Shown here piece after piece: positions 1 through 64,000 of a stretch of DNA of 64,000 nucleotides. Origin of the DNA: Lucinisca nassula (taxonomy: Eukaryota > Mollusca > Bivalvia > Lucinida > Lucinidae). The notes under the pieces were generated by a model. It had not been told where the DNA came from. It saw nothing but the letters and a program-made list of their open reading frames with translations, and did not search any database. Every line of letters starts with the position of its first letter. Within the stretch, counting starts at the first letter, position 1. The translations under genes were made by a program, and so were the position numbers. The stretch lies in NCBI GenBank assembly GCA_963580285.1, contig OY757023.1, positions 130,356,027-130,420,026 on the forward strand, read 5' to 3'.

Positions 1-1783
1 TGCAAGCATGTATATTAGTTCATTGTTTAACCTACCATTTATGCCATATTTTTGTGTTTAACCCATGTCTTGCTGAACCAGGATATACTCCGCCTTTCTA
101 AACAGTGTGGATCCAGATAGAAGCCATCTGCTAAGGATCTACACTGTGTGTGATTCTGTTTGACAGTTTGAATGAATACATTAAATATCAAGTACATGAA
201 TGCATTAATGCATCACAATAACAAATCAGAAGCAAAGGCAATGATCTGTAGAATGAACACCCTTTTAAACCCCACTTTACATAGGTAAAAGTCGGAAGAG
301 TAGGTGATGTCATTATTTTAATTTATTAGCAACATCTTTTTATTGGAATAGTTCTTTATTTTCTTATTGTGATTTTTTTCCTGTGACCTTTTTCTGTGAC
401 TATTTCCGTGACTTTTTTCTGCGCGCCGAAAGTACAGAGAGACAAAGTGAACATAATATATAATCTTGGCTTGCGAAGATGAGTAAATTCTTACTTTATT
501 CCCTGATCAAATCCATTTTTAATGGCAGATTCAATCTGTCATTTCTAGCTATCCTGCGTGTTGTAAAGTAGTTCCGGCTTTCTTACGACTTTCTTCCGGC
601 TTTGACCGCCAAAGAAATATGAGTCCGCACAAACTGTAGTCCGGTTTGGCGCAGTTATCAAAATTGTACATCCTTTAATCGCAATACAAACTTTTGAAGC
701 AAACGACTTGACGATTTTATCTTACCTTCAAGAGAATAGATTCAGCATTTCATATGAATCAGCTGCATCATGCGAGACTGTATACCCAGATCAAAGGGGC
801 GTCTGCTTGGACGTCTGCTCAGGTTTTACACTGTTTTCTAACAGTGCTGTCAATATTTAATCCTTATAGACCAGCCGGTCAGCTGCAGACCAGAATATTA
901 ATGGATTTTCCGACATTCGAGGTCAAATCTAGGTCAGTAACAACTAGGTGTATATCAGACTTTGCGAGAAAGGCTGTCCCTTTCAACCCTGGAATATGGT
1001 ACAGATACCTATGCAAACAGTGTAGGTCCTGTGATATAATTATAGGTGCCATATTTAGCAGAATGGATGAGCCCAACTTCAGTGATGGAAGAGTACACTC
1101 CAGAAACTCAAGGCAGTGAATAAATCAAAGCACTGACACCAATCATGCCGATTGTCTCTAAATGCAGGCTGGTCATGAACGAGGACTTGGACTGATCCGT
1201 TTAAACTTAAGATGTTAGGAACTGATGCAAAAATGTAGAACAAGATCAGCACCGTGTTCTGTGGCATTTGATCTTAGTCTTCATTGTTTGCCAGATCGAA
1301 CATTTGATTCAAGTGCAGTGTACCCAACACTGACAAACGACCCGGCTATGTTTGGGTTGTTTGTTTGGCATTCGACCCAAAGTTACTAATAAGAAAAGCG
1401 ATTCAGAGCTAACGTCTACTGACTATCTCGGAATAACCTTTTTCTTGCAGAAAACAGCCGCAGTGAGATCAGGGTATTCCATAAGACTGAAGAGGGTCAT
1501 CCTGAAATTGTAGGGTGAGCTTGGCAAACAGTGTAGACCAAGTTCAAACGCTGCAGAATGCGCTTCTTATCAAAATCTTCACTATTTGTTTGGAATTGCA
1601 GAGTTTAATTAAACAATTTAAATCTCAGCCCAGGACTTTTACCCCAACCTGAATCCCACCAACACTTTCGGTGCTATGATTCTGAAACCAAACGATTGCA
1701 TGATTACAATACGCTTATGCGCCATGCCCTTAAGCTAAAAAGGTTAAATAAATCAACCGTGACGTATGGTTACAAGCCTGGCC
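1..1783. other. No recognisable gene
   Basis: AT-rich sequence. The only long frame (754-1119, plus, 121 codons) has no recognised motif and a shadow frame on the other strand, so it is not called. A short hairpin-type repeat lies at 100-150, and a half copy of the same family starts near 1515. Confidence 0.5.
100..150. repeat. Short hairpin element, AAACAGTG family
   Basis: Begins AAACAGTGTGGATCCAGAT and ends ATCTACACTGTGT, so the ends pair imperfectly. Better copies lie at 7982-8045, 18536-18600 and 59261-59317. Confidence 0.5.
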
Positions 1784-1795
1784 ACGATCCTGTGT

Positions 1796-2090
1796 TTTGT
1801 TTTGTTTGATTTGAGGTTTAACGTCCCCGTCAACACTGTATAGGTCATTTTGGAGACGTTGCTTCCAATTTTAGGGACTTTTACCTGACACTGAGATGAA
1901 ATGACATCTCAAGCCCTGCCCCCAATGAAACCAATAGGGTTTATATGCATGGAGGCTTTGCACCGCTTTGCCTGGGCAGGCTTAGATCGTCTAAGCAGAT
2001 TACCAGTACTCGTGTGCGGGTCAGTTTCAGCTCTGCGTGGAAGCATCATGCAGCCCATCTATTTCTTTAAGCCCCGATGAGCGGGGGCCA
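1796..2090 (-). mobile_element. SINE family X, full copy
   Basis: Flanked by a perfect 12-bp target duplication ACGATCCTGTGT (1784-1795 and 2091-2102). The A-rich tail is at the low-coordinate end (read on minus: GACGTTAAACCTCAAATC plus A-rich), so the element is on the minus strand. Other copies: 5066-5241, 33795-34004, 56040-56608, 57350-57650 and 60484-60792. No clear tRNA head was seen. Confidence 0.8.
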
Positions 2091-2261
2091 ACGATCCTGT
2101 GTATCACCTTCACACCAGCGCTGATAGAAACCACATGTTCAGGATCAAACTTTTGATGTGTGATGTAAGGTCGTGCCTAGAAAAGAAATTGTATTTTGTT
2201 CTCAAAAAGCATCACGTGAGAATGTATTGCAACATTTTTCATTAAACCCTGGACAGTTAGA

Positions 2262-2430
2262 GTGAGTGAGTGAGTGTTTGTGTTTTACGTCCCACCAACA
2301 GCTAAGGTCATATGGAGACGATACCTCGGTTTAAAGACTCATACGAAAGCCTGGAGAAGTTCGGGTTCGATCTTGCGATCCCTGGTTTACAAGGCGAGTA
2401 GCATAACCACTACATCACGGAGGCTTCTAA
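2262..2430 (-). mobile_element. tRNA-derived SINE (GTGAGT-tailed family)
   Basis: Flanked by the 12-bp duplication TGGACAGTTAGA (2250-2261 and 2431-2442). On the minus strand it has an A-box match GATGTAGTGG and a B-box match GATCGAACC, then a 3' part ending GGGACGTAAAACACAAACAC and a CACT-repeat tail. A second copy with its own duplication is at 20730-20892. Confidence 0.85.
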
Positions 2431-2442
2431 TGGACAGTTAGA

Positions 2443-4005
2443 TGCTGGACGTAAAGCGGATGGCGTTGACTCTGATTTTGGGCGCCACATGTGTGTTATC
2501 TAAATGCCTGTTGGAGTGACATCTTACTATCAACAGACGCTAAATGTCGACGTAGCGGAAGACCGACGTCATCCGACAGACACATATGCAAAGCAGATTT
2601 CCGCCGGCATATGCTACACTGTAGATAAACAAAGGGTTTCAACTACCGACTAATAAGCACTGACACTGAACGTCGCCCTTATGCGATGCACTTTTGAGAG
2701 CTAGACGTCCCTGTCGTGACCAAAATTAATATGTCGACACAGTAAGGAACACTTACGCTGGTGCCTGAAATACGTACATGTATATTGGCGTCTAAGCGAC
2801 TCGCGTGATATGCGTTTCAGTGACACATCGCACTTCAGCGTGAATCACGCCGATTGTCGTTTCGGGATGTTTCGACATATGTGTAAGGTATGCCAAGGCG
2901 ACGCGTGCGTAACAGAGCATGATATATCGGATGGAATAAGCGAAATTGTATGTCGAGCTATTGCATGTAGCTAGCGACATTAAGAACATTTAAGATCATG
3001 GCTGAGACGTTAACTGAACAGCGAGACGTTACATCAATCAAATGCGTCGGCCTCGCGTGGCTCCATTTATTTGTTTAAGCTCAAAATCCAGGATATCTAA
3101 TCCAGCAGGATTGCGGGCGGGATTATAGTGCTGTTCTTATTCAAAAATGTCTTCAAGCCAATGGAATTCATGTACTGGACTGACCAGCCCTTCTCCTCCG
3201 ATCTCTTTCCCATAGAGTATCTTTTTGGGGGAGGTATCCACAACCGACCAGACAAAAATGTTACTTATTGACAGTAGCATTGTTAAAACTTGAATTTTAA
3301 TGTTTGGTTTTGAAAATGTAAATAGTTTCTTTCCAAAATTTGAAACATCGAATGGCATTTCATAATACCATCGGTGTATAGACATCTGCAAACATATCAT
3401 ACAATGGAATTTGCAGAACTACTTTTCTTAATTTTAAGATCTTTTAGAAAGGTTGTCTGTAAGTTTTCACAGTGTGTTGATTTTGTCATAGAATCTGTCA
3501 TTTCAGTGCCTTTGGCGCTTTGATTAACATACTAACCTCCTGTGATGCCCACTGGAATCGGCTCTATCAGCTTGTTAGTGCAGAGCAATTAGGGCTGAAA
3601 CACTGCATCTCCTTTGTGTTGCCCACATCAAATTGGTATTCTTCTACAAGAGTTTGGCATCTTGAACCATTGTTACTTTACCCTTGAAGAAAAATATTAA
3701 ACAGATTAAATCTCTTGCTTTCTCCTAGAGTTCTTGCAAACTTGTGTATTTCCTAGTCTATTATTCAATTTTAAGTGTATAAGGTACTGATGCAATTTTC
3801 CAGGTAACAAATTTATGAAAACTGGTAAGTAACATGAAAATAAAACAATGTTCAGTACTTTCTCTTAACTTTGTCCTTTGGCAAAGAAAAACTTTTTATT
3901 GTTATTCAGTTACTTAAAACTTCATACATAATGTCCAAAAATCGAATGAGGATAAGTTTGTTATTAGTAAGTAAAGTTATGATGTCATCAATTTCTATTA
4001 AATCT
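2443..4005. other. No recognisable gene
   Basis: No motif, splice-bounded ORF or clear repeat was recognised. The minus-strand frames at 2792-2989 and 3137-3400 have no recognisable domains. Confidence 0.4.
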
Positions 4006-5440
4006 AGAATGGTTGTCTGGGGACAACTTGTCAAGCCCACTGTTTGCTTAAATGACCTATAGGCATGTGAAGAACCGATTCACTCAATTATTATACAAAC
4101 ACCACTCAAACAAAACCATGCTTAGACAGCAATTTCTTTTTTGTAATATTTATGAACCAAAAATTTCAATTAACAATATTTACTCTTGAGTCAATGATCA
4201 CTTTATTGTCTGACCTTCAAGTGTGAACTTGACTTCAACTTACCTGAACATATGTTTCAAATGAACAACCGTGCCAAATTGTTTTTAAATCCATGCATAA
4301 ATGTAGAAGTTATGGCTCGACAAGCTCAATTTACGACCATTTTATCAGTTGACCTTCAGGTGACCTTGACCTATAACCTACATGAACAAATGTTTCTAAA
4401 AAGTAAACAACTGTGCCAGATTATTTTGAAATCCATGCATAAATGTAGAGGTTCTGGCCTGGTCAAGCTAAATTTTAAATGAAAATTTTATCAGCTGACC
4501 TTCAGTGTGACCTTGGCCTTCATCAACCCTGAAGAAATGTTTCAAATGAACATGTGTGCCAAATTATTTTTAAATCCAAGCATAAATGTAGAAGTTATGG
4601 CCTAGACAAGCTCAACTAATTACCATTATATAATCTGACTCATAACTGTGACCTTGACCTTCAGCCTACCTGATTAAATGTTTTAAATGGCACTGCTACT
4701 TCTCAAGGAGAACAACTGTGCCAAATTATTTTGAATTCCATACACAAATGTAGATGTTATGGCCGGGACAAACTCTAAATATTATTTCATTATTCATATT
4801 AAACAATCATTTTATTATTTGACCTTCAACTGTGGCCTTAACCTTCAACCTGCTGATTAAATGTTTCAAACGGCTCTGCTACTCCTCAAGGAGAACAACT
4901 GTGACAAATAATTTGGAAATCCATGCATGAATGTACAACTTATGGCCTGGACATGCTCAAATTATTATTTATTTTACCATTTACAGCCATTTCATCATTT
5001 GAACTTCAAATGTGACCTTGAGGTTCAACCTACACGTACCTGAACAAATGTTTCAAATGGCACTGCTCTGAGTGAGTCAGACTGTCCAGTGCATATAGGC
5101 CTTCTGGTTTCATTGAGCAGAAGGGCTCGAGATGTCATTTCATCTCAATGTTGGAAAAAAGTCCCAACATCCCCAAAATGACCTAAAGACAAAAGTGTTA
5201 ATGGGGATGTTAAAACTCAATTCAAACAAACAAACAAACATATGGCACTGTTACACCTCAAGGAGAACAACTGCTCCAAATTATTTTGAAATCCATTCAT
5301 GAATGCAGAAGCTATTGTCCGCAAGCTCCATTTATGACCATTTATCCTTTGACCTTCAAGTTAAGACCTTGACCTACAACCTACCTAAATAAATGTTTCA
5401 AATGGCACTTCTACTCATCGAGGAGAACAAAACCCAAACT
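4006..5440 (+). repeat. Composite element with tandem TGACCTTCAA units
   Basis: Starts with a small palindrome (GTTGTC, four-base loop, GACAAC), then tandem degenerate units of roughly 145-190 bp. Units carry TGACCTTCAAGTGTGACC, ACCTGAACAAATGTTTCAAA and CTCAAGGAGAACAACTG. A SINE is inserted at 5066-5241. A second copy of the same composite, starting with the same palindrome, runs 17110-18070. Confidence 0.75.
5066..5241 (+). mobile_element. SINE family X, 5'-truncated copy
   Basis: Plus-strand copy ending in CAAACAAACAAACAAAC, with the 9-bp duplication ATGGCACTG at 5057-5065 and 5242-5250. It interrupts a tandem unit of the surrounding composite repeat and is therefore younger than it. Confidence 0.75.
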
Positions 5441-5639
5441 ATAACTGACTATAGCGCTTTTTTCTGATCAAGAATATGATATACGAGAAGCACTTTTTTA
5501 TGATCAAGAATATGATATGAAAAATAATCAACCATACTTACATCAAATAGCAACAGTGATAATGAAGGAACAGCAGCAAACTGTATAAGGAGTTGCATTG
5601 ACAATACACACTTTAATAAATATTGCCAAGAGTTCTATA

Positions 5640-6625
5640 TAAAGTGACACAAATTATTATGACATCTCGCCTCATAACTTGCTTTACATTTGTGTAAAGG
5701 TTTGTGAAAATATCGGAAACGGTTTCTTAGTTATGGAGTGGAAACAAATTATTACTGTACTGAGTTTATTCCAAGTTCAAAGGGCAATAACTCCAAAAGT
5801 AAGCAAACCAGAGTAACGGTTCTTCTGCTCTGCACCTCGACTCATCGTTCTTTACATTTGCTTTACAGATGCGTGAAAATATCTGAAATATTTTCAGAGT
5901 TATGGAACGGACACAAATTTTAATATTACTGTACTGGGTTTATTCGGAGTGCCATTTTTCAATGTTCAAAGGGCAATAATTCCTAAAGTAGGCAATCCAG
6001 AGTTATGGTTCATGCACTATGCAAATCATCTCATAGTGCTTTACATTTGTGTGAAGTTTCATGAAAATACCTCAAAAGGTTTTTGATGACAAGGTTAAAA
6101 TTGCCATTTTTCAATGTTCAAAGGGCAATAACTCCAAAAGTTATGGTTCATGCGCTCTGCACGTTGTCTCAAAGTGCTTTATATTTGTGTAAAGTTTCAT
6201 GAAAATACCTCAAACGGTTTTTGAGTTATCATGAATAACAGCATTACAGTTGGCATTTTTCAATGTTCAAAGGACAATAACTCCAAAAGTAGGCAATCCG
6301 GAGTTATGCATCCAAAGGATAACCCTTTTATAGAACATATTATGGTTTTACACTCTGCACATCGTCTTATAGCGCTTTACATTTGTGTGAAGTTTCATGA
6401 AAATACCTCGAACGGTTTTTGATGACATGGTTAAAATTGCCATTTTTCACTGTTCAAAGGGCAATAACTCCAAAAGTAGGCAATCCAGAGTTATGTTTCA
6501 TGCACTCTGCACATCGTCTCATAGTGCTTTACATTAGTGTGAAGTTTCATGAAAATACCTCAAATGGTTTTTGATTTATGATGAATAACGGAATTACTGA
6601 ATCAAAGAAGGACAAGGCAAATCCA
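5640..6625. repeat. Tandem repeat, ~160-180 bp units (GGGCAATAACTCC)
   Basis: Units contain TTTTTCAATGTTCAAAGGGC, AATAACTCCAAAAGTAGGC, CATAGTGCTTTACATTTGTG and TTTCATGAAAATACCTCAAA. About five to six degenerate copies. The short ORFs at 5738, 6231 and 6665 are products of the repeat and are not genes. Confidence 0.8.
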
Positions 6626-7433
6626 ATATAGCCCCCACTTTTTTAAAGCAGGGCTATAATTATTTTGAAATCCATACATTATGTAGAAAATCCAGACAGA
6701 CACACAATTCATGCACAATGCACACATGCACATACACCAAACTCAAACTGTAAAAACTATGTCTTGCTCATCACAAGCAGGCTCGACAAAAGTGTGAACT
6801 TTTATGGCAATAAAATCTTACTACAAATAGTCATATATGACAACTGCATATTTCTCTTGAAGTCACTTCATTTGAAATTTATGAAACTTTCCAAAGGTTT
6901 TGTCTCTTAACTTTCGTATGAAATGCCCACTCATGTAAGATCCTTCTTTTTTTCAGAACAGAAGTACAGGTACATAAACACCGTTCAAGCACATCAGAGT
7001 TGTGCATGGCATTAGGGTCTGTACCAATTGTCAGTCAGCCATCAGTTGAATTACCTATTGTGTTTAAATACTGGAACACTATAATCCATTATTTTTTATT
7101 TGGAATAAATTGAAAATTAAGGGTTCTAGGTGTCCCAATGGTATGTTATGCTACAGTACCTCTTCTATTTCCGTTGAAAGGCCAGCAAGCAACGGTTCAA
7201 CTGTCATCTGCAGTCAGCAATGCTTCTTGTCTGACTTGGCAACACAGATTCTGTCAGAAGTCTCACTAACTGTCTCTAGGTAGCTCATAACTGGTCCAGA
7301 GTTCTAAAATAATTCAATACATGTATACAGTGTTATGCACATAGCGATACTTTGCATTTCTAGCAACTATGATCTGCTATGATCTAACATACTAAACTGA
7401 TGGTTCTAGTGCAGAGAATAATTGCAACACCTA
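6626..7433. other. No recognisable gene
   Basis: AT-rich sequence with no recognised coding or RNA feature. Confidence 0.4.
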
Positions 7434-7604
7434 CAGGGTTTTCATTAAGAGGCGGTAGGATGCCAAAATGACCGCCTCAATTTATTTTCTGGTCATGTCA
7501 AATGTTTTGTTTTGTTTTTTTAATTTAAGTCTTAAGAAATTTTAGAAATTTGCCGCCTCAAACTGGTGAATGGCCTCTTAAGAAAAATCTGATGGAAAAC
7601 CCTG
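7434..7604. mobile_element. MITE-like element with CAGGGTTTTC termini
   Basis: Starts CAGGGTTTTCATTAAGAGGC and ends GATGGAAAACCCTG, giving a 10-bp perfect terminal inverted repeat. Internal GGCGG/CCGCC segments are also inverted. No convincing target duplication was found. CAGGG-type ends resemble hAT-like MITEs. Confidence 0.55.
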
Positions 7605-8255
7605 CACACAGGCTCACCAGAGTCCAGTTCCAAATTACCACCGCTTGTTTTTTGGACTGGCATGGTGATTCATGCATGTTAGATTTAAAGTTACCCAATT
7701 TGTTGACATTTTCATACAAACCATGAACTATCAATTTCACAAACCATGAATGCTAGTTGCTACAAATCAAATTTGAGCCCAACTAGGCCAGTGGCTTTAA
7801 TTTAAGTTTGAAGGAGGTGTTATTTGAAATATTTCATAGACAACAAACAATGATGGACAACTGAGTCTCGTATAAGCTTTCCTAAAGCCTTTGGCTCTGG
7901 TGAGTAAGAAGCATAAAAACTGTACGATGAACAATTTTTTTAACCCATTTTGGGGGGGCAACCCCTAAATGGGTACCTCGGCAAACAGTGCAGGCCCAGA
8001 TCAGATGCCGCAGAACACGGCCGCAGAACACGGCATCTGATCAGCGCCTCAATATTAGCTAACAGAATTTTTCATAGAAAATAGAATAAGGACAAAAATA
8101 GAAAATGTGTCAATACGACACAGATGCCCCTCCCTAGGGGCCCGCTTCAACCTGAAAAAATCATGTTGCGATAACAGCTGTCATTGGACAGCATAACTCA
8201 TCTGGAAATGTGTGCTTTAGGTCATTGGCATAGGTGGGCAGGTATTGCCGATTCA
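7605..8255. other. No gene; dispersed repeat fragments
   Basis: Contains a hairpin element at 7982-8045 and, at 8099-8212, an inverted relative of the sequence at 57765-57860 (shared ATGTGTCAATACGACACAGA). The 60-codon frame at 7558-7740 overlaps a MITE and is not called. Confidence 0.5.
7982..8045. repeat. Short hairpin element, AAACAGTG family
   Basis: CAAACAGTGCAGGCCCAGAT, then ATCAGATGCCG pairing with CGGCATCTGAT. Confidence 0.6.
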
Positions 8256-8660
8256 GCCTTTGAAAAATATTCATGAGCAATTAAAACTTTAACATAAAAA
8301 AATTTCTAAGTCCGTGACCTTGACCTTCAAGTCATGGGGCAAGGGCAGGGTAATGGCTGAAAGACACTTTTAACCTGTATCTACCATCATTCCAAATATG
8401 AAGCAAATCCATTATATGGTTGGAAAAGAATGAGCTCTAAAAATCTTTAACATCAAAAATTTTTGAGTCTGTGACCTTGACCTTGATAACAGGGGGCTGT
8501 CGTATGGCTGAATAAAACTTTGGACCAGTAACTATCACCATACCAAATATGAAGCAAATCCATTTAATATGGTTTGGAAAATATGAGCTCTTAACGTACT
8601 TAAAATTTAACAAGAAATTCAGTGAAACCGAAGGATACTTCCCGAAGATGTGCAGTAGGA

Positions 8661-8897
8661 TGTGTGTGTGTGAATTCGGGTTTAACGTCGCTTTCAACAA
8701 TTTTTCAGTCATATCACGACGGTGTCTGGTTGCGACAGGGAGCTCAATGCTCACTTTTATAGTGCTGCCTCACTGAAGTATCATGTCCTAGACACATTAC
8801 ATGATACCACACCCAGTCACATTATCCTGACACTGGGTGTACCAGTGACCTCCCCTTCCCCGGAGCAGACACTCTACCAACTGAGCTATCGGGGCCG
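8661..8897 (-). mobile_element. tRNA-derived SINE (TAGCTCAGTTGG head)
   Basis: Read on the minus strand: GGCCCCGATAGCTCAGTTGG is a classic tRNA-like 5' end with an A box. The B-box region is degenerate. The 3' end reads GTTGAAAGCGACGTTAAACC, followed by a CA-rich tail. Confidence 0.7.
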
Positions 8898-9407
8898 GTA
8901 TCTTTCATTGTATAAAGTTTCACTTACTTCCTTTCTGTATGCTCTGGGCAAGCTTTTAATTAGGGAAGTAACACCATAAATACTGGTGACCGGGTTATGG
9001 TTCTTGTATTCTCTGATTCCCCTCATCGCCCTCTATCAGTATATCAAGTTTCACTTAAATACCTTTAATACTTTAAGAGATAAAGAGTATTACGGACGGA
9101 CGGGCGGTCGGACAGACAGACAAAGCGGCGAGCATAAAAAATTCTATGTCTATGACCTTGACCTTGAGGTCATGTGCATAAATTGTAGGTAGGGTATTGC
9201 TGTATGTCATGTTGGACCTGTATCTATTATAATACCAAGTATAAACCCAATCCATCATATGAACTCTTAAAAAAATAATGTTAAAGATTTCTAAGTCTGT
9301 GACCTTGACCTTGAAGTCATAGGCATGGGTGGGAGTACTACTGACTAAAATTTCGGACCTGTATCTATTAGCAAACCAAATATGAACCAAATGAATCATA
9401 AAAGTTT

Positions 9408-9716
9408 GCCGGCCTCAGTGGCTCAGTCAGATGCGCGTCTTACTGGTGATCAGATGGACGCGGGTTCGACTCCCGCAGGGGTCGGCAACATTCTTTCGTG
9501 GAGATTGATCATGAAATCTTTTCTACGGTCATTCTCTCCCTTCCGCTGATTCAAGAAAGGCAGTTGTCAGTTTCTGGCGAAAGAATGTGCACTGTACTGG
9601 TTAACCGCTTACGTATAAGCCTGCTCAGGAAAGTGTTGATAGGTAAACTGACCGGCTCAAAAATGACATAAATAGTTTTGACTGGGCCGTTAAACTCCAA
9701 TACAAACAAACAAAAC
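9408..9716 (+). mobile_element. tRNA-derived SINE (GCCGGCCTCAGTGGC head)
   Basis: Perfect 13-bp target duplication ATCATAAAAGTTT at 9395-9407 and 9717-9729. The first ~80 bases fold like a tRNA: the acceptor arms GCCGGCC and GGTCGGC pair, with A box AGTGGCTCAGTCAGATG and B box GGTTCGACTCC. The anticodon loop is enlarged, so it is not a functional tRNA gene. The 3' end is GGGCCGTTAAACTCCAATAC plus an A-rich tail. Minus-strand copy at 16627-16934. Confidence 0.9.
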
Positions 9717-10160
9717 ATCATAAAAGTTTAGGTTCTCCCTGGTACAAATACCTTTACCCGAGTCTAAACATAAAAAAAAATTCAAAGTCTGTGACCTTGA
9801 CCTTGAGGTCATGGGTTTGGGTTGGGGTTATTGCTGAATAAAACATTGGACCTATAATCTATCATCATATCAAATATGAACCAAATTCATCACATGGTGT
9901 GGAAAATATGAGCTCAAGTTTTACCTAGTACAAATACCTTAACCTGTGTCTTAAACATTTAAAATTTCTAAGTCTGTGACCTTGACATTGAGGTCATGTG
10001 TATGGCTGGAGGTACATGTAGTGCTGAATAAAACGTTGGACCTATATCTATCATCATACTAAATATGAACCAAGTCCATCGCATGGTTTGGAAAATATGT
10101 CTTCAAAATTCAGGCTCTACCTGGTACAAAAACCTTAACCTGAGTCTAACAAGAGTACGT

Positions 10161-10424
10161 ACGTACACACTTTCGTAAAGAAGGACGTATATTCGGACGC
10201 ACGCATGCATGTACCCATGAACCCACTTACGGAAAACCAAAAACTACATGTAATGATGTATATGCCCCCAACATCATCCGATGCGGGGAGCATAAAAAAC
10301 TATATATGCACCCGGTATCTTCTGATGTTGGGGCATAAAAACAGGCATATCACCCAGTATATGACAAGTAGACTTGTCCCAGATATAGCAATCAAAGAGT
10401 CCATTAGTAAACAATGGGATAAAG
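10161..10424. other. No recognisable gene
   Basis: Contains ATGCATGTACCC repeats and nothing else recognised. The frame at 10205-10435 has no recognised motif. Confidence 0.35.
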
Positions 10425-10560
10425 TCTTAGCCTAGTGAGCTCTGACTCTTAATCATTAGGTCTTTCACTGTTGTGGTTCTAGCCTCACTTGAGTCATATG
10501 TGAGACACAAATTTAGGTTCTGCATCAGGTCAGGTGGTTTTTCTTTGGATCCTCCGGTTG
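10425..10560 (+). mobile_element. Partial SINE (GGCCTAGTGGATAAG family)
   Basis: Degenerate copy (GCCTAGTGAGCTCTGACTC, then TCAGGTGGTTTTTCTTTGG) lying directly next to the better copy that was split by the LTR element. Confidence 0.6.
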
Positions 10561-10565
10561 TTGCC

Positions 10566-10693
10566 CACTCTGTGGCCTAGTGGATAAGAGTGCTGACTCT
10601 TAATCATTAGTTTAGTCTCACCGAGCCTGGCTCGGGTCACAGACGAGATGCCAAGTTCTGCAATGGAATGTCAGGTGGATTTTCTCTGGGTTG
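10566..10693 (+). mobile_element. SINE (GGCCTAGTGGATAAG family), 5' half
   Basis: CTGTGGCCTAGTGGATAAGA through GGTGGATTTTCTCTGGGTTG. The SINE resumes at 16270 with GTTGTCCTGTTTTCGCCCAA, so the LTR element is inserted in it. GTTG (10690-10693 and 16270-16273) is the target duplication. The same family is intact at 27220-27460. Confidence 0.85.
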
Positions 10694-11245
10694 TGTTACG
10701 AGCCAAGCGTAGCAGAAAGAAAAAGCAAACAAGCCTTTTGGAAAAATTTAACAAAATTTATTTACAAGTTAACTTTAACCTGTAGAAGTAAGAAAACTAA
10801 ATGTACTTAGCTCTTAATGAAATATCCTGAATGAATCTATTTTCCTTGATCCCACAGAATTCACAGTCCAAAATGAAAAGTAATATCCTTTAACAATCCA
10901 ACACAGAATTTAGAAATAACTTTCCTTATAAGCCCAAACATCAAACTCCAAAGTCTGACTCAATGAGAAAAATCAAGCTCTTTTATAGACCCTAAGATTT
11001 CTCTAGAACATTCCAGAGGGCTGTGGAATAAGATGAGGTAATTTTCTAAAAATAATGCAACCCAGAACTTTCTGGAAGGTTCTGAAGTACTTTCCCTTGT
11101 AAACATGTTGTTTCCAAAAATGAAATTAATCTGTGACTCAGTTTTCTAGAATCTTCTATAAGAAGATTAACAAGATATTTATAGCACTATTAGGTCACAG
11201 TGGGGTGCAAGTGGGAATCAGAAAAATAAATTCTTATGCATAACA
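10694..11245 (-). repeat. 3' LTR of the retrotransposon
   Basis: 552 bp, TG...CA ends. Identical by eye to 15718-16269 except one substitution near 11114. The polypurine tract adjoins it at 11246-11256. Confidence 0.95.
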
Positions 11246-11256
11246 CTCCCCCTCTT
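11246..11256 (-). promoter_or_regulatory. Polypurine tract (plus-strand primer)
   Basis: Minus strand AAGAGGGGGAG directly before the 3' LTR, the expected place for the plus-strand DNA primer of an LTR element. Confidence 0.8.
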
Positions 11257-11390
11257 CGAGGAAAAGAAAGATTTATGTAATAAAGCTTTCTTTTGCTTTA
11301 AGAATAATAAAATATTGAGCATAGCATATAAAATTACATGTATCTACAATCCACTTTAGTTGGAAAGAAAAACACAACTCCTGACACTGC
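11257..11390 (-). other. Untranslated 3' region of the LTR element
   Basis: AT-rich sequence between the RNase H stop codon and the polypurine tract. No envelope-like ORF was seen. Confidence 0.6.
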
Positions 11391-11720
11391 TCAAGCTCTT
11401 GAAAGGGCATCAGGGATAATGTTATCTCTCCCTCTGATATGTCTTATGTCTAAATTATACTCTTGTAGCATAAGACTCCACCTGAGCAACCGCTGATTTT
11501 TGTTTTTCATTTTATGTATGAAAGTCAGTGGATTGTGATCACTGAAAACAACAATCGGTGCAGTAGTAGGGGTAAGATAAACTTCGAAATGTTGCAGACT
11601 GATTCTAGCTTTGCATCTGTCTATGTTCGAGAATTAATCCTTCTAAGAGTCTATAAACATTTTTGTCCTTTCATGTTCTGGTATAAGAATACTAGGAGAA
11701 CTCCATTCCAGTCATTGTCC
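11391..11720 (-). pseudogene. RT/RNase H remnant of the LTR element
   Basis: After the end of the long ORF the minus strand still encodes recognisable fragments. A frameshifted start of RT reads WSSPSILIPEH. After a large deletion comes the C-terminal half of RNase H, with VVFSDHNPLTF, LLRWSLMLQEYNLDI and HIRGRDNIIPDALSRA before a TGA at 11391-11393. The RT catalytic YxDD region and the N-terminal part of RNase H are absent. RNase H ending in PDALSR is normal for Ty3/gypsy pol, and here it is the last domain of the element, which confirms the order INT-RT-RH. Confidence 0.8.
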
Positions 11721-14700
11721 AGCAAATACTGAATTTCTTCTTTAAGATTTTTCTGTTTTATAGGATTCATCCTGTATGGGTGTTGTTTTACATGTTTAGA
11801 CCCATTTATGTCCACATCGTTAAATATTTTGTCTGTCCGTGTTGGAATGTCAGGAAATAATTGTTCATATTCAATAATCAGCTGTTTCAGTTCATTCCGC
11901 TGATTTGGCTCTAGATGTGACAGTTTCTGGTCAAGATTCCGTAGAATGTCAGAATTCTGAAGTTTTGATGATGTGGGATCCGACTTCACTGAATTAATAT
12001 CCTCACAGTCATTGTCACATGAATTAAGTGGAACAGAGCTAACTAGATTGACTGATGTTAAAGATGTATTGTCCCTATCTATGTATTCCTTAAGCATGTT
12101 AATATGACATAGCTGCTTTAGATTGCGCCTCCCAGGAGTGTTTATTATGTAATTTACGTCACTGATCTTTTTGTCTACAGTGTATGGACCATAATACCTG
12201 GCCTGCAATGATTTTCCTGGAATAGGCAAAAGAGCTAGTACCTTATCACCTGGTTTAAAATTCCTTTCTTTTGTCCCTATGTCATATAGCTGTTTCATTT
12301 TCCTTTGGACTGACTGAAGATTGGTCCGAGCAGCCTCACAAGCTTTTGAAAGTCTAGTTTTGAAATCAGACACATACTGAAGTAAATTCAGGGAGGTGTC
12401 ATCATTGGAGAGAAATTTCTCTTTGAGAAGTTTCAAAGGACCACGAACAGTATGGCCAAATACTAATTCAAATGGACTGAAGCCAAGAGATTCTTGCACA
12501 GATTCTCTAACAGCAAATAAAAGGAGATGGATGCCTTCATCCCAATCCTTCTCTGTGTCAAAGCAATATGATCTTATCATGTTTTTCAAGGTTTGATGGA
12601 ATCTTTCAAGGGCGCCTTGACTTTCAGGATGATAGGCTGATGACTTATACTGTACAATGCCAAGTTCATGCATTACTTGTTGAAATATTCCAGACATAAA
12701 ATTTGAGCCTTGGTCTGACTGAATAGATTTAGGAAGCCCAACAAATGTGAAAAACTTCACTAAGGCCTTGACGATTGTCTTAGTTTTGATATTTCTTAAA
12801 GGAATGGCTTCAGGAAAACGTGTGGAAGCACACATAATAGTCAATAGATATTCACAACCAGACTTTGTTCTGGGCAAGGGACCCACACAGTCTATAATTA
12901 TTTGACTGAAAGGTTCATCAAAAGCAGGTATTGGCTGCAAATGAGCCTTAGGTATAGTCTGATTGGGTTTTCCTACCATTTGGCATGTATGGCAGGACCT
13001 ACAATGCTGAGAAACATCTGATTTTAACCCAGGCCAGTAAAAATGATTAAGAATCTTGTGATAGGTTTTATTTACACCTAAATGTCCTGACATTGGAGTT
13101 TCATGTGCCAAGTTTAATATTTCAGGACGGTAAATCCGTGGAACCACTATCTGATGGTTGACAGTCCACTCGTCTTCTGCTGAGACGTCTGGTGGACGCC
13201 ATTTTCTCATAAGAATGTCATTTTTGACATAATAACAGACTGGGACCTGAGATACTTCCTGCTCATCTAAGGCCCTTTGAAATAAAGGCGAAATTTCAGG
13301 ATCCTTATGCTGTTCTATAGCTAGTTGAGACCCAGACATTATGTCATGGCCTAGATCTAAAGATGAGTTATTCTCATGAAAATCTGTCTGCTTATCAGGC
13401 AGGCTTGAAGACAGAGACCTTGTTATCTCGTCATTAAAAGACTGACCCAAAAAGGTATCAGTTAAATCAAAATCCTGTTTCCCATCAGTTTGCTTGGCCT
13501 TACGTGCCATCGCCCTTGTGACTGCACAAGATGGATAAAGATCAGGAATTTCCTGCTCAATGGGATCAGGCGGTTGGTCTATGCAAGGATTAGTAGTCAA
13601 AAGTGGGTTTACCACAACCTTATCTCCAGCTAAGTCATTGCCTAGCAACAAATGAACACCTTTAAAAGGTAAAGAAGGTCTAATACCAACAGCCACTGAA
13701 CCAGATACCAAGTCTGATGACAAATAAACGTTATGGAGCGGAACATTGACAAATCCACATTCCACACCCTGAATAAGGACACTTTGGCCCAAAGAAGTCT
13801 TCTCAGAAAAAGGCAGAGTATCTGCAAGAATAAGAGATTGAGAAGCTCCAGTATCTCGTAAGATTTTAATAGGGGTAGGATGGGCATAACTGTCACCATT
13901 TAGTGACACAAAACCATCTGATAAGAATGGTTCATAACACTCCATAACTGTATCAGTCTCAGATAATTTGGTATCAGAAAGAGTTTCCTCCCTTACACAA
14001 GACTGTGGTTTTGGCCTTATAGAAGTCAAGCCTGTAGGCTTAAGTTCCTCTTGTCTTTCTCTTTCTTTCCTTCGCTTTAATTTTAAACACTCAGAGATCA
14101 AATGACCTGTATTTTTACAATAATAACAAACTACTTGAGATTGAGATAAGGGATTCTGGTCTTTGTTTTCACCAGAAGGTTTGGGAAAATTTGGGCTTCT
14201 GTTTTCACCAGAAGGTTTGGAAGGATTCTGGCTTTTATTTTCACCAGAAAGTTTGGGCATAGTACTAGATGTATGGCTATAACTACCAGAAGGATTACTG
14301 GGATAGAATCTTGGACCTGTCTGTGGATTATAAGGTTTTCGAGGATAAGGCCTGTTCACAAATGAGACTTTATGAGTCAAAGCATAATCATCTGCCAAAC
14401 GAGAAGCTTCCTCCAAAGTTTCAACCTGTCTCTCATCGAGAAAAGATTTAATGTCTGAATTTATGCACCGTTTGAACTCTTCAACAAGGACGAGCTGTCT
14501 AAGTTTTTCATGATCAGAGCCTACTTTTTTAGAAGAACACCACCTATCAAATAGCTGTTCTTTGGTTCGAGCAAATTCTACATGGGTCTGGGAAATTTCT
14601 TTTTTGCAATTCCTAAATTTCTGCCTGTAAGCCTCAGGGACCAACTCATATGCTTTAAGAATAAGCTCCTTAACCAGATCATAGTCTGAGCTTTGCTCGA

Positions 14701-15433
14701 CAGTCAGCTGAGTGTAAATGTCTCGAGCCTTTCCGACAACAACGCTTTGCAAAAGTAAGGTCCAATGCTCTTTTGGCCATTTTAAATTTTCTGCAACTTT
14801 TTCAAAATGCAAAAAATACGTATCTACCTCTTTTTCTTGAAATGGAGGAACTAATCTGATGTGCTTTGTGGCATCAAAGTAACTACCAGAGTCAAAAACA
14901 GAGGTATGTTTCACCCTATCTTGACCCTGGAGTTCCATTTCCTTCAATCTTAACTGAAACTGCCTTTCCCTTTCTTTTTCTTCAATACTATATCTCATTT
15001 TTTCCTTTTCCAACTCAATCCGTTCTTCTTTTTCTAATTTTTCTTTCTGAAGGCGTTCCTCCATTTCTCTTTTTTCCCTTTCCATTTCTAATTTTTCCAT
15101 CTGCATTTGTCTCTGCATTTCTCTTTCTTTTTCCTTTTCTCTTTCTTCCATTTCTAATCTTAACTTCTCTAATTCAATTTGCCTTCCTATTTCAATTTGT
15201 CTCATTTGCAATTCAGTATGTGAAACCATAATGAGAGACAAAGCAGATGGATCAAAAAGTTCTTCATCAACAAAAAACTGTACCAAAACATTCTTGATTT
15301 CATGTTTTTTCATGCTTGTTTTGACAGCAGTGACCCCATAATGGGAAGCAATATCTAGCAAATCTGTTCTTTTGGCCAGATTAAACAACTCCTGAGTAGG
15401 CTGAGCCAAAAAGCTTCTCAAATCAAACGACAT
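11651..15433 (-). CDS. Gag-protease-integrase polyprotein (RT truncated), 1260 aa
   Basis: Polyprotein of a Ty3/gypsy-type retrotransposon. The start is the ATG at 15431-15433, 261 nt after the primer site. Domains in order (approximate residues): 75-170, a highly charged E/K/R coiled coil; 190-370, capsid-like gag containing WPKEHWTLLLQSVVVGKA; ~434, a CCHC zinc knuckle CYYCKNTGHLISEC; ~529, an aspartic protease DTGAS; ~780-816, the integrase H2C2 zinc finger ending HCRSCHTCQ; ~847-940, the catalytic integrase core with D in IIIDCVGPL, D in QSDQGSN and E in GALERF, 35 residues between the last two; ~1079, a GPY/F module (ARYYGPYTV); ~1180-1250, the N-terminal end of RT. The frame is lost inside RT (LLDNDW, then a short out-of-frame tail). 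GmrI-type gag capsid is the published source of the vertebrate SCAN domain, and this gag looks comparable, which is an inference. Confidence 0.93.
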   Translation of the reverse strand: MSFDLRSFLAQPTQELFNLAKRTDLLDIASHYGVTAVKTSMKKHEIKNVLVQFFVDEELFDPSALSLIMVSHTELQMRQIEIGRQIELEKLRLEMEEREKEKEREMQRQMQMEKLEMEREKREMEERLQKEKLEKEERIELEKEKMRYSIEEKERERQFQLRLKEMELQGQDRVKHTSVFDSGSYFDATKHIRLVPPFQEKEVDTYFLHFEKVAENLKWPKEHWTLLLQSVVVGKARDIYTQLTVEQSSDYDLVKELILKAYELVPEAYRQKFRNCKKEISQTHVEFARTKEQLFDRWCSSKKVGSDHEKLRQLVLVEEFKRCINSDIKSFLDERQVETLEEASRLADDYALTHKVSFVNRPYPRKPYNPQTGPRFYPSNPSGSYSHTSSTMPKLSGENKSQNPSKPSGENRSPNFPKPSGENKDQNPLSQSQVVCYYCKNTGHLISECLKLKRRKERERQEELKPTGLTSIRPKPQSCVREETLSDTKLSETDTVMECYEPFLSDGFVSLNGDSYAHPTPIKILRDTGASQSLILADTLPFSEKTSLGQSVLIQGVECGFVNVPLHNVYLSSDLVSGSVAVGIRPSLPFKGVHLLLGNDLAGDKVVVNPLLTTNPCIDQPPDPIEQEIPDLYPSCAVTRAMARKAKQTDGKQDFDLTDTFLGQSFNDEITRSLSSSLPDKQTDFHENNSSLDLGHDIMSGSQLAIEQHKDPEISPLFQRALDEQEVSQVPVCYYVKNDILMRKWRPPDVSAEDEWTVNHQIVVPRIYRPEILNLAHETPMSGHLGVNKTYHKILNHFYWPGLKSDVSQHCRSCHTCQMVGKPNQTIPKAHLQPIPAFDEPFSQIIIDCVGPLPRTKSGCEYLLTIMCASTRFPEAIPLRNIKTKTIVKALVKFFTFVGLPKSIQSDQGSNFMSGIFQQVMHELGIVQYKSSAYHPESQGALERFHQTLKNMIRSYCFDTEKDWDEGIHLLLFAVRESVQESLGFSPFELVFGHTVRGPLKLLKEKFLSNDDTSLNLLQYVSDFKTRLSKACEAARTNLQSVQRKMKQLYDIGTKERNFKPGDKVLALLPIPGKSLQARYYGPYTVDKKISDVNYIINTPGRRNLKQLCHINMLKEYIDRDNTSLTSVNLVSSVPLNSCDNDCEDINSVKSDPTSSKLQNSDILRNLDQKLSHLEPNQRNELKQLIIEYEQLFPDIPTRTDKIFNDVDINGSKHVKQHPYRMNPIKQKNLKEEIQYLLDNDWNGVLLVFLYQNMKGQKCL

Positions 15434-15694
15434 GTTTGCTTTTTGTTTGTTTTAAAAAGTATTTATGGAAATACAGATTGAGGTTAATTTTACAAATGAC
15501 AAGCCCAACGAGAATTTCACATGAAATGACAAGTACTATTTCACCTGAAATGACAGTTCACATGAAATGACAATCCCCTATATGCCTATAGGGAAATACC
15601 AATCCTGTGAAGCAACTGCAAAATCTATTTGATAAAAAATGACAATTACCTGCGTCACATGAAATGTCGGTTTTAAAATGCTTAAAATGGTTTT
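15434..15694 (-). other. 5' leader of the LTR element with ATGAAATGACA repeats
   Basis: Untranslated leader between primer site and gag start. It contains about four copies of ATGAAATGACA or ACCTGAAATGACA (15515-15575 and near 15658) and short palindromes (TATGCCTATAGG). A packaging or translation role is possible but not shown. Confidence 0.6.
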
Positions 15695-15712
15695 ATCCCG
15701 GACGAGCCCCCA
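15695..15712 (-). promoter_or_regulatory. Primer-binding site, tRNA-Pro type
   Basis: Minus strand TGGGGGCTCGTCCGGGAT, an 18-base match to the standard proline-tRNA primer site also used by murine gammaretroviruses. It lies five bases inside the 5' LTR. Confidence 0.92.
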
Positions 15713-15717
15713 ATTTC

Positions 15718-16269
15718 TGTTACGAGCCAAGCGTAGCAGAAAGAAAAAGCAAACAAGCCTTTTGGAAAAATTTAACAAAATTTATTTACAAGTTAACTTT
15801 AACCTGTAGAAGTAAGAAAACTAAATGTACTTAGCTCTTAATGAAATATCCTGAATGAATCTATTTTCCTTGATCCCACAGAATTCACAGTCCAAAATGA
15901 AAAGTAATATCCTTTAACAATCCAACACAGAATTTAGAAATAACTTTCCTTATAAGCCCAAACATCAAACTCCAAAGTCTGACTCAATGAGAAAAATCAA
16001 GCTCTTTTATAGACCCTAAGATTTCTCTAGAACATTCCAGAGGGCTGTGGAATAAGATGAGGTAATTTTCTAAAAATAATGCAACCCAGAACTTTCTGGA
16101 AGGTTCTGAAGTACTTTCCCTTGTAAACATGTTGTTTACAAAAATGAAATTAATCTGTGACTCAGTTTTCTAGAATCTTCTATAAGAAGATTAACAAGAT
16201 ATTTATAGCACTATTAGGTCACAGTGGGGTGCAAGTGGGAATCAGAAAAATAAATTCTTATGCATAACA
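15718..16269 (-). repeat. 5' LTR of the retrotransposon
   Basis: 552 bp. On the minus strand it contains a TATA box (TATAAAAG, 16004-16011) and an AATAAA signal (15781-15786), placed as expected for U3 and R/U5. It is followed by the primer-binding site. Confidence 0.95.
16004..16011 (-). promoter_or_regulatory. LTR TATA box
   Basis: TATAAAAG on the minus strand inside the 5' LTR, about 220 bases upstream of the AATAAA at 15781-15786. Confidence 0.65.
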
Positions 16270-16364
16270 GTTGTCCTGTTTTCGCCCAACTCTGATTAAC
16301 GATTGGCTTCATATAAGTAGTGAAATAATCTTAAGAGGGCTGTAAAACCAAAGTCAAAAAAAAG
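16270..16364 (+). mobile_element. SINE (GGCCTAGTGGATAAG family), 3' half
   Basis: Continuation of the SINE started at 10566: TCCTGTTTTCGCCCAACTCT, then AGAGGGCTGTAAAACC and an A-rich tail. Confidence 0.85.
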
Positions 16365-16626
16365 GTTTAGCCTTATAGAGCAATATGATTTCTAAAGAGA
16401 TTATTTAAGTATATTTTCCATTTATTTTTGTGGCAATATTCGCCCATTCTCCATCTTATCACATGGGAAAAGTTTTAACAGGAATCCTAAATAGCTCTGT
16501 TAAGTAGAGGAACGATAGAGTGAAAGTGGACAAAATACTTTCCACTTTAGCTATTCTGTTATACAAATCTCTAGACATTTGGTGTTTGATAGTGTAGGCT
16601 CTGATGAAACAGGATGAAAGCAAGGG

Positions 16627-16934
16627 GTTTGTTAGTTTGTAGTGGAGTTTAACGGCCCAGTCAACACTATTTAGGTCATTTTTGAGCCGGTCAGTTTACC
16701 TATCCACACTTTCCTGAGCAGGCTTATACGTAAGCTGTTAACCAGTACAGTGCACATTCTTTCGCCAGAAACTGACAACTGCTCTTCTTGAATCAGCGGA
16801 AGGGAGAGAATGACCGTAGAAAAGATTTCATGATCAATCTCCACGAAAGAATGTTGCCGACCCCGGCGTGAGTCGAACCCGTGTCCTCCTGATCACCAGT
16901 CAGACGCGCATCCGACTGAGCCAACAAGGCCGGC
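16627..16934 (-). mobile_element. tRNA-derived SINE (GCCGGCCTCAGTGGC head)
   Basis: Minus-strand copy of the element at 9408-9716, with a 10-bp duplication AAAGCAAGGG at 16617-16626 and 16935-16944. The tRNA-like head is at the high-coordinate end. Confidence 0.88.
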
Positions 16935-17109
16935 AAAGCAAGGGTTGTTTAAAGCTTAGTTATGATCTCGGTCCTGCCCTCTGGGCTTTGTCTGAGGAAG
17001 GTGGGTGCAGTTACATGAAGGAGCAGACCAAAAGAGATAAAATCTAAAAAAAAGAACCATCCTGGAAACCATCAACAATGTGTATAGTATTTCATTCAAT
17101 CCCTATTTC

Positions 17110-18070
17110 CAAAACTAGATAGGTTGCCCAGGGACAACTTGTCAAGCCCGCTGTCTGCTTTAGAACCTATAGACATGTGAAGAACTGATTCACTCATTTA
17201 TTAGACAGAAGAGGAGCCCCGGTAACTCAGTGGGTTAAGCCCGGGCCTACTCATCTAATGGTCCAGAGTTTGATCCACACTCCAGGCAAAATCTTCTAAA
17301 CTGTAAACGGAGTTCCACTGGACACAGCCCTTCACTATCAATCTCCCATCATCATGATATGACTGTTGAAAAGGACATAAAATCACGAGTCATCCATCCA
17401 TCTATTATACAGAAGCCATGCAAACAACATCATGCTTACAGACAGCAAACTTTTTTAATATTTATGAGCCAAAAATTTCAATTTACACAAGCAAATGACC
17501 ATTTTATTGCCTGACCTTCATGTGTGACCTTGACCTTCTACTTACCTGAACAAACGTTTAAAATAAACAATTTTGCCAGATTATTTTGAAATCCATGCAT
17601 TAAATTAATGTAGAAGTTCTGACCATTTGATCAACTGAATTTCAAGTGTGACCTTGACCATCAACATATATGTACTTGAACAAATTATACTTGTCAAGGA
17701 GAACAACTGTGCACAATTACATGTATTTTGAAATAAATCTATGAATAAATGTAGCTCAGTTATGGCCCGGACACAAGCTCAATTTATGACTATTTTATCA
17801 TTTGACCTTCAAGTGTGACCTTGACATTCAACCTACCAAAACAGATGTTTCAAATGGCATTCTAATCCTCAAGGAAAGCAAATGCACCAAACTATTTTGA
17901 AATCCATGCATAAATGTAGAAGTTATGACCTGAAAACCTCAGTTCATGACCATTTCATCAATTGTGACCTTGACCTTCAACCTACATGTACCCGCTCAAC
18001 TGTTTCAAATGGCACTGCCAGTATACTCCTCAAGGAAAACAACTGTGCCATTTTTTTAAATCCATGAATA
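17110..18070 (+). repeat. Composite element with tandem TGACCTTCAA units, second copy
   Basis: Same header as at 4006 (GGTTGCCCAGGGACAACTTG) and the same tandem units (GACCTTCAAGTGTGACC, CCATGCATAAATGTAGAAGT). Interrupted by a SINE at 17212-17400. Confidence 0.75.
17212..17400 (+). mobile_element. tRNA-derived SINE (GGTAACTCAGTGGG head)
   Basis: GCCCCGGTAACTCAGTGGG is a tRNA-like 5' end with A box; AGAGTTTGATCC is the B-box position. The 3' end is GTTGAAAAGGACATAAAATC. Flanks carry similar 13-mers (TATTAGACAGAAG and TATTATACAGAAG), a diverged target duplication. Confidence 0.72.
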
Positions 18071-18400
18071 AACAAGAGGCCCATGGGCCACTACGCTCAC
18101 CAGAGCTCAGTGGAGGCACTGGCCTCTGGTAGTCATGTATTTTAACAAGAATATATATGGTTATGGGGTGGGGACCTGCATGTGTATAAGGTTTCCGAGA
18201 TATCAGGACTTTTATGAAGTGAAGGGGGTATGGCAAGGCCCAGACGCATCCCTTGGCCCCCAGGTTGTTGTCAATGAATGCGTCTTATCATAAGGAACAA
18301 GAATATATATGGTTTAGGGGTGGGGATCTGAATGGTTTCTGAGATAGATGGCCTTTTATGAAGTCGAGGGGGTGGGGCAGGGCCACAGTTAAGGCTGGCA
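18071..18400 (+). repeat. Composite repeat with ACAAGAGGCCCATGGGCC header
   Basis: Header ACAAGAGGCCCATGGGCC followed by GCTCACCAGAGC, then one or two units (ATATATATGGTTATGGGGTG, AAGTGAAGGGGGTATGGC). Related to the longer block at 34999-36512, which lies in the other orientation. Confidence 0.65.
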
Positions 18401-19560
18401 CGATTAGGCAGATAATTTATTAATTGATCAATAAATTCCACAAGAATGATTATCAGTACTGATTTGTTTGTAATCTATTATTTGATAAGTACAATTTACT
18501 ACTCAAAGCTGTGCCTAAAATCGCTGGATCAGTGGCAAACAGTGCAGGCCCTGATGAGACGCCGCATTTTGCGGCGTCTCATCTGGGTCTACACTGTTTG
18601 TCCAGGCCTGTCTGTTCAAATATATTCTTATGGTAAAATACAACATATGCTGAGAGTCGTGCTCAGACAAAGCCAGACAGGTAAAATTATGATCAAATCT
18701 TCAGTGAAAACTAATCGATTATCGATCACAATGTAAGGACTGATAATCAATTGTCTTTTCAGCTCCGATTAGCCAGCCACAGCCACAGTGCATCCCAGGG
18801 GAATCCCAGCTTGGTGTCACTAAATGTGTCTTATCATAAGGAACAAGAATATATATTTTACGTACTCCTCTGACATTAGTGTCAAAACTGAGTACTGTCC
18901 CTTGTCCGAGGCTCATGACCAGCTTTCTCGGCAGGGCCTAAACTGCTTTTATCAATACGAGGGACTACCGCATGACGTATAGCATGTACTGCTCACCAAA
19001 GTGATATAAGCATTGCATGCACAAGCAGGGAACCAGTCCATTTAAGTACATATCTATATCTAGCTTATTTGGATGCCCAAATATGTATGTATGCAGAAAT
19101 CTTTTAAGATCGCTAGACCATTACTTTCATAATCAATTTTTAAAAACTCATAAGCTGTGCATGCAAGTGCTATTAAACTAGATACAAGAATACCAAGCTT
19201 GTCACGGCAAATAATGGGCTCTGATATACATGTGACTTCACACTTTGGTTATCTCGTACTATGGATAGCTCGGACTTTTTATCCGGTCCCGTAAGGTTCG
19301 AGATATCGAGCGTCGACTGTATACCTATATGTAAACACAGTGAGCTCCGGCCCCTGGGTCATTTTTGGCACTAGGGCTATAGTTTGAACAATCTTGGTAG
19401 AAGACTACTACAGGGATTTTGTTTGGGGCCGGACATCGGTCATAGTCCTTAAAAAAATTATGATTGTCAAAAAGATTTCAGGCCAGTCTGGACAAAATGT
19501 CCTGAAATGATTTTGGACTCTTCTTTATATCAATATTGTTTGTAAGAATCAATATTGTTA
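18401..19560. other. No gene; one hairpin element
   Basis: Apart from the hairpin at 18536-18600 no structure was recognised. The frames at 18446-18736 and 18719-18916 run through the hairpin and are not called. Confidence 0.45.
18536..18600. repeat. Short hairpin element, AAACAGTG family, best copy
   Basis: CAAACAGTGCAGGCCCTGATGAGACGCCGC pairs with GCGGCGTCTCATCTGGGTCTACACTGTTTG across a four-base loop (ATTT region). The inner 13 bp are perfect. Confidence 0.75.
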
Positions 19561-21000
19561 AACAAGAGGGCCATGATGGCCCTGGATCGCTCACCTGATC
19601 CATAGAGTAACAAGTGGGCCCTGGGGAGGGCCATTATTGACCCCAGGGTAATAATGTGCATAATGTTGAGGGAGGTCTAAAAAGGTGAAGATTGATACCA
19701 AATATCAACAAAGGCTATAATTTGAACAATCTTGGCAAAGGTCCACTAGATGAAGCTACACACCAAACATTAAAGAACCGGGCCTTGCAGTTTCAGAGAA
19801 GAAGATTTTCAAAGATAATCTCTATATAAACCTATGTAAAATGTAAAACCAAAGGGCCCGGGGGGTGTGGGGGGGATGGCATTTGTGGCCTCAGGGCTAT
19901 CATTTAAACAATCTTGCTTGGGGCCCGCTAGATGAAGCTCCATACCAAATATCAAAGACATGGGCCTTGCAGTTTCAGAGAAGAAGATTTTTAAAGAATT
20001 CCCTATATAGTCTATGTAAAACCAAAGGGTCTCGGGCGGGGGCATTTTTGGACCATGAGCTTTAATTTGAACACCAAATATCAAAAACCTAAGCCTTGTG
20101 GTTTCATAGAAGAAGATTTTGGAAGATTTTCCCTATATAAGTCTATGTAAAACCAAAGGGCCACGAGGCGGGGGCATTTTTGGTCTCAGGGCTATAATTG
20201 GAACAATCTTGGTAGAGAACCACTAGCTGAAGCTTCATACCAAATATCAAAGACCTAAGCCTTGTGGTTTCAGAGGAGAAGATTTTTCAAGATTTTCCCT
20301 ATATAAGTCTATGCAAAACCACAGGGCCCCGGAGCGGGGACATTTTTTGCCCTAGGGCTATAATTTGAACAATCTTGGTAGAGGTCCACTAGATGATGCT
20401 TCATACAAAATGGCAAAGACCTGGACCTTGCAGTTTCAGAGAAGAAGATTTTTAAAGATATTCCCTATATAAGCCCATGTAAAACCAAAGGGCCCCGGGG
20501 CGGGGGGATTTTTGGCCCCAGCACTATAATTTGAACAATCTTGGTAGGGGTCCACTAGATGACGCTTCATACCAAATATCAAAGACCTGGGCCTTGTTGT
20601 TTCAGAGAAGAAGATTTTTTATGTTTTCGGTAAAAAAATCTATTTTTGGCTCCTGTGACCTATATGTGCAATGGACCGGAACCATTTGAACAAATTTGAA
20701 AGGGGACAACCTAAGGATCATTCCTGTGAGTGAGTGAGTATTTGAGTTTTACGTCCCACCAACAGCTAAGGTCATACGGAGACGGGACCTCGGTTTAAAG
20801 ACTCATCCGAAAGTCTGGAGAAGCCCGGGATCGATCCTGCGATCCCTGGTTTACAAGGCGAGAAGCGTAAACACTACACCACGGAGGCTTCTATCATTCC
20901 TGTGAAGTTTGGTCCAAATCCAATCAGTGGTTTAGGAGGAGATGTCGTTTGAAGAAATTGTTTACGCACGGATGACAGACAAAAAGTGATCCTAATATAA
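19561..21000 (+). mobile_element. Composite element E1 with ~167-bp core array
   Basis: Header ACAAGAGGGCCATGATGGCCC followed by GGATCGCTCACCTGATCC, then tandem degenerate ~167-bp units. It ends in the AAGTGATCC region without the terminal hairpin, directly against element E2. A SINE is inserted at 20730-20892. Confidence 0.75.
20730..20892 (-). mobile_element. tRNA-derived SINE (GTGAGT-tailed family)
   Basis: 13-bp duplication ATCATTCCTGTGA at 20717-20729 and 20893-20905. Minus-strand B-box match GATCGATCC and A-box-like GGTGTAGTGT. Confidence 0.85.
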
Positions 21001-21802
21001 AACACAAGAGGGCCACGATGGCCCTGGATCGCCCACCTGATCCATAGTGTAACAAGTTGGCCCCAGAGAGGGCCATTATTGGCCCCAGGGCTTTAATGTG
21101 CATAATGTTGAGGGAGGTCTGAAAGGTGAAGCTTCATACCAAACATCAACAAAGGCTATAATTTGAACAATCTTGGCAAAGGTCCACTAGATGAAGCTAC
21201 ACATCAAATATCAAAGACCTGGGCCTTGCGGTTTGAGAGAAGAAGATTTTTTTTAAAGATATTCCCAACATAAGCCTATGCAAAACCAAATGGCCCCGGG
21301 GCTATATAAATCTATGTAAAACCAAAGGGCCCCGGGGTGGGGGCATTTGTGGCCCCAGAGCTATAATTTGAACAATCTTGGTAGAGGTCCATTAGATGAA
21401 GCTTCATACCAAATTTCAAAGTCCTTACCCTTGTTGTTTCAGAGAAGAAGATTTTTAAAGATTATCCCTATATAAGCCTATGTAAAACCAAAGGGCCACT
21501 TTTGGCCCCAGCACTATAATTTGAATCATCTTGGTAGGGGTCCTTTAGAAGAAGCTTCATACCAAATATAAAAGACCTAGGACTTGTGGTTTCAGAGAAG
21601 AAGATTTTTAAAGATTTTCGCTATATAAGTCTATGTAAAACCAAAAGGCCCTGGAGCAGGGGCATTTTTGGCCCAAGGGCTATAATTTGATAATTTGAAC
21701 AATCTTGGTAGGGGTCCACTAGATGAAGCTTCATACCAAATATCAAAGTCCTGGGCCTTGCGGTTTCAGAAAAGAAGATTTTTAAAGATTTTCCCTATAT
21801 AA

Positions 21803-22369
21803 AAAGTAGAAGTAAAACAAAGATCAGGAAATGATACAATTAACTTACTCCATCCATAAAAGACACCAAAGGGAAAGAAATACAAACATTAAGCGACCAG
21901 ACCATAATGGAAACCTAAACAAAGGAAGGCCATACGGACAGTTACTTTCCCACAAAATGGCCATATGGCCATCCAAAATTAAAAGACACAAGTGATACAC
22001 ACAGTAAGTAACAAACAACAACATAAATAAATCGCCACAGAAGTGCCGCCTTGGAACGGTCAGTGGAAGATTTCCACTGGGGGGCTTAAATCGATTTTAC
22101 GTGGCCACAATCCTCGCCCTTACTTCCGTCGCGATTTAGACAAATAATTTGTTCAGTCCGCATGAAGGCCTCCTAACTCATCAGTGCAACATCTCCGTGA
22201 ACACAGAAATCAAAGAACCACAGAGGTGAGACAACGGTGAGGACTCGACAGCAAGAAACCTCTGAAATGCTGGAGCAAAAGAAAACCAACAGTTAGACTC
22301 CGATGAGTCCGACCAGAGACAGAGCATCAGGCACCAACCAACATTATCTCTTTAATTTTCAATAAGCCT
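21803..22369 (-). other. 3' untranslated region of the Penelope-like element
   Basis: No ORF. It contains a small perfect hairpin (GACTC, loop CGAT, GAGTC, near 22300) and GGCCATATGGCC near 21958. A hammerhead ribozyme core was looked for and not found. Confidence 0.5.
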
Positions 22370-23869
22370 TTACGTTGGAGCCGTCATAGAATCTGAGGCC
22401 TGACCCACCGGCGTGCAATTAAAGAGGGAAGCAAAGTTGCCAACCGTGATTGGGTTAACTACCATGCATGCAGTCTGTCGTATAATATCCATGTTGTACC
22501 CAATCTTTTTATATCGAAGAATGATTTTACGAAATTGGGTGCTGAAGTCATTGCGGTTATATATTTTTCTGAATTTATATACTAAGTCACCATAAAATTC
22601 GGGTTCCGATAGACCTTGTTGCAGAAGAGATTTAAGTCCAATATTGAATTTTGAAATTAAATCAGAATGGCGTCTGTAAAATTTTGAAAAGGCTTTGCGT
22701 AGTTTATGGTACCGATAACCCTGATTAAGGAGTTTAGCCGTTAATAATTTATTACGAGTGTTGAAGTCAGTTACATGACTACACACTCTAGCAAATCGAA
22801 TTAATTGCGAAATATAAACGCCATAGGATGGCGCACGAGGAACATCGCCATCCAAAAAAGGAAAATTTACAATCTCAAAATCAAAGTCATCGCGTTTATC
22901 ATAAATTTTGCACGAAACAAATCCATCTACAATAGATAGATTTAAATCCAAAAACGGGGCCTCGGTATCAGAAGAATTTGCTTTATTTAACTGAAGTTCT
23001 AGGGGGTAAATCTGACTGATCAAACCATCAAAATAGGTATTATCAATATTTAATAAATCATCTAAATATCTAGAAGTAGAGCTAAAAGCTTCAATAATTT
23101 CAGATTGGTTATCAATGGAAAGCGACAAAATGAAGTCTCTTTCATAACAATACAAGAACAGATCAGCCACAAGAGGTGCGCAATTAGTACCCATCGGAAT
23201 ACCCACAATTTGTCTAAATAACTTAGTACCGAATCTAATATAAATATTGTCAAGTAGAAAGGTGAGGGCATCACACACTTTCTGACATGACCAACGTGTA
23301 TAATTCTTATGCTCTTTAGAAGTGAAAAATGCATTTCTGACATTACATGCAAGATAGAGAGAATCTTCTCTGTGAAAAGCCCATTCAATTAAATCATTAA
23401 GCTTTTCTTTTATAAGATTATGAGGAAGTGTAGTGTAAAGAGTGGAAAAATCGTAGGTAGACAGACTAGAAGCACGAAACTGTCTAGATTTCAATTTATT
23501 TAAAACCTCATTCGAATTTTTTATAGACCAAAACAGATTTCTTCCTGATCTTTCAAAGACTTTATCACAATATTTAATTACATGCGTTTTAATAGCAGTA
23601 AGACAGGAAGTTAATAATTTAGAAAGTTCAGTGGTAGTGCAAGAACTAGAATTTGCAATAAACCGTGCTTTGTAAGGTTTTTTATGAAGTTTTGGTAACC
23701 AGTATAGCGTAGGAAGCTTGTCTTGGCCTTCGTTAACACACACAGCAAACTTGGTGGCTGAAAGACAAACATGTTTATCTACTATAGCTCTCTCTTCAGC
23801 CAAAGGCTGAAGTTCATAGGCCTTAGTACCACCAAGCTCCTGCTTAAGCGTGTTAACATAGTGGAGCCG
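22370..23869 (-). CDS. Penelope-like reverse transcriptase, N-terminally truncated
   Basis: Reverse transcriptase of a Penelope-like element, the enzyme that copies the element RNA into a chromosome end or nick. The frame is open from an in-frame TGA at 23870-23872 to the TAA at 22370. No ATG lies at the 5' end; the first possible start counted here is TTG at 23801-23803. Motifs, numbered from that codon: LYWLPKLHKKP (~33), YDFSTLYTTLPH (~117, first catalytic Asp), VGIPMGTNCAPLVADL (~206), SRYLDDLL (~244, catalytic YxDD) and EAPFLDLNL (~283). No GIY-YIG endonuclease follows the RT, although canonical Penelope elements have one C-terminally. The architecture therefore fits either an endonuclease-minus element or the Hydra/Naiad/Chlamys-type PLEs, where the endonuclease is N-terminal and would have been lost by 5' truncation. 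All RT motifs look intact. Confidence 0.88.
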   Translation of the reverse strand, partial: RLHYVNTLKQELGGTKAYELQPLAEERAIVDKHVCLSATKFAVCVNEGQDKLPTLYWLPKLHKKPYKARFIANSSSCTTTELSKLLTSCLTAIKTHVIKYCDKVFERSGRNLFWSIKNSNEVLNKLKSRQFRASSLSTYDFSTLYTTLPHNLIKEKLNDLIEWAFHREDSLYLACNVRNAFFTSKEHKNYTRWSCQKVCDALTFLLDNIYIRFGTKLFRQIVGIPMGTNCAPLVADLFLYCYERDFILSLSIDNQSEIIEAFSSTSRYLDDLLNIDNTYFDGLISQIYPLELQLNKANSSDTEAPFLDLNLSIVDGFVSCKIYDKRDDFDFEIVNFPFLDGDVPRAPSYGVYISQLIRFARVCSHVTDFNTRNKLLTAKLLNQGYRYHKLRKAFSKFYRRHSDLISKFNIGLKSLLQQGLSEPEFYGDLVYKFRKIYNRNDFSTQFRKIILRYKKIGYNMDIIRQTACMVVNPITVGNFASLFNCTPVGQASDSMTAPT

Positions 23870-23880
23870 TCACACAACGA

Positions 23881-25585
23881 GCCTATGTAAAACCAAAGGG
23901 CCCCGGGGCGGGGGCATTTTTTTCCCAAACACTATTATTTGAACAATCTTGGTAGGGGTCAACTAGATGAAGCTTCAAACCAAACATCAAAGTCCTGGGC
24001 CTTGCAGTTTCAGAGAAGAAGATTTTTAATGATTTTCCTTATATAAGCCTATGTAAAACCAAAGGGCCCTGGGGCAGGGACATATTTGGCCTCAGCACTA
24101 TAATTTGAATAATATTGTTAGAGGTCCTTTAGATGAAGCTTCATACCAAATATAAAAGACCTAGGCCTTGTGGTTTCAGAGGAGAAGATTTTTAAAGATT
24201 TTCCCTATATAAGTCTATGTAAAACCAAAGGGCCCCAGTGCGGGGACATTTTTGGCCCAAGGGCTATAATTTGAACAATCTTGGTAGAGGTCCATTAGAT
24301 GAGGATCATTCTTAATATCAAAGTCCTGGGCCTTGCGGTTTCAGAGAAGAAGATTTTTAAAGATTCTGCTTATATAAGCCTATGTAAAACCAAAGGGCAC
24401 CGGGGCGGGAGCATTTTTCGCCCCAGCACTAAAATTTGAACAATCTTGGTAGGGGTCCACTAGATGAAGCGTCATACCAAATATCAAAGACCTGGGCCTT
24501 TTGGTTTCAGAGAAGAAGATTTTTAAAGATTTTCCCTATATAAGCCAATGTAAATCAAAGGGCCCCATGGCGGGGGCATTTTTTGTCCCAGCACTATAAT
24601 TTGAACAATCTTGGTAGGGGTCCACTAGATGAAACTTCATATCAAATATCAAAGTCCTGGGCCTTGTGGTTTCAGAGAAGAAGATTTTTAAAGATTTTCC
24701 ATATATAAGCCAATGTAAAACCAAAGGGCCCAGTGGCGGGGGCATTTTTTGTCCCAGCACTATAATTTGAAAAATCTTGGTAGGGGTCCACTAGATGAAG
24801 CTTCATACCAAATATCAAAGTCCTGGGCCTTGTGGTTTCAGAGAAGAAGATTTTAAAAGATTTTCCCTATATAAGCCTGTGTAAAACCAAAGGGCCCCGG
24901 GGCGGGGGCATTTTTCGCCCCAGCACTATAATTTGAAAAATCTTGGTAGGGGTCCACTAGATGAAGCTTCATACCAAATATCAAAGACCTGGGCCTTGTG
25001 GTTTCAGAGAAGAAGATTTTTAAAGATTTTCCCTATATAAGCCAATGTAAAACCAAAGGGCCCCATGGCGGGGGCATTTTTTTGTCCCAGCACTATAATT
25101 TGAACAATCTTGGTAGGGGTCCACTAGATGAAGCTTCATACCAAATATCAAAGTCCTGGGCCTTGTGGTTTCAGAGAAGAAGATTTTTAAAGATTCTTCC
25201 CTATATAAGCCTATGTAAAACCAAAGGGTCCCGGGGCGGGGGCATTTTTCGACCCAGCACTATAATTTGAACAATCTTGGTAGGGGTCCACTAGAAGAAG
25301 CTTCATACCAAATATCAAAGACCTGGGCCTTGTTGTTTCAGAGAAGAAGATTTTTTAAGTTTTTGGTGAAAAAAATCTTTTTTTGGCTCCTGTGACCTAG
25401 ATGTGCAACGGACCGGAACCATTTGAACAACTTTGAAAGGGGACCACCTAAGGATCATTCCTGTGAAGTTTGGTCAAAATCCGATCAGTGGTTTAGAAGG
25501 AGATGTCGTTTAAAAAAATGCACGAGCACGCACGGACGCACGCACGCACGGACGCACGCACGACGGACAAAAAAGTGATCCCAAA
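23881..25585 (+). repeat. ~167-bp tandem core of E2, right part
   Basis: About ten units. Most variation is in GC-rich junctions (GGGCCCCGGGGCGGGGGCAT variants). ORFs at 24536-24760 and 24998-25270 follow the period and are not genes. Confidence 0.8.
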
Positions 25586-25616
25586 AGCTCACCTCGTCAC
25601 TACGTGACGGTGAGCT
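25586..25616. repeat. Terminal hairpin of E2
   Basis: AGCTCACC ... GTCAC TAC GTGAC ... GGTGAGCT: nested inverted repeats forming one long hairpin at the element end. Same structure at 29344-29375, 31779-31806 (cut short) and 33717-33748. Confidence 0.8.
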
Positions 25617-25618
25617 AA

Positions 25619-26429
25619 AAAGTGGTAACATTGACTATTTTAGTGTAAGAAAATTTCATCTTTTCAAACTTGTCCAAATGAAATTCAGTATGTCGGATAA
25701 ATTTTGAGCTGTCTGGACAATTTGTCTGAACTGCATTTTGGGCCAGCAGAATCCCTGTACTAGCTTCATGACAAATATCAAAGACCTGGGCCTTCTGGTT
25801 TCAGACAAGATGATTTTTAAAGGTTTTCCCTATGTAACTCAAATATCGAATACCACTGGGCCATCTGGTTTCAGTCAAGAAGATCTTTTAGATTTATAAA
25901 CATTTTGTCTATATTAGGCTATGTAAACCCATTGGGCCCGACTAGCGGTCCACTAGACATATATTTAAGCTTCACACCAAATATCAAAGACCTCCAGGGC
26001 TGTATTGTTTCAAACAAGAAGATATTTAAAGGTTTTCCCTAAATACTTCTATGTAAACGCAGTTGGCCCTGCCTCGGGCCATTTTTGGCCCCAGTGCTAT
26101 AATTCGAACAATCTGGGTAGAGGTCCACTAGAAGAAGCTTCATGCCAAATATGAAATACCTCATCCTGGGCCTTCTGGTTTCATAAGAAGATCTTTTAAA
26201 GTTTTCTCTGATTTTCCCCTATTTGTGGTCATGGCAACCAGAATTCTGCATGGAATATTGAATACTTTGAACAAATTTGAGAGGATCACCCAAGGATTAT
26301 TTCTGCAGAGTTTTGTCAAAATCTAGTTTAGGAGGCGATCATGTTGTTTAAAGAAATTGTGAATGGACGGACACTTGGATGGACGATCACAACGATGGGC
26401 AGTGACCAATCACAATAGCTCCCCCTCTT
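25619..26429. repeat. Highly degenerate ~167-bp repeat copies
   Basis: Recognisable CTTCATGACAAATATCAAAG and GGGCCTTCTGGTTTCAG blocks between about 25750 and 26400. Clearly older than E1-E4. No gene. Confidence 0.55.
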
Positions 26430-26534
26430 TGCAGTGGTTTGAGCCTTGCTCAGGTCACATGTGAGATGCTAAGTTCTGCAATGGAAGGTCAGAGGGTTTT
26501 TCTCCAGATACTCAAGTTTTCACCCAATTCTGAT
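26430..26534 (+). mobile_element. SINE (GGCCTAGTGGATAAG family), 5' part, split
   Basis: Contains the B-box region GGTTTGAGCC and stops at ACCCAATTCTGAT. The same SINE resumes at 29561 (TCTGATTAATGATCAGC), so ~3.0 kb is inserted in it. Confidence 0.7.
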
Positions 26535-26731
26535 AGGGCTGCAACGATATAGTTACCTCAAGATACAATACATATTGCGATATTTGTGTCACGATACGAT
26601 ACATATTGCGATACACTTTCCGGCATGAAAAAGAAACTTTAAGTAAAGAAATTCCTTAAAATCAGCTTTAAGCAATACTTATAAATTTAATTCTTTTGTA
26701 GAAATTAACTGTAATATACATGAACAATGGA

Positions 26732-29375
26732 AACAAGAGGGCCATGATGGCCCTGGATCGCTCACCTGATCCATAGAATAACAAATGGGCCCCAGGGCAG
26801 GGTCATTATTGACCCCAGGGCTATAATGTGCATAATGTTGAGGGAGGTCTAAAAAGGAGAAGCTTCATACCAAATATCAACAAAGACTATAATTAACAAT
26901 CTTGGCAAAGGCCCTTTAGATGAAGCTATACACCAAATATCAAAGCCCTGGGCCTTGCGGTATTAGAGAAGATGATGTTTTTAAAGATATTCCCTACATA
27001 AGCCTATGTAAAACCAAATGGCCCCCGGGCTGGGCCATTTTAGGCCTTCATACACCAAATATCAAAGCCCTGGGCCTTGCGGTATTAGAGAAGATGATGT
27101 TTTTAAAGATATTCCCTACATAAGCCTATGTAAAACCAAATGGCCCCCGGGCTGGGCCATTTTAGGCCTCAGGGCTATAACTTGGACAATCTTCTGAGAA
27201 AAAGATTTTCAAAGATTATTTTTTTTTTTTTTTTTTTTTTTGGTTTGGGTTTTACGGCCCTTTCAAGATTATTTCACTCATATTGAGCCGATCGTTAATC
27301 AGAGGTGGGCGAAAACCGGAGTACCCGGAGAAAAACCACCTGACCTTCCGTTGCAGAACTTGGCGTCTCACACGTGGCCCGAGCGAGGCTCAAACCTACG
27401 GCGGTGAGAGACCTAATGACTAAGAGTCAGCGCTCTTATCCACTAGGCCACGGAGGCCCGTTCAAAGATTATAAAAGTCTATGTAAAACCAAAGGGCCCT
27501 CGGGTGGGGGCATTTGTGGCCCAAGGGCTATAATTTGAACAATCTTGGTAAAGGTCCACTAGATAAAGCTCCATACCAAATATCAAAGACATGGGCCTTG
27601 CAGTCTCAGAGAAGAAGATTTTTAAAGATTTCCCCTATATAAGTCTATGTAAAACCAAAGGGCCCCGAGGTGGGGGCATATTTGGTCTCAGGGTTTTAAT
27701 TTGAACAATCTTGGTAAAGGTCAACTAGATGTAGCTTCACACCAAATATCAAAGACCTAGTAGGCCTTGTGGTTTCAGAGAAGATGATTTTTAAAGATTT
27801 CCTTTTATAAGTCTATGTAAAACCTAAGGGTCTCGGGGTGGGGCATTTGTGGCCCCAGGGCTATAATTTGAACAATCTTGATAGAGATCCACTAGATGAA
27901 ATTTCACACCAAATATCAAAGACCTACGCCTTGTGGTTTTACAGAAGAAGATTTTTTTTAAGATTTTCACTATATAAGTCTATTTAAAACCAGGGGGCCA
28001 GAGGCGGGGACATATTTGGTCTCAGGGCTATAATTTGAACAATCTTGGTAAAGGTCGACTAGATGTAGCTTCACACCAAATATCAAAGACCTAGGCCTTG
28101 TGGTTTCAGAGAAGATGATTTTTAAAGATTTCCCTTTATAAGTCTATGTAAAAGCAAAGGGCCCCTGAGAGGGGGCATTTTTGGCACCAGCACTATAATT
28201 TGGACAATCTTGGTAGGGATCCACTAGATGAAGAGTCATACCAAATTTCAAAGACCTGGGCCTTGCGGTTTCAGAGAAGAAGATTTTTAAATATTTTTCC
28301 AATATAAGTCTATGTAAAACCAAAGGGCCTGAGGCGAGGCATATTTGTTCTCAGGCTATAATTTGAACAATCTTGGTAAAGGTCCACTAGATGTAGCTTC
28401 ACACCAAATATCAAAGACCTAGGCCTTGTGGTTTCAGAGAAGATGATTTTTAAAGATTTCCCTTTATAAGTCTATGTAAAACTAAAGGGCCCTTGAGCGG
28501 GGGCAGTTTTGCCCCAGCACTACAATTTGAACAATCTTGGTAGGGGTCCACTAGATGAAGCTTCATACCAAATATCAAAGACGCCTTGTGGTTTCAGAAG
28601 AAGATTTTTTATAGATTTTCCCTATATAAGCCGATGTAAAGCAAAAGGGTCCCGGGGCTGGGGCATTTTTGGCCCAGGACTATAATTTGAACAATCTTGG
28701 TAGGGGTCCACTAGATGAAGCTTCATACCAAATATCAAAGACCTGGGCCTTGCAGTTTCAGAGAAGAAGATTTTTAAAGGTTGTCCCTATATTATCCTTT
28801 GTAAAACCAAAGGGCCCGGGGGCTGGGGCATTTGTGGCCCCAGCACTATAATTTGAACAATCTTGGTAGGGGTCCACCAGATGCAGCTTCATACCAAATA
28901 TCAAAGACCTGGGCCTTGCGGTTTCAGAGAAGAAGATTTTTAAAGATTTTCCCTATATAAGCCCATGTAAAAAACAAAGGGCCCTGGGGCAGGGGCATTT
29001 TTGGCCGCAGCACTATAATTTGAACAATCTTGGTAGGGGTCCACTAGATGAAGCTTCATACCAAATATCAAAGACCTGGGCCTTGTGGTTTCAGAGAAGA
29101 AATTTTTTTAAGTTTCCGGTGAAAAAAATATATTTTTGGCTCCTGTGACCTAATGTAGATGTGCAATGGACAGGAACCATTTGAACAACTTTGAAAGGGG
29201 ACAACCTAAGGATCATTCTTGTGAAATTTGGTCAAAATCTGATCAATGGTTTAGGAAGAGATGTCACTTGAAGAAGAAGTTTACGCACGCACGCAGGGAC
29301 GGACACACGGACGGACGCACGACGGACGAAAAGTGATCCCAAAAGCTCACCCCGTCACTATGTGACAGGTGAGCT
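26732..29375 (+). mobile_element. Composite element E3 with ~167-bp core array
   Basis: Header ACAAGAGGGCCATGATGGCCC and GGATCGCTCACCTGATCC; core array of ~14 units; tail with an ACGCACGC stretch and terminal hairpin 29344-29375. A ~100-bp stretch (CACCAAATATCAAAGCCCTG...) is locally duplicated at 26930-27150. SINE insertion at 27220-27460. Confidence 0.8.
27220..27460 (-). mobile_element. tRNA-derived SINE (GGCCTAGTGGATAAG family), complete
   Basis: 12-bp duplication TTCAAAGATTAT at 27208-27219 and 27461-27472. Minus strand: GGGCCTCCGTGGCCTAGTGG (A box), GTAGGTTTGAGCC (B box), body, then CTTGAAAGGGCCGTAAAACC and a long A tail. Confidence 0.9.
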
Positions 29376-29560
29376 GATAAAAGTGAAAATAGAAACTTAT
29401 TTTTAAGTCACAAATTTAAGCAAAACCAGCAAAAGTTTTCACCTCATCTCCATCAAATTACTATGTTTGCTGTATTGTAATCGTACTATCGTCAAACTGC
29501 TTCACGATATGCGTATCGTCAGCAGATATTGCAATATTTACCAAACAACTCAGTGAAAAC

Positions 29561-29621
29561 TCTGATTAATGATCAGCTTGATATGAGTGAAACAATCTTG
29601 AAAGGACTGTAAAACCAAACA
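29561..29621 (+). mobile_element. SINE 3' part (continuation of 26430)
   Basis: TCTGATTAATGATCAGCTTG through AAAGGACTGTAAAACC. Element E4 starts in its A-rich tail. Confidence 0.7.
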
Positions 29622-32600
29622 AAAACAAGAGGGCCCAGAGGGCCCTGAATCGCTCACCTGAAAATTAGTGTCTCCAGTACATTCTAGGCCCAAGGGCTAT
29701 AATTTGAACAAACTATGTAATGGTCCACTAGATGAAGCTTCATACCAAATATCAAAGACCTGGGCCTTCTGGTTTCAGACAAGAAGATTTTTAAAGGTTT
29801 TCCCTATATAAGCCTATGAAAAACCAAAGGGTCCCGGGGTGGGGGCATTTTTGGCCCAAGGGCTATAATTTGAACAATCTTGAAAGAGGTCCACTGGATG
29901 AAGCTTCATACCAAATATCAAAGACCTGGGCCTTCTGGTTTCAGACATGAAGATCTTCAAAGGTTTTCCCTATTTAAGACTATGAAAAACCAAAGGGTCC
30001 CGGGGTGGGGGCATTTTTGGCCCAAGGGCTATAATTTGAACAATCTTGAAAGAGGTCCACTAGATGAAGCTTCACACCAAATACCAAAGATCTGGGCCTT
30101 GCGATTTCAGAGAAAAGGATTTTTAAAGATTTTCCCTGTACAAACCTATGTAAAACCAAAGGCCCGCAGGGCGGGGGCATTTTTGGCCCCAAGGCTATAA
30201 TTTGAACAATCTTAGTAAAGGTCCACCAGGTAAAGCTTCACACCAAATATTAAAGACCTGGGCCTTGTGATTTCAGAGAAGAAGATTTTTTAATGATTTT
30301 CCCTATATAAGCCTATGTAAAACCATAGGCCCCCACGGCGGGGGCATTTTGGCCCCCAGGGCTATAATTTGAACAATCTTGAAAGAGGTCCATTAGATGA
30401 AGCTTCACGCCAAATATCAAAGATCTGGGCCTTGCGGTTTCAGAGAAGAAGATTTTTAAAGATTTTCCCTGTATTCCCTATGTAAAACCAAAGGCCCCCA
30501 GGGCGGGGGCATTTTTGGCCCAAAGGCTATAATTTGAACAATCTTAGTAGAGGTCCACCAGGTAAAGCTTCACACCAAATATTAAAGACCTGGGCCTTGT
30601 GTTTTCAGAGAAGAAGTTTTTTTAATGACTTTCCCTATATAAGCCTATGTAAAACCATAGGCCCCCGCCCCCGGGGCATTTTGGCCCCCAGGGCTTTAAT
30701 TTGAACAATTTTGAAAGAGGTCCAATAGATAAAGCTTCATACCAAATATCAAAGAACTGGGCCTTGCCGTTTGAGAGAAGAAGATTTTTAAAGATTTTCC
30801 CTGTATAAGCCTATGTAAAACCAAAAGCCCCCGGGGCGGGGGCATTTTTGGCCCCAAGGCTATAATTTGAACAATCTTGAAAGAGGTCCACTAGATGAAG
30901 CTTCATACCAAATATCAAAGATCTGGGCCTTGCGGTTTGAGAGAAGAAGATTTTTAAAGATTTTCCCTGTATAAGCCTATGTAAAACCAAAGGCCCCCAT
31001 GGGCGGGGGCATTTTTGGCTCCAAGGCTATAATTTGAACAATCTTAGTAGAGGTCCACCAGGTCGAGCTTCACACCAAATATTAAAGACCTGGGCCTTGT
31101 GGTTTCAGAGAAGAAGATTTTTTAATGATTTTCCCTGTATAAGCCCATGTAAAACCAAAGGCCCCCGGGGTGGGGGCATTTTGGCCCCCAGGGCTATAAT
31201 TTGAACAATCTTGGTAGAGGTCCACTAGATGAAGCTTCATACCAAATATTGAAGACCTGGGCCTTGCGGTTTCAGAGAAGAAGATTTTTAAAGATTTTCC
31301 CTGTATAAGTCTATGTAAAACCAAAGGCCCCCGGGGCGGGGGCATTTTTTGCCCCAAGGCTATAATTTGAACAATCTTAGTAGAGGTCCACCAGGTAAAG
31401 CTTCACACCAAATATTAAAGACCTGGACCTTGTGGTTTCAGAGAAGAAGATTTTTTAATGATTTTCCCTATATAAGCCTATGTAAAACCAAAGGCCCCCC
31501 GATCGATGACCTGGGCCTTGCGGTTTCAGAGAAGAAGATTTTTAAAATTTTGTCTTAAAAAATCTATTTTTAGCTCCTGTGACCCAGATGTGCAATGGAC
31601 CGGAACCATTTGAACAATTTTGAAAGGGGACCACCTAAGGATCATTGCTGTGAAGTTTGGTCAAAATCCGATCAGCTGTTTAGGAGGAGATGTCATTTGA
31701 AGAAAAAGTTTACGCACACACACACACACACACACGCACGCACTGACGACGGACGACGGACGAAAAGTGATCCCAAAAGCTCACCTTGTCACTACGTGAC
31801 AGGTGTTTTTACTGAACAATCTTGAAAGAGGTCCACTAGATGAACAATCTTAAATCCAATAGATAAAGCTTCATACCAAATATCAAAGAACTGGGCCTTG
31901 CCGTTTGAGAGAAGAAGATTTTTAAAGATTTTCCCTGTATAAGCCTATGTAAAACCAAAAGCCCCCGTATTTTTTTTCTTACGGGGTTAGTGGGGGTGGG
32001 GGAGGGGCGGCTCGATATATATAATATAACTAAGGCCCCTGGGGCGGGGGCATTTTTGGCCCAAAGGCTATAATTTGAACAATCTTAGTAAAGGTCCTCC
32101 AGGTAAAGCTTCACACCAAATATTAAACGTGGGCCTGCTGGTTTCAGAGAAGAAGATTTTTTAATGATTTTCCCTATATAAACCTATGTAAAACCATAGG
32201 CCCCCGGGGCGGGGGCATTTTCGCCCCCAGGGCTATAATTTGAACAATCTTGGTAGAGGTCCACTAGATGAAGCTTCACACCAAATATCAAAGATCTGGG
32301 CTGTGCGGTTTCAGAGAAGAAGATTTTTAAACATTTTCCATGTATAAGCCTATGTAAAACCAAAGGCCCCCTAGCGGGGGCATTTTTGGCCCTTAGGTAA
32401 TAATTTGAACAATCTTAGTAGAGGTCCATCAGGTAAAGCTTCACACCAAATACTAAAGACCTTGGCCTTGTGGTTTCAGAGAAGAAGATTTTTTAATGAT
32501 TTTCCCTATATAAGCCTATGTAAAACCAAAGGCCCCTGTGGCGGGGTCATTTTGGCCCCCAGGGCTATAATTTGAAAAATCCTGGTAGAGGTCCACTAGA

Positions 32601-33750
32601 TGAAGCTTCACACCAAATATCAAAGATCTGGGCCGTGCGGTTTCAGAGAAGAAGATTTTTAAAGATTTTTCCTGTATAAGCCTATGTAAAACCAAAGGCC
32701 CCCGGGGCGGGGGCATTTTTGGCCCTAAGGCTATAATTTGAACAATCTTAGTAGAGGTCCACCAGGTAAAGCTTCACACCAAATATTAAAGACCTGGGCC
32801 TTGTGGTTTCAGAGAAGAAGATTTTTTAATGATTTTCCCTATATAAGCCTATGTAAAACCATAGGCCCCAGGGCGGGGACATTTTGGCCCCCAGGGCTAT
32901 AATTTGAACAATCTTGGTAGAGGTCCACTAGATGAAGCTTCACACCAAATATCAAAGATCTGGGCCGTGCGGTTTCAGACAAGAAGATTTTTAAAGATTT
33001 TCCCTGTATAAGCCTATGTAAAACCAAAGGCCCCCGGGGCGGGGGCATTTTTGGCCCTAAGGCTATAATTTGAACAATCTTAGTAGAGGTCCACCAGGTA
33101 AAGCTTCACACCAAATATTAAAGACCTGGGCCTTGTGGTTTCAGAGAAGAAGATTTTTTAATGATTTTCCCCATATAAGCCTATGTAAAACCAAAGGCCC
33201 CTGGGGCGGGGGCATTTTGGCCCCCAGGGCTTTAATTTGAACAATCCTGGTAGAGGTCCACTAGATGAAGCTTCACACCAAATATCAAAGATCTGGGCCG
33301 TGCGGTTTCAGAGAAGAAGATTTTTAAAGATTTTCCCTGTATAAGCCTACGTAAAACCAAAGGCCCCCGGGGCGGGGGCATTTTGGCCCCCAGGGCTTTA
33401 ATTTGAACAATCTTGGTAGAGGTCCACTAGATGAAGCTTCATACCAAATATCAAAGAGCTGGGACTTGCGGTTTCAGAGAAGAAGATTTTTAAAGTTTTC
33501 ATTTAAAAAATCTATTTTTAGCTCCTGTGACCCAGATGTGCAATGGACCGGAACCATTTGAACAATTTTGAAAGGGGACCACCTAAGGATCATTGCTGTG
33601 AAGTTTGGTCAAAATCTGATCAGTGGTTTAGGAGGAGATGTCATTTGAAGAAAAAGTTTACGCACACACACACACACACACGCACGCACTGACGACGGAC
33701 GAAAAGTGATCACAAAAGCTCACCTTGTCACTACGTGACAGGTGAGCTAA
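29622..33750 (+). mobile_element. Composite element E4 with ~167-bp core arrays (two arrays fused)
   Basis: Header ACAAGAGGGCCCAGAGGGCCC then GAATCGCTCACCTG. Core units are locally homogenised into an alternating two-unit higher-order pattern (AGATGAAGCTTCA versus AGGTAAAGCTTCACACC) between about 30,400 and 33,400. A first tail with CA-repeat and hairpin ends at 31806, the array restarts, and a second tail and complete hairpin lie at 33717-33748. An unrelated GC-rich insert sits at 31976-32036. Confidence 0.78.
33717..33748. repeat. Terminal hairpin of E4
   Basis: AGCTCACC TT GTCAC TAC GTGAC A GGTGAGCT, near-perfect over 32 bases. Confidence 0.85.
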
Positions 33751-34404
33751 AAAAAATAACATGTGAGTACCAAAAAAAACCCATTCGTTTAGGACTAAGC
33801 CTGCCCAGGCAAAGTGGTGCCAGTCAGACCCTCCAATGGGTAATTCCTTCTTGGTTTCATGATGCCACTGGGCTAGAGATGTAATTTCATCTCAGTGTCA
33901 GGTAAAAGTCTCACAAAATTGGAAGTAACGTCTCCAAAATAACCGAAATAGTGTCAATGGGAAAGCTTAACATTTATTCAAACAAAACAAACATAGACAG
34001 ATAGATGGCAGTGGCTAGCCGTCCGGTACTGGACGACCAGTCTTAGAATGAGTCTGCCCGTCGAAGACTGGACGACCAGTCAAGGAGCCTGCTCTTCCGG
34101 TACCAGAGGGCTAGCCAACCCATGTAGGAATGGCTCGCCGTCCGGTAGTGAATTTATGTCTCTCATATTCCATAGGGTATGCAGTGAAATTGCATTCCAA
34201 ATTATATTACCCCTTTATGATGTAATGAAAATATTTTCTAATTTACTCTAACTCTATTCTTATCACCTACCAGTTTGTCGACATTTTTTTTTTCACTTAA
34301 TTTCTGTCAAGGACATAACTATAATTGACCCTGATGCAGTAGTTTGTTGTACAAAAGCTTTGTCCAGGCACGGTGTCACAGTTGAAATTATTATTATGGC
34401 GAGG
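33751..34404. other. No gene; SINE X copy and small repeats
   Basis: SINE X lies at 33795-34004. At 34015-34140 are two copies of ACTGGACGACCAGTC, each a small hairpin, and two of GCCGTCCGGTA. The frame at 34048-34251 runs through these repeats and is not called. Confidence 0.5.
33795..34004 (+). mobile_element. SINE family X, 5'-truncated copy
   Basis: GCCTGCCCAGGCAAAGTGG, GAGATGTAATTTCATCTCAG, then an A-rich AAACAAAACAAAC tail. Confidence 0.7.
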
Positions 34405-34489
34405 TCTGCTGACAGCCGGCTGGCACCAGACTTTTAGGTCTAGTGCCAGCCGGCTGTCACCAGACCTAAAAGTCTGCTGACAGCCAGCA
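34405..34489. repeat. Palindromic element P, copy 1
   Basis: AGACTTTTAGGTCT and AGACCTAAAAGTCT form a 14-bp stem around a spacer holding the palindrome AGCCGGCT. Outer TCTGCTGACAGCC blocks repeat. Copy 2 is at 58154-58240 in reverse complement, differing at about two to three bases. Confidence 0.8.
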
Positions 34490-34998
34490 ATAATATTTCT
34501 TCAATACTAACTACATTTTCATATTCTTATCTTCACCATATGTCTGGAATCTGGATCCAATTATAGAACTAGAAATGTATAAAGTTTGATTAAAATTCAT
34601 CAATTGGGCATGAGCTTGGGTGCAGAAAACCAATTTTTGGCTGAAAATCAAGTTTTCTGGAGCATATGACCTTAAAAGTTAGGACAAGGTCACCAGTCTA
34701 ATTAAATTTTTTGTTGCTGGTATATTGAAAAGTTGGACCACAATCCATTGATTTGTTCATGAGATAGGGTGCAGTCAAACCATTTTTTGTCCAAAGTTGA
34801 CAGTTTTTAGGGGCCTGTGCCTTTTAAAACCAAAATATGACTGATTTACCCCTCCTAGTGAACCATGTAAGATTGGTCCCAAATCCACAATCCATCCATA
34901 GGTTCAGTGCCTAAATCAGGATATGCCAAGCCACTGTCGCTGATGCAAACAGGATCTGCACCTAAAACAACATATCCTTCTCCCCTGTTATTTTTTTT
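34490..34998. other. No recognisable gene
   Basis: AT-rich sequence of low-complexity repeat character (TTGACAGTTTTTAGGGGCC, ATGAGATAGGGTGCAGTC). Confidence 0.4.
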
Positions 34999-36512
34999 AG
35001 CTCACCAGAGCCGAAGCTTATGGGATAGGCAGTTGTCTGTCATCGTCTTATGTCAACACTTTTAAATGACAACTCCTCTGAAGCCACTGGGCCCATTCAG
35101 CCCAAACTTAATCTGTAGCATCCCCGGGCTGGGGATCGAAAGTTAGTGTTTTTTTTTATGAAAATGGGCTCATTAGTTTGGTTGCTGTGGCAACTTGGAG
35201 TTTCTATGGGGAAAATAGAAAAATGGCATTTACTGCCAAGCCTTTGACAAAAAATTTATAGCAATGTTCCTTCAGTAAATTTCTTTCAGCCATATACTTT
35301 TGCCAACCTGGGGGTCCCCCAGGGTGTGCCGAGACCATGTCCCAGCCCCTCCATTACATAAAAGGCCATGTATCTTGGAAACCATTCAGATCCCAACCCC
35401 AAATCATATATATTCTTGTTCTTTGTGATAAGACACACTCAGTGACACCAACCTGGGGATCCCTGGTTGTGCTGGGGCCATGCCCCACCCCCTCCACTTA
35501 GTTAATCCAATATCTCAGAAACCGTTCAAATCTGCACCCCTAAACCATATATATTCTAGTTCCTTATAAGACACATTCAGTGATACCAACCTAGGGGTCT
35601 CCCAGGGTGTGCCTGAGTGCCATGTCCCGACCCTCCACTTCAAAAAAGGCGAAATATCTGAGAAACTGTTCAGATTACCCCATCCCTAAACCACATTAAA
35701 TTTTTTCCTTATGATAAGACGCATTCAGTGATACCAAGATGTGGGCCCAGGGGGTGTTCTGGGTCCGCCGGCCCACCCCTCCACTTCATAAAAAGCCATA
35801 TATTTCAGAAACCACCAAGATCCCCGCCCCTAAACCGTATATTTTCTTATTCCTTATGGTAAGACTCATTCAGTCACACCAACCTGAGGGTCTCTTTGTG
35901 CTGCAGCAATGTGCTGGGGGCATGCCCTGCCCCTCCACTTCATTAAATGCCATATATCATAGAAGACAGTCAGATCCCAGACCCATAATCATATGCATTC
36001 TTATTCCTTATAATTAGACATATTAAATCACACCAACTTGTGGGGTCCTCTCACCTCCATTTCACAAAAGGGCCTCATATCTCAAAAACTGTTCAAATCC
36101 CCACCCTTAAACCATATATATTCTTGGTCCTTATGATAAAACACATTCATAGACAACACAATCTAGAGCTTTTCTGGTGTCCAGCGGGGCCATGCCCCTA
36201 CCCCTCCGATGCCGAAAAGGCCTTGAATCTCAAGAATCTTACAGATCCCCACCCTTAATCCATATATATTCTTGTTCCTTTTGATATGGGATACCAACCA
36301 TGGCTTCATTGGGTCCATGCCCCATCCCCGCCACTTCATAAAATAACAAATATTTCAGATACAGTGTCGACATGGGTGCTCCGGATTGTGGGGGTATGTT
36401 TGGGAGACTTTAAAATCGGTATATTAAAATCATATGTTAAAATATATTGCTGCCAGTGGACAGTGACCACCTGAGATCTGGTGAGCAAAGTGGCCTATGG
36501 ACCTCTTGTTTT
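34999..36512 (-). mobile_element. Composite element with ~150-180-bp core units, AAGAGG family
   Basis: Bounded by AGCTCACCAGAGCC on the left and, read on the minus strand, ACAAGAGGTCCATAGGCC then GCTCACCAGATC on the right. Core units repeat ACACCAACCTGGGGGTC, CCCTCCACTTCATAAAA, CATATATATTCTTGTTCCTT and ATGATAAGACACATTCA. Same family as 18071-18400. Confidence 0.72.
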
Positions 36513-36676
36513 TGTTTTGGTTTATGGCCCTTTCAAGATTTTCACTTATTTTGAGCTGGTTGCTAATCAGAGGTGGGCAAAAACCAGAGTTCCCGGATAA
36601 AAACCACATTACCGTCCCTTGCAGAACCTCCTAATGATTAACAGTTGGTGCTTTTAACCACTAGGCCATGAAGTCT
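36513..36676 (-). mobile_element. SINE (GGCCTAGTGGATAAG family), degenerate
   Basis: Tail TTTTGTTTTGGTTTATGGCCC at low coordinate and head (CCACTAGGCCATGAAG) at high coordinate, with a ~50-bp internal deletion removing the B-box region. Confidence 0.65.
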
Positions 36677-36784
36677 ATTTGTTGGGGGACATAATTATGC
36701 TCATACTTGATAGTCATAACAAAGCATTGGTTCTACCTACACTGACATTATATTCTGGGATGTCTTAGAAGCTAGACTAATTAT
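36677..36784. other. Left flank of the zinc-finger array
   Basis: Unique-looking 108 bp between a SINE and the array edge. No feature seen. Confidence 0.4.
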
Positions 36785-38057
36785 GCATGGCTGAAATTTC
36801 CTGTCTCTATCCCTGAACAATAGTCCCGACCGGTCGGAGAGTGTGTAGCTGATAGATCCAGTACAATTCCTTGATTATTCGGGGTTTGTACTCCTATGGT
36901 CATCAGGGTCTGATGGTAAGATTTCAATAATTTGAAATATCATTTGTTCGAGGGCATGGTCAAGGAGGTTGAAATGGTTTGCCACCGGCGTATCCCGTTT
37001 TTCGGGTGTCGCGCTGGTGTTCCGTCATTCGAACCTTCTTGATAAGCCTCGATAGGATTCCTGTGGCTTTTTTATAGGCCGGTTGGATCTGTGCCGGTAA
37101 CTTTAGCGTCTTCCTTCTTAGACGGCTCCTCTTCCGAAGTGTTCTCCCTGGTCCTCTTCTTGGAACTCTTCTTTTTGGGAACAACCGTAATTCGCGACGA
37201 ACTGGCTGACGCAGACGTCAGGGTCAGATTGCTCAGGCTTGAGCTAACTGACATGTCGCTGTTGGTCTGTGTTGGACTTCTCCCATGGAACGCTGACCCG
37301 GCGCATCCGTCTCCGAGCGAAGAAGGGGTGCATTAAAGCTGGAGGTGTGTGGCTGACGACTCAGATTGGTCGCGCCATGGTCTTGCTCATTGTGACTCAT
37401 AGCGAATAATTCCTAACTAGTTTCTGCCTAATAGTAGGCTTTCATCAGAGGATGTGTGCGCTTGTCACAGATTTGTGACGAGCTGTGCGATTTTCGCTCT
37501 TTATATACCCTCTGGGTCACCCATGGTTACCCATAATTATGTATGTAGACCGGCCCTTTTGGGGCTGGTGGGCAATTTTTGCCTTTGTGAAGACTGTCAC
37601 CGGCCCTTTGGGGGCCGGTTGACGTTATTTCCATTTCGTTGTTATGGAGAGAACGTCGTCACCGGCCTGGGCACAAGACGTTCACCGGCCCCTATGGGGC
37701 CGGGCGACGTTTTCCTTTACTATTTTGGTTAGGATTGTGGCATTAGTTGGTCCGTTTGGGGCCGCTTTGTATTATCGGTAGCCTAAATACATGTATTTAT
37801 ATGTATCGTATGTATTTTATTGTCGGCACCGGTACCGATTTTTGGACAGTCTTTGAAAGGGAATACATTTTCGCTGTTTATTTACAGGCTTTGTGGGGTT
37901 ACTGAAGTGAGGCGCATTTGCAATTTATTGTTAATTTATGTTAATTGACGGGTGGGATGGGGGAGAGAATGTTAGTATAACATGTATAAGATGATTGTTT
38001 ACATGCAAAGGTATGAAATTGTTTATAATAAACGGTCAAAATAAAACTTATTTGTTT

Positions 38058-38402
38058 TCATTTACATACCTTTATTTCGAAGTTGGCCATTGTGAATAAA
38101 GCATTACTTAAGGAGAGTTCTGTATTGAATTTCTCTTCTAGGAAAGGTCCTAGAATTCTATCTAATTTTTCTATTGTGAAGTCCCGTGTGTTCGGGTCCT
38201 TGGCACTTCGACTTTCCCCTGTAATTCCTTCGTGTTTGTTACGAATATGCTCACACATAGAATCTTTTCTAGTGAATAATAGCCCACAATGCTGGCATAA
38301 GATACGGAGTCCTTTGTGTGCCGTTTCCAGGTGTCTCCGCAGGCTTTTTAGGTGTTTGTATGTCTTGTTACATTCCAAACATGGATGTATTTCCGTAGTT
38401 AG
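38058..38402 (-). CDS. Two-finger C2H2 zinc-finger ORF, unit L6
   Basis: Same product as in R1 (49508-49852) except SLSNALFTM in place of SLSDDLFTM near the C-terminus. Promoter, leader ORFs and splice donor are all present in this unit. Confidence 0.55.
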   Translation of the reverse strand, partial: LTTEIHPCLECNKTYKHLKSLRRHLETAHKGLRILCQHCGLLFTRKDSMCEHIRNKHEGITGESRSAKDPNTRDFTIEKLDRILGPFLEEKFNTELSLSNALFTMANFEIKVCK

Positions 38403-39863
38403 CTATTAGTGCGACAATTGTGCGACGTTATGACGTCCTCTTTATGCCAGTTTTGGGGCGTCTTTGCCCCGTAATTGCAAACGTATTTGAGCTAACTAAT
38501 AGGTTGCGTGTTCGGGATAGAGAGAGGAGTAAGGGGACATAAATGTGAAAGGTGCATGGCTGAAATTTCCTGTCTCTATCCCTGAACAATAGTCCCGACC
38601 GGTCGGAGAGTGTGTAGCTGATAGATCCAGTACAATTCCTTGATTATTCGGGGTTTGTACTCCTATGGTCATCAGGGTCTGATGGTAAGATTTCAATAAT
38701 TTGAAATATCATTTGTTCGAGGGCATGGTCAAGGAGGTTGAAATGGTTTGCCACCGGCGTATCCCGTTTTTCGGGTGTCGCGCTGGTGTTCCGTCATTCG
38801 AACCTTCTTGATAAGCCTCGATAGGATTCCTGTGGCTTCTTTATAGGCCGGTTGGATCTGTGCCGGTAACTTTAGCGTCTTCCTTCTTAGACGGCTCCTC
38901 TTCCGAAGTGTTCTCCCTGGTCCTCTTCTTGGAACTCTTCTTTTTGGGAACAACCGTAATTCGCGACGAACTGGCTGACGCAGACGTCAGGGTCAGATTG
39001 CTCAGGCTTGAGCTAACTGACATGTCGCTGTTGGTCTGTGTTGGACTTCTCCCATGGAACGCTGACCCGGCGCATCCGTCTCCGAGCGAAGAAGGGGTGC
39101 ATTAAAGCTGGAGGTGTGTGGCTGACGACTCAGATTGGTCGCGCCATGGTCTTGCTCATTGTGACTCATAGCGAATAATTCCTAACTAGTTTCTGCCTAA
39201 TAGTAGGCTTTCATCAGAGGATGTGTGCGCTTGTCACAGATTTGTGACGAGCTGTGCGATTTTCGCTCTTTATATACCCTCTGGGTCACCCATGGTTACC
39301 CATCATTATGTATGTAGACCGGCCCTTTTGGGGCTGGTGGGCAATTTTTGCCTTTGTGAAGACTGTCACCGGCCCTTTGGGGGCCGGTTGACGTTATTTC
39401 CATTTCGTTGTTATGGAGAGAACGTCGTCACCGGCCCCTGAGGGCCGGTGACGTCATAATCCATTGTTATTAATGGGCACAAGACGTTCACCGGCCCCTA
39501 TGGGGCCGGGCGACGTTTTCCTTTACTATTTTGGTTAGGATTGTGGCATTAGTTGGTCCGTTTGGGGCCGCTTTGTATTATCGGTAGCCTAAATACATGT
39601 ATTTATATGTATCGTATGTATTTTATTGTCGGCACCGGTACCGATTTTTGGACAGTCTTTGAAAGGGAATACATTTTCGCTGTTTATTTACAGGCTTTGT
39701 GGGGTTACTGAAGTGAGGCGCATTTGCAATTTATTGTTAATTTATGTTAATTGACGGGTGGGATGGGGGAGAGAATGTTAGTATAACATGTATAAGATGA
39801 TTGTTTACATGCAAAGGTATGAAATTGTTTATAATAAACGGTCAAAATGAAACTTATTTGTTT

Positions 39864-40208
39864 TCATTTACATACCTTTATTTCGAAGTTGGCCATTGTG
39901 AATAAATCATCACTTAAGGAGAGTTCTGTATTGAATTTCTCTTCTAGGAAAGGTCCTAGAATTCTATCTAATTTTTCTATTGTGAAGTCCCGTGTGTTCG
40001 GGTCCTTGGCACTTCGACTTTCCCCTGTAATTCCTTCGTGTTTGTTACGAATATGCTCACACATAGAATCTTTTCTAGTGAATAATAGCCCACAATGCTG
40101 GCATAAGATACGGAGTCCTTTGTGTGCCGTTTCCAGGTGTCTCCGCAGGCTTTTTAGGTGTTTGTATGTCTTGTTACATTCCAAACATGGATGTATTTCC
40201 GTAGTTAG
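39864..40208 (-). CDS. Two-finger C2H2 zinc-finger ORF, unit L5
   Basis: Protein identical to the R1 copy over the aligned length. Confidence 0.55.
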   Translation of the reverse strand, partial: LTTEIHPCLECNKTYKHLKSLRRHLETAHKGLRILCQHCGLLFTRKDSMCEHIRNKHEGITGESRSAKDPNTRDFTIEKLDRILGPFLEEKFNTELSLSDDLFTMANFEIKVCK

Positions 40209-41669
40209 CTATTAGTGCGACAATTGTGCGACGTTATGACGTCCTCTTTATGCCAGTTTTGGGGCGTCTTTGCCCCGTAATTGCAAACGTATTTGAGCTA
40301 ACTAATAGGTTGCGTGTTCGGGATAGAGAGAGGAGTAAGGGGACATAAATGTGAAAGGTGCATGGCTGAAATTTCCTGTCTCTATCCCTGAACAATAGTC
40401 CCGACCGGTCGGAGAGTGTGTAGCTGATAGATCCAGTACAATTCCTTGATTATTCGGGGTTTGTACTCCTATGGTCATCAGGGTCTGATGGTAAGATTTC
40501 AATAATTTGAAATATCATTTGTTCGAGGGCATGGTCAAGGAGGTTGAAATGGTTTGCCACCGGCGTATCCCGTTTTTCGGGTGTCGCGCTGGTGTTCCGT
40601 CATTCGAACCTTCTTGATAAGCCTCGATAGGATTCCTGTGGCTTCTTTATAGGCCGGTTGGATCTGTGCCGGTAACTTTAGCGTCTTCCTTCTTAGACGG
40701 CTCCTCTTCCGAAGTGTTCTCCCTGGTCCTCTTCTTGGAACTCTTCTTTTTGGGAACAACCGTAATTCGCGACGAACTGGCTGACGCAGACGTCAGGGTC
40801 AGATTGCTCAGGCTTGAGCTAACTGACATGTCGCTGTTGGTCTGTGTTGGACTTCTCCCATGGAACGCTGACCCGGCGCATCCGTCTCCGAGCGAAGAAG
40901 GGGTGCATTAAAGCTGGAGGTGTGTGGCTGACGACTCAGATTGGTCGCGCCATGGTCTTGCTCATTGTGACTCATAGCGAATAATTCCTAACTAGTTTCT
41001 GCCTAATAGTAGGCTTTCATCAGAGGATGTGTGCGCTTGTCACAGATTTGTGACGAGCTGTGCGATTTTCGCTCTTTATATACCCTCTGGGTCACCCATG
41101 GTTACCCATCATTATGTATGTAGACCGGCCCTTTTGGGGCTGGTGGGCAATTTTTGCCTTTGTGAAGACTGTCACCGGCCCTTTGGGGGCCGGTTGACGT
41201 TATTTCCATTTCGTTGTTATGGAGAGAACGTCGTCACCGGCCCCTGAGGGCCGGTGACGTCATAATCCATTGTTATTAATGGGCACAAGACGTTCACCGG
41301 CCCCTATGGGGCCGGGCGACGTTTTCCTTTACTATTTTGGTTAGGATTGTGGCATTAGTTGGTCCGTTTGGGGCCGCTTTGTATTATCGGTAGCCTAAAT
41401 ACATGTATTTATATGTATCGTATGTATTTTATTGTCGGCACCGGTACCGATTTTTGGACAGTCTTTGAAAGGGAATACATTTTCGCTGTTTATTTACAGG
41501 CTTTGTGGGGTTACTGAAGTGAGGCGCATTTGCAATTTATTGTTAATTTATGTTAATTGACGGGTGGGATGGGGGAGAGAATGTTAGTATAACATGTATA
41601 AGATGATTGTTTACATGCAAAGGTATGAAATTGTTTATAATAAACGGTCAAAATGAAACTTATTTGTTT

Positions 41670-42014
41670 TCATTTACATACCTTTATTTCGAAGTTGGCC
41701 ATTGTGAATAAATCATCACTTAAGGAGAGTTCTGTATTGAATTTCTCTTCTAGGAAAGGTCCTAGAATTCTATCTAATTTTTCTATTGTGAAGTCCCGTG
41801 TGTTCGGGTCCTTGGCACTTCGACTTTCCCCTGTAATTCCTTCGTGTTTGTTACGAATATGCTCACACATAGAATCTTTTCTAGTGAATAATAGCCCACA
41901 ATGCTGGCATAAGATACGGAGTCCTTTGTGTGCCGTTTCCAGGTGTCTCCGCAGGCTTTTTAGGTGTTTGTATGTCTTGTTACATTCCAAACATGGATGT
42001 ATTTCCGTAGTTAG
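41670..42014 (-). CDS. Two-finger C2H2 zinc-finger ORF, unit L4
   Basis: Protein identical to the R1 copy, although ORF B of the same unit is the most diverged in the array. Confidence 0.55.
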   Translation of the reverse strand, partial: LTTEIHPCLECNKTYKHLKSLRRHLETAHKGLRILCQHCGLLFTRKDSMCEHIRNKHEGITGESRSAKDPNTRDFTIEKLDRILGPFLEEKFNTELSLSDDLFTMANFEIKVCK

Positions 42015-43475
42015 CTATTAGTGCGACAATTGTGCGACGTTATGACGTCCTCTTTATGCCAGTTTTGGGGCGTCTTTGCCCCGTAATTGCAAACGTATTT
42101 GAGCTAACTAATAGGTTGCGTGTTCGGGATAGAGAGAGGAGTAAGGGGACATAAATGTGAAAGGTGCATGGCTGAAATTTCCTGTCTCTATCCCTGAACA
42201 ATAGTCCCGACCGGTCGGAGAGTGTGTAGCTGATAGATCCAGTACAATTCCTTGATTATTCGGGGTTTGTACTCCTATGGTCATCAGGGTCTGATGGTAA
42301 GATTTCAATAATTTGAAATATCATTTGTTCGAGGGCATGGTCAAGGAGGTTGAAATGGTTTGCCACCGGCGTATCCCGTTTTTCGGGTGTCGCGCTGGTG
42401 TTCCGTCATTCGAACCTTCTTGATAAGCCTCGATAGGATTCCTGTGGCTTCTTTATAGGCCGGTTGGATCTGTGCCGGTAACTTTAGCGTCTTCCTTCTT
42501 AGACGGCTCCTCTTCCGAAGTGTTCTCCCTGGTCCTCTTCTTGGAAATCTTCTTTTTGGGAACAACCTTATTTCGCGACGAACTGGCTGACGCAGACGTC
42601 AGGGTCAGATTGCTCAGGCTTGAACTAACTGACATGTCGCTGTTGGTCTGTGTTGGACTTCTCCCATGGAACGCTGACCCGGCGCATCCGTCTCCGAGCG
42701 AAGAAGGGGTGCATTAAAGCTGGAGGTGTGTGGCTGACGACTCAGATTGGTCGCGCCATGGTCTTGCTCATTGTGACTCATAACGAATAATTCCTAACTA
42801 GTTTCTGCCTAATAGTAGGCTTTCATCAGAGGATGTGTGCGCTTGTCACAGATTTGTGACGAGCTGTGCGATTTTCGCTCTTTATATACCCTCTGGGTCA
42901 CCCATGGTTACCCATCATTATGTATGTAGACCGGCCCTTTTGGGGCTGGTGGGCAATTTTTGCCTTTGTGAAGACTGTCACCGGCCCTTTGGGGGCCGGT
43001 TGACGTTATTTCCATTTCGTTGTTATGGAGAGAACGTCGTCACCGGCCCCTGAGGGCCGGTGACGTCATAATCCATTGTTATTAATGGGCACAAGACGTT
43101 CACCGGCCCCTATGGGGCCGGGCGACGTTTTCCTTTACTATTTTGGTTAGGATTGTGGCATTAGTTGGTCCGTTTGGGGCCGCTTTGTATTATCGGTAGC
43201 CTAAATACATGTATTTATATGTATCGTATGTATTTTATTGTCGGCACCGGTACCGATTTTTGGACAGTCTTTGAAAGGGAATACATTTTCGCTGTTTATT
43301 TACAGGCTTTGTGGGGTTACTGAAGTGAGGCGCATTTGCAATTTATTGTTAATTTATGTTAATTGACGGGTGGGATGGGGGAGAGAATGTTAGTATAACA
43401 TGTATAAGATGATTGTTTACATGCAAAGGTATGAAATTGTTTATAATAAACGGTCAAAATGAAACTTATTTGTTT

Positions 43476-43820
43476 TCATTTACATACCTTTATTTCGAAG
43501 TTGGCCATTGTGAATAAATCATTACTTAAGGAGAGTTCTGTATTGAATTTCTCTTCTAGGAAAGGTCCTAGAATTCTATCTAATTTTTCTATTGTGAAGT
43601 CCCGTGTGTTCGGGTCCTTGGCACTTCGACTTTCCCCTGTAATTCCTTCGTGTTTGTTACGAATATGCTCACACATAGAATCTTTTCTAGTGAATAATAG
43701 CCCACAATGCTGGCATAAGATACGGAGTCCTTTGTGTGCCGTTTCCAGGTGTCTCCGCAGGCTTTTTAGGTGTTTGTATGTCTTGTTACATTCCAAACAT
43801 GGATGTATTTCCGTAGTTAG
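43476..43820 (-). CDS. Two-finger C2H2 zinc-finger ORF, unit L3
   Basis: One replacement relative to R1 (SLSNDLFTM), outside the fingers. Confidence 0.55.
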   Translation of the reverse strand, partial: LTTEIHPCLECNKTYKHLKSLRRHLETAHKGLRILCQHCGLLFTRKDSMCEHIRNKHEGITGESRSAKDPNTRDFTIEKLDRILGPFLEEKFNTELSLSNDLFTMANFEIKVCK

Positions 43821-45281
43821 CTATTAGTGCGACAATTGTGCGACGTTATGACGTCCTCTTTATGCCAGTTTTGGGGCGTCTTTGCCCCGTAATTGCAAAC
43901 GTATTTGAGCTAACTAATAGGTTGCGTGTTCGGGATAGAGAGAGGAGTAAGGGGACATAAATGTGAAAGGTGCATGGCTGAAATTTCCTGTCTCTATCCC
44001 TGAACAATAGTCCCGACCGGTCGGAGAGTGTGTAGCTGATAGATCCAGTACAATTCCTTGATTATTCGGGGTTTGTACTCCTATGGTCATCAGGGTCTGA
44101 TGGTAAGATTTCAATAATTTGAAATATCATTTGTTCGAGGGCATGGTCAAGGAGGTTGAAATGGTTTGCCACCGGCGTATCCCGTTTTTCGGGTGTCGCG
44201 CTGGTGTTCCGTCATTCGAACCTTCTTGATAAGCCTCGATAGGATTCCTGTGGCTTCTTTATAGGCCGGTTGGATCTGTGCCGGTAACTTTAGCGTCTTC
44301 CTTCTTAGACGGCTCCTCTTCCGAAGTGTTCTCCCTGGTCCTCTTCTTGGAACTCTTCTTTTTGGGAACAACCGTAATTCGCGACGAACTGGCTGACGCA
44401 GACGTCAGGGTCAGATTGCTCAGGCTTGAGCTAACTGACATGTCGCTGTTGGTCTGTGTTGGACTTCTCCCATGGAACGCTGACCCGGCGCATCCGTCTC
44501 CGAGCGAAGAAGGGGTGCATTAAAGCTGGAGGTGTGTGGCTGACGACTCAGATTGGTCGCGCCATGGTCTTGCTCATTGTGACTCATAGCGAATAATTCC
44601 TAACTAGTTTCTGCCTAATAGTAGGCTTTCATCAGAGGATGTGTGCGCTTGTCACAGATTTGTGACGAGCTGTGCGATTTTCGCTCTTTATATACCCTCT
44701 GGGTCACCCATGGTTACCCATCATTATGTATGTAGACCGGCCCTTTTGGGGCTGGTGGGCAATTTTTGCCTTTGTGAAGACTGTCACCGGCCCTTTGGGG
44801 GCCGGTTGACGTTATTTCCATTTCGTTGTTATGGAGAGAACGTCGTCACCGGCCCCTGAGGGCCGGTGACGTCATAATCCATTGTTATTAATGGGCACAA
44901 GACGTTCACCGGCCCCTATGGGGCCGGGCGACGTTTTCCTTTACTATTTTGGTTAGGATTGTGGCATTAGTTGGTCCGTTTGGGGCCGCTTTGTATTATC
45001 GGTAGCCTAAATACATGTATTTATATGTATCGTATGTATTTTATTGTCGGCACCGGTACCGATTTTTGGACAGTCTTTGAAAGGGAATACATTTTCGCTG
45101 TTTATTTACAGGCTTTGTGGGGTTACTGAAGTGAGGCGCATTTGCAATTTATTGTTAATTTATGTTAATTGACGGGTGGGATGGGGGAGAGAATGTTAGT
45201 ATAACATGTATAAGATGATTGTTTACATGCAAAGGTATGAAATTGTTTATAATAAACGGTCAAAATGAAACTTATTTGTTT

Positions 45282-45626
45282 TCATTTACATACCTTTATT
45301 TCGAAGTTGGCCATTGTGAATAAATCATCACTTAAGGAGAGTTCTGTATTGAATTTCTCTTCTAGGAAAGGTCCTAGAATTCTATCTAATTTTTCTATTG
45401 TGAAGTCCCGTGTGTTCGGGTCCTTGGCACTTCGACTTTCCCCTGTAATTCCTTCGTGTTTGTTACGAATATGCTCACACATAGAATCTTTTCTAGTGAA
45501 TAATAGCCCACAATGCTGGCATAAGATACGGAGTCCTTTGTGTGCCGTTTCCAGGTGTCTCCGCATGCTTTTTAGGTGTTTGTATGTCTTGTTACATTCC
45601 AAACATGGATGTATTTCCGTAGTTAG
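45282..45626 (-). CDS. Two-finger C2H2 zinc-finger ORF, unit L2
   Basis: One replacement inside finger 1 (KSMRRHL where others have KSLRRHL), conservative at the hydrophobic core position. Confidence 0.55.
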   Translation of the reverse strand, partial: LTTEIHPCLECNKTYKHLKSMRRHLETAHKGLRILCQHCGLLFTRKDSMCEHIRNKHEGITGESRSAKDPNTRDFTIEKLDRILGPFLEEKFNTELSLSDDLFTMANFEIKVCK

Positions 45627-47087
45627 CTATTAGTGCGACAATTGTGCGACGTTATGACGTCCTCTTTATGCCAGTTTTGGGGCGTCTTTGTCCCGTAATT
45701 GCAAACGTATTTGAGCTAACTAATAGGTTGCGTGTTCGGGATAGAGAGAGGAGTAAGGGGACATAAATGTGAAAGGTGCATGGCTGAAATTTCCTGTCTC
45801 TATCCCTGAACAATAGTCCCGACCGGTCGGAGAGTGTGTAGCTGATAGATCCAGTACAATTCCTTGATTATTCGGGGTTTGTACTCCTATGGTCATCAGG
45901 GTCTGATGGTAAGATTTCAATAATTTGAAATATCATTTGTTCGAGGGCATGGTCAAGGAGGTTGAAATGGTTTGCCACCGGCGTATCCCGTTTTTCGGGT
46001 GTCGCGCTGGTGTTCCGTCATTCGAACCTTCTTGATAAGCCTCGATAGGATTCCTGTGGCTTCTTTATAGGCCGGTTGGATCTGTGCCGGTAACTTTAGC
46101 GTCTTCCTTCTTAGACGGCTCCTCTTCCGAAGTGTTCTCCCTGGTCCTCTTCTTGGAACTCTTCTTTTTGGGAACAACCGTAATTCGCGACGAACTGGCT
46201 GACGCAGACGTCAGGGTCAGATTGCTCAGGCTTGAGCTAACTGACATGTCGCTGTTGGTCTGTGTTGGACTTCTCCCATGGAACGCTGACCCGGCGCATC
46301 CGTCTCCGAGCGAAGAAGGGGTGCATTAAAGCTGGAGGTGTGTGGCTGACGACTCAGATTGGTCGCGCCATGGTCTTGCTCATTGTGACTCATAGCGAAT
46401 AATTCCTAACTAGTTTCTGCCTAATAGTAGGCTTTCATCAGAGGATGTGTGCGCTTGTCACAGATTTGTGACGAGCTGTGCGATTTTCGCTCTTTATATA
46501 CCCTCTGGGTCACCCATGGTTACCCATCATTATGTATGTAGACCGGCCCTTTTGGGGCTGGTGGGCAATTTTTGCCTTTGTGAAGACTGTCACCGGCCCT
46601 TTGGGGGCCGGTTGACGTTATTTCCATTTCGTTGTTATGGAGAGAACGTCGTCACCGGCCCCTGAGGGCCGGTGACGTCATAATCCATTGTTATTAATGG
46701 GCACAAGACGTTCACCGGCCCCTATGGGGCCGGGCGACGTTTTCCTTTACTATTTTGGTTAGGATTGTGGCATTAGTTGGTCCGTTTGGGGCCGCTTTGT
46801 ATTATCGGTAGCCTAAATACATGTATTTATATGTATCGTATGTATTTTATTGTCGGCACCGGTACCGATTTTTGGACAGTCTTTGAAAGGGAATACATTT
46901 TCGCTGTTTATTTACAGGCTTTGTGGGGTTACTGAAGTGAGGCGCATTTGCAATTTATTGTTAATTTATGTTAATTGACGGGTGGGATGGGGGAGAGAAT
47001 GTTAGTATAACATGTATAAGATGATTGTTTACATGCAAAGGTATGAAATTGTTTATAATAAACGGTCAAAATGAAACTTATTTGTTT

Positions 47088-47432
47088 TCATTTACATACC
47101 TTTATTTCGAAGTTGGCCATTGTGAATAAATCATCACTTAAGGAGAGTTCTGTATTGAATTTCTCTTCTAGGAAAGGTCCTAGAATTCTATCTAATTTTT
47201 CTATTGTGAAGTCCCGTGTGTTCGGGTCCTTGGCACTTCGACTTTCCCCTGTAATTCCTTCGTGTTTGTTACGAATATGCTCACACATAGAATCTTTTCT
47301 AGTGAATAATAGCCCACAATGCTGGCATAAGATACGGAGTCCTTTGTGTGCCGTTTCCAGGTGTCTCCGCAGGCTTTTTAGGTGTTTGTATGTCTTGTTA
47401 CATTCCAAACATGGATGTATTTCCGTAGTTAG
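47088..47432 (-). CDS. Two-finger C2H2 zinc-finger ORF, unit L1 (promoterless unit)
   Basis: Protein identical to R1. This unit lost its own TATA box and ORF A start at the inversion junction, so expression would need transcription entering from the centre. Confidence 0.5.
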   Translation of the reverse strand, partial: LTTEIHPCLECNKTYKHLKSLRRHLETAHKGLRILCQHCGLLFTRKDSMCEHIRNKHEGITGESRSAKDPNTRDFTIEKLDRILGPFLEEKFNTELSLSDDLFTMANFEIKVCK

Positions 47433-48082
47433 CTATTAGTGCGACAATTGTGCGACGTTATGACGTCCTCTTTATGCCAGTTTTGGGGCGTCTTTGCCCC
47501 GTAATTGCAAACGTATTTGAGCTAACTAATAGGTTGCGTGTTCGGGATAGAGAGAGGAGTAAGGGGACATAAATGTGAAAGGTGCATGGCTGAAATTTCC
47601 TGTCTCTATCCCTGAACAATAGTCCCGACCGGTCGGAGAGTGTGTAGCTGATAGATCCAGTACAATTCCTTGATTATTCGGGGTTTGTACTCCTATGGTC
47701 ATCAGGGTCTGATGGTAAGATTTCAATAATTTGAAATATCATTTGTTCGAGGGCATGGTCAAGGAGGTTGAAATGGTTTGCCACCGGCGTATCCCGTTTT
47801 TCGGGTGTCGCGCTGGTGTTCCGTCATTCGAACCTTCTTGATAAGCCTCGACAGGATTCCTGTGGCTTCTTTATAGGCCGGTTGGATCTGTGCCGGTAAC
47901 TTTAGCGTCTTCCTTCTTAGACGGCTCCTCTTCCGAAGTGTTCTCCCTGGTCCTCTTCTTGGAACTCTTCTTTTTGGGAACAACCGTAATTCGCGACGAA
48001 CTGGCTGACGCAGACGTCAGGGTCAGATTGCTCAGGCTTGAGCTAACTGACATGTCGCTGTTGGTCTGTGTTGGACTTCTCC

Positions 48083-48084
48083 CA
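48083..48084. other. Inversion junction of the array
   Basis: ACTTCTCCC of the left arm is joined to AATTTCATACC of the right arm. The normal contexts are CTTCTCCCATGG and AAACAATTTCAT, so a two-base CA is shared at the breakpoint. The join is between different positions of the unit, not a simple mirror. Confidence 0.85.
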
Positions 48085-48400
48085 ATTTCATACCTTTGCA
48101 TGTAAACAATCATCTTATACATGTTATACTAACATTCTCTCCCCCATCCCACCCGTCAATTAACATAAATTAACAATAAATTGCAAATGCGCCTCACTTC
48201 AGTAACCCCACAAAGCCTGTAAATAAACAGCGAAAATGTATTCCCTTTCAAAGACTGTCCAAAAATCGGTACCGGTGCCGACAATAAAATACATACGATA
48301 CATATAAATACATGTATTTAGGCTACCGATAATACAAAGCGGCCCCAAACGGACCAACTAATGCCACAATCCTAACCAAAATAGTAAAGGAAAACGTCGC

Positions 48401-48592
48401 CCGGCCCCATAGGGGCCGGTGAACGTCTTGTGCCCATTAATAACAATGGATTATGACGTCACCGGCCCTCAGGGGCCGGTGACGACGTTCTCTCCATAAC
48501 AACGAAATGGAAATAACGTCAACCGGCCCCCAAAGGGCCGGTGACAGTCTTCACAAAGGCAAAAATTGCCCACCAGCCCCAAAAGGGCCGGT
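48401..48592 (+). promoter_or_regulatory. Upstream hairpin cluster of unit R1
   Basis: Four GC-rich inverted repeats in 192 bp: 48401-48419 (CCGGCCCC ATA GGGGCCGG), 48458-48483 (GTCACCGGCCC TCAG GGGCCGGTGAC, 11 perfect pairs), 48522-48542 (ACCGGCCC ... GGGCCGGT) and 48572-48592 (one mismatch). Spacing is about 50-64 bp. They sit just upstream of the TATA box in every unit; L7 lacks the second, and R5 has a mismatch in it (GGGACCGG). Confidence 0.85.
48454..48461 (+). promoter_or_regulatory. CRE-like site in unit promoter
   Basis: TGACGTCA, the palindromic CREB/ATF consensus, overlapping the foot of the 11-bp hairpin. Present in each complete unit and lost from L7 by its 37-bp deletion. Binding is not shown by sequence alone. 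Confidence 0.55.
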
Positions 48593-48633
48593 CTACATAC
48601 ATAATGATGGGTAACCATGGGTGACCCAGAGGG

Positions 48634-48640
48634 TATATAA
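48634..48640 (+). promoter_or_regulatory. TATA box of unit R1 (eleven in the array)
   Basis: TATATAA in GAGGGTATATAAAGAGCG. Other copies: plus 50440, 52246, 54041, 55847; minus (low coordinate) 37501, 39270, 41076, 42882, 44688, 46494. A hairpin GTCACA AATC TGTGAC follows ~25 bases downstream near the expected start of transcription, and the first ATG is at +107 from the TATA box. Confidence 0.75.
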
Positions 48641-48692
48641 AGAGCGAAAATCGCACAGCTCGTCACAAATCTGTGACAAGCGCACACATCCT

Positions 48693-48722
48693 CTGATGAA
48701 AGCCTACTATTAGGCAGAAACT
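48693..48722 (+). other. 5' leader hairpin (CTGATGA ... GAAAC)
   Basis: CTCTGATGAAAGCC TACTATTA GGCAGAAAC: stem GCCTA/TAGGC flanked by CTGATGA and GAAAC. The word order recalls the hammerhead core found in Penelope-like elements, but the closing pair of helix II is missing. Conserved in all units with a promoter. Confidence 0.5.
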
Positions 48723-48740
48723 AGTTAGGAATTATTCGCT

Positions 48741-48908
48741 ATGAGTCACAATGAGCAAGACCATGGCGCGACCAATCTGAGTCGTCAGCCACACACCTCC
48801 AGCTTTAATGCACCCCTTCTTCGCTCGGAGACGGATGCGCCGGGTCAGCGTTCCATGGGAGAAGTCCAACACAGACCAACAGCGACATGTCAGTTAGCTC
48901 AAGCCTGA
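48741..48908 (+). CDS. Leader ORF A of unit R1 (55 aa), unknown
   Basis: First ATG downstream of the TATA box; product begins MSHNEQDHGATNLSRQPH and ends at TGA. Rich in polar residues, no recognised domain. It overlaps the start of ORF B in another frame. Equivalent starts: plus 50547, 52353, 54148, 55954; minus (high coordinate) 46393, 44587, 42781, 40975, 39169, 37400. Whether it is translated alone, spliced or frameshifted into ORF B is unknown. In R5 the frame runs into flanking DNA (55954-56160). Confidence 0.4.
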   Translation: MSHNEQDHGATNLSRQPHTSSFNAPLLRSETDAPGQRSMGEVQHRPTATCQLAQA

Positions 48909-49069
48909 GCAATCTGACCCTGACGTCTGCGTCAGCCAGTTCGTCGCGAATTACGGTTGTTCCCAAAAAGAAGAGTTCCAAGAAGAGGACCAGGGAGAAC
49001 ACTTCGGAAGAGGAGCCGTCTAAGAAGGAAGACGCTAAAGTTACCGGCACAGATCCAACCGGCCTATAA
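48887..49069 (+). CDS. ORF B of unit R1 (60 aa), serine/lysine-rich, NLS-like
   Basis: Product begins MSVSSSLSNLTLTSASASSS, then a basic segment VVPKKKSSKKRTREN that looks like a nuclear localisation signal, then an acidic/basic mix SEEEPSKKEDAK. No domain known to me. Copies: plus 50693-50875, 52499-52681, 54294-54476; minus 37072-37254, 38841-39023, 40647-40829, 42453-42635, 44259-44441, 46065-46247, 47871-48053. L4 has three replacements in the basic segment. In L1 the frame extends upstream across the inversion junction to 48122. A nuclear protein linked to the zinc-finger ORF of the same unit is plausible but unproven. Confidence 0.4.
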   Translation: MSVSSSLSNLTLTSASASSSRITVVPKKKSSKKRTRENTSEEEPSKKEDAKVTGTDPTGL

Positions 49070-49116
49070 AGAAGCCACAGGAATCCTATCGAGGCTTATC
49101 AAGAAGGTTCGAATGA

Positions 49117-49266
49117 CGGAACACCAGCGCGACACCCGAAAAACGGGATACGCCGGTGGCAAACCATTTCAACCTCCTTGACCATGCCCTCGAACAAATG
49201 ATATTTCAAATTATTGAAATCTTACCATCAGACCCTGATGACCATAGGAGTACAAACCCCGAATAA
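49117..49266 (+). other. Open segment between ORF B and the zinc-finger ORF
   Basis: Frame with protein-like composition (VANHFNLLDHALEQMIF, then ILPSDPDDHRS) and no upstream ATG, bounded by TGA at 49114 and TAA at 49264. A second overlapping frame (49214-49414, 66 codons, non-ATG start) is also open. Both recur in every unit. They may be exon pieces or decayed coding sequence. The segment also holds the 12-bp palindrome CCGACCGGTCGG (near 49304). Confidence 0.3.
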
Positions 49267-49507
49267 TCAAGGAATTGTACTGGATCTATCAGCTACACAC
49301 TCTCCGACCGGTCGGGACTATTGTTCAGGGATAGAGACAGGAAATTTCAGCCATGCACCTTTCACATTTATGTCCCCTTACTCCTCTCTCTATCCCGAAC
49401 ACGCAACCTATTAGTTAGCTCAAATACGTTTGCAATTACGGGGCAAAGACGCCCCAAAACTGGCATAAAGAGGACGTCATAACGTCGCACAATTGTCGCA
49501 CTAATAG

Positions 49508-49852
49508 CTAACTACGGAAATACATCCATGTTTGGAATGTAACAAGACATACAAACACCTAAAAAGCCTGCGGAGACACCTGGAAACGGCACACAAAGGA
49601 CTCCGTATCTTATGCCAGCATTGTGGGCTATTATTCACTAGAAAAGATTCTATGTGTGAGCATATTCGTAACAAACACGAAGGAATTACAGGGGAAAGTC
49701 GAAGTGCCAAGGACCCGAACACACGGGACTTCACAATAGAAAAATTAGATAGAATTCTAGGACCTTTCCTAGAAGAGAAATTCAATACAGAACTCTCCTT
49801 AAGTGATGATTTATTCACAATGGCCAACTTCGAAATAAAGGTATGTAAATGA
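49508..49852 (+). CDS. Two-finger C2H2 zinc-finger ORF, unit R1 (reference copy)
   Basis: Open from just after TAATAG (49502-49507) to TGA at 49850. It encodes two classical fingers: C-x2-C-x12-H-x4-H in HPCLECNKTYKHLKSLRRHL (ending ETAH), and the same spacing in ILCQHCGLLFTRKDSMCEHI (ending RNKH). A ~50-residue tail contains FTIEKLDRILGPFLEEKF. There is no ATG before finger 1 (the first in-frame ATG is inside finger 2), so a complete protein needs an upstream exon. AAG|GTATGT at 49838-49846 is a consensus splice donor in phase 0. From the candidate acceptor (AG at 49506-49507) to this donor is 333 nt, exactly 111 codons. Two-finger C2H2 modules usually bind nucleic acid. The family was not recognised; a host gene fragment or the N-terminal part of a mobile-element protein are both possible. 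Confidence 0.6.
   Translation, partial: LTTEIHPCLECNKTYKHLKSLRRHLETAHKGLRILCQHCGLLFTRKDSMCEHIRNKHEGITGESRSAKDPNTRDFTIEKLDRILGPFLEEKFNTELSLSDDLFTMANFEIKVCK
49841..49846 (+). promoter_or_regulatory. Consensus splice donor at the end of the zinc-finger exon
   Basis: AAG|GTATGT, recurring at the same place in all ten zinc-finger copies. In-frame read-through gives only VCK before the stop. Confidence 0.6.
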
Positions 49853-49975
49853 AAACAAATAAGTTTCATTTTGACCGTTTATTATAAACAATTTCATACC
49901 TTTGCATGTAAACAATCATCTTATACATGTTATACTAACATTCTCTCCCCCATCCCACCCGTCAATTAACATAAA

Positions 49976-50094
49976 TTAACAATAAATTGCAAATGCGCCT
50001 CACTTCAGTAACCCCACAAAGCCTGTAAATAAACAGCGAAAATGTATTCCCTTTCAAAGACTGTCCAAAAATCGGTACCGGTGCCGACAATAAA
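49976..50094 (+). terminator. Candidate polyadenylation signals after unit R1
   Basis: AACAATAAATTGC (about 49979) and GACAATAAAATAC (about 50087) follow the zinc-finger stop by 130-240 nt, before the next unit's hairpins and TATA box. A transcript of ~1.4 kb per unit would result if they are used. Confidence 0.45.
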
Positions 50095-51313
50095 ATACAT
50101 ACGATACATATAAATACATGTATTTAGGCTACCGATAATACAAAGCGGCCCCAAACGGACCAACTAATGCCACAATCCTAACCAAAATAGTAAAGGAAAA
50201 CGTCGCCCGGCCCCATAGGGGCCGGTGAACGTCTTGTGCCCATTAATAACAATGGATTATGACGTCACCGGCCCTCAGGGGCCGGTGACGACGTTCTCTC
50301 CATAACAACGAAATGGAAATAACGTCAACCGGCCCCCAAAGGGCCGGTGACAGTCTTCACAAAGGCAAAAATTGCCCACCAGCCCCAAAAGGGCCGGTCT
50401 ACATACATAATGATGGGTAACCATGGGTGACCCAGAGGGTATATAAAGAGCGAAAATCGCACAGCTCGTCACAAATCTGTGACAAGCGCACACATCCTCT
50501 GATGAAAGCCTACTATTAGGCAGAAACTAGTTAGGAATTATTCGCTATGAGTCACAATGAGCAAGACCATGGCGCGACCAATCTGAGTCGTCAGCCACAC
50601 ACCTCCAGCTTTAATGCACCCCTTCTTCGCTCGGAGACGGATGCGCCGGGTCAGCGTTCCATGGGAGAAGTCCAACACAGACCAACAGCGACATGTCAGT
50701 TAGCTCAAGCCTGAGCAATCTGACCCTGACGTCTGCGTCAGCCAGTTCGTCGCGAATTACGGTTGTTCCCAAAAAGAAGAGTTCCAAGAAGAGGACCAGG
50801 GAGAACACTTCGGAAGAGGAGCCGTCTAAGAAGGAAGACGCTAAAGTTACCGGCACAGATCCAACCGGCCTATAAAGAAGCCACAGGAATCCTATCGAGG
50901 CTTATCAAGAAGGTTCGAATGACGGAACACCAGCGCGACACCCGAAAAACGGGATACGCCGGTGGCAAACCATTTCAACCTCCTTGACCATGCCCTCGAA
51001 CAAATGATATTTCAAATTATTGAAATCTTACCATCAGACCCTGATGACCATAGGAGTACAAACCCCGAATAATCAAGGAATTGTACTGGATCTATCAGCT
51101 ACACACTCTCCGACCGGTCGGGACTATTGTTCAGGGATAGAGACAGGAAATTTCAGCCATGCACCTTTCACATTTATGTCCCCTTACTCCTCTCTCTATC
51201 CCGAACACGCAACCTATTAGTTAGCTCAAATACGTTTGCAATTACGGGGCAAAGACGCCCCAAAACTGGCATAAAGAGGACGTCATAACGTCGCACAATT
51301 GTCGCACTAATAG

Positions 51314-51658
51314 CTAACTACGGAAATACATCCATGTTTGGAATGTAACAAGACATACAAACACCTAAAAAGCCTGCGGAGACACCTGGAAACGGCACAC
51401 AAAGGACTCCGTATCTTATGCCAGCATTGTGGGCTATTATTCACTAGAAAAGATTCTATGTGTGAGCATATTCGTAACAAACACGAAGGAATTACAGGGG
51501 AAAGTCGAAGTGCCAAGGACCCGAACACACGGGACTTCACAATAGAAAAATTAGATAGAATTCTAGGACCTTTCCTAGAAGAGAAATTCAATACAGAACT
51601 CTCCTTAAGTGATGATTTATTCACAATGGCCAACTTCGAAATAAAGGTATGTAAATGA
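51314..51658 (+). CDS. Two-finger C2H2 zinc-finger ORF, unit R2
   Basis: Protein identical to R1; donor at 51647. Confidence 0.55.
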   Translation, partial: LTTEIHPCLECNKTYKHLKSLRRHLETAHKGLRILCQHCGLLFTRKDSMCEHIRNKHEGITGESRSAKDPNTRDFTIEKLDRILGPFLEEKFNTELSLSDDLFTMANFEIKVCK

Positions 51659-53119
51659 AAACAAATAAGTTTCATTTTGACCGTTTATTATAAACAATTT
51701 CATACCTTTGCATGTAAACAATCATCTTATACATGTTATACTAACATTCTCTCCCCCATCCCACCCGTCAATTAACATAAATTAACAATAAATTGCAAAT
51801 GCGCCTCACTTCAGTAACCCCACAAAGCCTGTAAATAAACAGCGAAAATGTATTCCCTTTCAAAGACTGTCCAAAAATCGGTACCGGTGCCGACAATAAA
51901 ATACATACGATACATATAAATACATGTATTTAGGCTACCGATAATACAAAGCGGCCCCAAACGGACCAACTAATGCCACAATCCTAACCAAAATAGTAAA
52001 GGAAAACGTCGCCCGGCCCCATAGGGGCCGGTGAACGTCTTGTGCCCATTAATAACAATGGATTATGACGTCACCGGCCCTCAGGGGCCGGTGACGACGT
52101 TCTCTCCATAACAACGAAATGGAAATAACGTCAACCGGCCCCCAAAGGGCCGGTGACAGTCTTCACAAAGGCAAAAATTGCCCACCAGCCCCAAAAGGGC
52201 CGGTCTACATACATAATGATGGGTAACCATGGGTGACCCAGAGGGTATATAAAGAGCGAAAATCGCACAGCTCGTCACAAATCTGTGACAAGCGCACACA
52301 TCCTCTGATGAAAGCCTACTATTAGGCAGAAACTAGTTAGGAATTATTCGCTATGAGTCACAATGAGCAAGACCATGGCGCGACCAATCTGAGTCGTCAG
52401 CCACACACCTCCAGCTTTAATGCACCCCTTCTTCGCTCGGAGACGGATGCGCCGGGTCAGCGTTCCATGGGAGAAGTCCAACACAGACCAACAGCGACAT
52501 GTCAGTTAGCTCAAGCCTGAGCAATCTGACCCTGACGTCTGCCTCAGCCAGTTCGTCGCGAATTACGGTTGTTCCCAAAAAGAAGAGTTCCAAGAAGAGG
52601 ACCAGGGAGAACACTTCGGAAGAGGAGCCGTCTAAGAAGGAAGACGCTAAAGTTACCGGCACAGATCCAACCGGCCTATAAAGAAGCCACAGGAATCCTA
52701 TCGAGGCTTATCAAGAAGGTTCGAATGACGGAACACCAGCGCGACACCCGAAAAACGGGATACGCCGGTGGCAAACCATTTCAACCTCCTTGACCATGCC
52801 CTCGAACAAATGATATTTCAAATTATTGAAATCTTACCATCAGACCCTGATGACCATAGGAGTACAAACCCCGAATAATCAAGGAATTGTACTGGATCTA
52901 TCAGCTACACACTCTCCGACCGGTCGGGACTATTGTTCAGGGATAGAGACAGGAAATTTCAGCCATGCACCTTTCACATTTATGTCCCCTTACTCCTCTC
53001 TCTATCCCGAACACGCAACCTATTAGTTAGCTCAAATACGTTTGCAATTACGGGGCAAAGACGCCCCAAAACTGGCATAAAGAGGACGTCATAACGTCGC
53101 ACAATTGTCGCACTAATAG

Positions 53120-53464
53120 CTAACTACGGAAATACATCCATGTTTGGAATGTAACAAGACATACAAACACCTAAAAAGCCTGCGGAGACACCTGGAAACG
53201 GCACACAAAGGACTCCGTATCTTATGCCAGCATTGTGGGCTATTATTCACTAGAAAAGATTCTATGTGTGAGCATATTCGTAACAAACACGAAGGAATTA
53301 CAGGGGAAAGTCGAAGTGCCAAGGACCCGAACACACGGGACTTCACAATAGAAAAATTAGATAGAATTCTAGGACCTTTCCTAGAAGAGAAATTCAATAC
53401 AGAACTCTCCTTAAGTGATGATTTATTCACAATGGCCAACTTCGAAATAAAGGTATGTAAATGA
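53120..53464 (+). CDS. Two-finger C2H2 zinc-finger ORF, unit R3
   Basis: Protein identical to R1; donor at 53453. This unit carries a G-to-C change in ORF B DNA near 52543. Confidence 0.55.
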   Translation, partial: LTTEIHPCLECNKTYKHLKSLRRHLETAHKGLRILCQHCGLLFTRKDSMCEHIRNKHEGITGESRSAKDPNTRDFTIEKLDRILGPFLEEKFNTELSLSDDLFTMANFEIKVCK

Positions 53465-54914
53465 AAACAAATAAGTTTCATTTTGACCGTTTATTATAAA
53501 CAATTTCATACCTTTGCATGTAAACAATCATCTTATACATGTTATACTAACATTCTCTCCCCCATCCCACCCGTCAATTAACATAAATTAACAATAAATT
53601 GCAAATGCGCCTCACTTCAGTAACCCCACAAAGCCTGTAAATAAACAGCGAAAATGTATTCCCTTTCAAAGACTGTCCAAAAATCGGTACCGGTGCCGAC
53701 AATAAAATACATACGATACATATAAATACATGTATTTAGGCTACCGATAATACAAAGCGGCCCCAAACGGACCAACTAATGCCACAATCCTAACCAAAAT
53801 AGTAAAGGAAAACGTCGCCCGGCCCCATAGGGGCCGGTGAACGTCTTGTGCCCATTAATAACAATGGATTATGACGTCACCGGCCCTCAGGGGCCGGTGA
53901 CGATAACAACGAAATGGAAATAACGTCAACCGGCCCCCAAAGGGCCGGTGACAGTCTTCACAAAGGCAAAAATTGCCCACCAGCCCCAAAAGGGCCGGTC
54001 TACATACATAATGATGGGTAACCATGGGTGACCCAGAGGGTATATAAAGAGCGAAAATCGCACAGCTCGTCACAAATCTGTGACAAGCGCACACATCCTC
54101 TGATGAAAGCCTACTATTAGGCAGAAACTAGTTAGGAATTATTCGCTATGAGTCACAATGAGCAAGACCATGGCGCGACCAATCTGAGTCGTCAGCCACA
54201 CACCTCCAGCTTTAATGCACCCCTTCTTCGCTCGGAGACGGATGCGCCGGGTCAGCGTTCCATGGGAGAAGTCCAACACAGACCAACAGCGACATGTCAG
54301 TTAGCTCAAGCCTGAGCAATCTGATCCTGACGTCTGCGTCAGCCAGTTCGTCGCGAATTACGGTTGTTCCCAAAAAGAAGAGTTCCAAGAAGAGGACCAG
54401 GGAGAACACTTCGGAAGAGGAGCCGTCTAAGAAGGAAGACGCTAAAGTTACCGGCACAGATCCAACCGGCCTATAAAGAAGCCACAGGAATCCTATCGAG
54501 GCTTATCAAGAAGGTTCGAATGACGGAACACCAGCGCGACACCCGAAAAACGGGATACGCCGGTGGCAAACCATTTCAACCTCCTTGACCATGCCCTCGA
54601 ACAAATGATATTTCAAATTATTGAAATCTTACCATCAGACCCTGATGACCATAGGAGTACAAACCCCGAATAATCAAGGAATTGTACTGGATCTATCAGC
54701 TACACACTCTCCGACCGGTCGGGACTATTGTTCAGGGATAGAGACAGGAAATTTCAGCCATGCACCTTTCACATTTATGTCCCCTTACTCCTCTCTCTTT
54801 CCCGAACACGCAACCTATTAGTTAGCTCAAATACGTTTGCAATTACGGGGCAAAGACGCCCCAAAACTGGCATAAAGAGGACGTCATAACGTCGCACAAT
54901 TGTCGCACTAATAG

Positions 54915-55259
54915 CTAACTACGGAAATACATCCATGTTTGGAATGTAACAAGACATACAAACACCTAAAAAGCCTGCGGAGACACCTGGAAACGGCACA
55001 CAAAGGACTCCGTATCTTATGCCAGCATTGTGGGCTATTATTCACTAGAAAAGATTCTATGTGTGAGCATATTCGTAACAAACACGAAGGAATTACAGGG
55101 GAAAGTCGAAGTGCCAAGGACCCGAACACACGGGACTTCACAATAGAAAAATTAGATAGAATTCTAGGACCTTTCCTAGAAGAGAAATTCAATACAGAAC
55201 TCTCCTTAAGTGATGATTTATTCACAATGGCCAACTTCGAAATAAAGGTATGTAAATGA
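54915..55259 (+). CDS. Two-finger C2H2 zinc-finger ORF, unit R4
   Basis: Protein identical to R1; donor at 55248. The unit promoter has an 11-bp deletion beside the second hairpin (near 53903). Confidence 0.55.
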   Translation, partial: LTTEIHPCLECNKTYKHLKSLRRHLETAHKGLRILCQHCGLLFTRKDSMCEHIRNKHEGITGESRSAKDPNTRDFTIEKLDRILGPFLEEKFNTELSLSDDLFTMANFEIKVCK

Positions 55260-56039
55260 AAACAAATAAGTTTCATTTTGACCGTTTATTATAAACAATT
55301 TCATACCTTTGCATGTAAACAATCATCTTATACATGTTATACTAACATTCTCTCCCCCATCCCACCCGTCAATTAACATAAATTAACAATAAATTGCAAA
55401 TGCGCCTCACTTCAGTAACCCCACAAAGCCTGTAAATAAACAGCGAAAATGTATTCCCTTTCAAAGACTGTCCAAAAATCGGTACCGGTGCCGACAATAA
55501 AATACATACGATACATATAAATACATGTATTTAGGCTACCGATAATACAAAGCGGCCCCAAACGGACCAACTAATGCCACAATCCTAACCAAAATAGTAA
55601 AGGAAAACGTCGCCCGGCCCCATAGGGGCCGGTGAACGTCTTGTGCCCATTAATAACAATGGATTATGACGTCACCGGCCCTCAGGGACCGGTGACGACG
55701 TTCTCTCCATAACAACGAAATGGAAATAACGTCAACCGGCCCCCAAAGGGCCGGTGACAGTCTTCACAAAGGCAAAAATTGCCCACCAGCCCCAAAAGGG
55801 CCGGTCTACATACATAATGATGGGTAACCATGGGTGACCCAGAGGGTATATAAAGAGCGAAAATCGCACAGCTCGTCACAAATCTGTGACAAGCGCACAC
55901 ATCCTCTGATGAAAGCCTACTATTAGGCAGAAACTAGTTAGGAATTATTCGCTATGAGTCACAATGAGCAAGACCATGGCGCGACCAATCTGAGTCGTCA
56001 GCCACACACCTCCAGCTTTAACATTTTGGTTAAAGTTTT

Positions 56040-56608
56040 TGTTTTGTTTGAGTTGCGATTTTACATCCCCATCAACAGGGATTTTCCTAGTGCAACTTTG
56101 GGGCCGGTAATCGGCCCCTATTTTTCCCAATTTAGAGACAGATATTCCCAAATTTTATGACAACTTTCCCAATTTCTGATGTTGTGCTACATTTTGATAA
56201 AATAATTCATGAAAAATTGAACCAAAATTGACAAAGTTACAGCTGCATTAAATTCCCAACTATAAATATCAGCGAGCTGTTTTTCCCAAACCCAGTGGCC
56301 CCTGGACCCTGATTCTGAAGGGTAGGAAAATCCCTGATCAACAGTATTAAGGTAATTTTGGAGACATTGCTTCCAATTTTGTGGGACTTTTACCCGACAT
56401 TCAGAGATGAAATGATATCTCAAGCCCTACCACCCATAAAATCCGTTATGGTTTAAGGAGCCGTCCGACTCGCATCACTTCCTGGGCAGACTTATATAGA
56501 CCTAAGCTGTTTACCCGTATTCAAGTTCGATCAGTTTCAGCTTTGCGGGGAAGCACTGTGCAGCCCAATCTATTTCTCCAGGCCCTGATGGGGGGTGGTG
56601 GGGGGTGC
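56040..56608 (-). mobile_element. SINE family X containing a nested MITE
   Basis: 14-bp duplication TTGGTTAAAGTTTT at 56026-56039 and 56609-56622. Itself split by a MITE at 56076-56336. Confidence 0.85.
56076..56336. mobile_element. MITE with CAGGGATTTTCCTA termini
   Basis: 261 bp. Perfect 14-bp terminal inverted repeat CAGGGATTTTCCTA / TAGGAAAATCCCTG, flanked by ATCAA at 56071-56075 and 56337-56341. It contains ATTTTTCCCAATTTAGAG-type repeats. Class uncertain, because hAT elements normally give 8-bp duplications. Confidence 0.82.
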
Positions 56609-57349
56609 TTGGTTAAAGTTTTGCGTCAAAGTTTCTAAGAGATTTTATCTTCTGAACCCTTTGATAGATATAGTTGATACTTTAACTTACATTGCAGTTA
56701 CATACTGGTCTCAAAATTTCTTTGATGCATGTCCCGCCCCCACAGTGACCTTGAGGTCAAGGTCACAGACTCAGAAATTTTACATTTTGTTAAAGTTTTA
56801 AGACAAAGTTTATAGATGTGTGTATGTGCTAAACGCTAAGACAAACTCAGTTGATACTTGCATCAATGTTGCATACCACTCCAAAGATTTTGTGGTGTAT
56901 GTCCCTCCCCCCACCCACAGTGACCTTGACCTCAAGGTAACAGAAATTTTACATTTGGTTAAAGTTATATGACAAAGTTTATACATGTAGATGCCTGTAT
57001 TTTCTAAACTCTAAGACAAATTCAATTGATACTTGCATCGATGTTGCATACCAGTCCAAAGATTTCATTGATGTATACCCCACCCTGCTGCTTCAGTAAC
57101 ATGGATGCCCCCCACCCTTCAGTAACTTTGATGCCCTCACTCCATTGGTCCATTTAGAAATTTTATGTTTGGTTTAGCTTTTACAAGCACATTTGTAGAT
57201 TCTTATAGCTTCTTGACTTCTTTATTCATAAAACATAAAGCTTGAAAGATATATCAAAGGGTGGCGCTGACTGGGGGTATGCGTGACTCTCTAGTTTTTA
57301 AGCACTCATATTTTCCAAACCATTTGATGGATTGGGTCCATATTTGGAA

Positions 57350-57650
57350 TGTGTTTGTTTGAATTGAGGTTTAACATCCATGTCAACACTTATTTAGGTC
57401 ATTTTGGAGACGTTGCTTCCAATTTTGTGGGACTTTTACCTGACATTGAGATGAAATGACATCTCAAGCCCTGCCGCCCAATGAAACCAAAAGGCTTATA
57501 TGCATTGGACAGTCTGACTCATTCCACTTTACCTTGGCAGGCTTAGTCCTTCGAAGCGGTTTACCAGTACTCATGTGTGGTCAGTTTCAGCTCTGCGTGG
57601 AAGCACTATGCAGCCCAATTTATTTCTCCAAGCCCCGATGGGCGGGTACA
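57350..57650 (-). mobile_element. SINE family X, full copy
   Basis: 15-bp duplication GGTCCATATTTGGAA at 57335-57349 and 57651-57665. Confidence 0.88.
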
Positions 57651-57665
57651 GGTCCATATTTGGAA

Positions 57666-58153
57666 CGATCATAGTTATTTTTATAAAGTTTAATCAGCTA
57701 TACACCCCACCACCACACAAACACCTATGCCAATAACCTCACAGACACTATTCCAGGCGAGATATGCTGTCTGATGACAACTGTTGTTACATGACTTTTT
57801 TGGAGTGAGGTGAGCCCCTAGATGGGGGCATCTGTGTCGTATTGACACATTTCTAGTTCTGTCCGTGCTGTTCAAACCCAGATGAAGCGTGTGCCCACCA
57901 CTCTTCTCAAGTTTGTACATGTAAGTTCTGCTGATGGTATGCCTAGAAATAACCTTATGATAAATTTATGATTTAGAACTAAGCTGCAATAATACCAGCA
58001 TTGTTACACAAAGTTTGAACAAAAATACAAGTCCCCATTAGAAATTATTGCATCCTTCACTGTTCAACAAAGTTCTGTAAGCGGTATGGTAGCTCATGAA
58101 ACAGGATAAGTTATATAGTTAAAAAGAATATGCTTATTATTGAGTAAATATTA
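57666..58153. other. No gene; dispersed repeat at 57765-57860
   Basis: The ATCTGTGTCGTATTGACACA block is an inverted relative of 8099-8212. Nothing else recognised. Confidence 0.45.
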
Positions 58154-58240
58154 TAGCCGGCTGTCAGCAGACTTTTAGGTCTGGTGACAGCCGGCTGTCA
58201 CTAGACCTAAAAGTCTGGTGCCAGCCGGCTGTCAGCAGAC
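58154..58240. repeat. Palindromic element P, copy 2
   Basis: Three AGCCGGCT palindromes separated by AGACTTTTAGGTCT and AGACCTAAAAGTCT. Near-identical reverse complement of 34405-34489. Confidence 0.8.
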
Positions 58241-58250
58241 ACTTCCTATT

Positions 58251-58935
58251 TATCCCCACGTTTTTTAAAAAAAAAGTGGGGATATTGTTATCGCCTCCGT
58301 CCGTCTGTCTGTCCGTCTGTCTGTCCGGCTATCTCCTCCTAAACCATTAGCCGGAATTCAACCAAATTTGGTATGCCAGTTGCTTACATGAATGGCTTGC
58401 GCAAGAGCACATTTTTTTTTGTCCCCGCCCCCAGGGGCCCTGGGGAGGGGTCAAAAGGTCAAATATCAATAAAATTCAATTACAAAGTCAATTTTGAAGA
58501 TTTTGATGCCAAACTTTGCACATGTACTTAGTTATGAAAAAAGTAAAACATGTTGAACAGGATTTTGGCTGTGACCCCTAGGTCATGCCCTGGGGGTCTG
58601 ACTTGGGGGGGTCGGGGGTCAAAATTAAAGTTTTTCAGAACATAGTCATGTTGCATATCTATGCGAAGGGGATAATGGGTAGAATAAACTACAAGTAAAA
58701 TTTTGACCCTGGGGTCAGATTGGGGCCCTGGGAGAGGGGTCAAAGGGTCAAAATTTAAGTTTTTTGGAACATAGTCATGTGGCATATGAAATTGAAGGGC
58801 ATGATTAGTAGAATATAATACAGGTAATATTTTGACCATGGAGTCAAATTAGGGCCCAGGGTGAGGGGTTTTCGGTACTTGGCCCCTCTGTAGAAAACGT
58901 GGGGATTTGCGATGGCGCGCCATCGACAGTATTCT
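58251..58935. repeat. Dispersed repeat bounded by CCCCACGTTTT / AAAACGTGGGG
   Basis: Left end TCCCCACGTTTTTT then AAAGTGGGGATATTG; right end GAAAACGTGGGGATTTGCGA followed by the palindrome TGGCGCGCCA. The interior has CCGTCTGTCTGTCC repeats and ~130-bp units (TTTGACCCTGGGGTCAGATT). The minus frame 58528-58839 follows these units. Confidence 0.6.
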
Positions 58936-59408
58936 AGTAATTATTATTTTATTCTTTAATTGTCAATGTTATTATTTCTATCTGTATATCATAATTTTCA
59001 TTATTAAAATCTGAAAAAGTATGTGCGATGTTGACCTTGTTATTAAATAGTGATAGATCATTCAACATGTTCAAATTAAATTTGTTGTCAAGCATATTTA
59101 TTTAACCAATCAGTTCAACAGATACAAAGAAATATTAATTGGGGGAAATTATCTTGTTAGCAGGGCACACATATAGGGAATGACTCTTTCAATGTATCCG
59201 AAACATGATGAGACGAGCAGTTACCGTAATGATCCTATGTACTGGGAGAGATAGGCTTCAGCAAACAATGCAGTCCCAGATCAGACTGCTTCTGACACAG
59301 GGCCTACACTGTTTGCTATTTAGCAAATTTGTTAAAATCTTAGGAGTACAACTGCAAGTCATCAAGATCCGTATTGTTTTTAGGATTTTTCATCATCATC
59401 AACGGATT
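58936..59408. other. No gene; hairpin element at 59261-59317
   Basis: AT-rich. GCAAACAATGCAGTCCCAGA pairs imperfectly with GGGCCTACACTGTTTGC (AAACAGTG hairpin family). Confidence 0.45.
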
Positions 59409-59846
59409 TTTGATTAACGTGCAGGTACAGGGGCAACGTCCACAGGTCCTTCCAGGTAGCTGGCTTTGCACGCTGGCAGATCTTACACCAGATCTCCAGG
59501 CCTGTCTATAATAAGGATCGATAGCAGGGAGCTTCCATTCTCTTCAATCTCTTTCTGTCAGCTGCTTCCAGGTCATCTTGGGCCTTCCAGGCTGCCGCTT
59601 TCCACCTACCTGTATGTCACAGGCAGTCTTGACTGCACCGTTGGAGCGTTCCACATGTCCATACCAGTGGAGCCTTCTCTCTTTCAGGATGAGGTCCAGG
59701 TCCTCAATGCCAAGACGCTCAAGTAACTCACTGGACCTGATGGTGACAGTGTCCTGTGGCTTAAATTGACATTGCAGATCTGTCTGATCATAATGCCCTG
59801 TCATTCCGCTGGAGACGTTGGAGGTTTTTAAAGCACTCAATTGCAA
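59409..59846 (-). pseudogene. C-terminal tail of a LINE reverse-transcriptase ORF
   Basis: Minus-strand frame containing LERLGIEDLDLILKERRLHW, YGHVERS and KRQPGRPKMTWKQLTERD. This is the conserved C-terminal tail of many animal non-LTR retrotransposon pol proteins (WYGHV...GRPK..W). An in-frame TGA follows TERD, after which the same frame continues REWKLPAIDPYYRQAW and VRSASVQSQLPGR, as in that tail. The RT and endonuclease parts are absent because the copy is 5'-truncated, which is usual for LINEs. Not functional. Confidence 0.8.
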
Positions 59847-60133
59847 TTAGTTTTTTTTTGCGATGCTTTAAATGGCCCGTTAATCAATCACCCGTGAATC
59901 ACTTTTGATGGAGTTAGCTAATCCCCTTATTTTAATTTATAAGCGATCAACTATGTGGCGTTAACATAACAGTTTGAAAACACATGTTAAATGCGAGCTT
60001 CCTTAATTAGTAGCCTTTTGAGTTTGTCGGGAAATAGCGGTTCTGTAAATTTACAAACAAAATAAATAAATAAAAAAAAAAAATAATAAAAAAACAAATA
60101 TGTTAAGACTGATATGCTTTAAAATTTGATTAA
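59847..60133. other. AT-rich sequence, possible promoter region of the next exon
   Basis: No motif seen beyond an A/T homopolymer block at 60058-60097. Confidence 0.3.
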
Positions 60134-60338
60134 ATGTCGGCAACCAATGTATATAAGGTGCTCCAAGACACCACCTCATCACTTAATGACTTATCTTTGA
60201 AATCGCTTTTAACGATTGTTGAAGTAAATTTCAAAATGACTGAATTGTGCATCTCATGTGACAAGGAAGTAAATAGCCGAAGCCAGGCCGTTACGTGTGA
60301 CGTATGTGACCGGTGGCAGCATTGCTTTTGTGGAACAG
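60134..60338 (+). CDS. Probable first exon of a PHD-type zinc-finger gene
   Basis: ATG at 60134; product begins MSATNVYKVLQDTTSSLND and runs into a cysteine/histidine pattern CISCDKEV ... TCDVCDRWQHCFCGTG, i.e. C-x2-C, C-x2-C, H-x2-C. That is the first three-quarters of a PHD-like finger, a module that typically reads histone tails or sits in chromatin proteins. The exon appears to end at ACAG|GTATTT (donor at 60339), with the remaining ligands expected in the next exon. In-frame read-through gives only a few hydrophobic residues and a stop. Similar PHD starts occur in transposon-associated genes of molluscs as I recall them, so it may be element-derived. No continuing exon was found before 64,000 with confidence. 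Confidence 0.5.
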
Positions 60339-60401
60339 GTATTTTAATCATTATTTAATATAATTTTTATTTATTCATTTTTTGGATTCTTTATTTATGT
60401 G

Positions 60402-60482
60402 TACTCATGTGCGATCGGTTTCAACCCTGCATGGAAGCATCATGCAGCCCAATCTATTCTCCAGGCCCTGATGGGCGAGGGT
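60402..60482 (-). mobile_element. SINE family X, 5'-end fragment
   Basis: GTACTCATGTGCGATCGGTTTC through CCAGGCCCTGATGGGCG, directly abutting a second copy. Confidence 0.6.
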
Positions 60483-60483
60483 G

Positions 60484-60792
60484 ATTTGTTTGTTTGATTT
60501 GAGGTTTACCGTCCCCGTCAACACTGTATATAGGTCATTTTGGAGACATTGCTTCCAATTTTGCCAGACTTTTACCCGCAATTGAGATGAAATGACATCT
60601 CAAGCCCTGTCGCCCATTGAAACCAATAGGATTTATAAACATGGGCTGGCCAACTCGCAACGCTCTGCCTGGGCAGGCTTAGATCCTCTAAGCGGTTTAC
60701 TAGTATTCGTGTGTGGTCTGTTTCAGCTCTGCATGAAAGCATCATGCAGCCCATCTATTTCTTCAAGCCCAGATGGCCGGGGGGGGGGGGGG
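60484..60792 (-). mobile_element. SINE family X, copy
   Basis: TTTGTTTGTTTGATTTGAGG through AGCCCAGATGGCCGGG with a G homopolymer at the 5' end. The frames at 60572-60903 fall in it. Confidence 0.7.
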
Positions 60793-61009
60793 ATAAATGC
60801 ATGTTTGTTTGTGATTTTGCCTGTTGATTCTAGTGGTTATCAAATTCAATCATTGTTGAAAGAAAAGTATATAGTTTTAGTCCTTAAACCGTTATCCTGC
60901 TGAATAAATTAAAATAATTAAAACACTTTATTTGGGCTATCATAACCATGGCTAATGTGACAGGGCCTTTAAATAATATTCCAAATTTAACTAATAATAT
61001 TTTATACAG

Positions 61010-61440
61010 AAACAAGAAAAATGCCTAATGGCATTATGGACGGGTTTTTTTTTCAGTACGGTTAGGATGGTGGTGGCATGGGTGGGGTAGGGTGGGGTGT
61101 GCTGGTGTGGGGTAGGGTGGGGTGGGGTGGGGTGGGATGGGTTAAGAGTCGGGTGGGATGGGGTGGAATTTGTGGTGGGGTGGGGTGTGGGGTGGGATGG
61201 GGTGTGGTGGGGTTGTGGGGTGGGGTGGGCGGGATGGGGTGAGGTGAGGTCGGGTAAGGTGGGGAGTGGTGGGATAGCTCTAGTGGCCACTGATTTTAGC
61301 AATTTTGAAAAAGGGTCACCTAATGAACATTTCTGTAAAATAATTTTGAAATCGGGCCATTATCCCAGGAGGAGATGTCGTTTAAAGAAATTGTTGACGG
61401 ACGACGGACATCAACTCACCTTGAGCTAAAGAAAGAAAGA
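61010..61440 (+). repeat. Composite-type repeat with ACAAGA header and G-rich core
   Basis: Header ACAAGAAAAATGCCTAATGGCAT (palindrome ATGCC TAAT GGCAT), then ~190 bp of GGGGTGGGATGGG repeats (61077-61270), then the tail words AATTTTGAAAAAGGGTCACC and GGAGGAGATGTCGTTTAAAG, a GACGGACGACGGAC stretch and CTCACCTTGAGCT. Same header/tail plan as E1-E4. The frames at 60991-61429 are products of the G repeat. Confidence 0.6.
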
Positions 61441-61620
61441 AAAAAAAAAGAAAAAGAAAATTCCATGCCTGTGCATGCATGTATGTATTATTACTAGCAA
61501 CTATCAGGGGAGGAAGATAATAATTGTTCATATGTGTTTATGGAGAAGAAAAGAAAAATAAAGAAAAAAAAAGAATGAAAAAAGAAAGAAAAAAAAAGAA
61601 CAAAAAAAAAAAAAAATGTC
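61441..61620. repeat. A-rich low complexity
   Basis: AAAG/AAAAG runs. No gene. Confidence 0.7.
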
Positions 61621-61712
61621 TCCACCGGGGTTTGAACTCACGCCCCTCAGATTCATAGTCAACAATAGGATTCGTAGTCCAGCACTCTATCCACTACACT
61701 GGCATTTGAAAA
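61621..61712 (-). mobile_element. tRNA-derived sequence (SINE-like), arginine-tRNA-like core
   Basis: Minus strand: TGCCAGTGTAGTGGATAGAG (A box), GGACTACGAATCC (loop with ACG), then GTGAGTTCAAACCCCGG (B box). The middle is too long and the ends do not pair as an acceptor stem, so it is not a tRNA gene. Confidence 0.5.
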
Positions 61713-62400
61713 AAGGTTAACCAAAAGGTAAACCTGAAAAACACAAGTTTGAAAAATGACAATTTCCGCCAAAATTTTAGCCTTTTGCGCCATTTATGGA
61801 TAATACATGAAAGCGGTACCTCCACTTATGCATCAGTCCTGATATTAAAACAATCTGCTACAGAATAGATGAAAAATATCCATTTGAAAAAAGGTTAACC
61901 AAAAGGTAAACCTGGGACGACGCCCGCCCGCCCGCCCGCCCGCAGGACGCCCGCCCGCCCGCCCGGACATCGCTATTTTAAAGGACGGATTTTTTTTAAA
62001 AACCCGTCCAAAAATGCTATCTAATAAAATTGGGTCGACACAACCCGGGGCCGAAACAACCCAGGTCCACACCGAAACGGGCCGAAACGACCCAGGTCCA
62101 AATTTAGGCCGAAACGACCGGATTCATCTACCTATATACTGAGTCGGCTACATTTGGCCACTACCTCAGTATTTGGCCATTGTACCTGAGTCAAGTCGGC
62201 CTGGGTCAACTGGACCTGGTGCCGAGTTGGTCAACTCGTACCTAAGTCAACTCGTACCTTAGTCAACTCGTACCCGAGTTTGGTCAACTCGTACCTTAGT
62301 CAACTCGTACCTAAGTCAACTCGTACCTTGGTAAAAATAAAATTTGTTTTGGGGTAAGTTTGGCTTAAGTTCACATATATACAGGTCAACTTTATGGTCT
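61713..62400. repeat. Short tandem and dispersed repeats
   Basis: AAAAAAGGTTAACCAAAAGG occurs twice (61709 and 61887). A CCCG/CCCGC run is at 61921-61967. CCGAAACGACCCAGGTCC repeats at 62050-62119. GTCAACTCGTACCTTA-type 16-18-bp units fill 62229-62331. Confidence 0.7.
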
Positions 62401-62634
62401 ATGCAGACTCCTGATCCTTTTGCCGACGACGAAGAGGATACACAGTGGGTGCATGACGCCATTACGCACATGCGCCAAACTGGCACCTTTCATGTGTATG
62501 ACCCCCATACCCCTTCAGCCAGACATAATTTATGGGGGCTCGTTAGAACTATCCCTGTGGGGCAGCTCAAACGAGTGCCAACAATCTATGCTCCAGAGGG
62601 ATGTTATTGGTACATAACACCATGCTCAACATAA
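62401..62634 (+). CDS. Unrecognised acidic ORF (about 77 aa)
   Basis: From ATG at 62401: MQTPDPFADDEEDTQWVHDA, then ITHMRQTGTFHVYDPHTPSA and a C-terminus rich in hydrophobic and aromatic residues (VPTIYAPEGCYWYITPC), ending TAA. Composition looks protein-like. Possible splice acceptors precede it (ATATACAG at 62382, TATGCAG at 62405), so it could be a terminal exon of a gene such as the PHD exon upstream. No family recognised. Confidence 0.3.
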   Translation: MQTPDPFADDEEDTQWVHDAITHMRQTGTFHVYDPHTPSARHNLWGLVRTIPVGQLKRVPTIYAPEGCYWYITPCST

Positions 62635-62886
62635 GACGAACTTCATATGTAAATATGTAAATGAAAATAACGAGAAAAATATAATTGTAGAACTTACATT
62701 TCATGCTCATTTGCAAATAAAATGTAGTTATACAATTATAATTTGTTCTCATATATGCTCAAAGCATAAATGTTGGCTAACAAAAATGTTGCATATTCCT
62801 TATTACTGTTACTTTACGATAACACACCCGTGCAATATAGTGCGTTTTTCACATTTCCAAAATGGCAACTTTTCTTACGAAACTCC

Positions 62887-62910
62887 GTGTGTGTGTGTGT
62901 GTGTGTTTTC
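62887..62910. repeat. TG microsatellite
   Basis: About ten TG units inside the DNA transposon. Confidence 0.85.
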
Positions 62911-63242
62911 TTTTTCCTTTTTATCTTATTTATACTTCAAACATAGGCTGTGATCTTTAGTTGGAACGACATCGTTGAGGCTGTTCTAATGAGTACCCTA
63001 AACCTATAAGGACTCGCTAGGAGCGGCATCTTCAAGCGACCTGAAACATTATCATAGCATACACATTCTATATAAAACAAATCGCCGATTTTACCTCACA
63101 ATTTGCATAATTATTGTTAATATTATTATTATTATCATCATCGGTAATAACGGCTAAAGAGTATCCACAACTGAAGAACTGTTCGTTATATTTGAATAGG
63201 CGTGTTTTCGTAATGCCAGGATAATTTCCCCCTTTAATTGCA

Positions 63243-63243
63243 A

Positions 63244-63278
<35 letters not shown>

Positions 63279-63282
63279 ATTG
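63243..63282. repeat. ATAA microsatellite
   Basis: About nine to ten perfect tetranucleotide units. Confidence 0.9.
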
Positions 63283-63773
63283 ATCACTAATCTAAAATAT
63301 CAAATAAATTAAATTTGTATTACCTGTCCCACAAAGACGATGCTACCAACGGTCGCAGACATCGCAACTTACAGCATGCTGACGTTCACCAACAACCTTA
63401 CCACATGCAATGCACAATTCAGACATTTTGATGAAAGTTTTAAGCTTTGATTCTTAGTAAGAGATTTCAAAGATGAATGCTACTGCAAGGATTCTGTACT
63501 TCGCATCACGTGAACAAGTCCGTGAAATAAAGACCCCCCCCACACACACACACCTAAACTCCACTTTATATAGAGAAAACTGGGGTTTAGGGGGTAAACA
63601 TTATTTTCCTTATTTCTGCTCCTAAACATAGGATGTGGGTACTCGTTAGAACAAGCACCCATAACCTATTATTGGAGTTTAAATAAGAAAAAAATATTAC
63701 AAATTTTCATCAGAAAAATTACCTTTTTTGAGGTTTGAAAAATGCACTATACCACACGGATGTGTTATCGTAA

Positions 63774-64000
63774 TGTTATATATCCAGTAATCGGCAATTC
63801 AAAAGAAAATAATACACAAAAGATAATTGACCTTTAATTCCTGCGTGTCATTAAGTTTTGTCAGAACAAAAACAGCCGCTCGCCGGCAAAATTAAAACAA
63901 TTAAAAACAGTCTTGAATGAAGGACGATTAGATTAAACTAGTACCGATAATCGTTTTTACACCCACATTAATCGGTACACGATTAACTTAAGGTGTTAAT
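63774..64000. other. No recognisable gene
   Basis: Contains CGATAATCG/TAATCGG repeats near 63943-63985. Nothing else seen. Confidence 0.35.

Follow-up and report, generated by a model that had tools for sequence, protein, structure and literature searches.

How does a gene-bearing unit of 1.8 kb come to fill 19 kb of a chromosome with copies that read away from one inverted junction? The array is small and almost unmutated, and its inverted junction is intact, so that its birth could be read directly, including the template, the route of copying and the entry of the block into the chromosome. By self-comparison of the 64-kb window (the whole stretch of DNA analysed), we resolved positions 36784-56021, about 19.2 kb, into nine full and three partial copies of one 1806-bp unit, with the left arm on the minus strand and the right arm on the plus strand. 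Unit positions are numbered from the junction point, position 1 being the start of R1. The copies and the junction are as follows.

36784-38021, minus strand: copy L1, the outermost on the left, a partial copy with unit positions 1-1275 (self-comparison)
38022-47051, minus strand: L2-L6, five full units head to tail, reading leftwards, 99.7-100% identical to R1 (38022-39827, 39828-41633, 41634-43439, 43440-45245 and 45246-47051)
47052-48084, minus strand: copy L7, partial (unit positions 774-1806), without the promoter-like region, abutting the inverted junction
48083-48084, no strand: inverted head-to-head junction at which unit position 774 of the minus-strand arm meets position 1 of the plus-strand arm, with a 2-bp overlap
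48083-55295, plus strand: R1-R4, four full units reading rightwards (48083-49888, 49889-51694, 51695-53500 and 53501-55295; self-comparison)
55296-56021, plus strand: copy R5, the outermost on the right, a partial copy with unit positions 1-726

This layout bears out the sequence-only reading, which had described twelve near-identical copies of such a unit in two outward-reading arms around an asymmetric junction at 48083/48084; only one junction is present. The right edge that it gave, 56021, holds, while its left edge, 36785, is one base off the 36784 given by the alignment.

The other full copies are 99.28-100% identical to R1, the lowest value taking in the 11-bp deletion of R4, and L1 has a private 37-bp deletion within the palindrome region. 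Across the 19.2 kb we found 17 substitution sites, 16 of them private to a single copy; the exception is a variant at unit position 1723 common to L2 and L5. L4 carries four substitutions inside 78 bp. In simulated trees of 12 copies, all taken as full length, at least 16 private sites out of 17 arose with a probability of 0.006 (pure-birth) or 0.0005 (coalescent); with the four clustered L4 sites counted as one, at least 13 out of 14 arose with a probability of 0.014 or 0.0016, respectively. The pattern of private variants is thus as it would be after one burst, although some of these variants could be assembly consensus errors, and the shared L2/L5 variant and the L4 cluster may reflect later exchange or a second source. 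CpG observed/expected was 0.90-0.95 where windows lay entirely within the array, compared with a mean of 0.48 (s.d. 0.17) over the 45 windows outside it, which overlapped by half and of which two reached at least 0.93. The few, mostly private substitutions and the undepleted CpG support the earlier suggestion that the array could be young. Uniform copies would also be expected from fast local duplication or gene conversion.

The left arm is 773 bp shorter than a symmetric palindrome would have. The longest inverted arms measure 5821 nt with 100% complementarity, and inverted arms of 5048 nt flank the junction, 771 nt apart. The unit is cut at positions 1275 and 726 at the two array ends and at 774/1 at the junction, with 726 and 774 just 48 bp from each other. 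The first bases of the array at its left end are TGCATGG, and the right end reads CTTTAA. A test for target-site duplications of at least 5 bp found no word common, in direct orientation, to the two 40-bp flanks of the array.

The features of the unit are listed below as they lie in R1.

48401-48591, plus strand: three GC-rich palindromes and a further GGCCGG half-site (48586-48591), candidate regulator sites
48634-48640, plus strand: TATA box (TATATAA), as a motif only
48689-48730, plus strand: hammerhead-ribozyme-like letters in the leader (core motif), not a recognised ribozyme
48741-48908, plus strand: leader ORF A, 55 aa, no family in Pfam or PHROGs
48887-49069, plus strand: leader ORF B, 60 aa, Ser/Lys/Glu-rich, no family in Pfam or PHROGs
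49117-49266, plus strand: 49-codon GIY-like frame, weak match to PHROG 1066 (function unknown, E=0.0062)
49508-49852, plus strand: two-finger C2H2 frame, 114 codons stop to stop, Pfam PF00096
49834-49846, plus strand: AATAAA (49834-49839) and donor-like GTATGT (49841-49846) late in the zinc-finger frame, as motifs only

Among the six unit frames, Pfam gave matches for the zinc-finger frame alone, and no replicase, transposase or integrase. PF00096 was the sole family to pass its own cut-off among the 17 listed (E 7.3e-7; 29.7 bits, cut-off 25.2) and covered two stretches, in line with the two-finger C2H2 ORF read earlier from the letters. The frame is open in ten copies, that is, in all nine full copies and L7, with L1 and R5 ending short of it; the locus therefore has the make-up of a coding macrosatellite, in which tandem kilobase units each hold a protein frame. 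In the PDB, the best match reached E 1.2e-10, and the matches were C2H2 proteins of a generic kind. With the zinc-finger product as query, a word-based search of 5.77 billion proteins returned two close relatives, P0001 and P0002, with 75% and 70% identity, neither named by its source, and both share a conserved tail outside the fingers. P0001 lies on a contig of 1400 bp and P0002 on 10 contigs, the longest measuring 2530 bp. This family is a starting point from which the parent element may be traced. Because the unit carries a protein frame conserved elsewhere, a simple satellite appears unlikely. An AlphaFold2 model of the frame, built on a 3-row alignment, had a mean pLDDT of 49.9, too low to use.

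We found no in-frame ATG before finger 1, and no single frame gives a whole coding sequence from ATG to stop. Both close relatives, whose starts are predicted, have Met at a codon that reads ATA in the array copies. Therefore, either translation would start elsewhere, at a non-ATG codon or in an upstream exon joined by splicing, or full-length protein is no longer made from these copies. The shared ATA argues mildly against selection for more zinc-finger protein.

Against PHROGs, the frame matched five families, the best being phrog_6283 (function unknown, E 6.1e-8) and two being zinc-finger families; we read these as generic, profile-level finger matches. No close relative was confirmed in the viral, phage and prokaryotic collections, where animal viruses may be thinly covered, and the collections searched yielded no viral relative, replication gene or capsid gene.

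Upstream of the TATA box, the three palindromes occupy 48401-48419 (arms of 9), 48455-48486 (arms of 14) and 48522-48542 (arms of 9), and successive half-sites are 50-62 bp apart. Over the whole unit, two palindromes with arms of at least 10 were observed, compared with a mean of 0.2 and a maximum of 1 in 30 mononucleotide shuffles; one lies in the GC-rich region and the other in the leader, at 48658-48681. The GC-rich palindromes are possible regulator sites. The sequence-only reading had assigned a promoter to each full unit; the TATA box and the upstream palindromes are there as motifs, so we speak of a putative promoter.

In the leader, the hammerhead-like letters follow the order UCCU, CUGAUGA, stem II, GAAAC, an ACUAGU palindrome and AGGA. 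In the minimum-energy fold computed for the leader, part of CUGAUGA is paired and no hammerhead forms. For 2017 bases around one unit, Rfam gave seven matches up to E=1, none of them a hammerhead; all seven, to microRNA or small-RNA models over the GC-rich palindromes (48356-48628), fell under the gathering score and were set aside. At the gathering score, Rfam had no match in the whole window. ORF A and ORF B had no PHROG match, and the family search that had been suggested for the ORF B product thus ended without a family in either collection. The frame at 49117-49266 may resemble the terminal part of a Penelope-type GIY-YIG domain, a likeness that we keep as a lead. It gave nothing in Pfam or among PDB sequences; 18 stretches in viral contigs led to no confirmed relative, nor did 39 candidates in the protein collection lead to one up to E=1.

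We favour, with a probability of about one half, the reading in which the 19-kb block represents a young concatemer of the 1.8-kb unit, probably derived from circles and integrated in one piece. A brief burst would have produced the copies, the simplest template being an extrachromosomal circle, by rolling circle or by recombination between circles. Two pieces of concatemer would then have been end-joined head to head with one side trimmed, and the whole block ligated into a chromosome break. The unit would descend from a small gene unit of no assigned class, mobile-like or captured, with a zinc-finger protein that other organisms conserve; the unit itself looks like a small gene-bearing element. 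An amplified mobile-like unit was among the options raised earlier, and it is the one favoured by the varied ends, the lack of a target-site duplication of at least 5 bp and the inverted junction with its 2-bp overlap. A more specific version, which we consider unlikely, holds that the unit is a small circular plasmid-like or virus-satellite-like animal DNA element with a two-finger C2H2 regulator, its own palindromic control region and borrowed enzymes, present here as an integrated concatemer.

Local amplification is possible, but we doubt it. Here a resident zinc-finger unit would have been duplicated by unequal exchange, fold-back or breakage-fusion would have produced the inverted junction, and gene conversion would have homogenised the copies. 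Fold-back duplications can leave inverted, offset arms with a spacer, as in the arms seen here with their 771-nt spacer, and the variant that L2 and L5 share, like the L4 cluster, hints that copies have exchanged sequence. However, the variants are mostly private, the unit is cut at a different point at each end of the array, and a search up to E=1 found neither a single-copy nor a diverged unit in the rest of the window, one 23-bp match at chance level aside. That a host multi-copy gene cluster or conflict gene was amplified since more zinc-finger product was favoured seems highly improbable from these sequences: the ten open frames, the conserved tail and the repeated promoter-like region would fit, whereas the missing in-frame ATG where both close relatives have Met would not, and all three substitution sites within the frame change a residue, too small a sample to judge by. 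Hairpin reads can yield palindromic structures, and near-identical repeats are hard to assemble. An assembly or library artefact is nevertheless scarcely credible given the unequal arm lengths and the different outer flanks, and the hairpin-read form of it was rejected because the private variants are not mirrored between the arms.

Two further readings draw in part on sequence around the array. A pair of inverted blocks frames it at a distance.

34404-34517, plus strand: left-hand block of a putative terminal inverted repeat, made of tandem 28-bp palindromes, which may or may not belong with the array
58127-58240, minus strand: right-hand counterpart in the putative terminal inverted repeat, 94% identical to the left block over 107 bp

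The array could be cargo of a 23.8-kb element bounded by these blocks, which would be compatible with a concatemer origin and which we regard as quite unlikely. Consistent with such an element, the inverted match stops at the outer base of each block, and the window has no further block copy apart from within-block matches and one 14-bp match. The blocks lie 2266 bp (left) and 2105 bp (right) from the array ends, not at them. Against it, no target-site duplication was visible by eye in the 40 bp outside each block, no frame of at least 110 codons, a transposase frame included, lies between blocks and array, and the blocks are built of palindromes and hence match in either orientation. Very unlikely, in our view, is a non-autonomous Penelope-related retroelement multiplied through multimeric or circular RNA, like hammerhead-carrying retrozymes. 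The hammerhead-like core letters with their possible stems, the GIY-like frame with its weak PHROG match, and a frame at 22370-23869 that presumably resembles a Penelope-like reverse transcriptase all point that way. Yet the leader gave neither an Rfam hammerhead nor a hammerhead fold, the GIY-like frame is without relatives in the collections searched, the 22370-23869 frame has no Pfam match, the six unit frames hold no reverse transcriptase to pair with a GIY-YIG endonuclease, and the array lacks a target-site duplication of at least 5 bp.

Several known systems resemble the array in part. Like metazoan retrozymes and Penelope-like elements, it has tandem units and hammerhead-like leader letters; unlike them, its unit has a protein frame and no recognised ribozyme or reverse transcriptase. 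At 1806 nt, the unit has about 4.5 to 10.6 times the length of retrozyme RNAs, which measure about 170-400 nt (PMC7229834). D4Z4/DUX4 macrosatellites likewise consist of tandem kilobase-scale units with a DNA-binding-protein frame in each, although we claim no homology: they encode homeodomains, whereas C2H2 fingers and 12 copies in inverted arms are found here. The D4Z4 unit is 3.3 kb long and present in 8 to over 100 units (PMC13138017). A likeness in architecture, head-to-tail copies and an inverted junction with asymmetric loss, links the array to transgene or extrachromosomal concatemers integrated by end joining; in one such transgene concatemer resolved with PacBio reads, asymmetric deletions occurred at most inverted junctions (PMC8701086). 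The present array differs in being natural DNA known from its integrated sequence alone.

Helitron-type ends read CTRR, a rule that the right end CTTTAA fails, and we rejected a Helitron accordingly. The concatemer reading is still akin to transposon-derived satellite arrays such as the Helitron-linked loci of Crassostrea gigas, for which rolling-circle concatemers have been proposed as the source (PMC12628747), apart from the conserved protein frame here. An LTR element was dismissed, as the TATA box and AATAAA do not fall within one repeat but are separated by 1.2 kb of the unit. KolobokP, a bivalve-rich transposon showing tandem arrays (PMC9587614), was set aside too, with no transposase match to the unit frames in Pfam. 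Among the literature matches listed, judged by title or start of abstract and with most subscription journals outside the coverage, none seemed to describe such an array. Two tRNA-Thr genes were predicted in the window by ARAGORN, both outside the array.

A k-mer self-comparison of the window (64,000 bases, without N) revealed a both-strand repeat block at about 36.8-56.0 kb. When the 1806 bases from 48083 were aligned to the window, we found 12 copies of this unit, the total counted in the sequence-only reading; nine are full and three partial. They form two arms, both reading outward.

Arms of the array (alignment)
36784-48084, minus strand, left arm, seven copies (L1 to L7)
48083-56021, plus strand, right arm, five copies (R1 to R5)

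At the junction (48083/48084), unit position 774 (minus) is joined to position 1 (plus) with a 2-bp overlap, which bears out the proposed asymmetric meeting of two outward-reading arms. The junction is flanked by inverted arms of 5048 nt with a spacing of 771 nt, and the longest inverted repeats reach 5821 nt (100%). No unit copy was found across the rest of the window up to E=1; a 23-bp unit match at 61.1 kb (E 0.34) was at chance level.

The 12-copy alignment of 1806 columns contains 17 substitution sites and two deletions, in line with the earlier description of the copies as almost identical. Both deletions (37 bp in L1 and 11 bp in R4) fall within the region of CCGGCC/GGCCGG palindromes. 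Sixteen of the 17 substitution sites are private to a single copy, and the variant at unit position 1723 is common to L2 and L5. No variants mirrored about the junction were found. Of the five private sites in L4 (41634-43439), four lie within 78 bp, a cluster that looks as if it came from a diverged source or a patch mutation. In simulated 12-copy trees, with every copy taken at full length, the probability of at least 16 private sites of 17 was 0.006 (pure-birth) or 0.0005 (coalescent); when the clustered L4 sites were taken as one, that of at least 13 of 14 was 0.014 or 0.0016, respectively. Therefore, the copies originated within a short time of one another, unless conversion or consensus errors mimic this pattern.

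The array ends at unit positions 1275 and 726, with the inner cut at 774, and the 40 bp flanking it on the left and right have no direct-orientation common word of at least 5 bp. In PMC8701086, PacBio reads of a transgene concatemer reveal asymmetric deletions at most inverted junctions, and the single inverted junction of the array is alike in its asymmetric loss. PMC12628747 states genome insertion of rolling-circle concatemers as a route of satellite birth. Taken together, the differing ends, the lack of a common word and these two parallels favour a model to which we assign a probability of about 0.5: the unit would have been copied in a burst from a circular template, two concatemer pieces joined head to head, and the block inserted once by end joining. 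Within this concatemer model, we infer the circle and the end joining. The main rival, local fold-back duplication with conversion, seems less likely. The array could also be the cargo of a 23.8-kb element whose ends could be two flanking blocks.

Flanking blocks
34404-34517, left block, inverted relative to 58127-58240
58127-58240, right block, inverted relative to 34404-34517

The blocks, built from 28-bp palindromes, bracket the array almost symmetrically (2266 bp away on the left, 2105 bp on the right), and their other matches in the window are intra-block ones and a single 14-bp match. The cargo explanation draws on their 94% identity over 107 bp, their inversion and the halt of the match at the outer base, but no target-site duplication was seen outside the blocks, and no frame of at least 110 codons lies between blocks and array.

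The anatomy of the unit was read in copy R1.

Features of R1 and the next unit
48401-48591, plus strand, three GC-rich palindromes and a fourth half-site (motif reading)
48634, plus strand, TATA box (motif reading)
48689-48730, plus strand, leader with hammerhead-like letters (motif reading)
48741-48908, plus strand, ORF A
48887-49069, plus strand, ORF B
49117-49266, plus strand, GIY-like frame
49508-49852, plus strand, zinc-finger frame
49834, plus strand, AATAAA (motif reading)
49841, plus strand, donor-like GTATGT (motif reading)
unit 116-120, next unit, candidate acceptor TTCAG (motif reading)
unit 140, next unit, AATAAA (motif reading)

Of the promoter, leader ORFs and two-finger frame previously proposed for each full unit, the frames are present, and the promoter stands as motifs only (TATA box and palindromes). 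The CCGGCC/GGCCGG palindromes are near-regularly spaced, also at the equivalent place in other units. Palindromes with arms of at least 10 number two per unit, one in the GC-rich group and the other in the leader, versus a mean of 0.2 and a maximum of 1 in 30 shuffles. Read as motifs, splicing to the TTCAG acceptor of the next unit would bring a stop codon immediately past the joint.

The zinc-finger frame is open in ten copies, and Pfam recognized two C2H2 fingers in it, as had been claimed. Solved structures similar in sequence are generic C2H2 proteins, and PHROG profiles matched at generic-finger level (best E 6.1e-8). The protein search suggested by the sequence-only reading, a length-limited shared-word search of 5,772,631,384 proteins, did yield relatives: three candidates gave one match, P0001 (75% identity over 102 residues; contig of 1400 bp), and a profile of the frame with P0001 gave 244 candidates and three matches, namely P0001, P0002 (70% identity; 10 contigs of up to 2530 bp) and P0003, which is distant (36%, E 1.7e-3). 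Since the post-finger tail is also kept in P0001 and P0002, we take the frame, from sequence comparison, to be a protein family and not a chance frame. Where P0001 and P0002 start with Met (predicted start sites), every array copy reaching that codon has ATA, with a stop codon just upstream in the window. Therefore, either the frame is entered via splicing or a non-ATG codon, or the whole protein is no longer made. All three substitution sites inside the frame change the residue, a number too small to judge selection.

Phage records gave no match, viral and bacterial/archaeal contigs no confirmed relative, and Rfam no family at gathering score. The GIY-like frame, which may resemble Penelope-type endonucleases, matched only PHROG 1066 (E 0.0062). 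In the hammerhead-like motif, the core letters occur together with a 5-bp stem II and a possible 4-bp stem I, and a palindromic ACUAGU stands where stem III is expected; the motif had no covariance match, and the minimum-energy fold computed for it differs from a hammerhead.

The CpG observed/expected ratio is 0.90-0.95 in 1806-base windows wholly within the array. Outside, 45 half-overlapping windows gave a mean of 0.48 (s.d. 0.17, maximum 0.98), two of them at or above 0.93. Thus, the array was spared the CpG loss of most neighbours, which agrees with the array having arrived recently or having long been free of methylation. The repeats surrounding the array may point to a mollusc, probably a bivalve. 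A 1266-codon frame at 11651-15451 (minus; CpG ratio 0.29) matches SCAN, integrase and, weakly, zinc-knuckle domains; a reverse transcriptase domain was unmatched in it, and it is probably an older LTR-type retroelement. An open frame of 499 codons at 22370-23869 (minus) has a ratio of 0.86, high within the window, and was unmatched in Pfam at E values up to 0.01; it may resemble a Penelope-like reverse transcriptase. A repeat of about 166 bp forms several diverged arrays within 20073-33500, and a predicted tRNA-Thr (GGT) pair lies in opposite orientation at 9410-9486 (plus) and 16856-16932 (minus).
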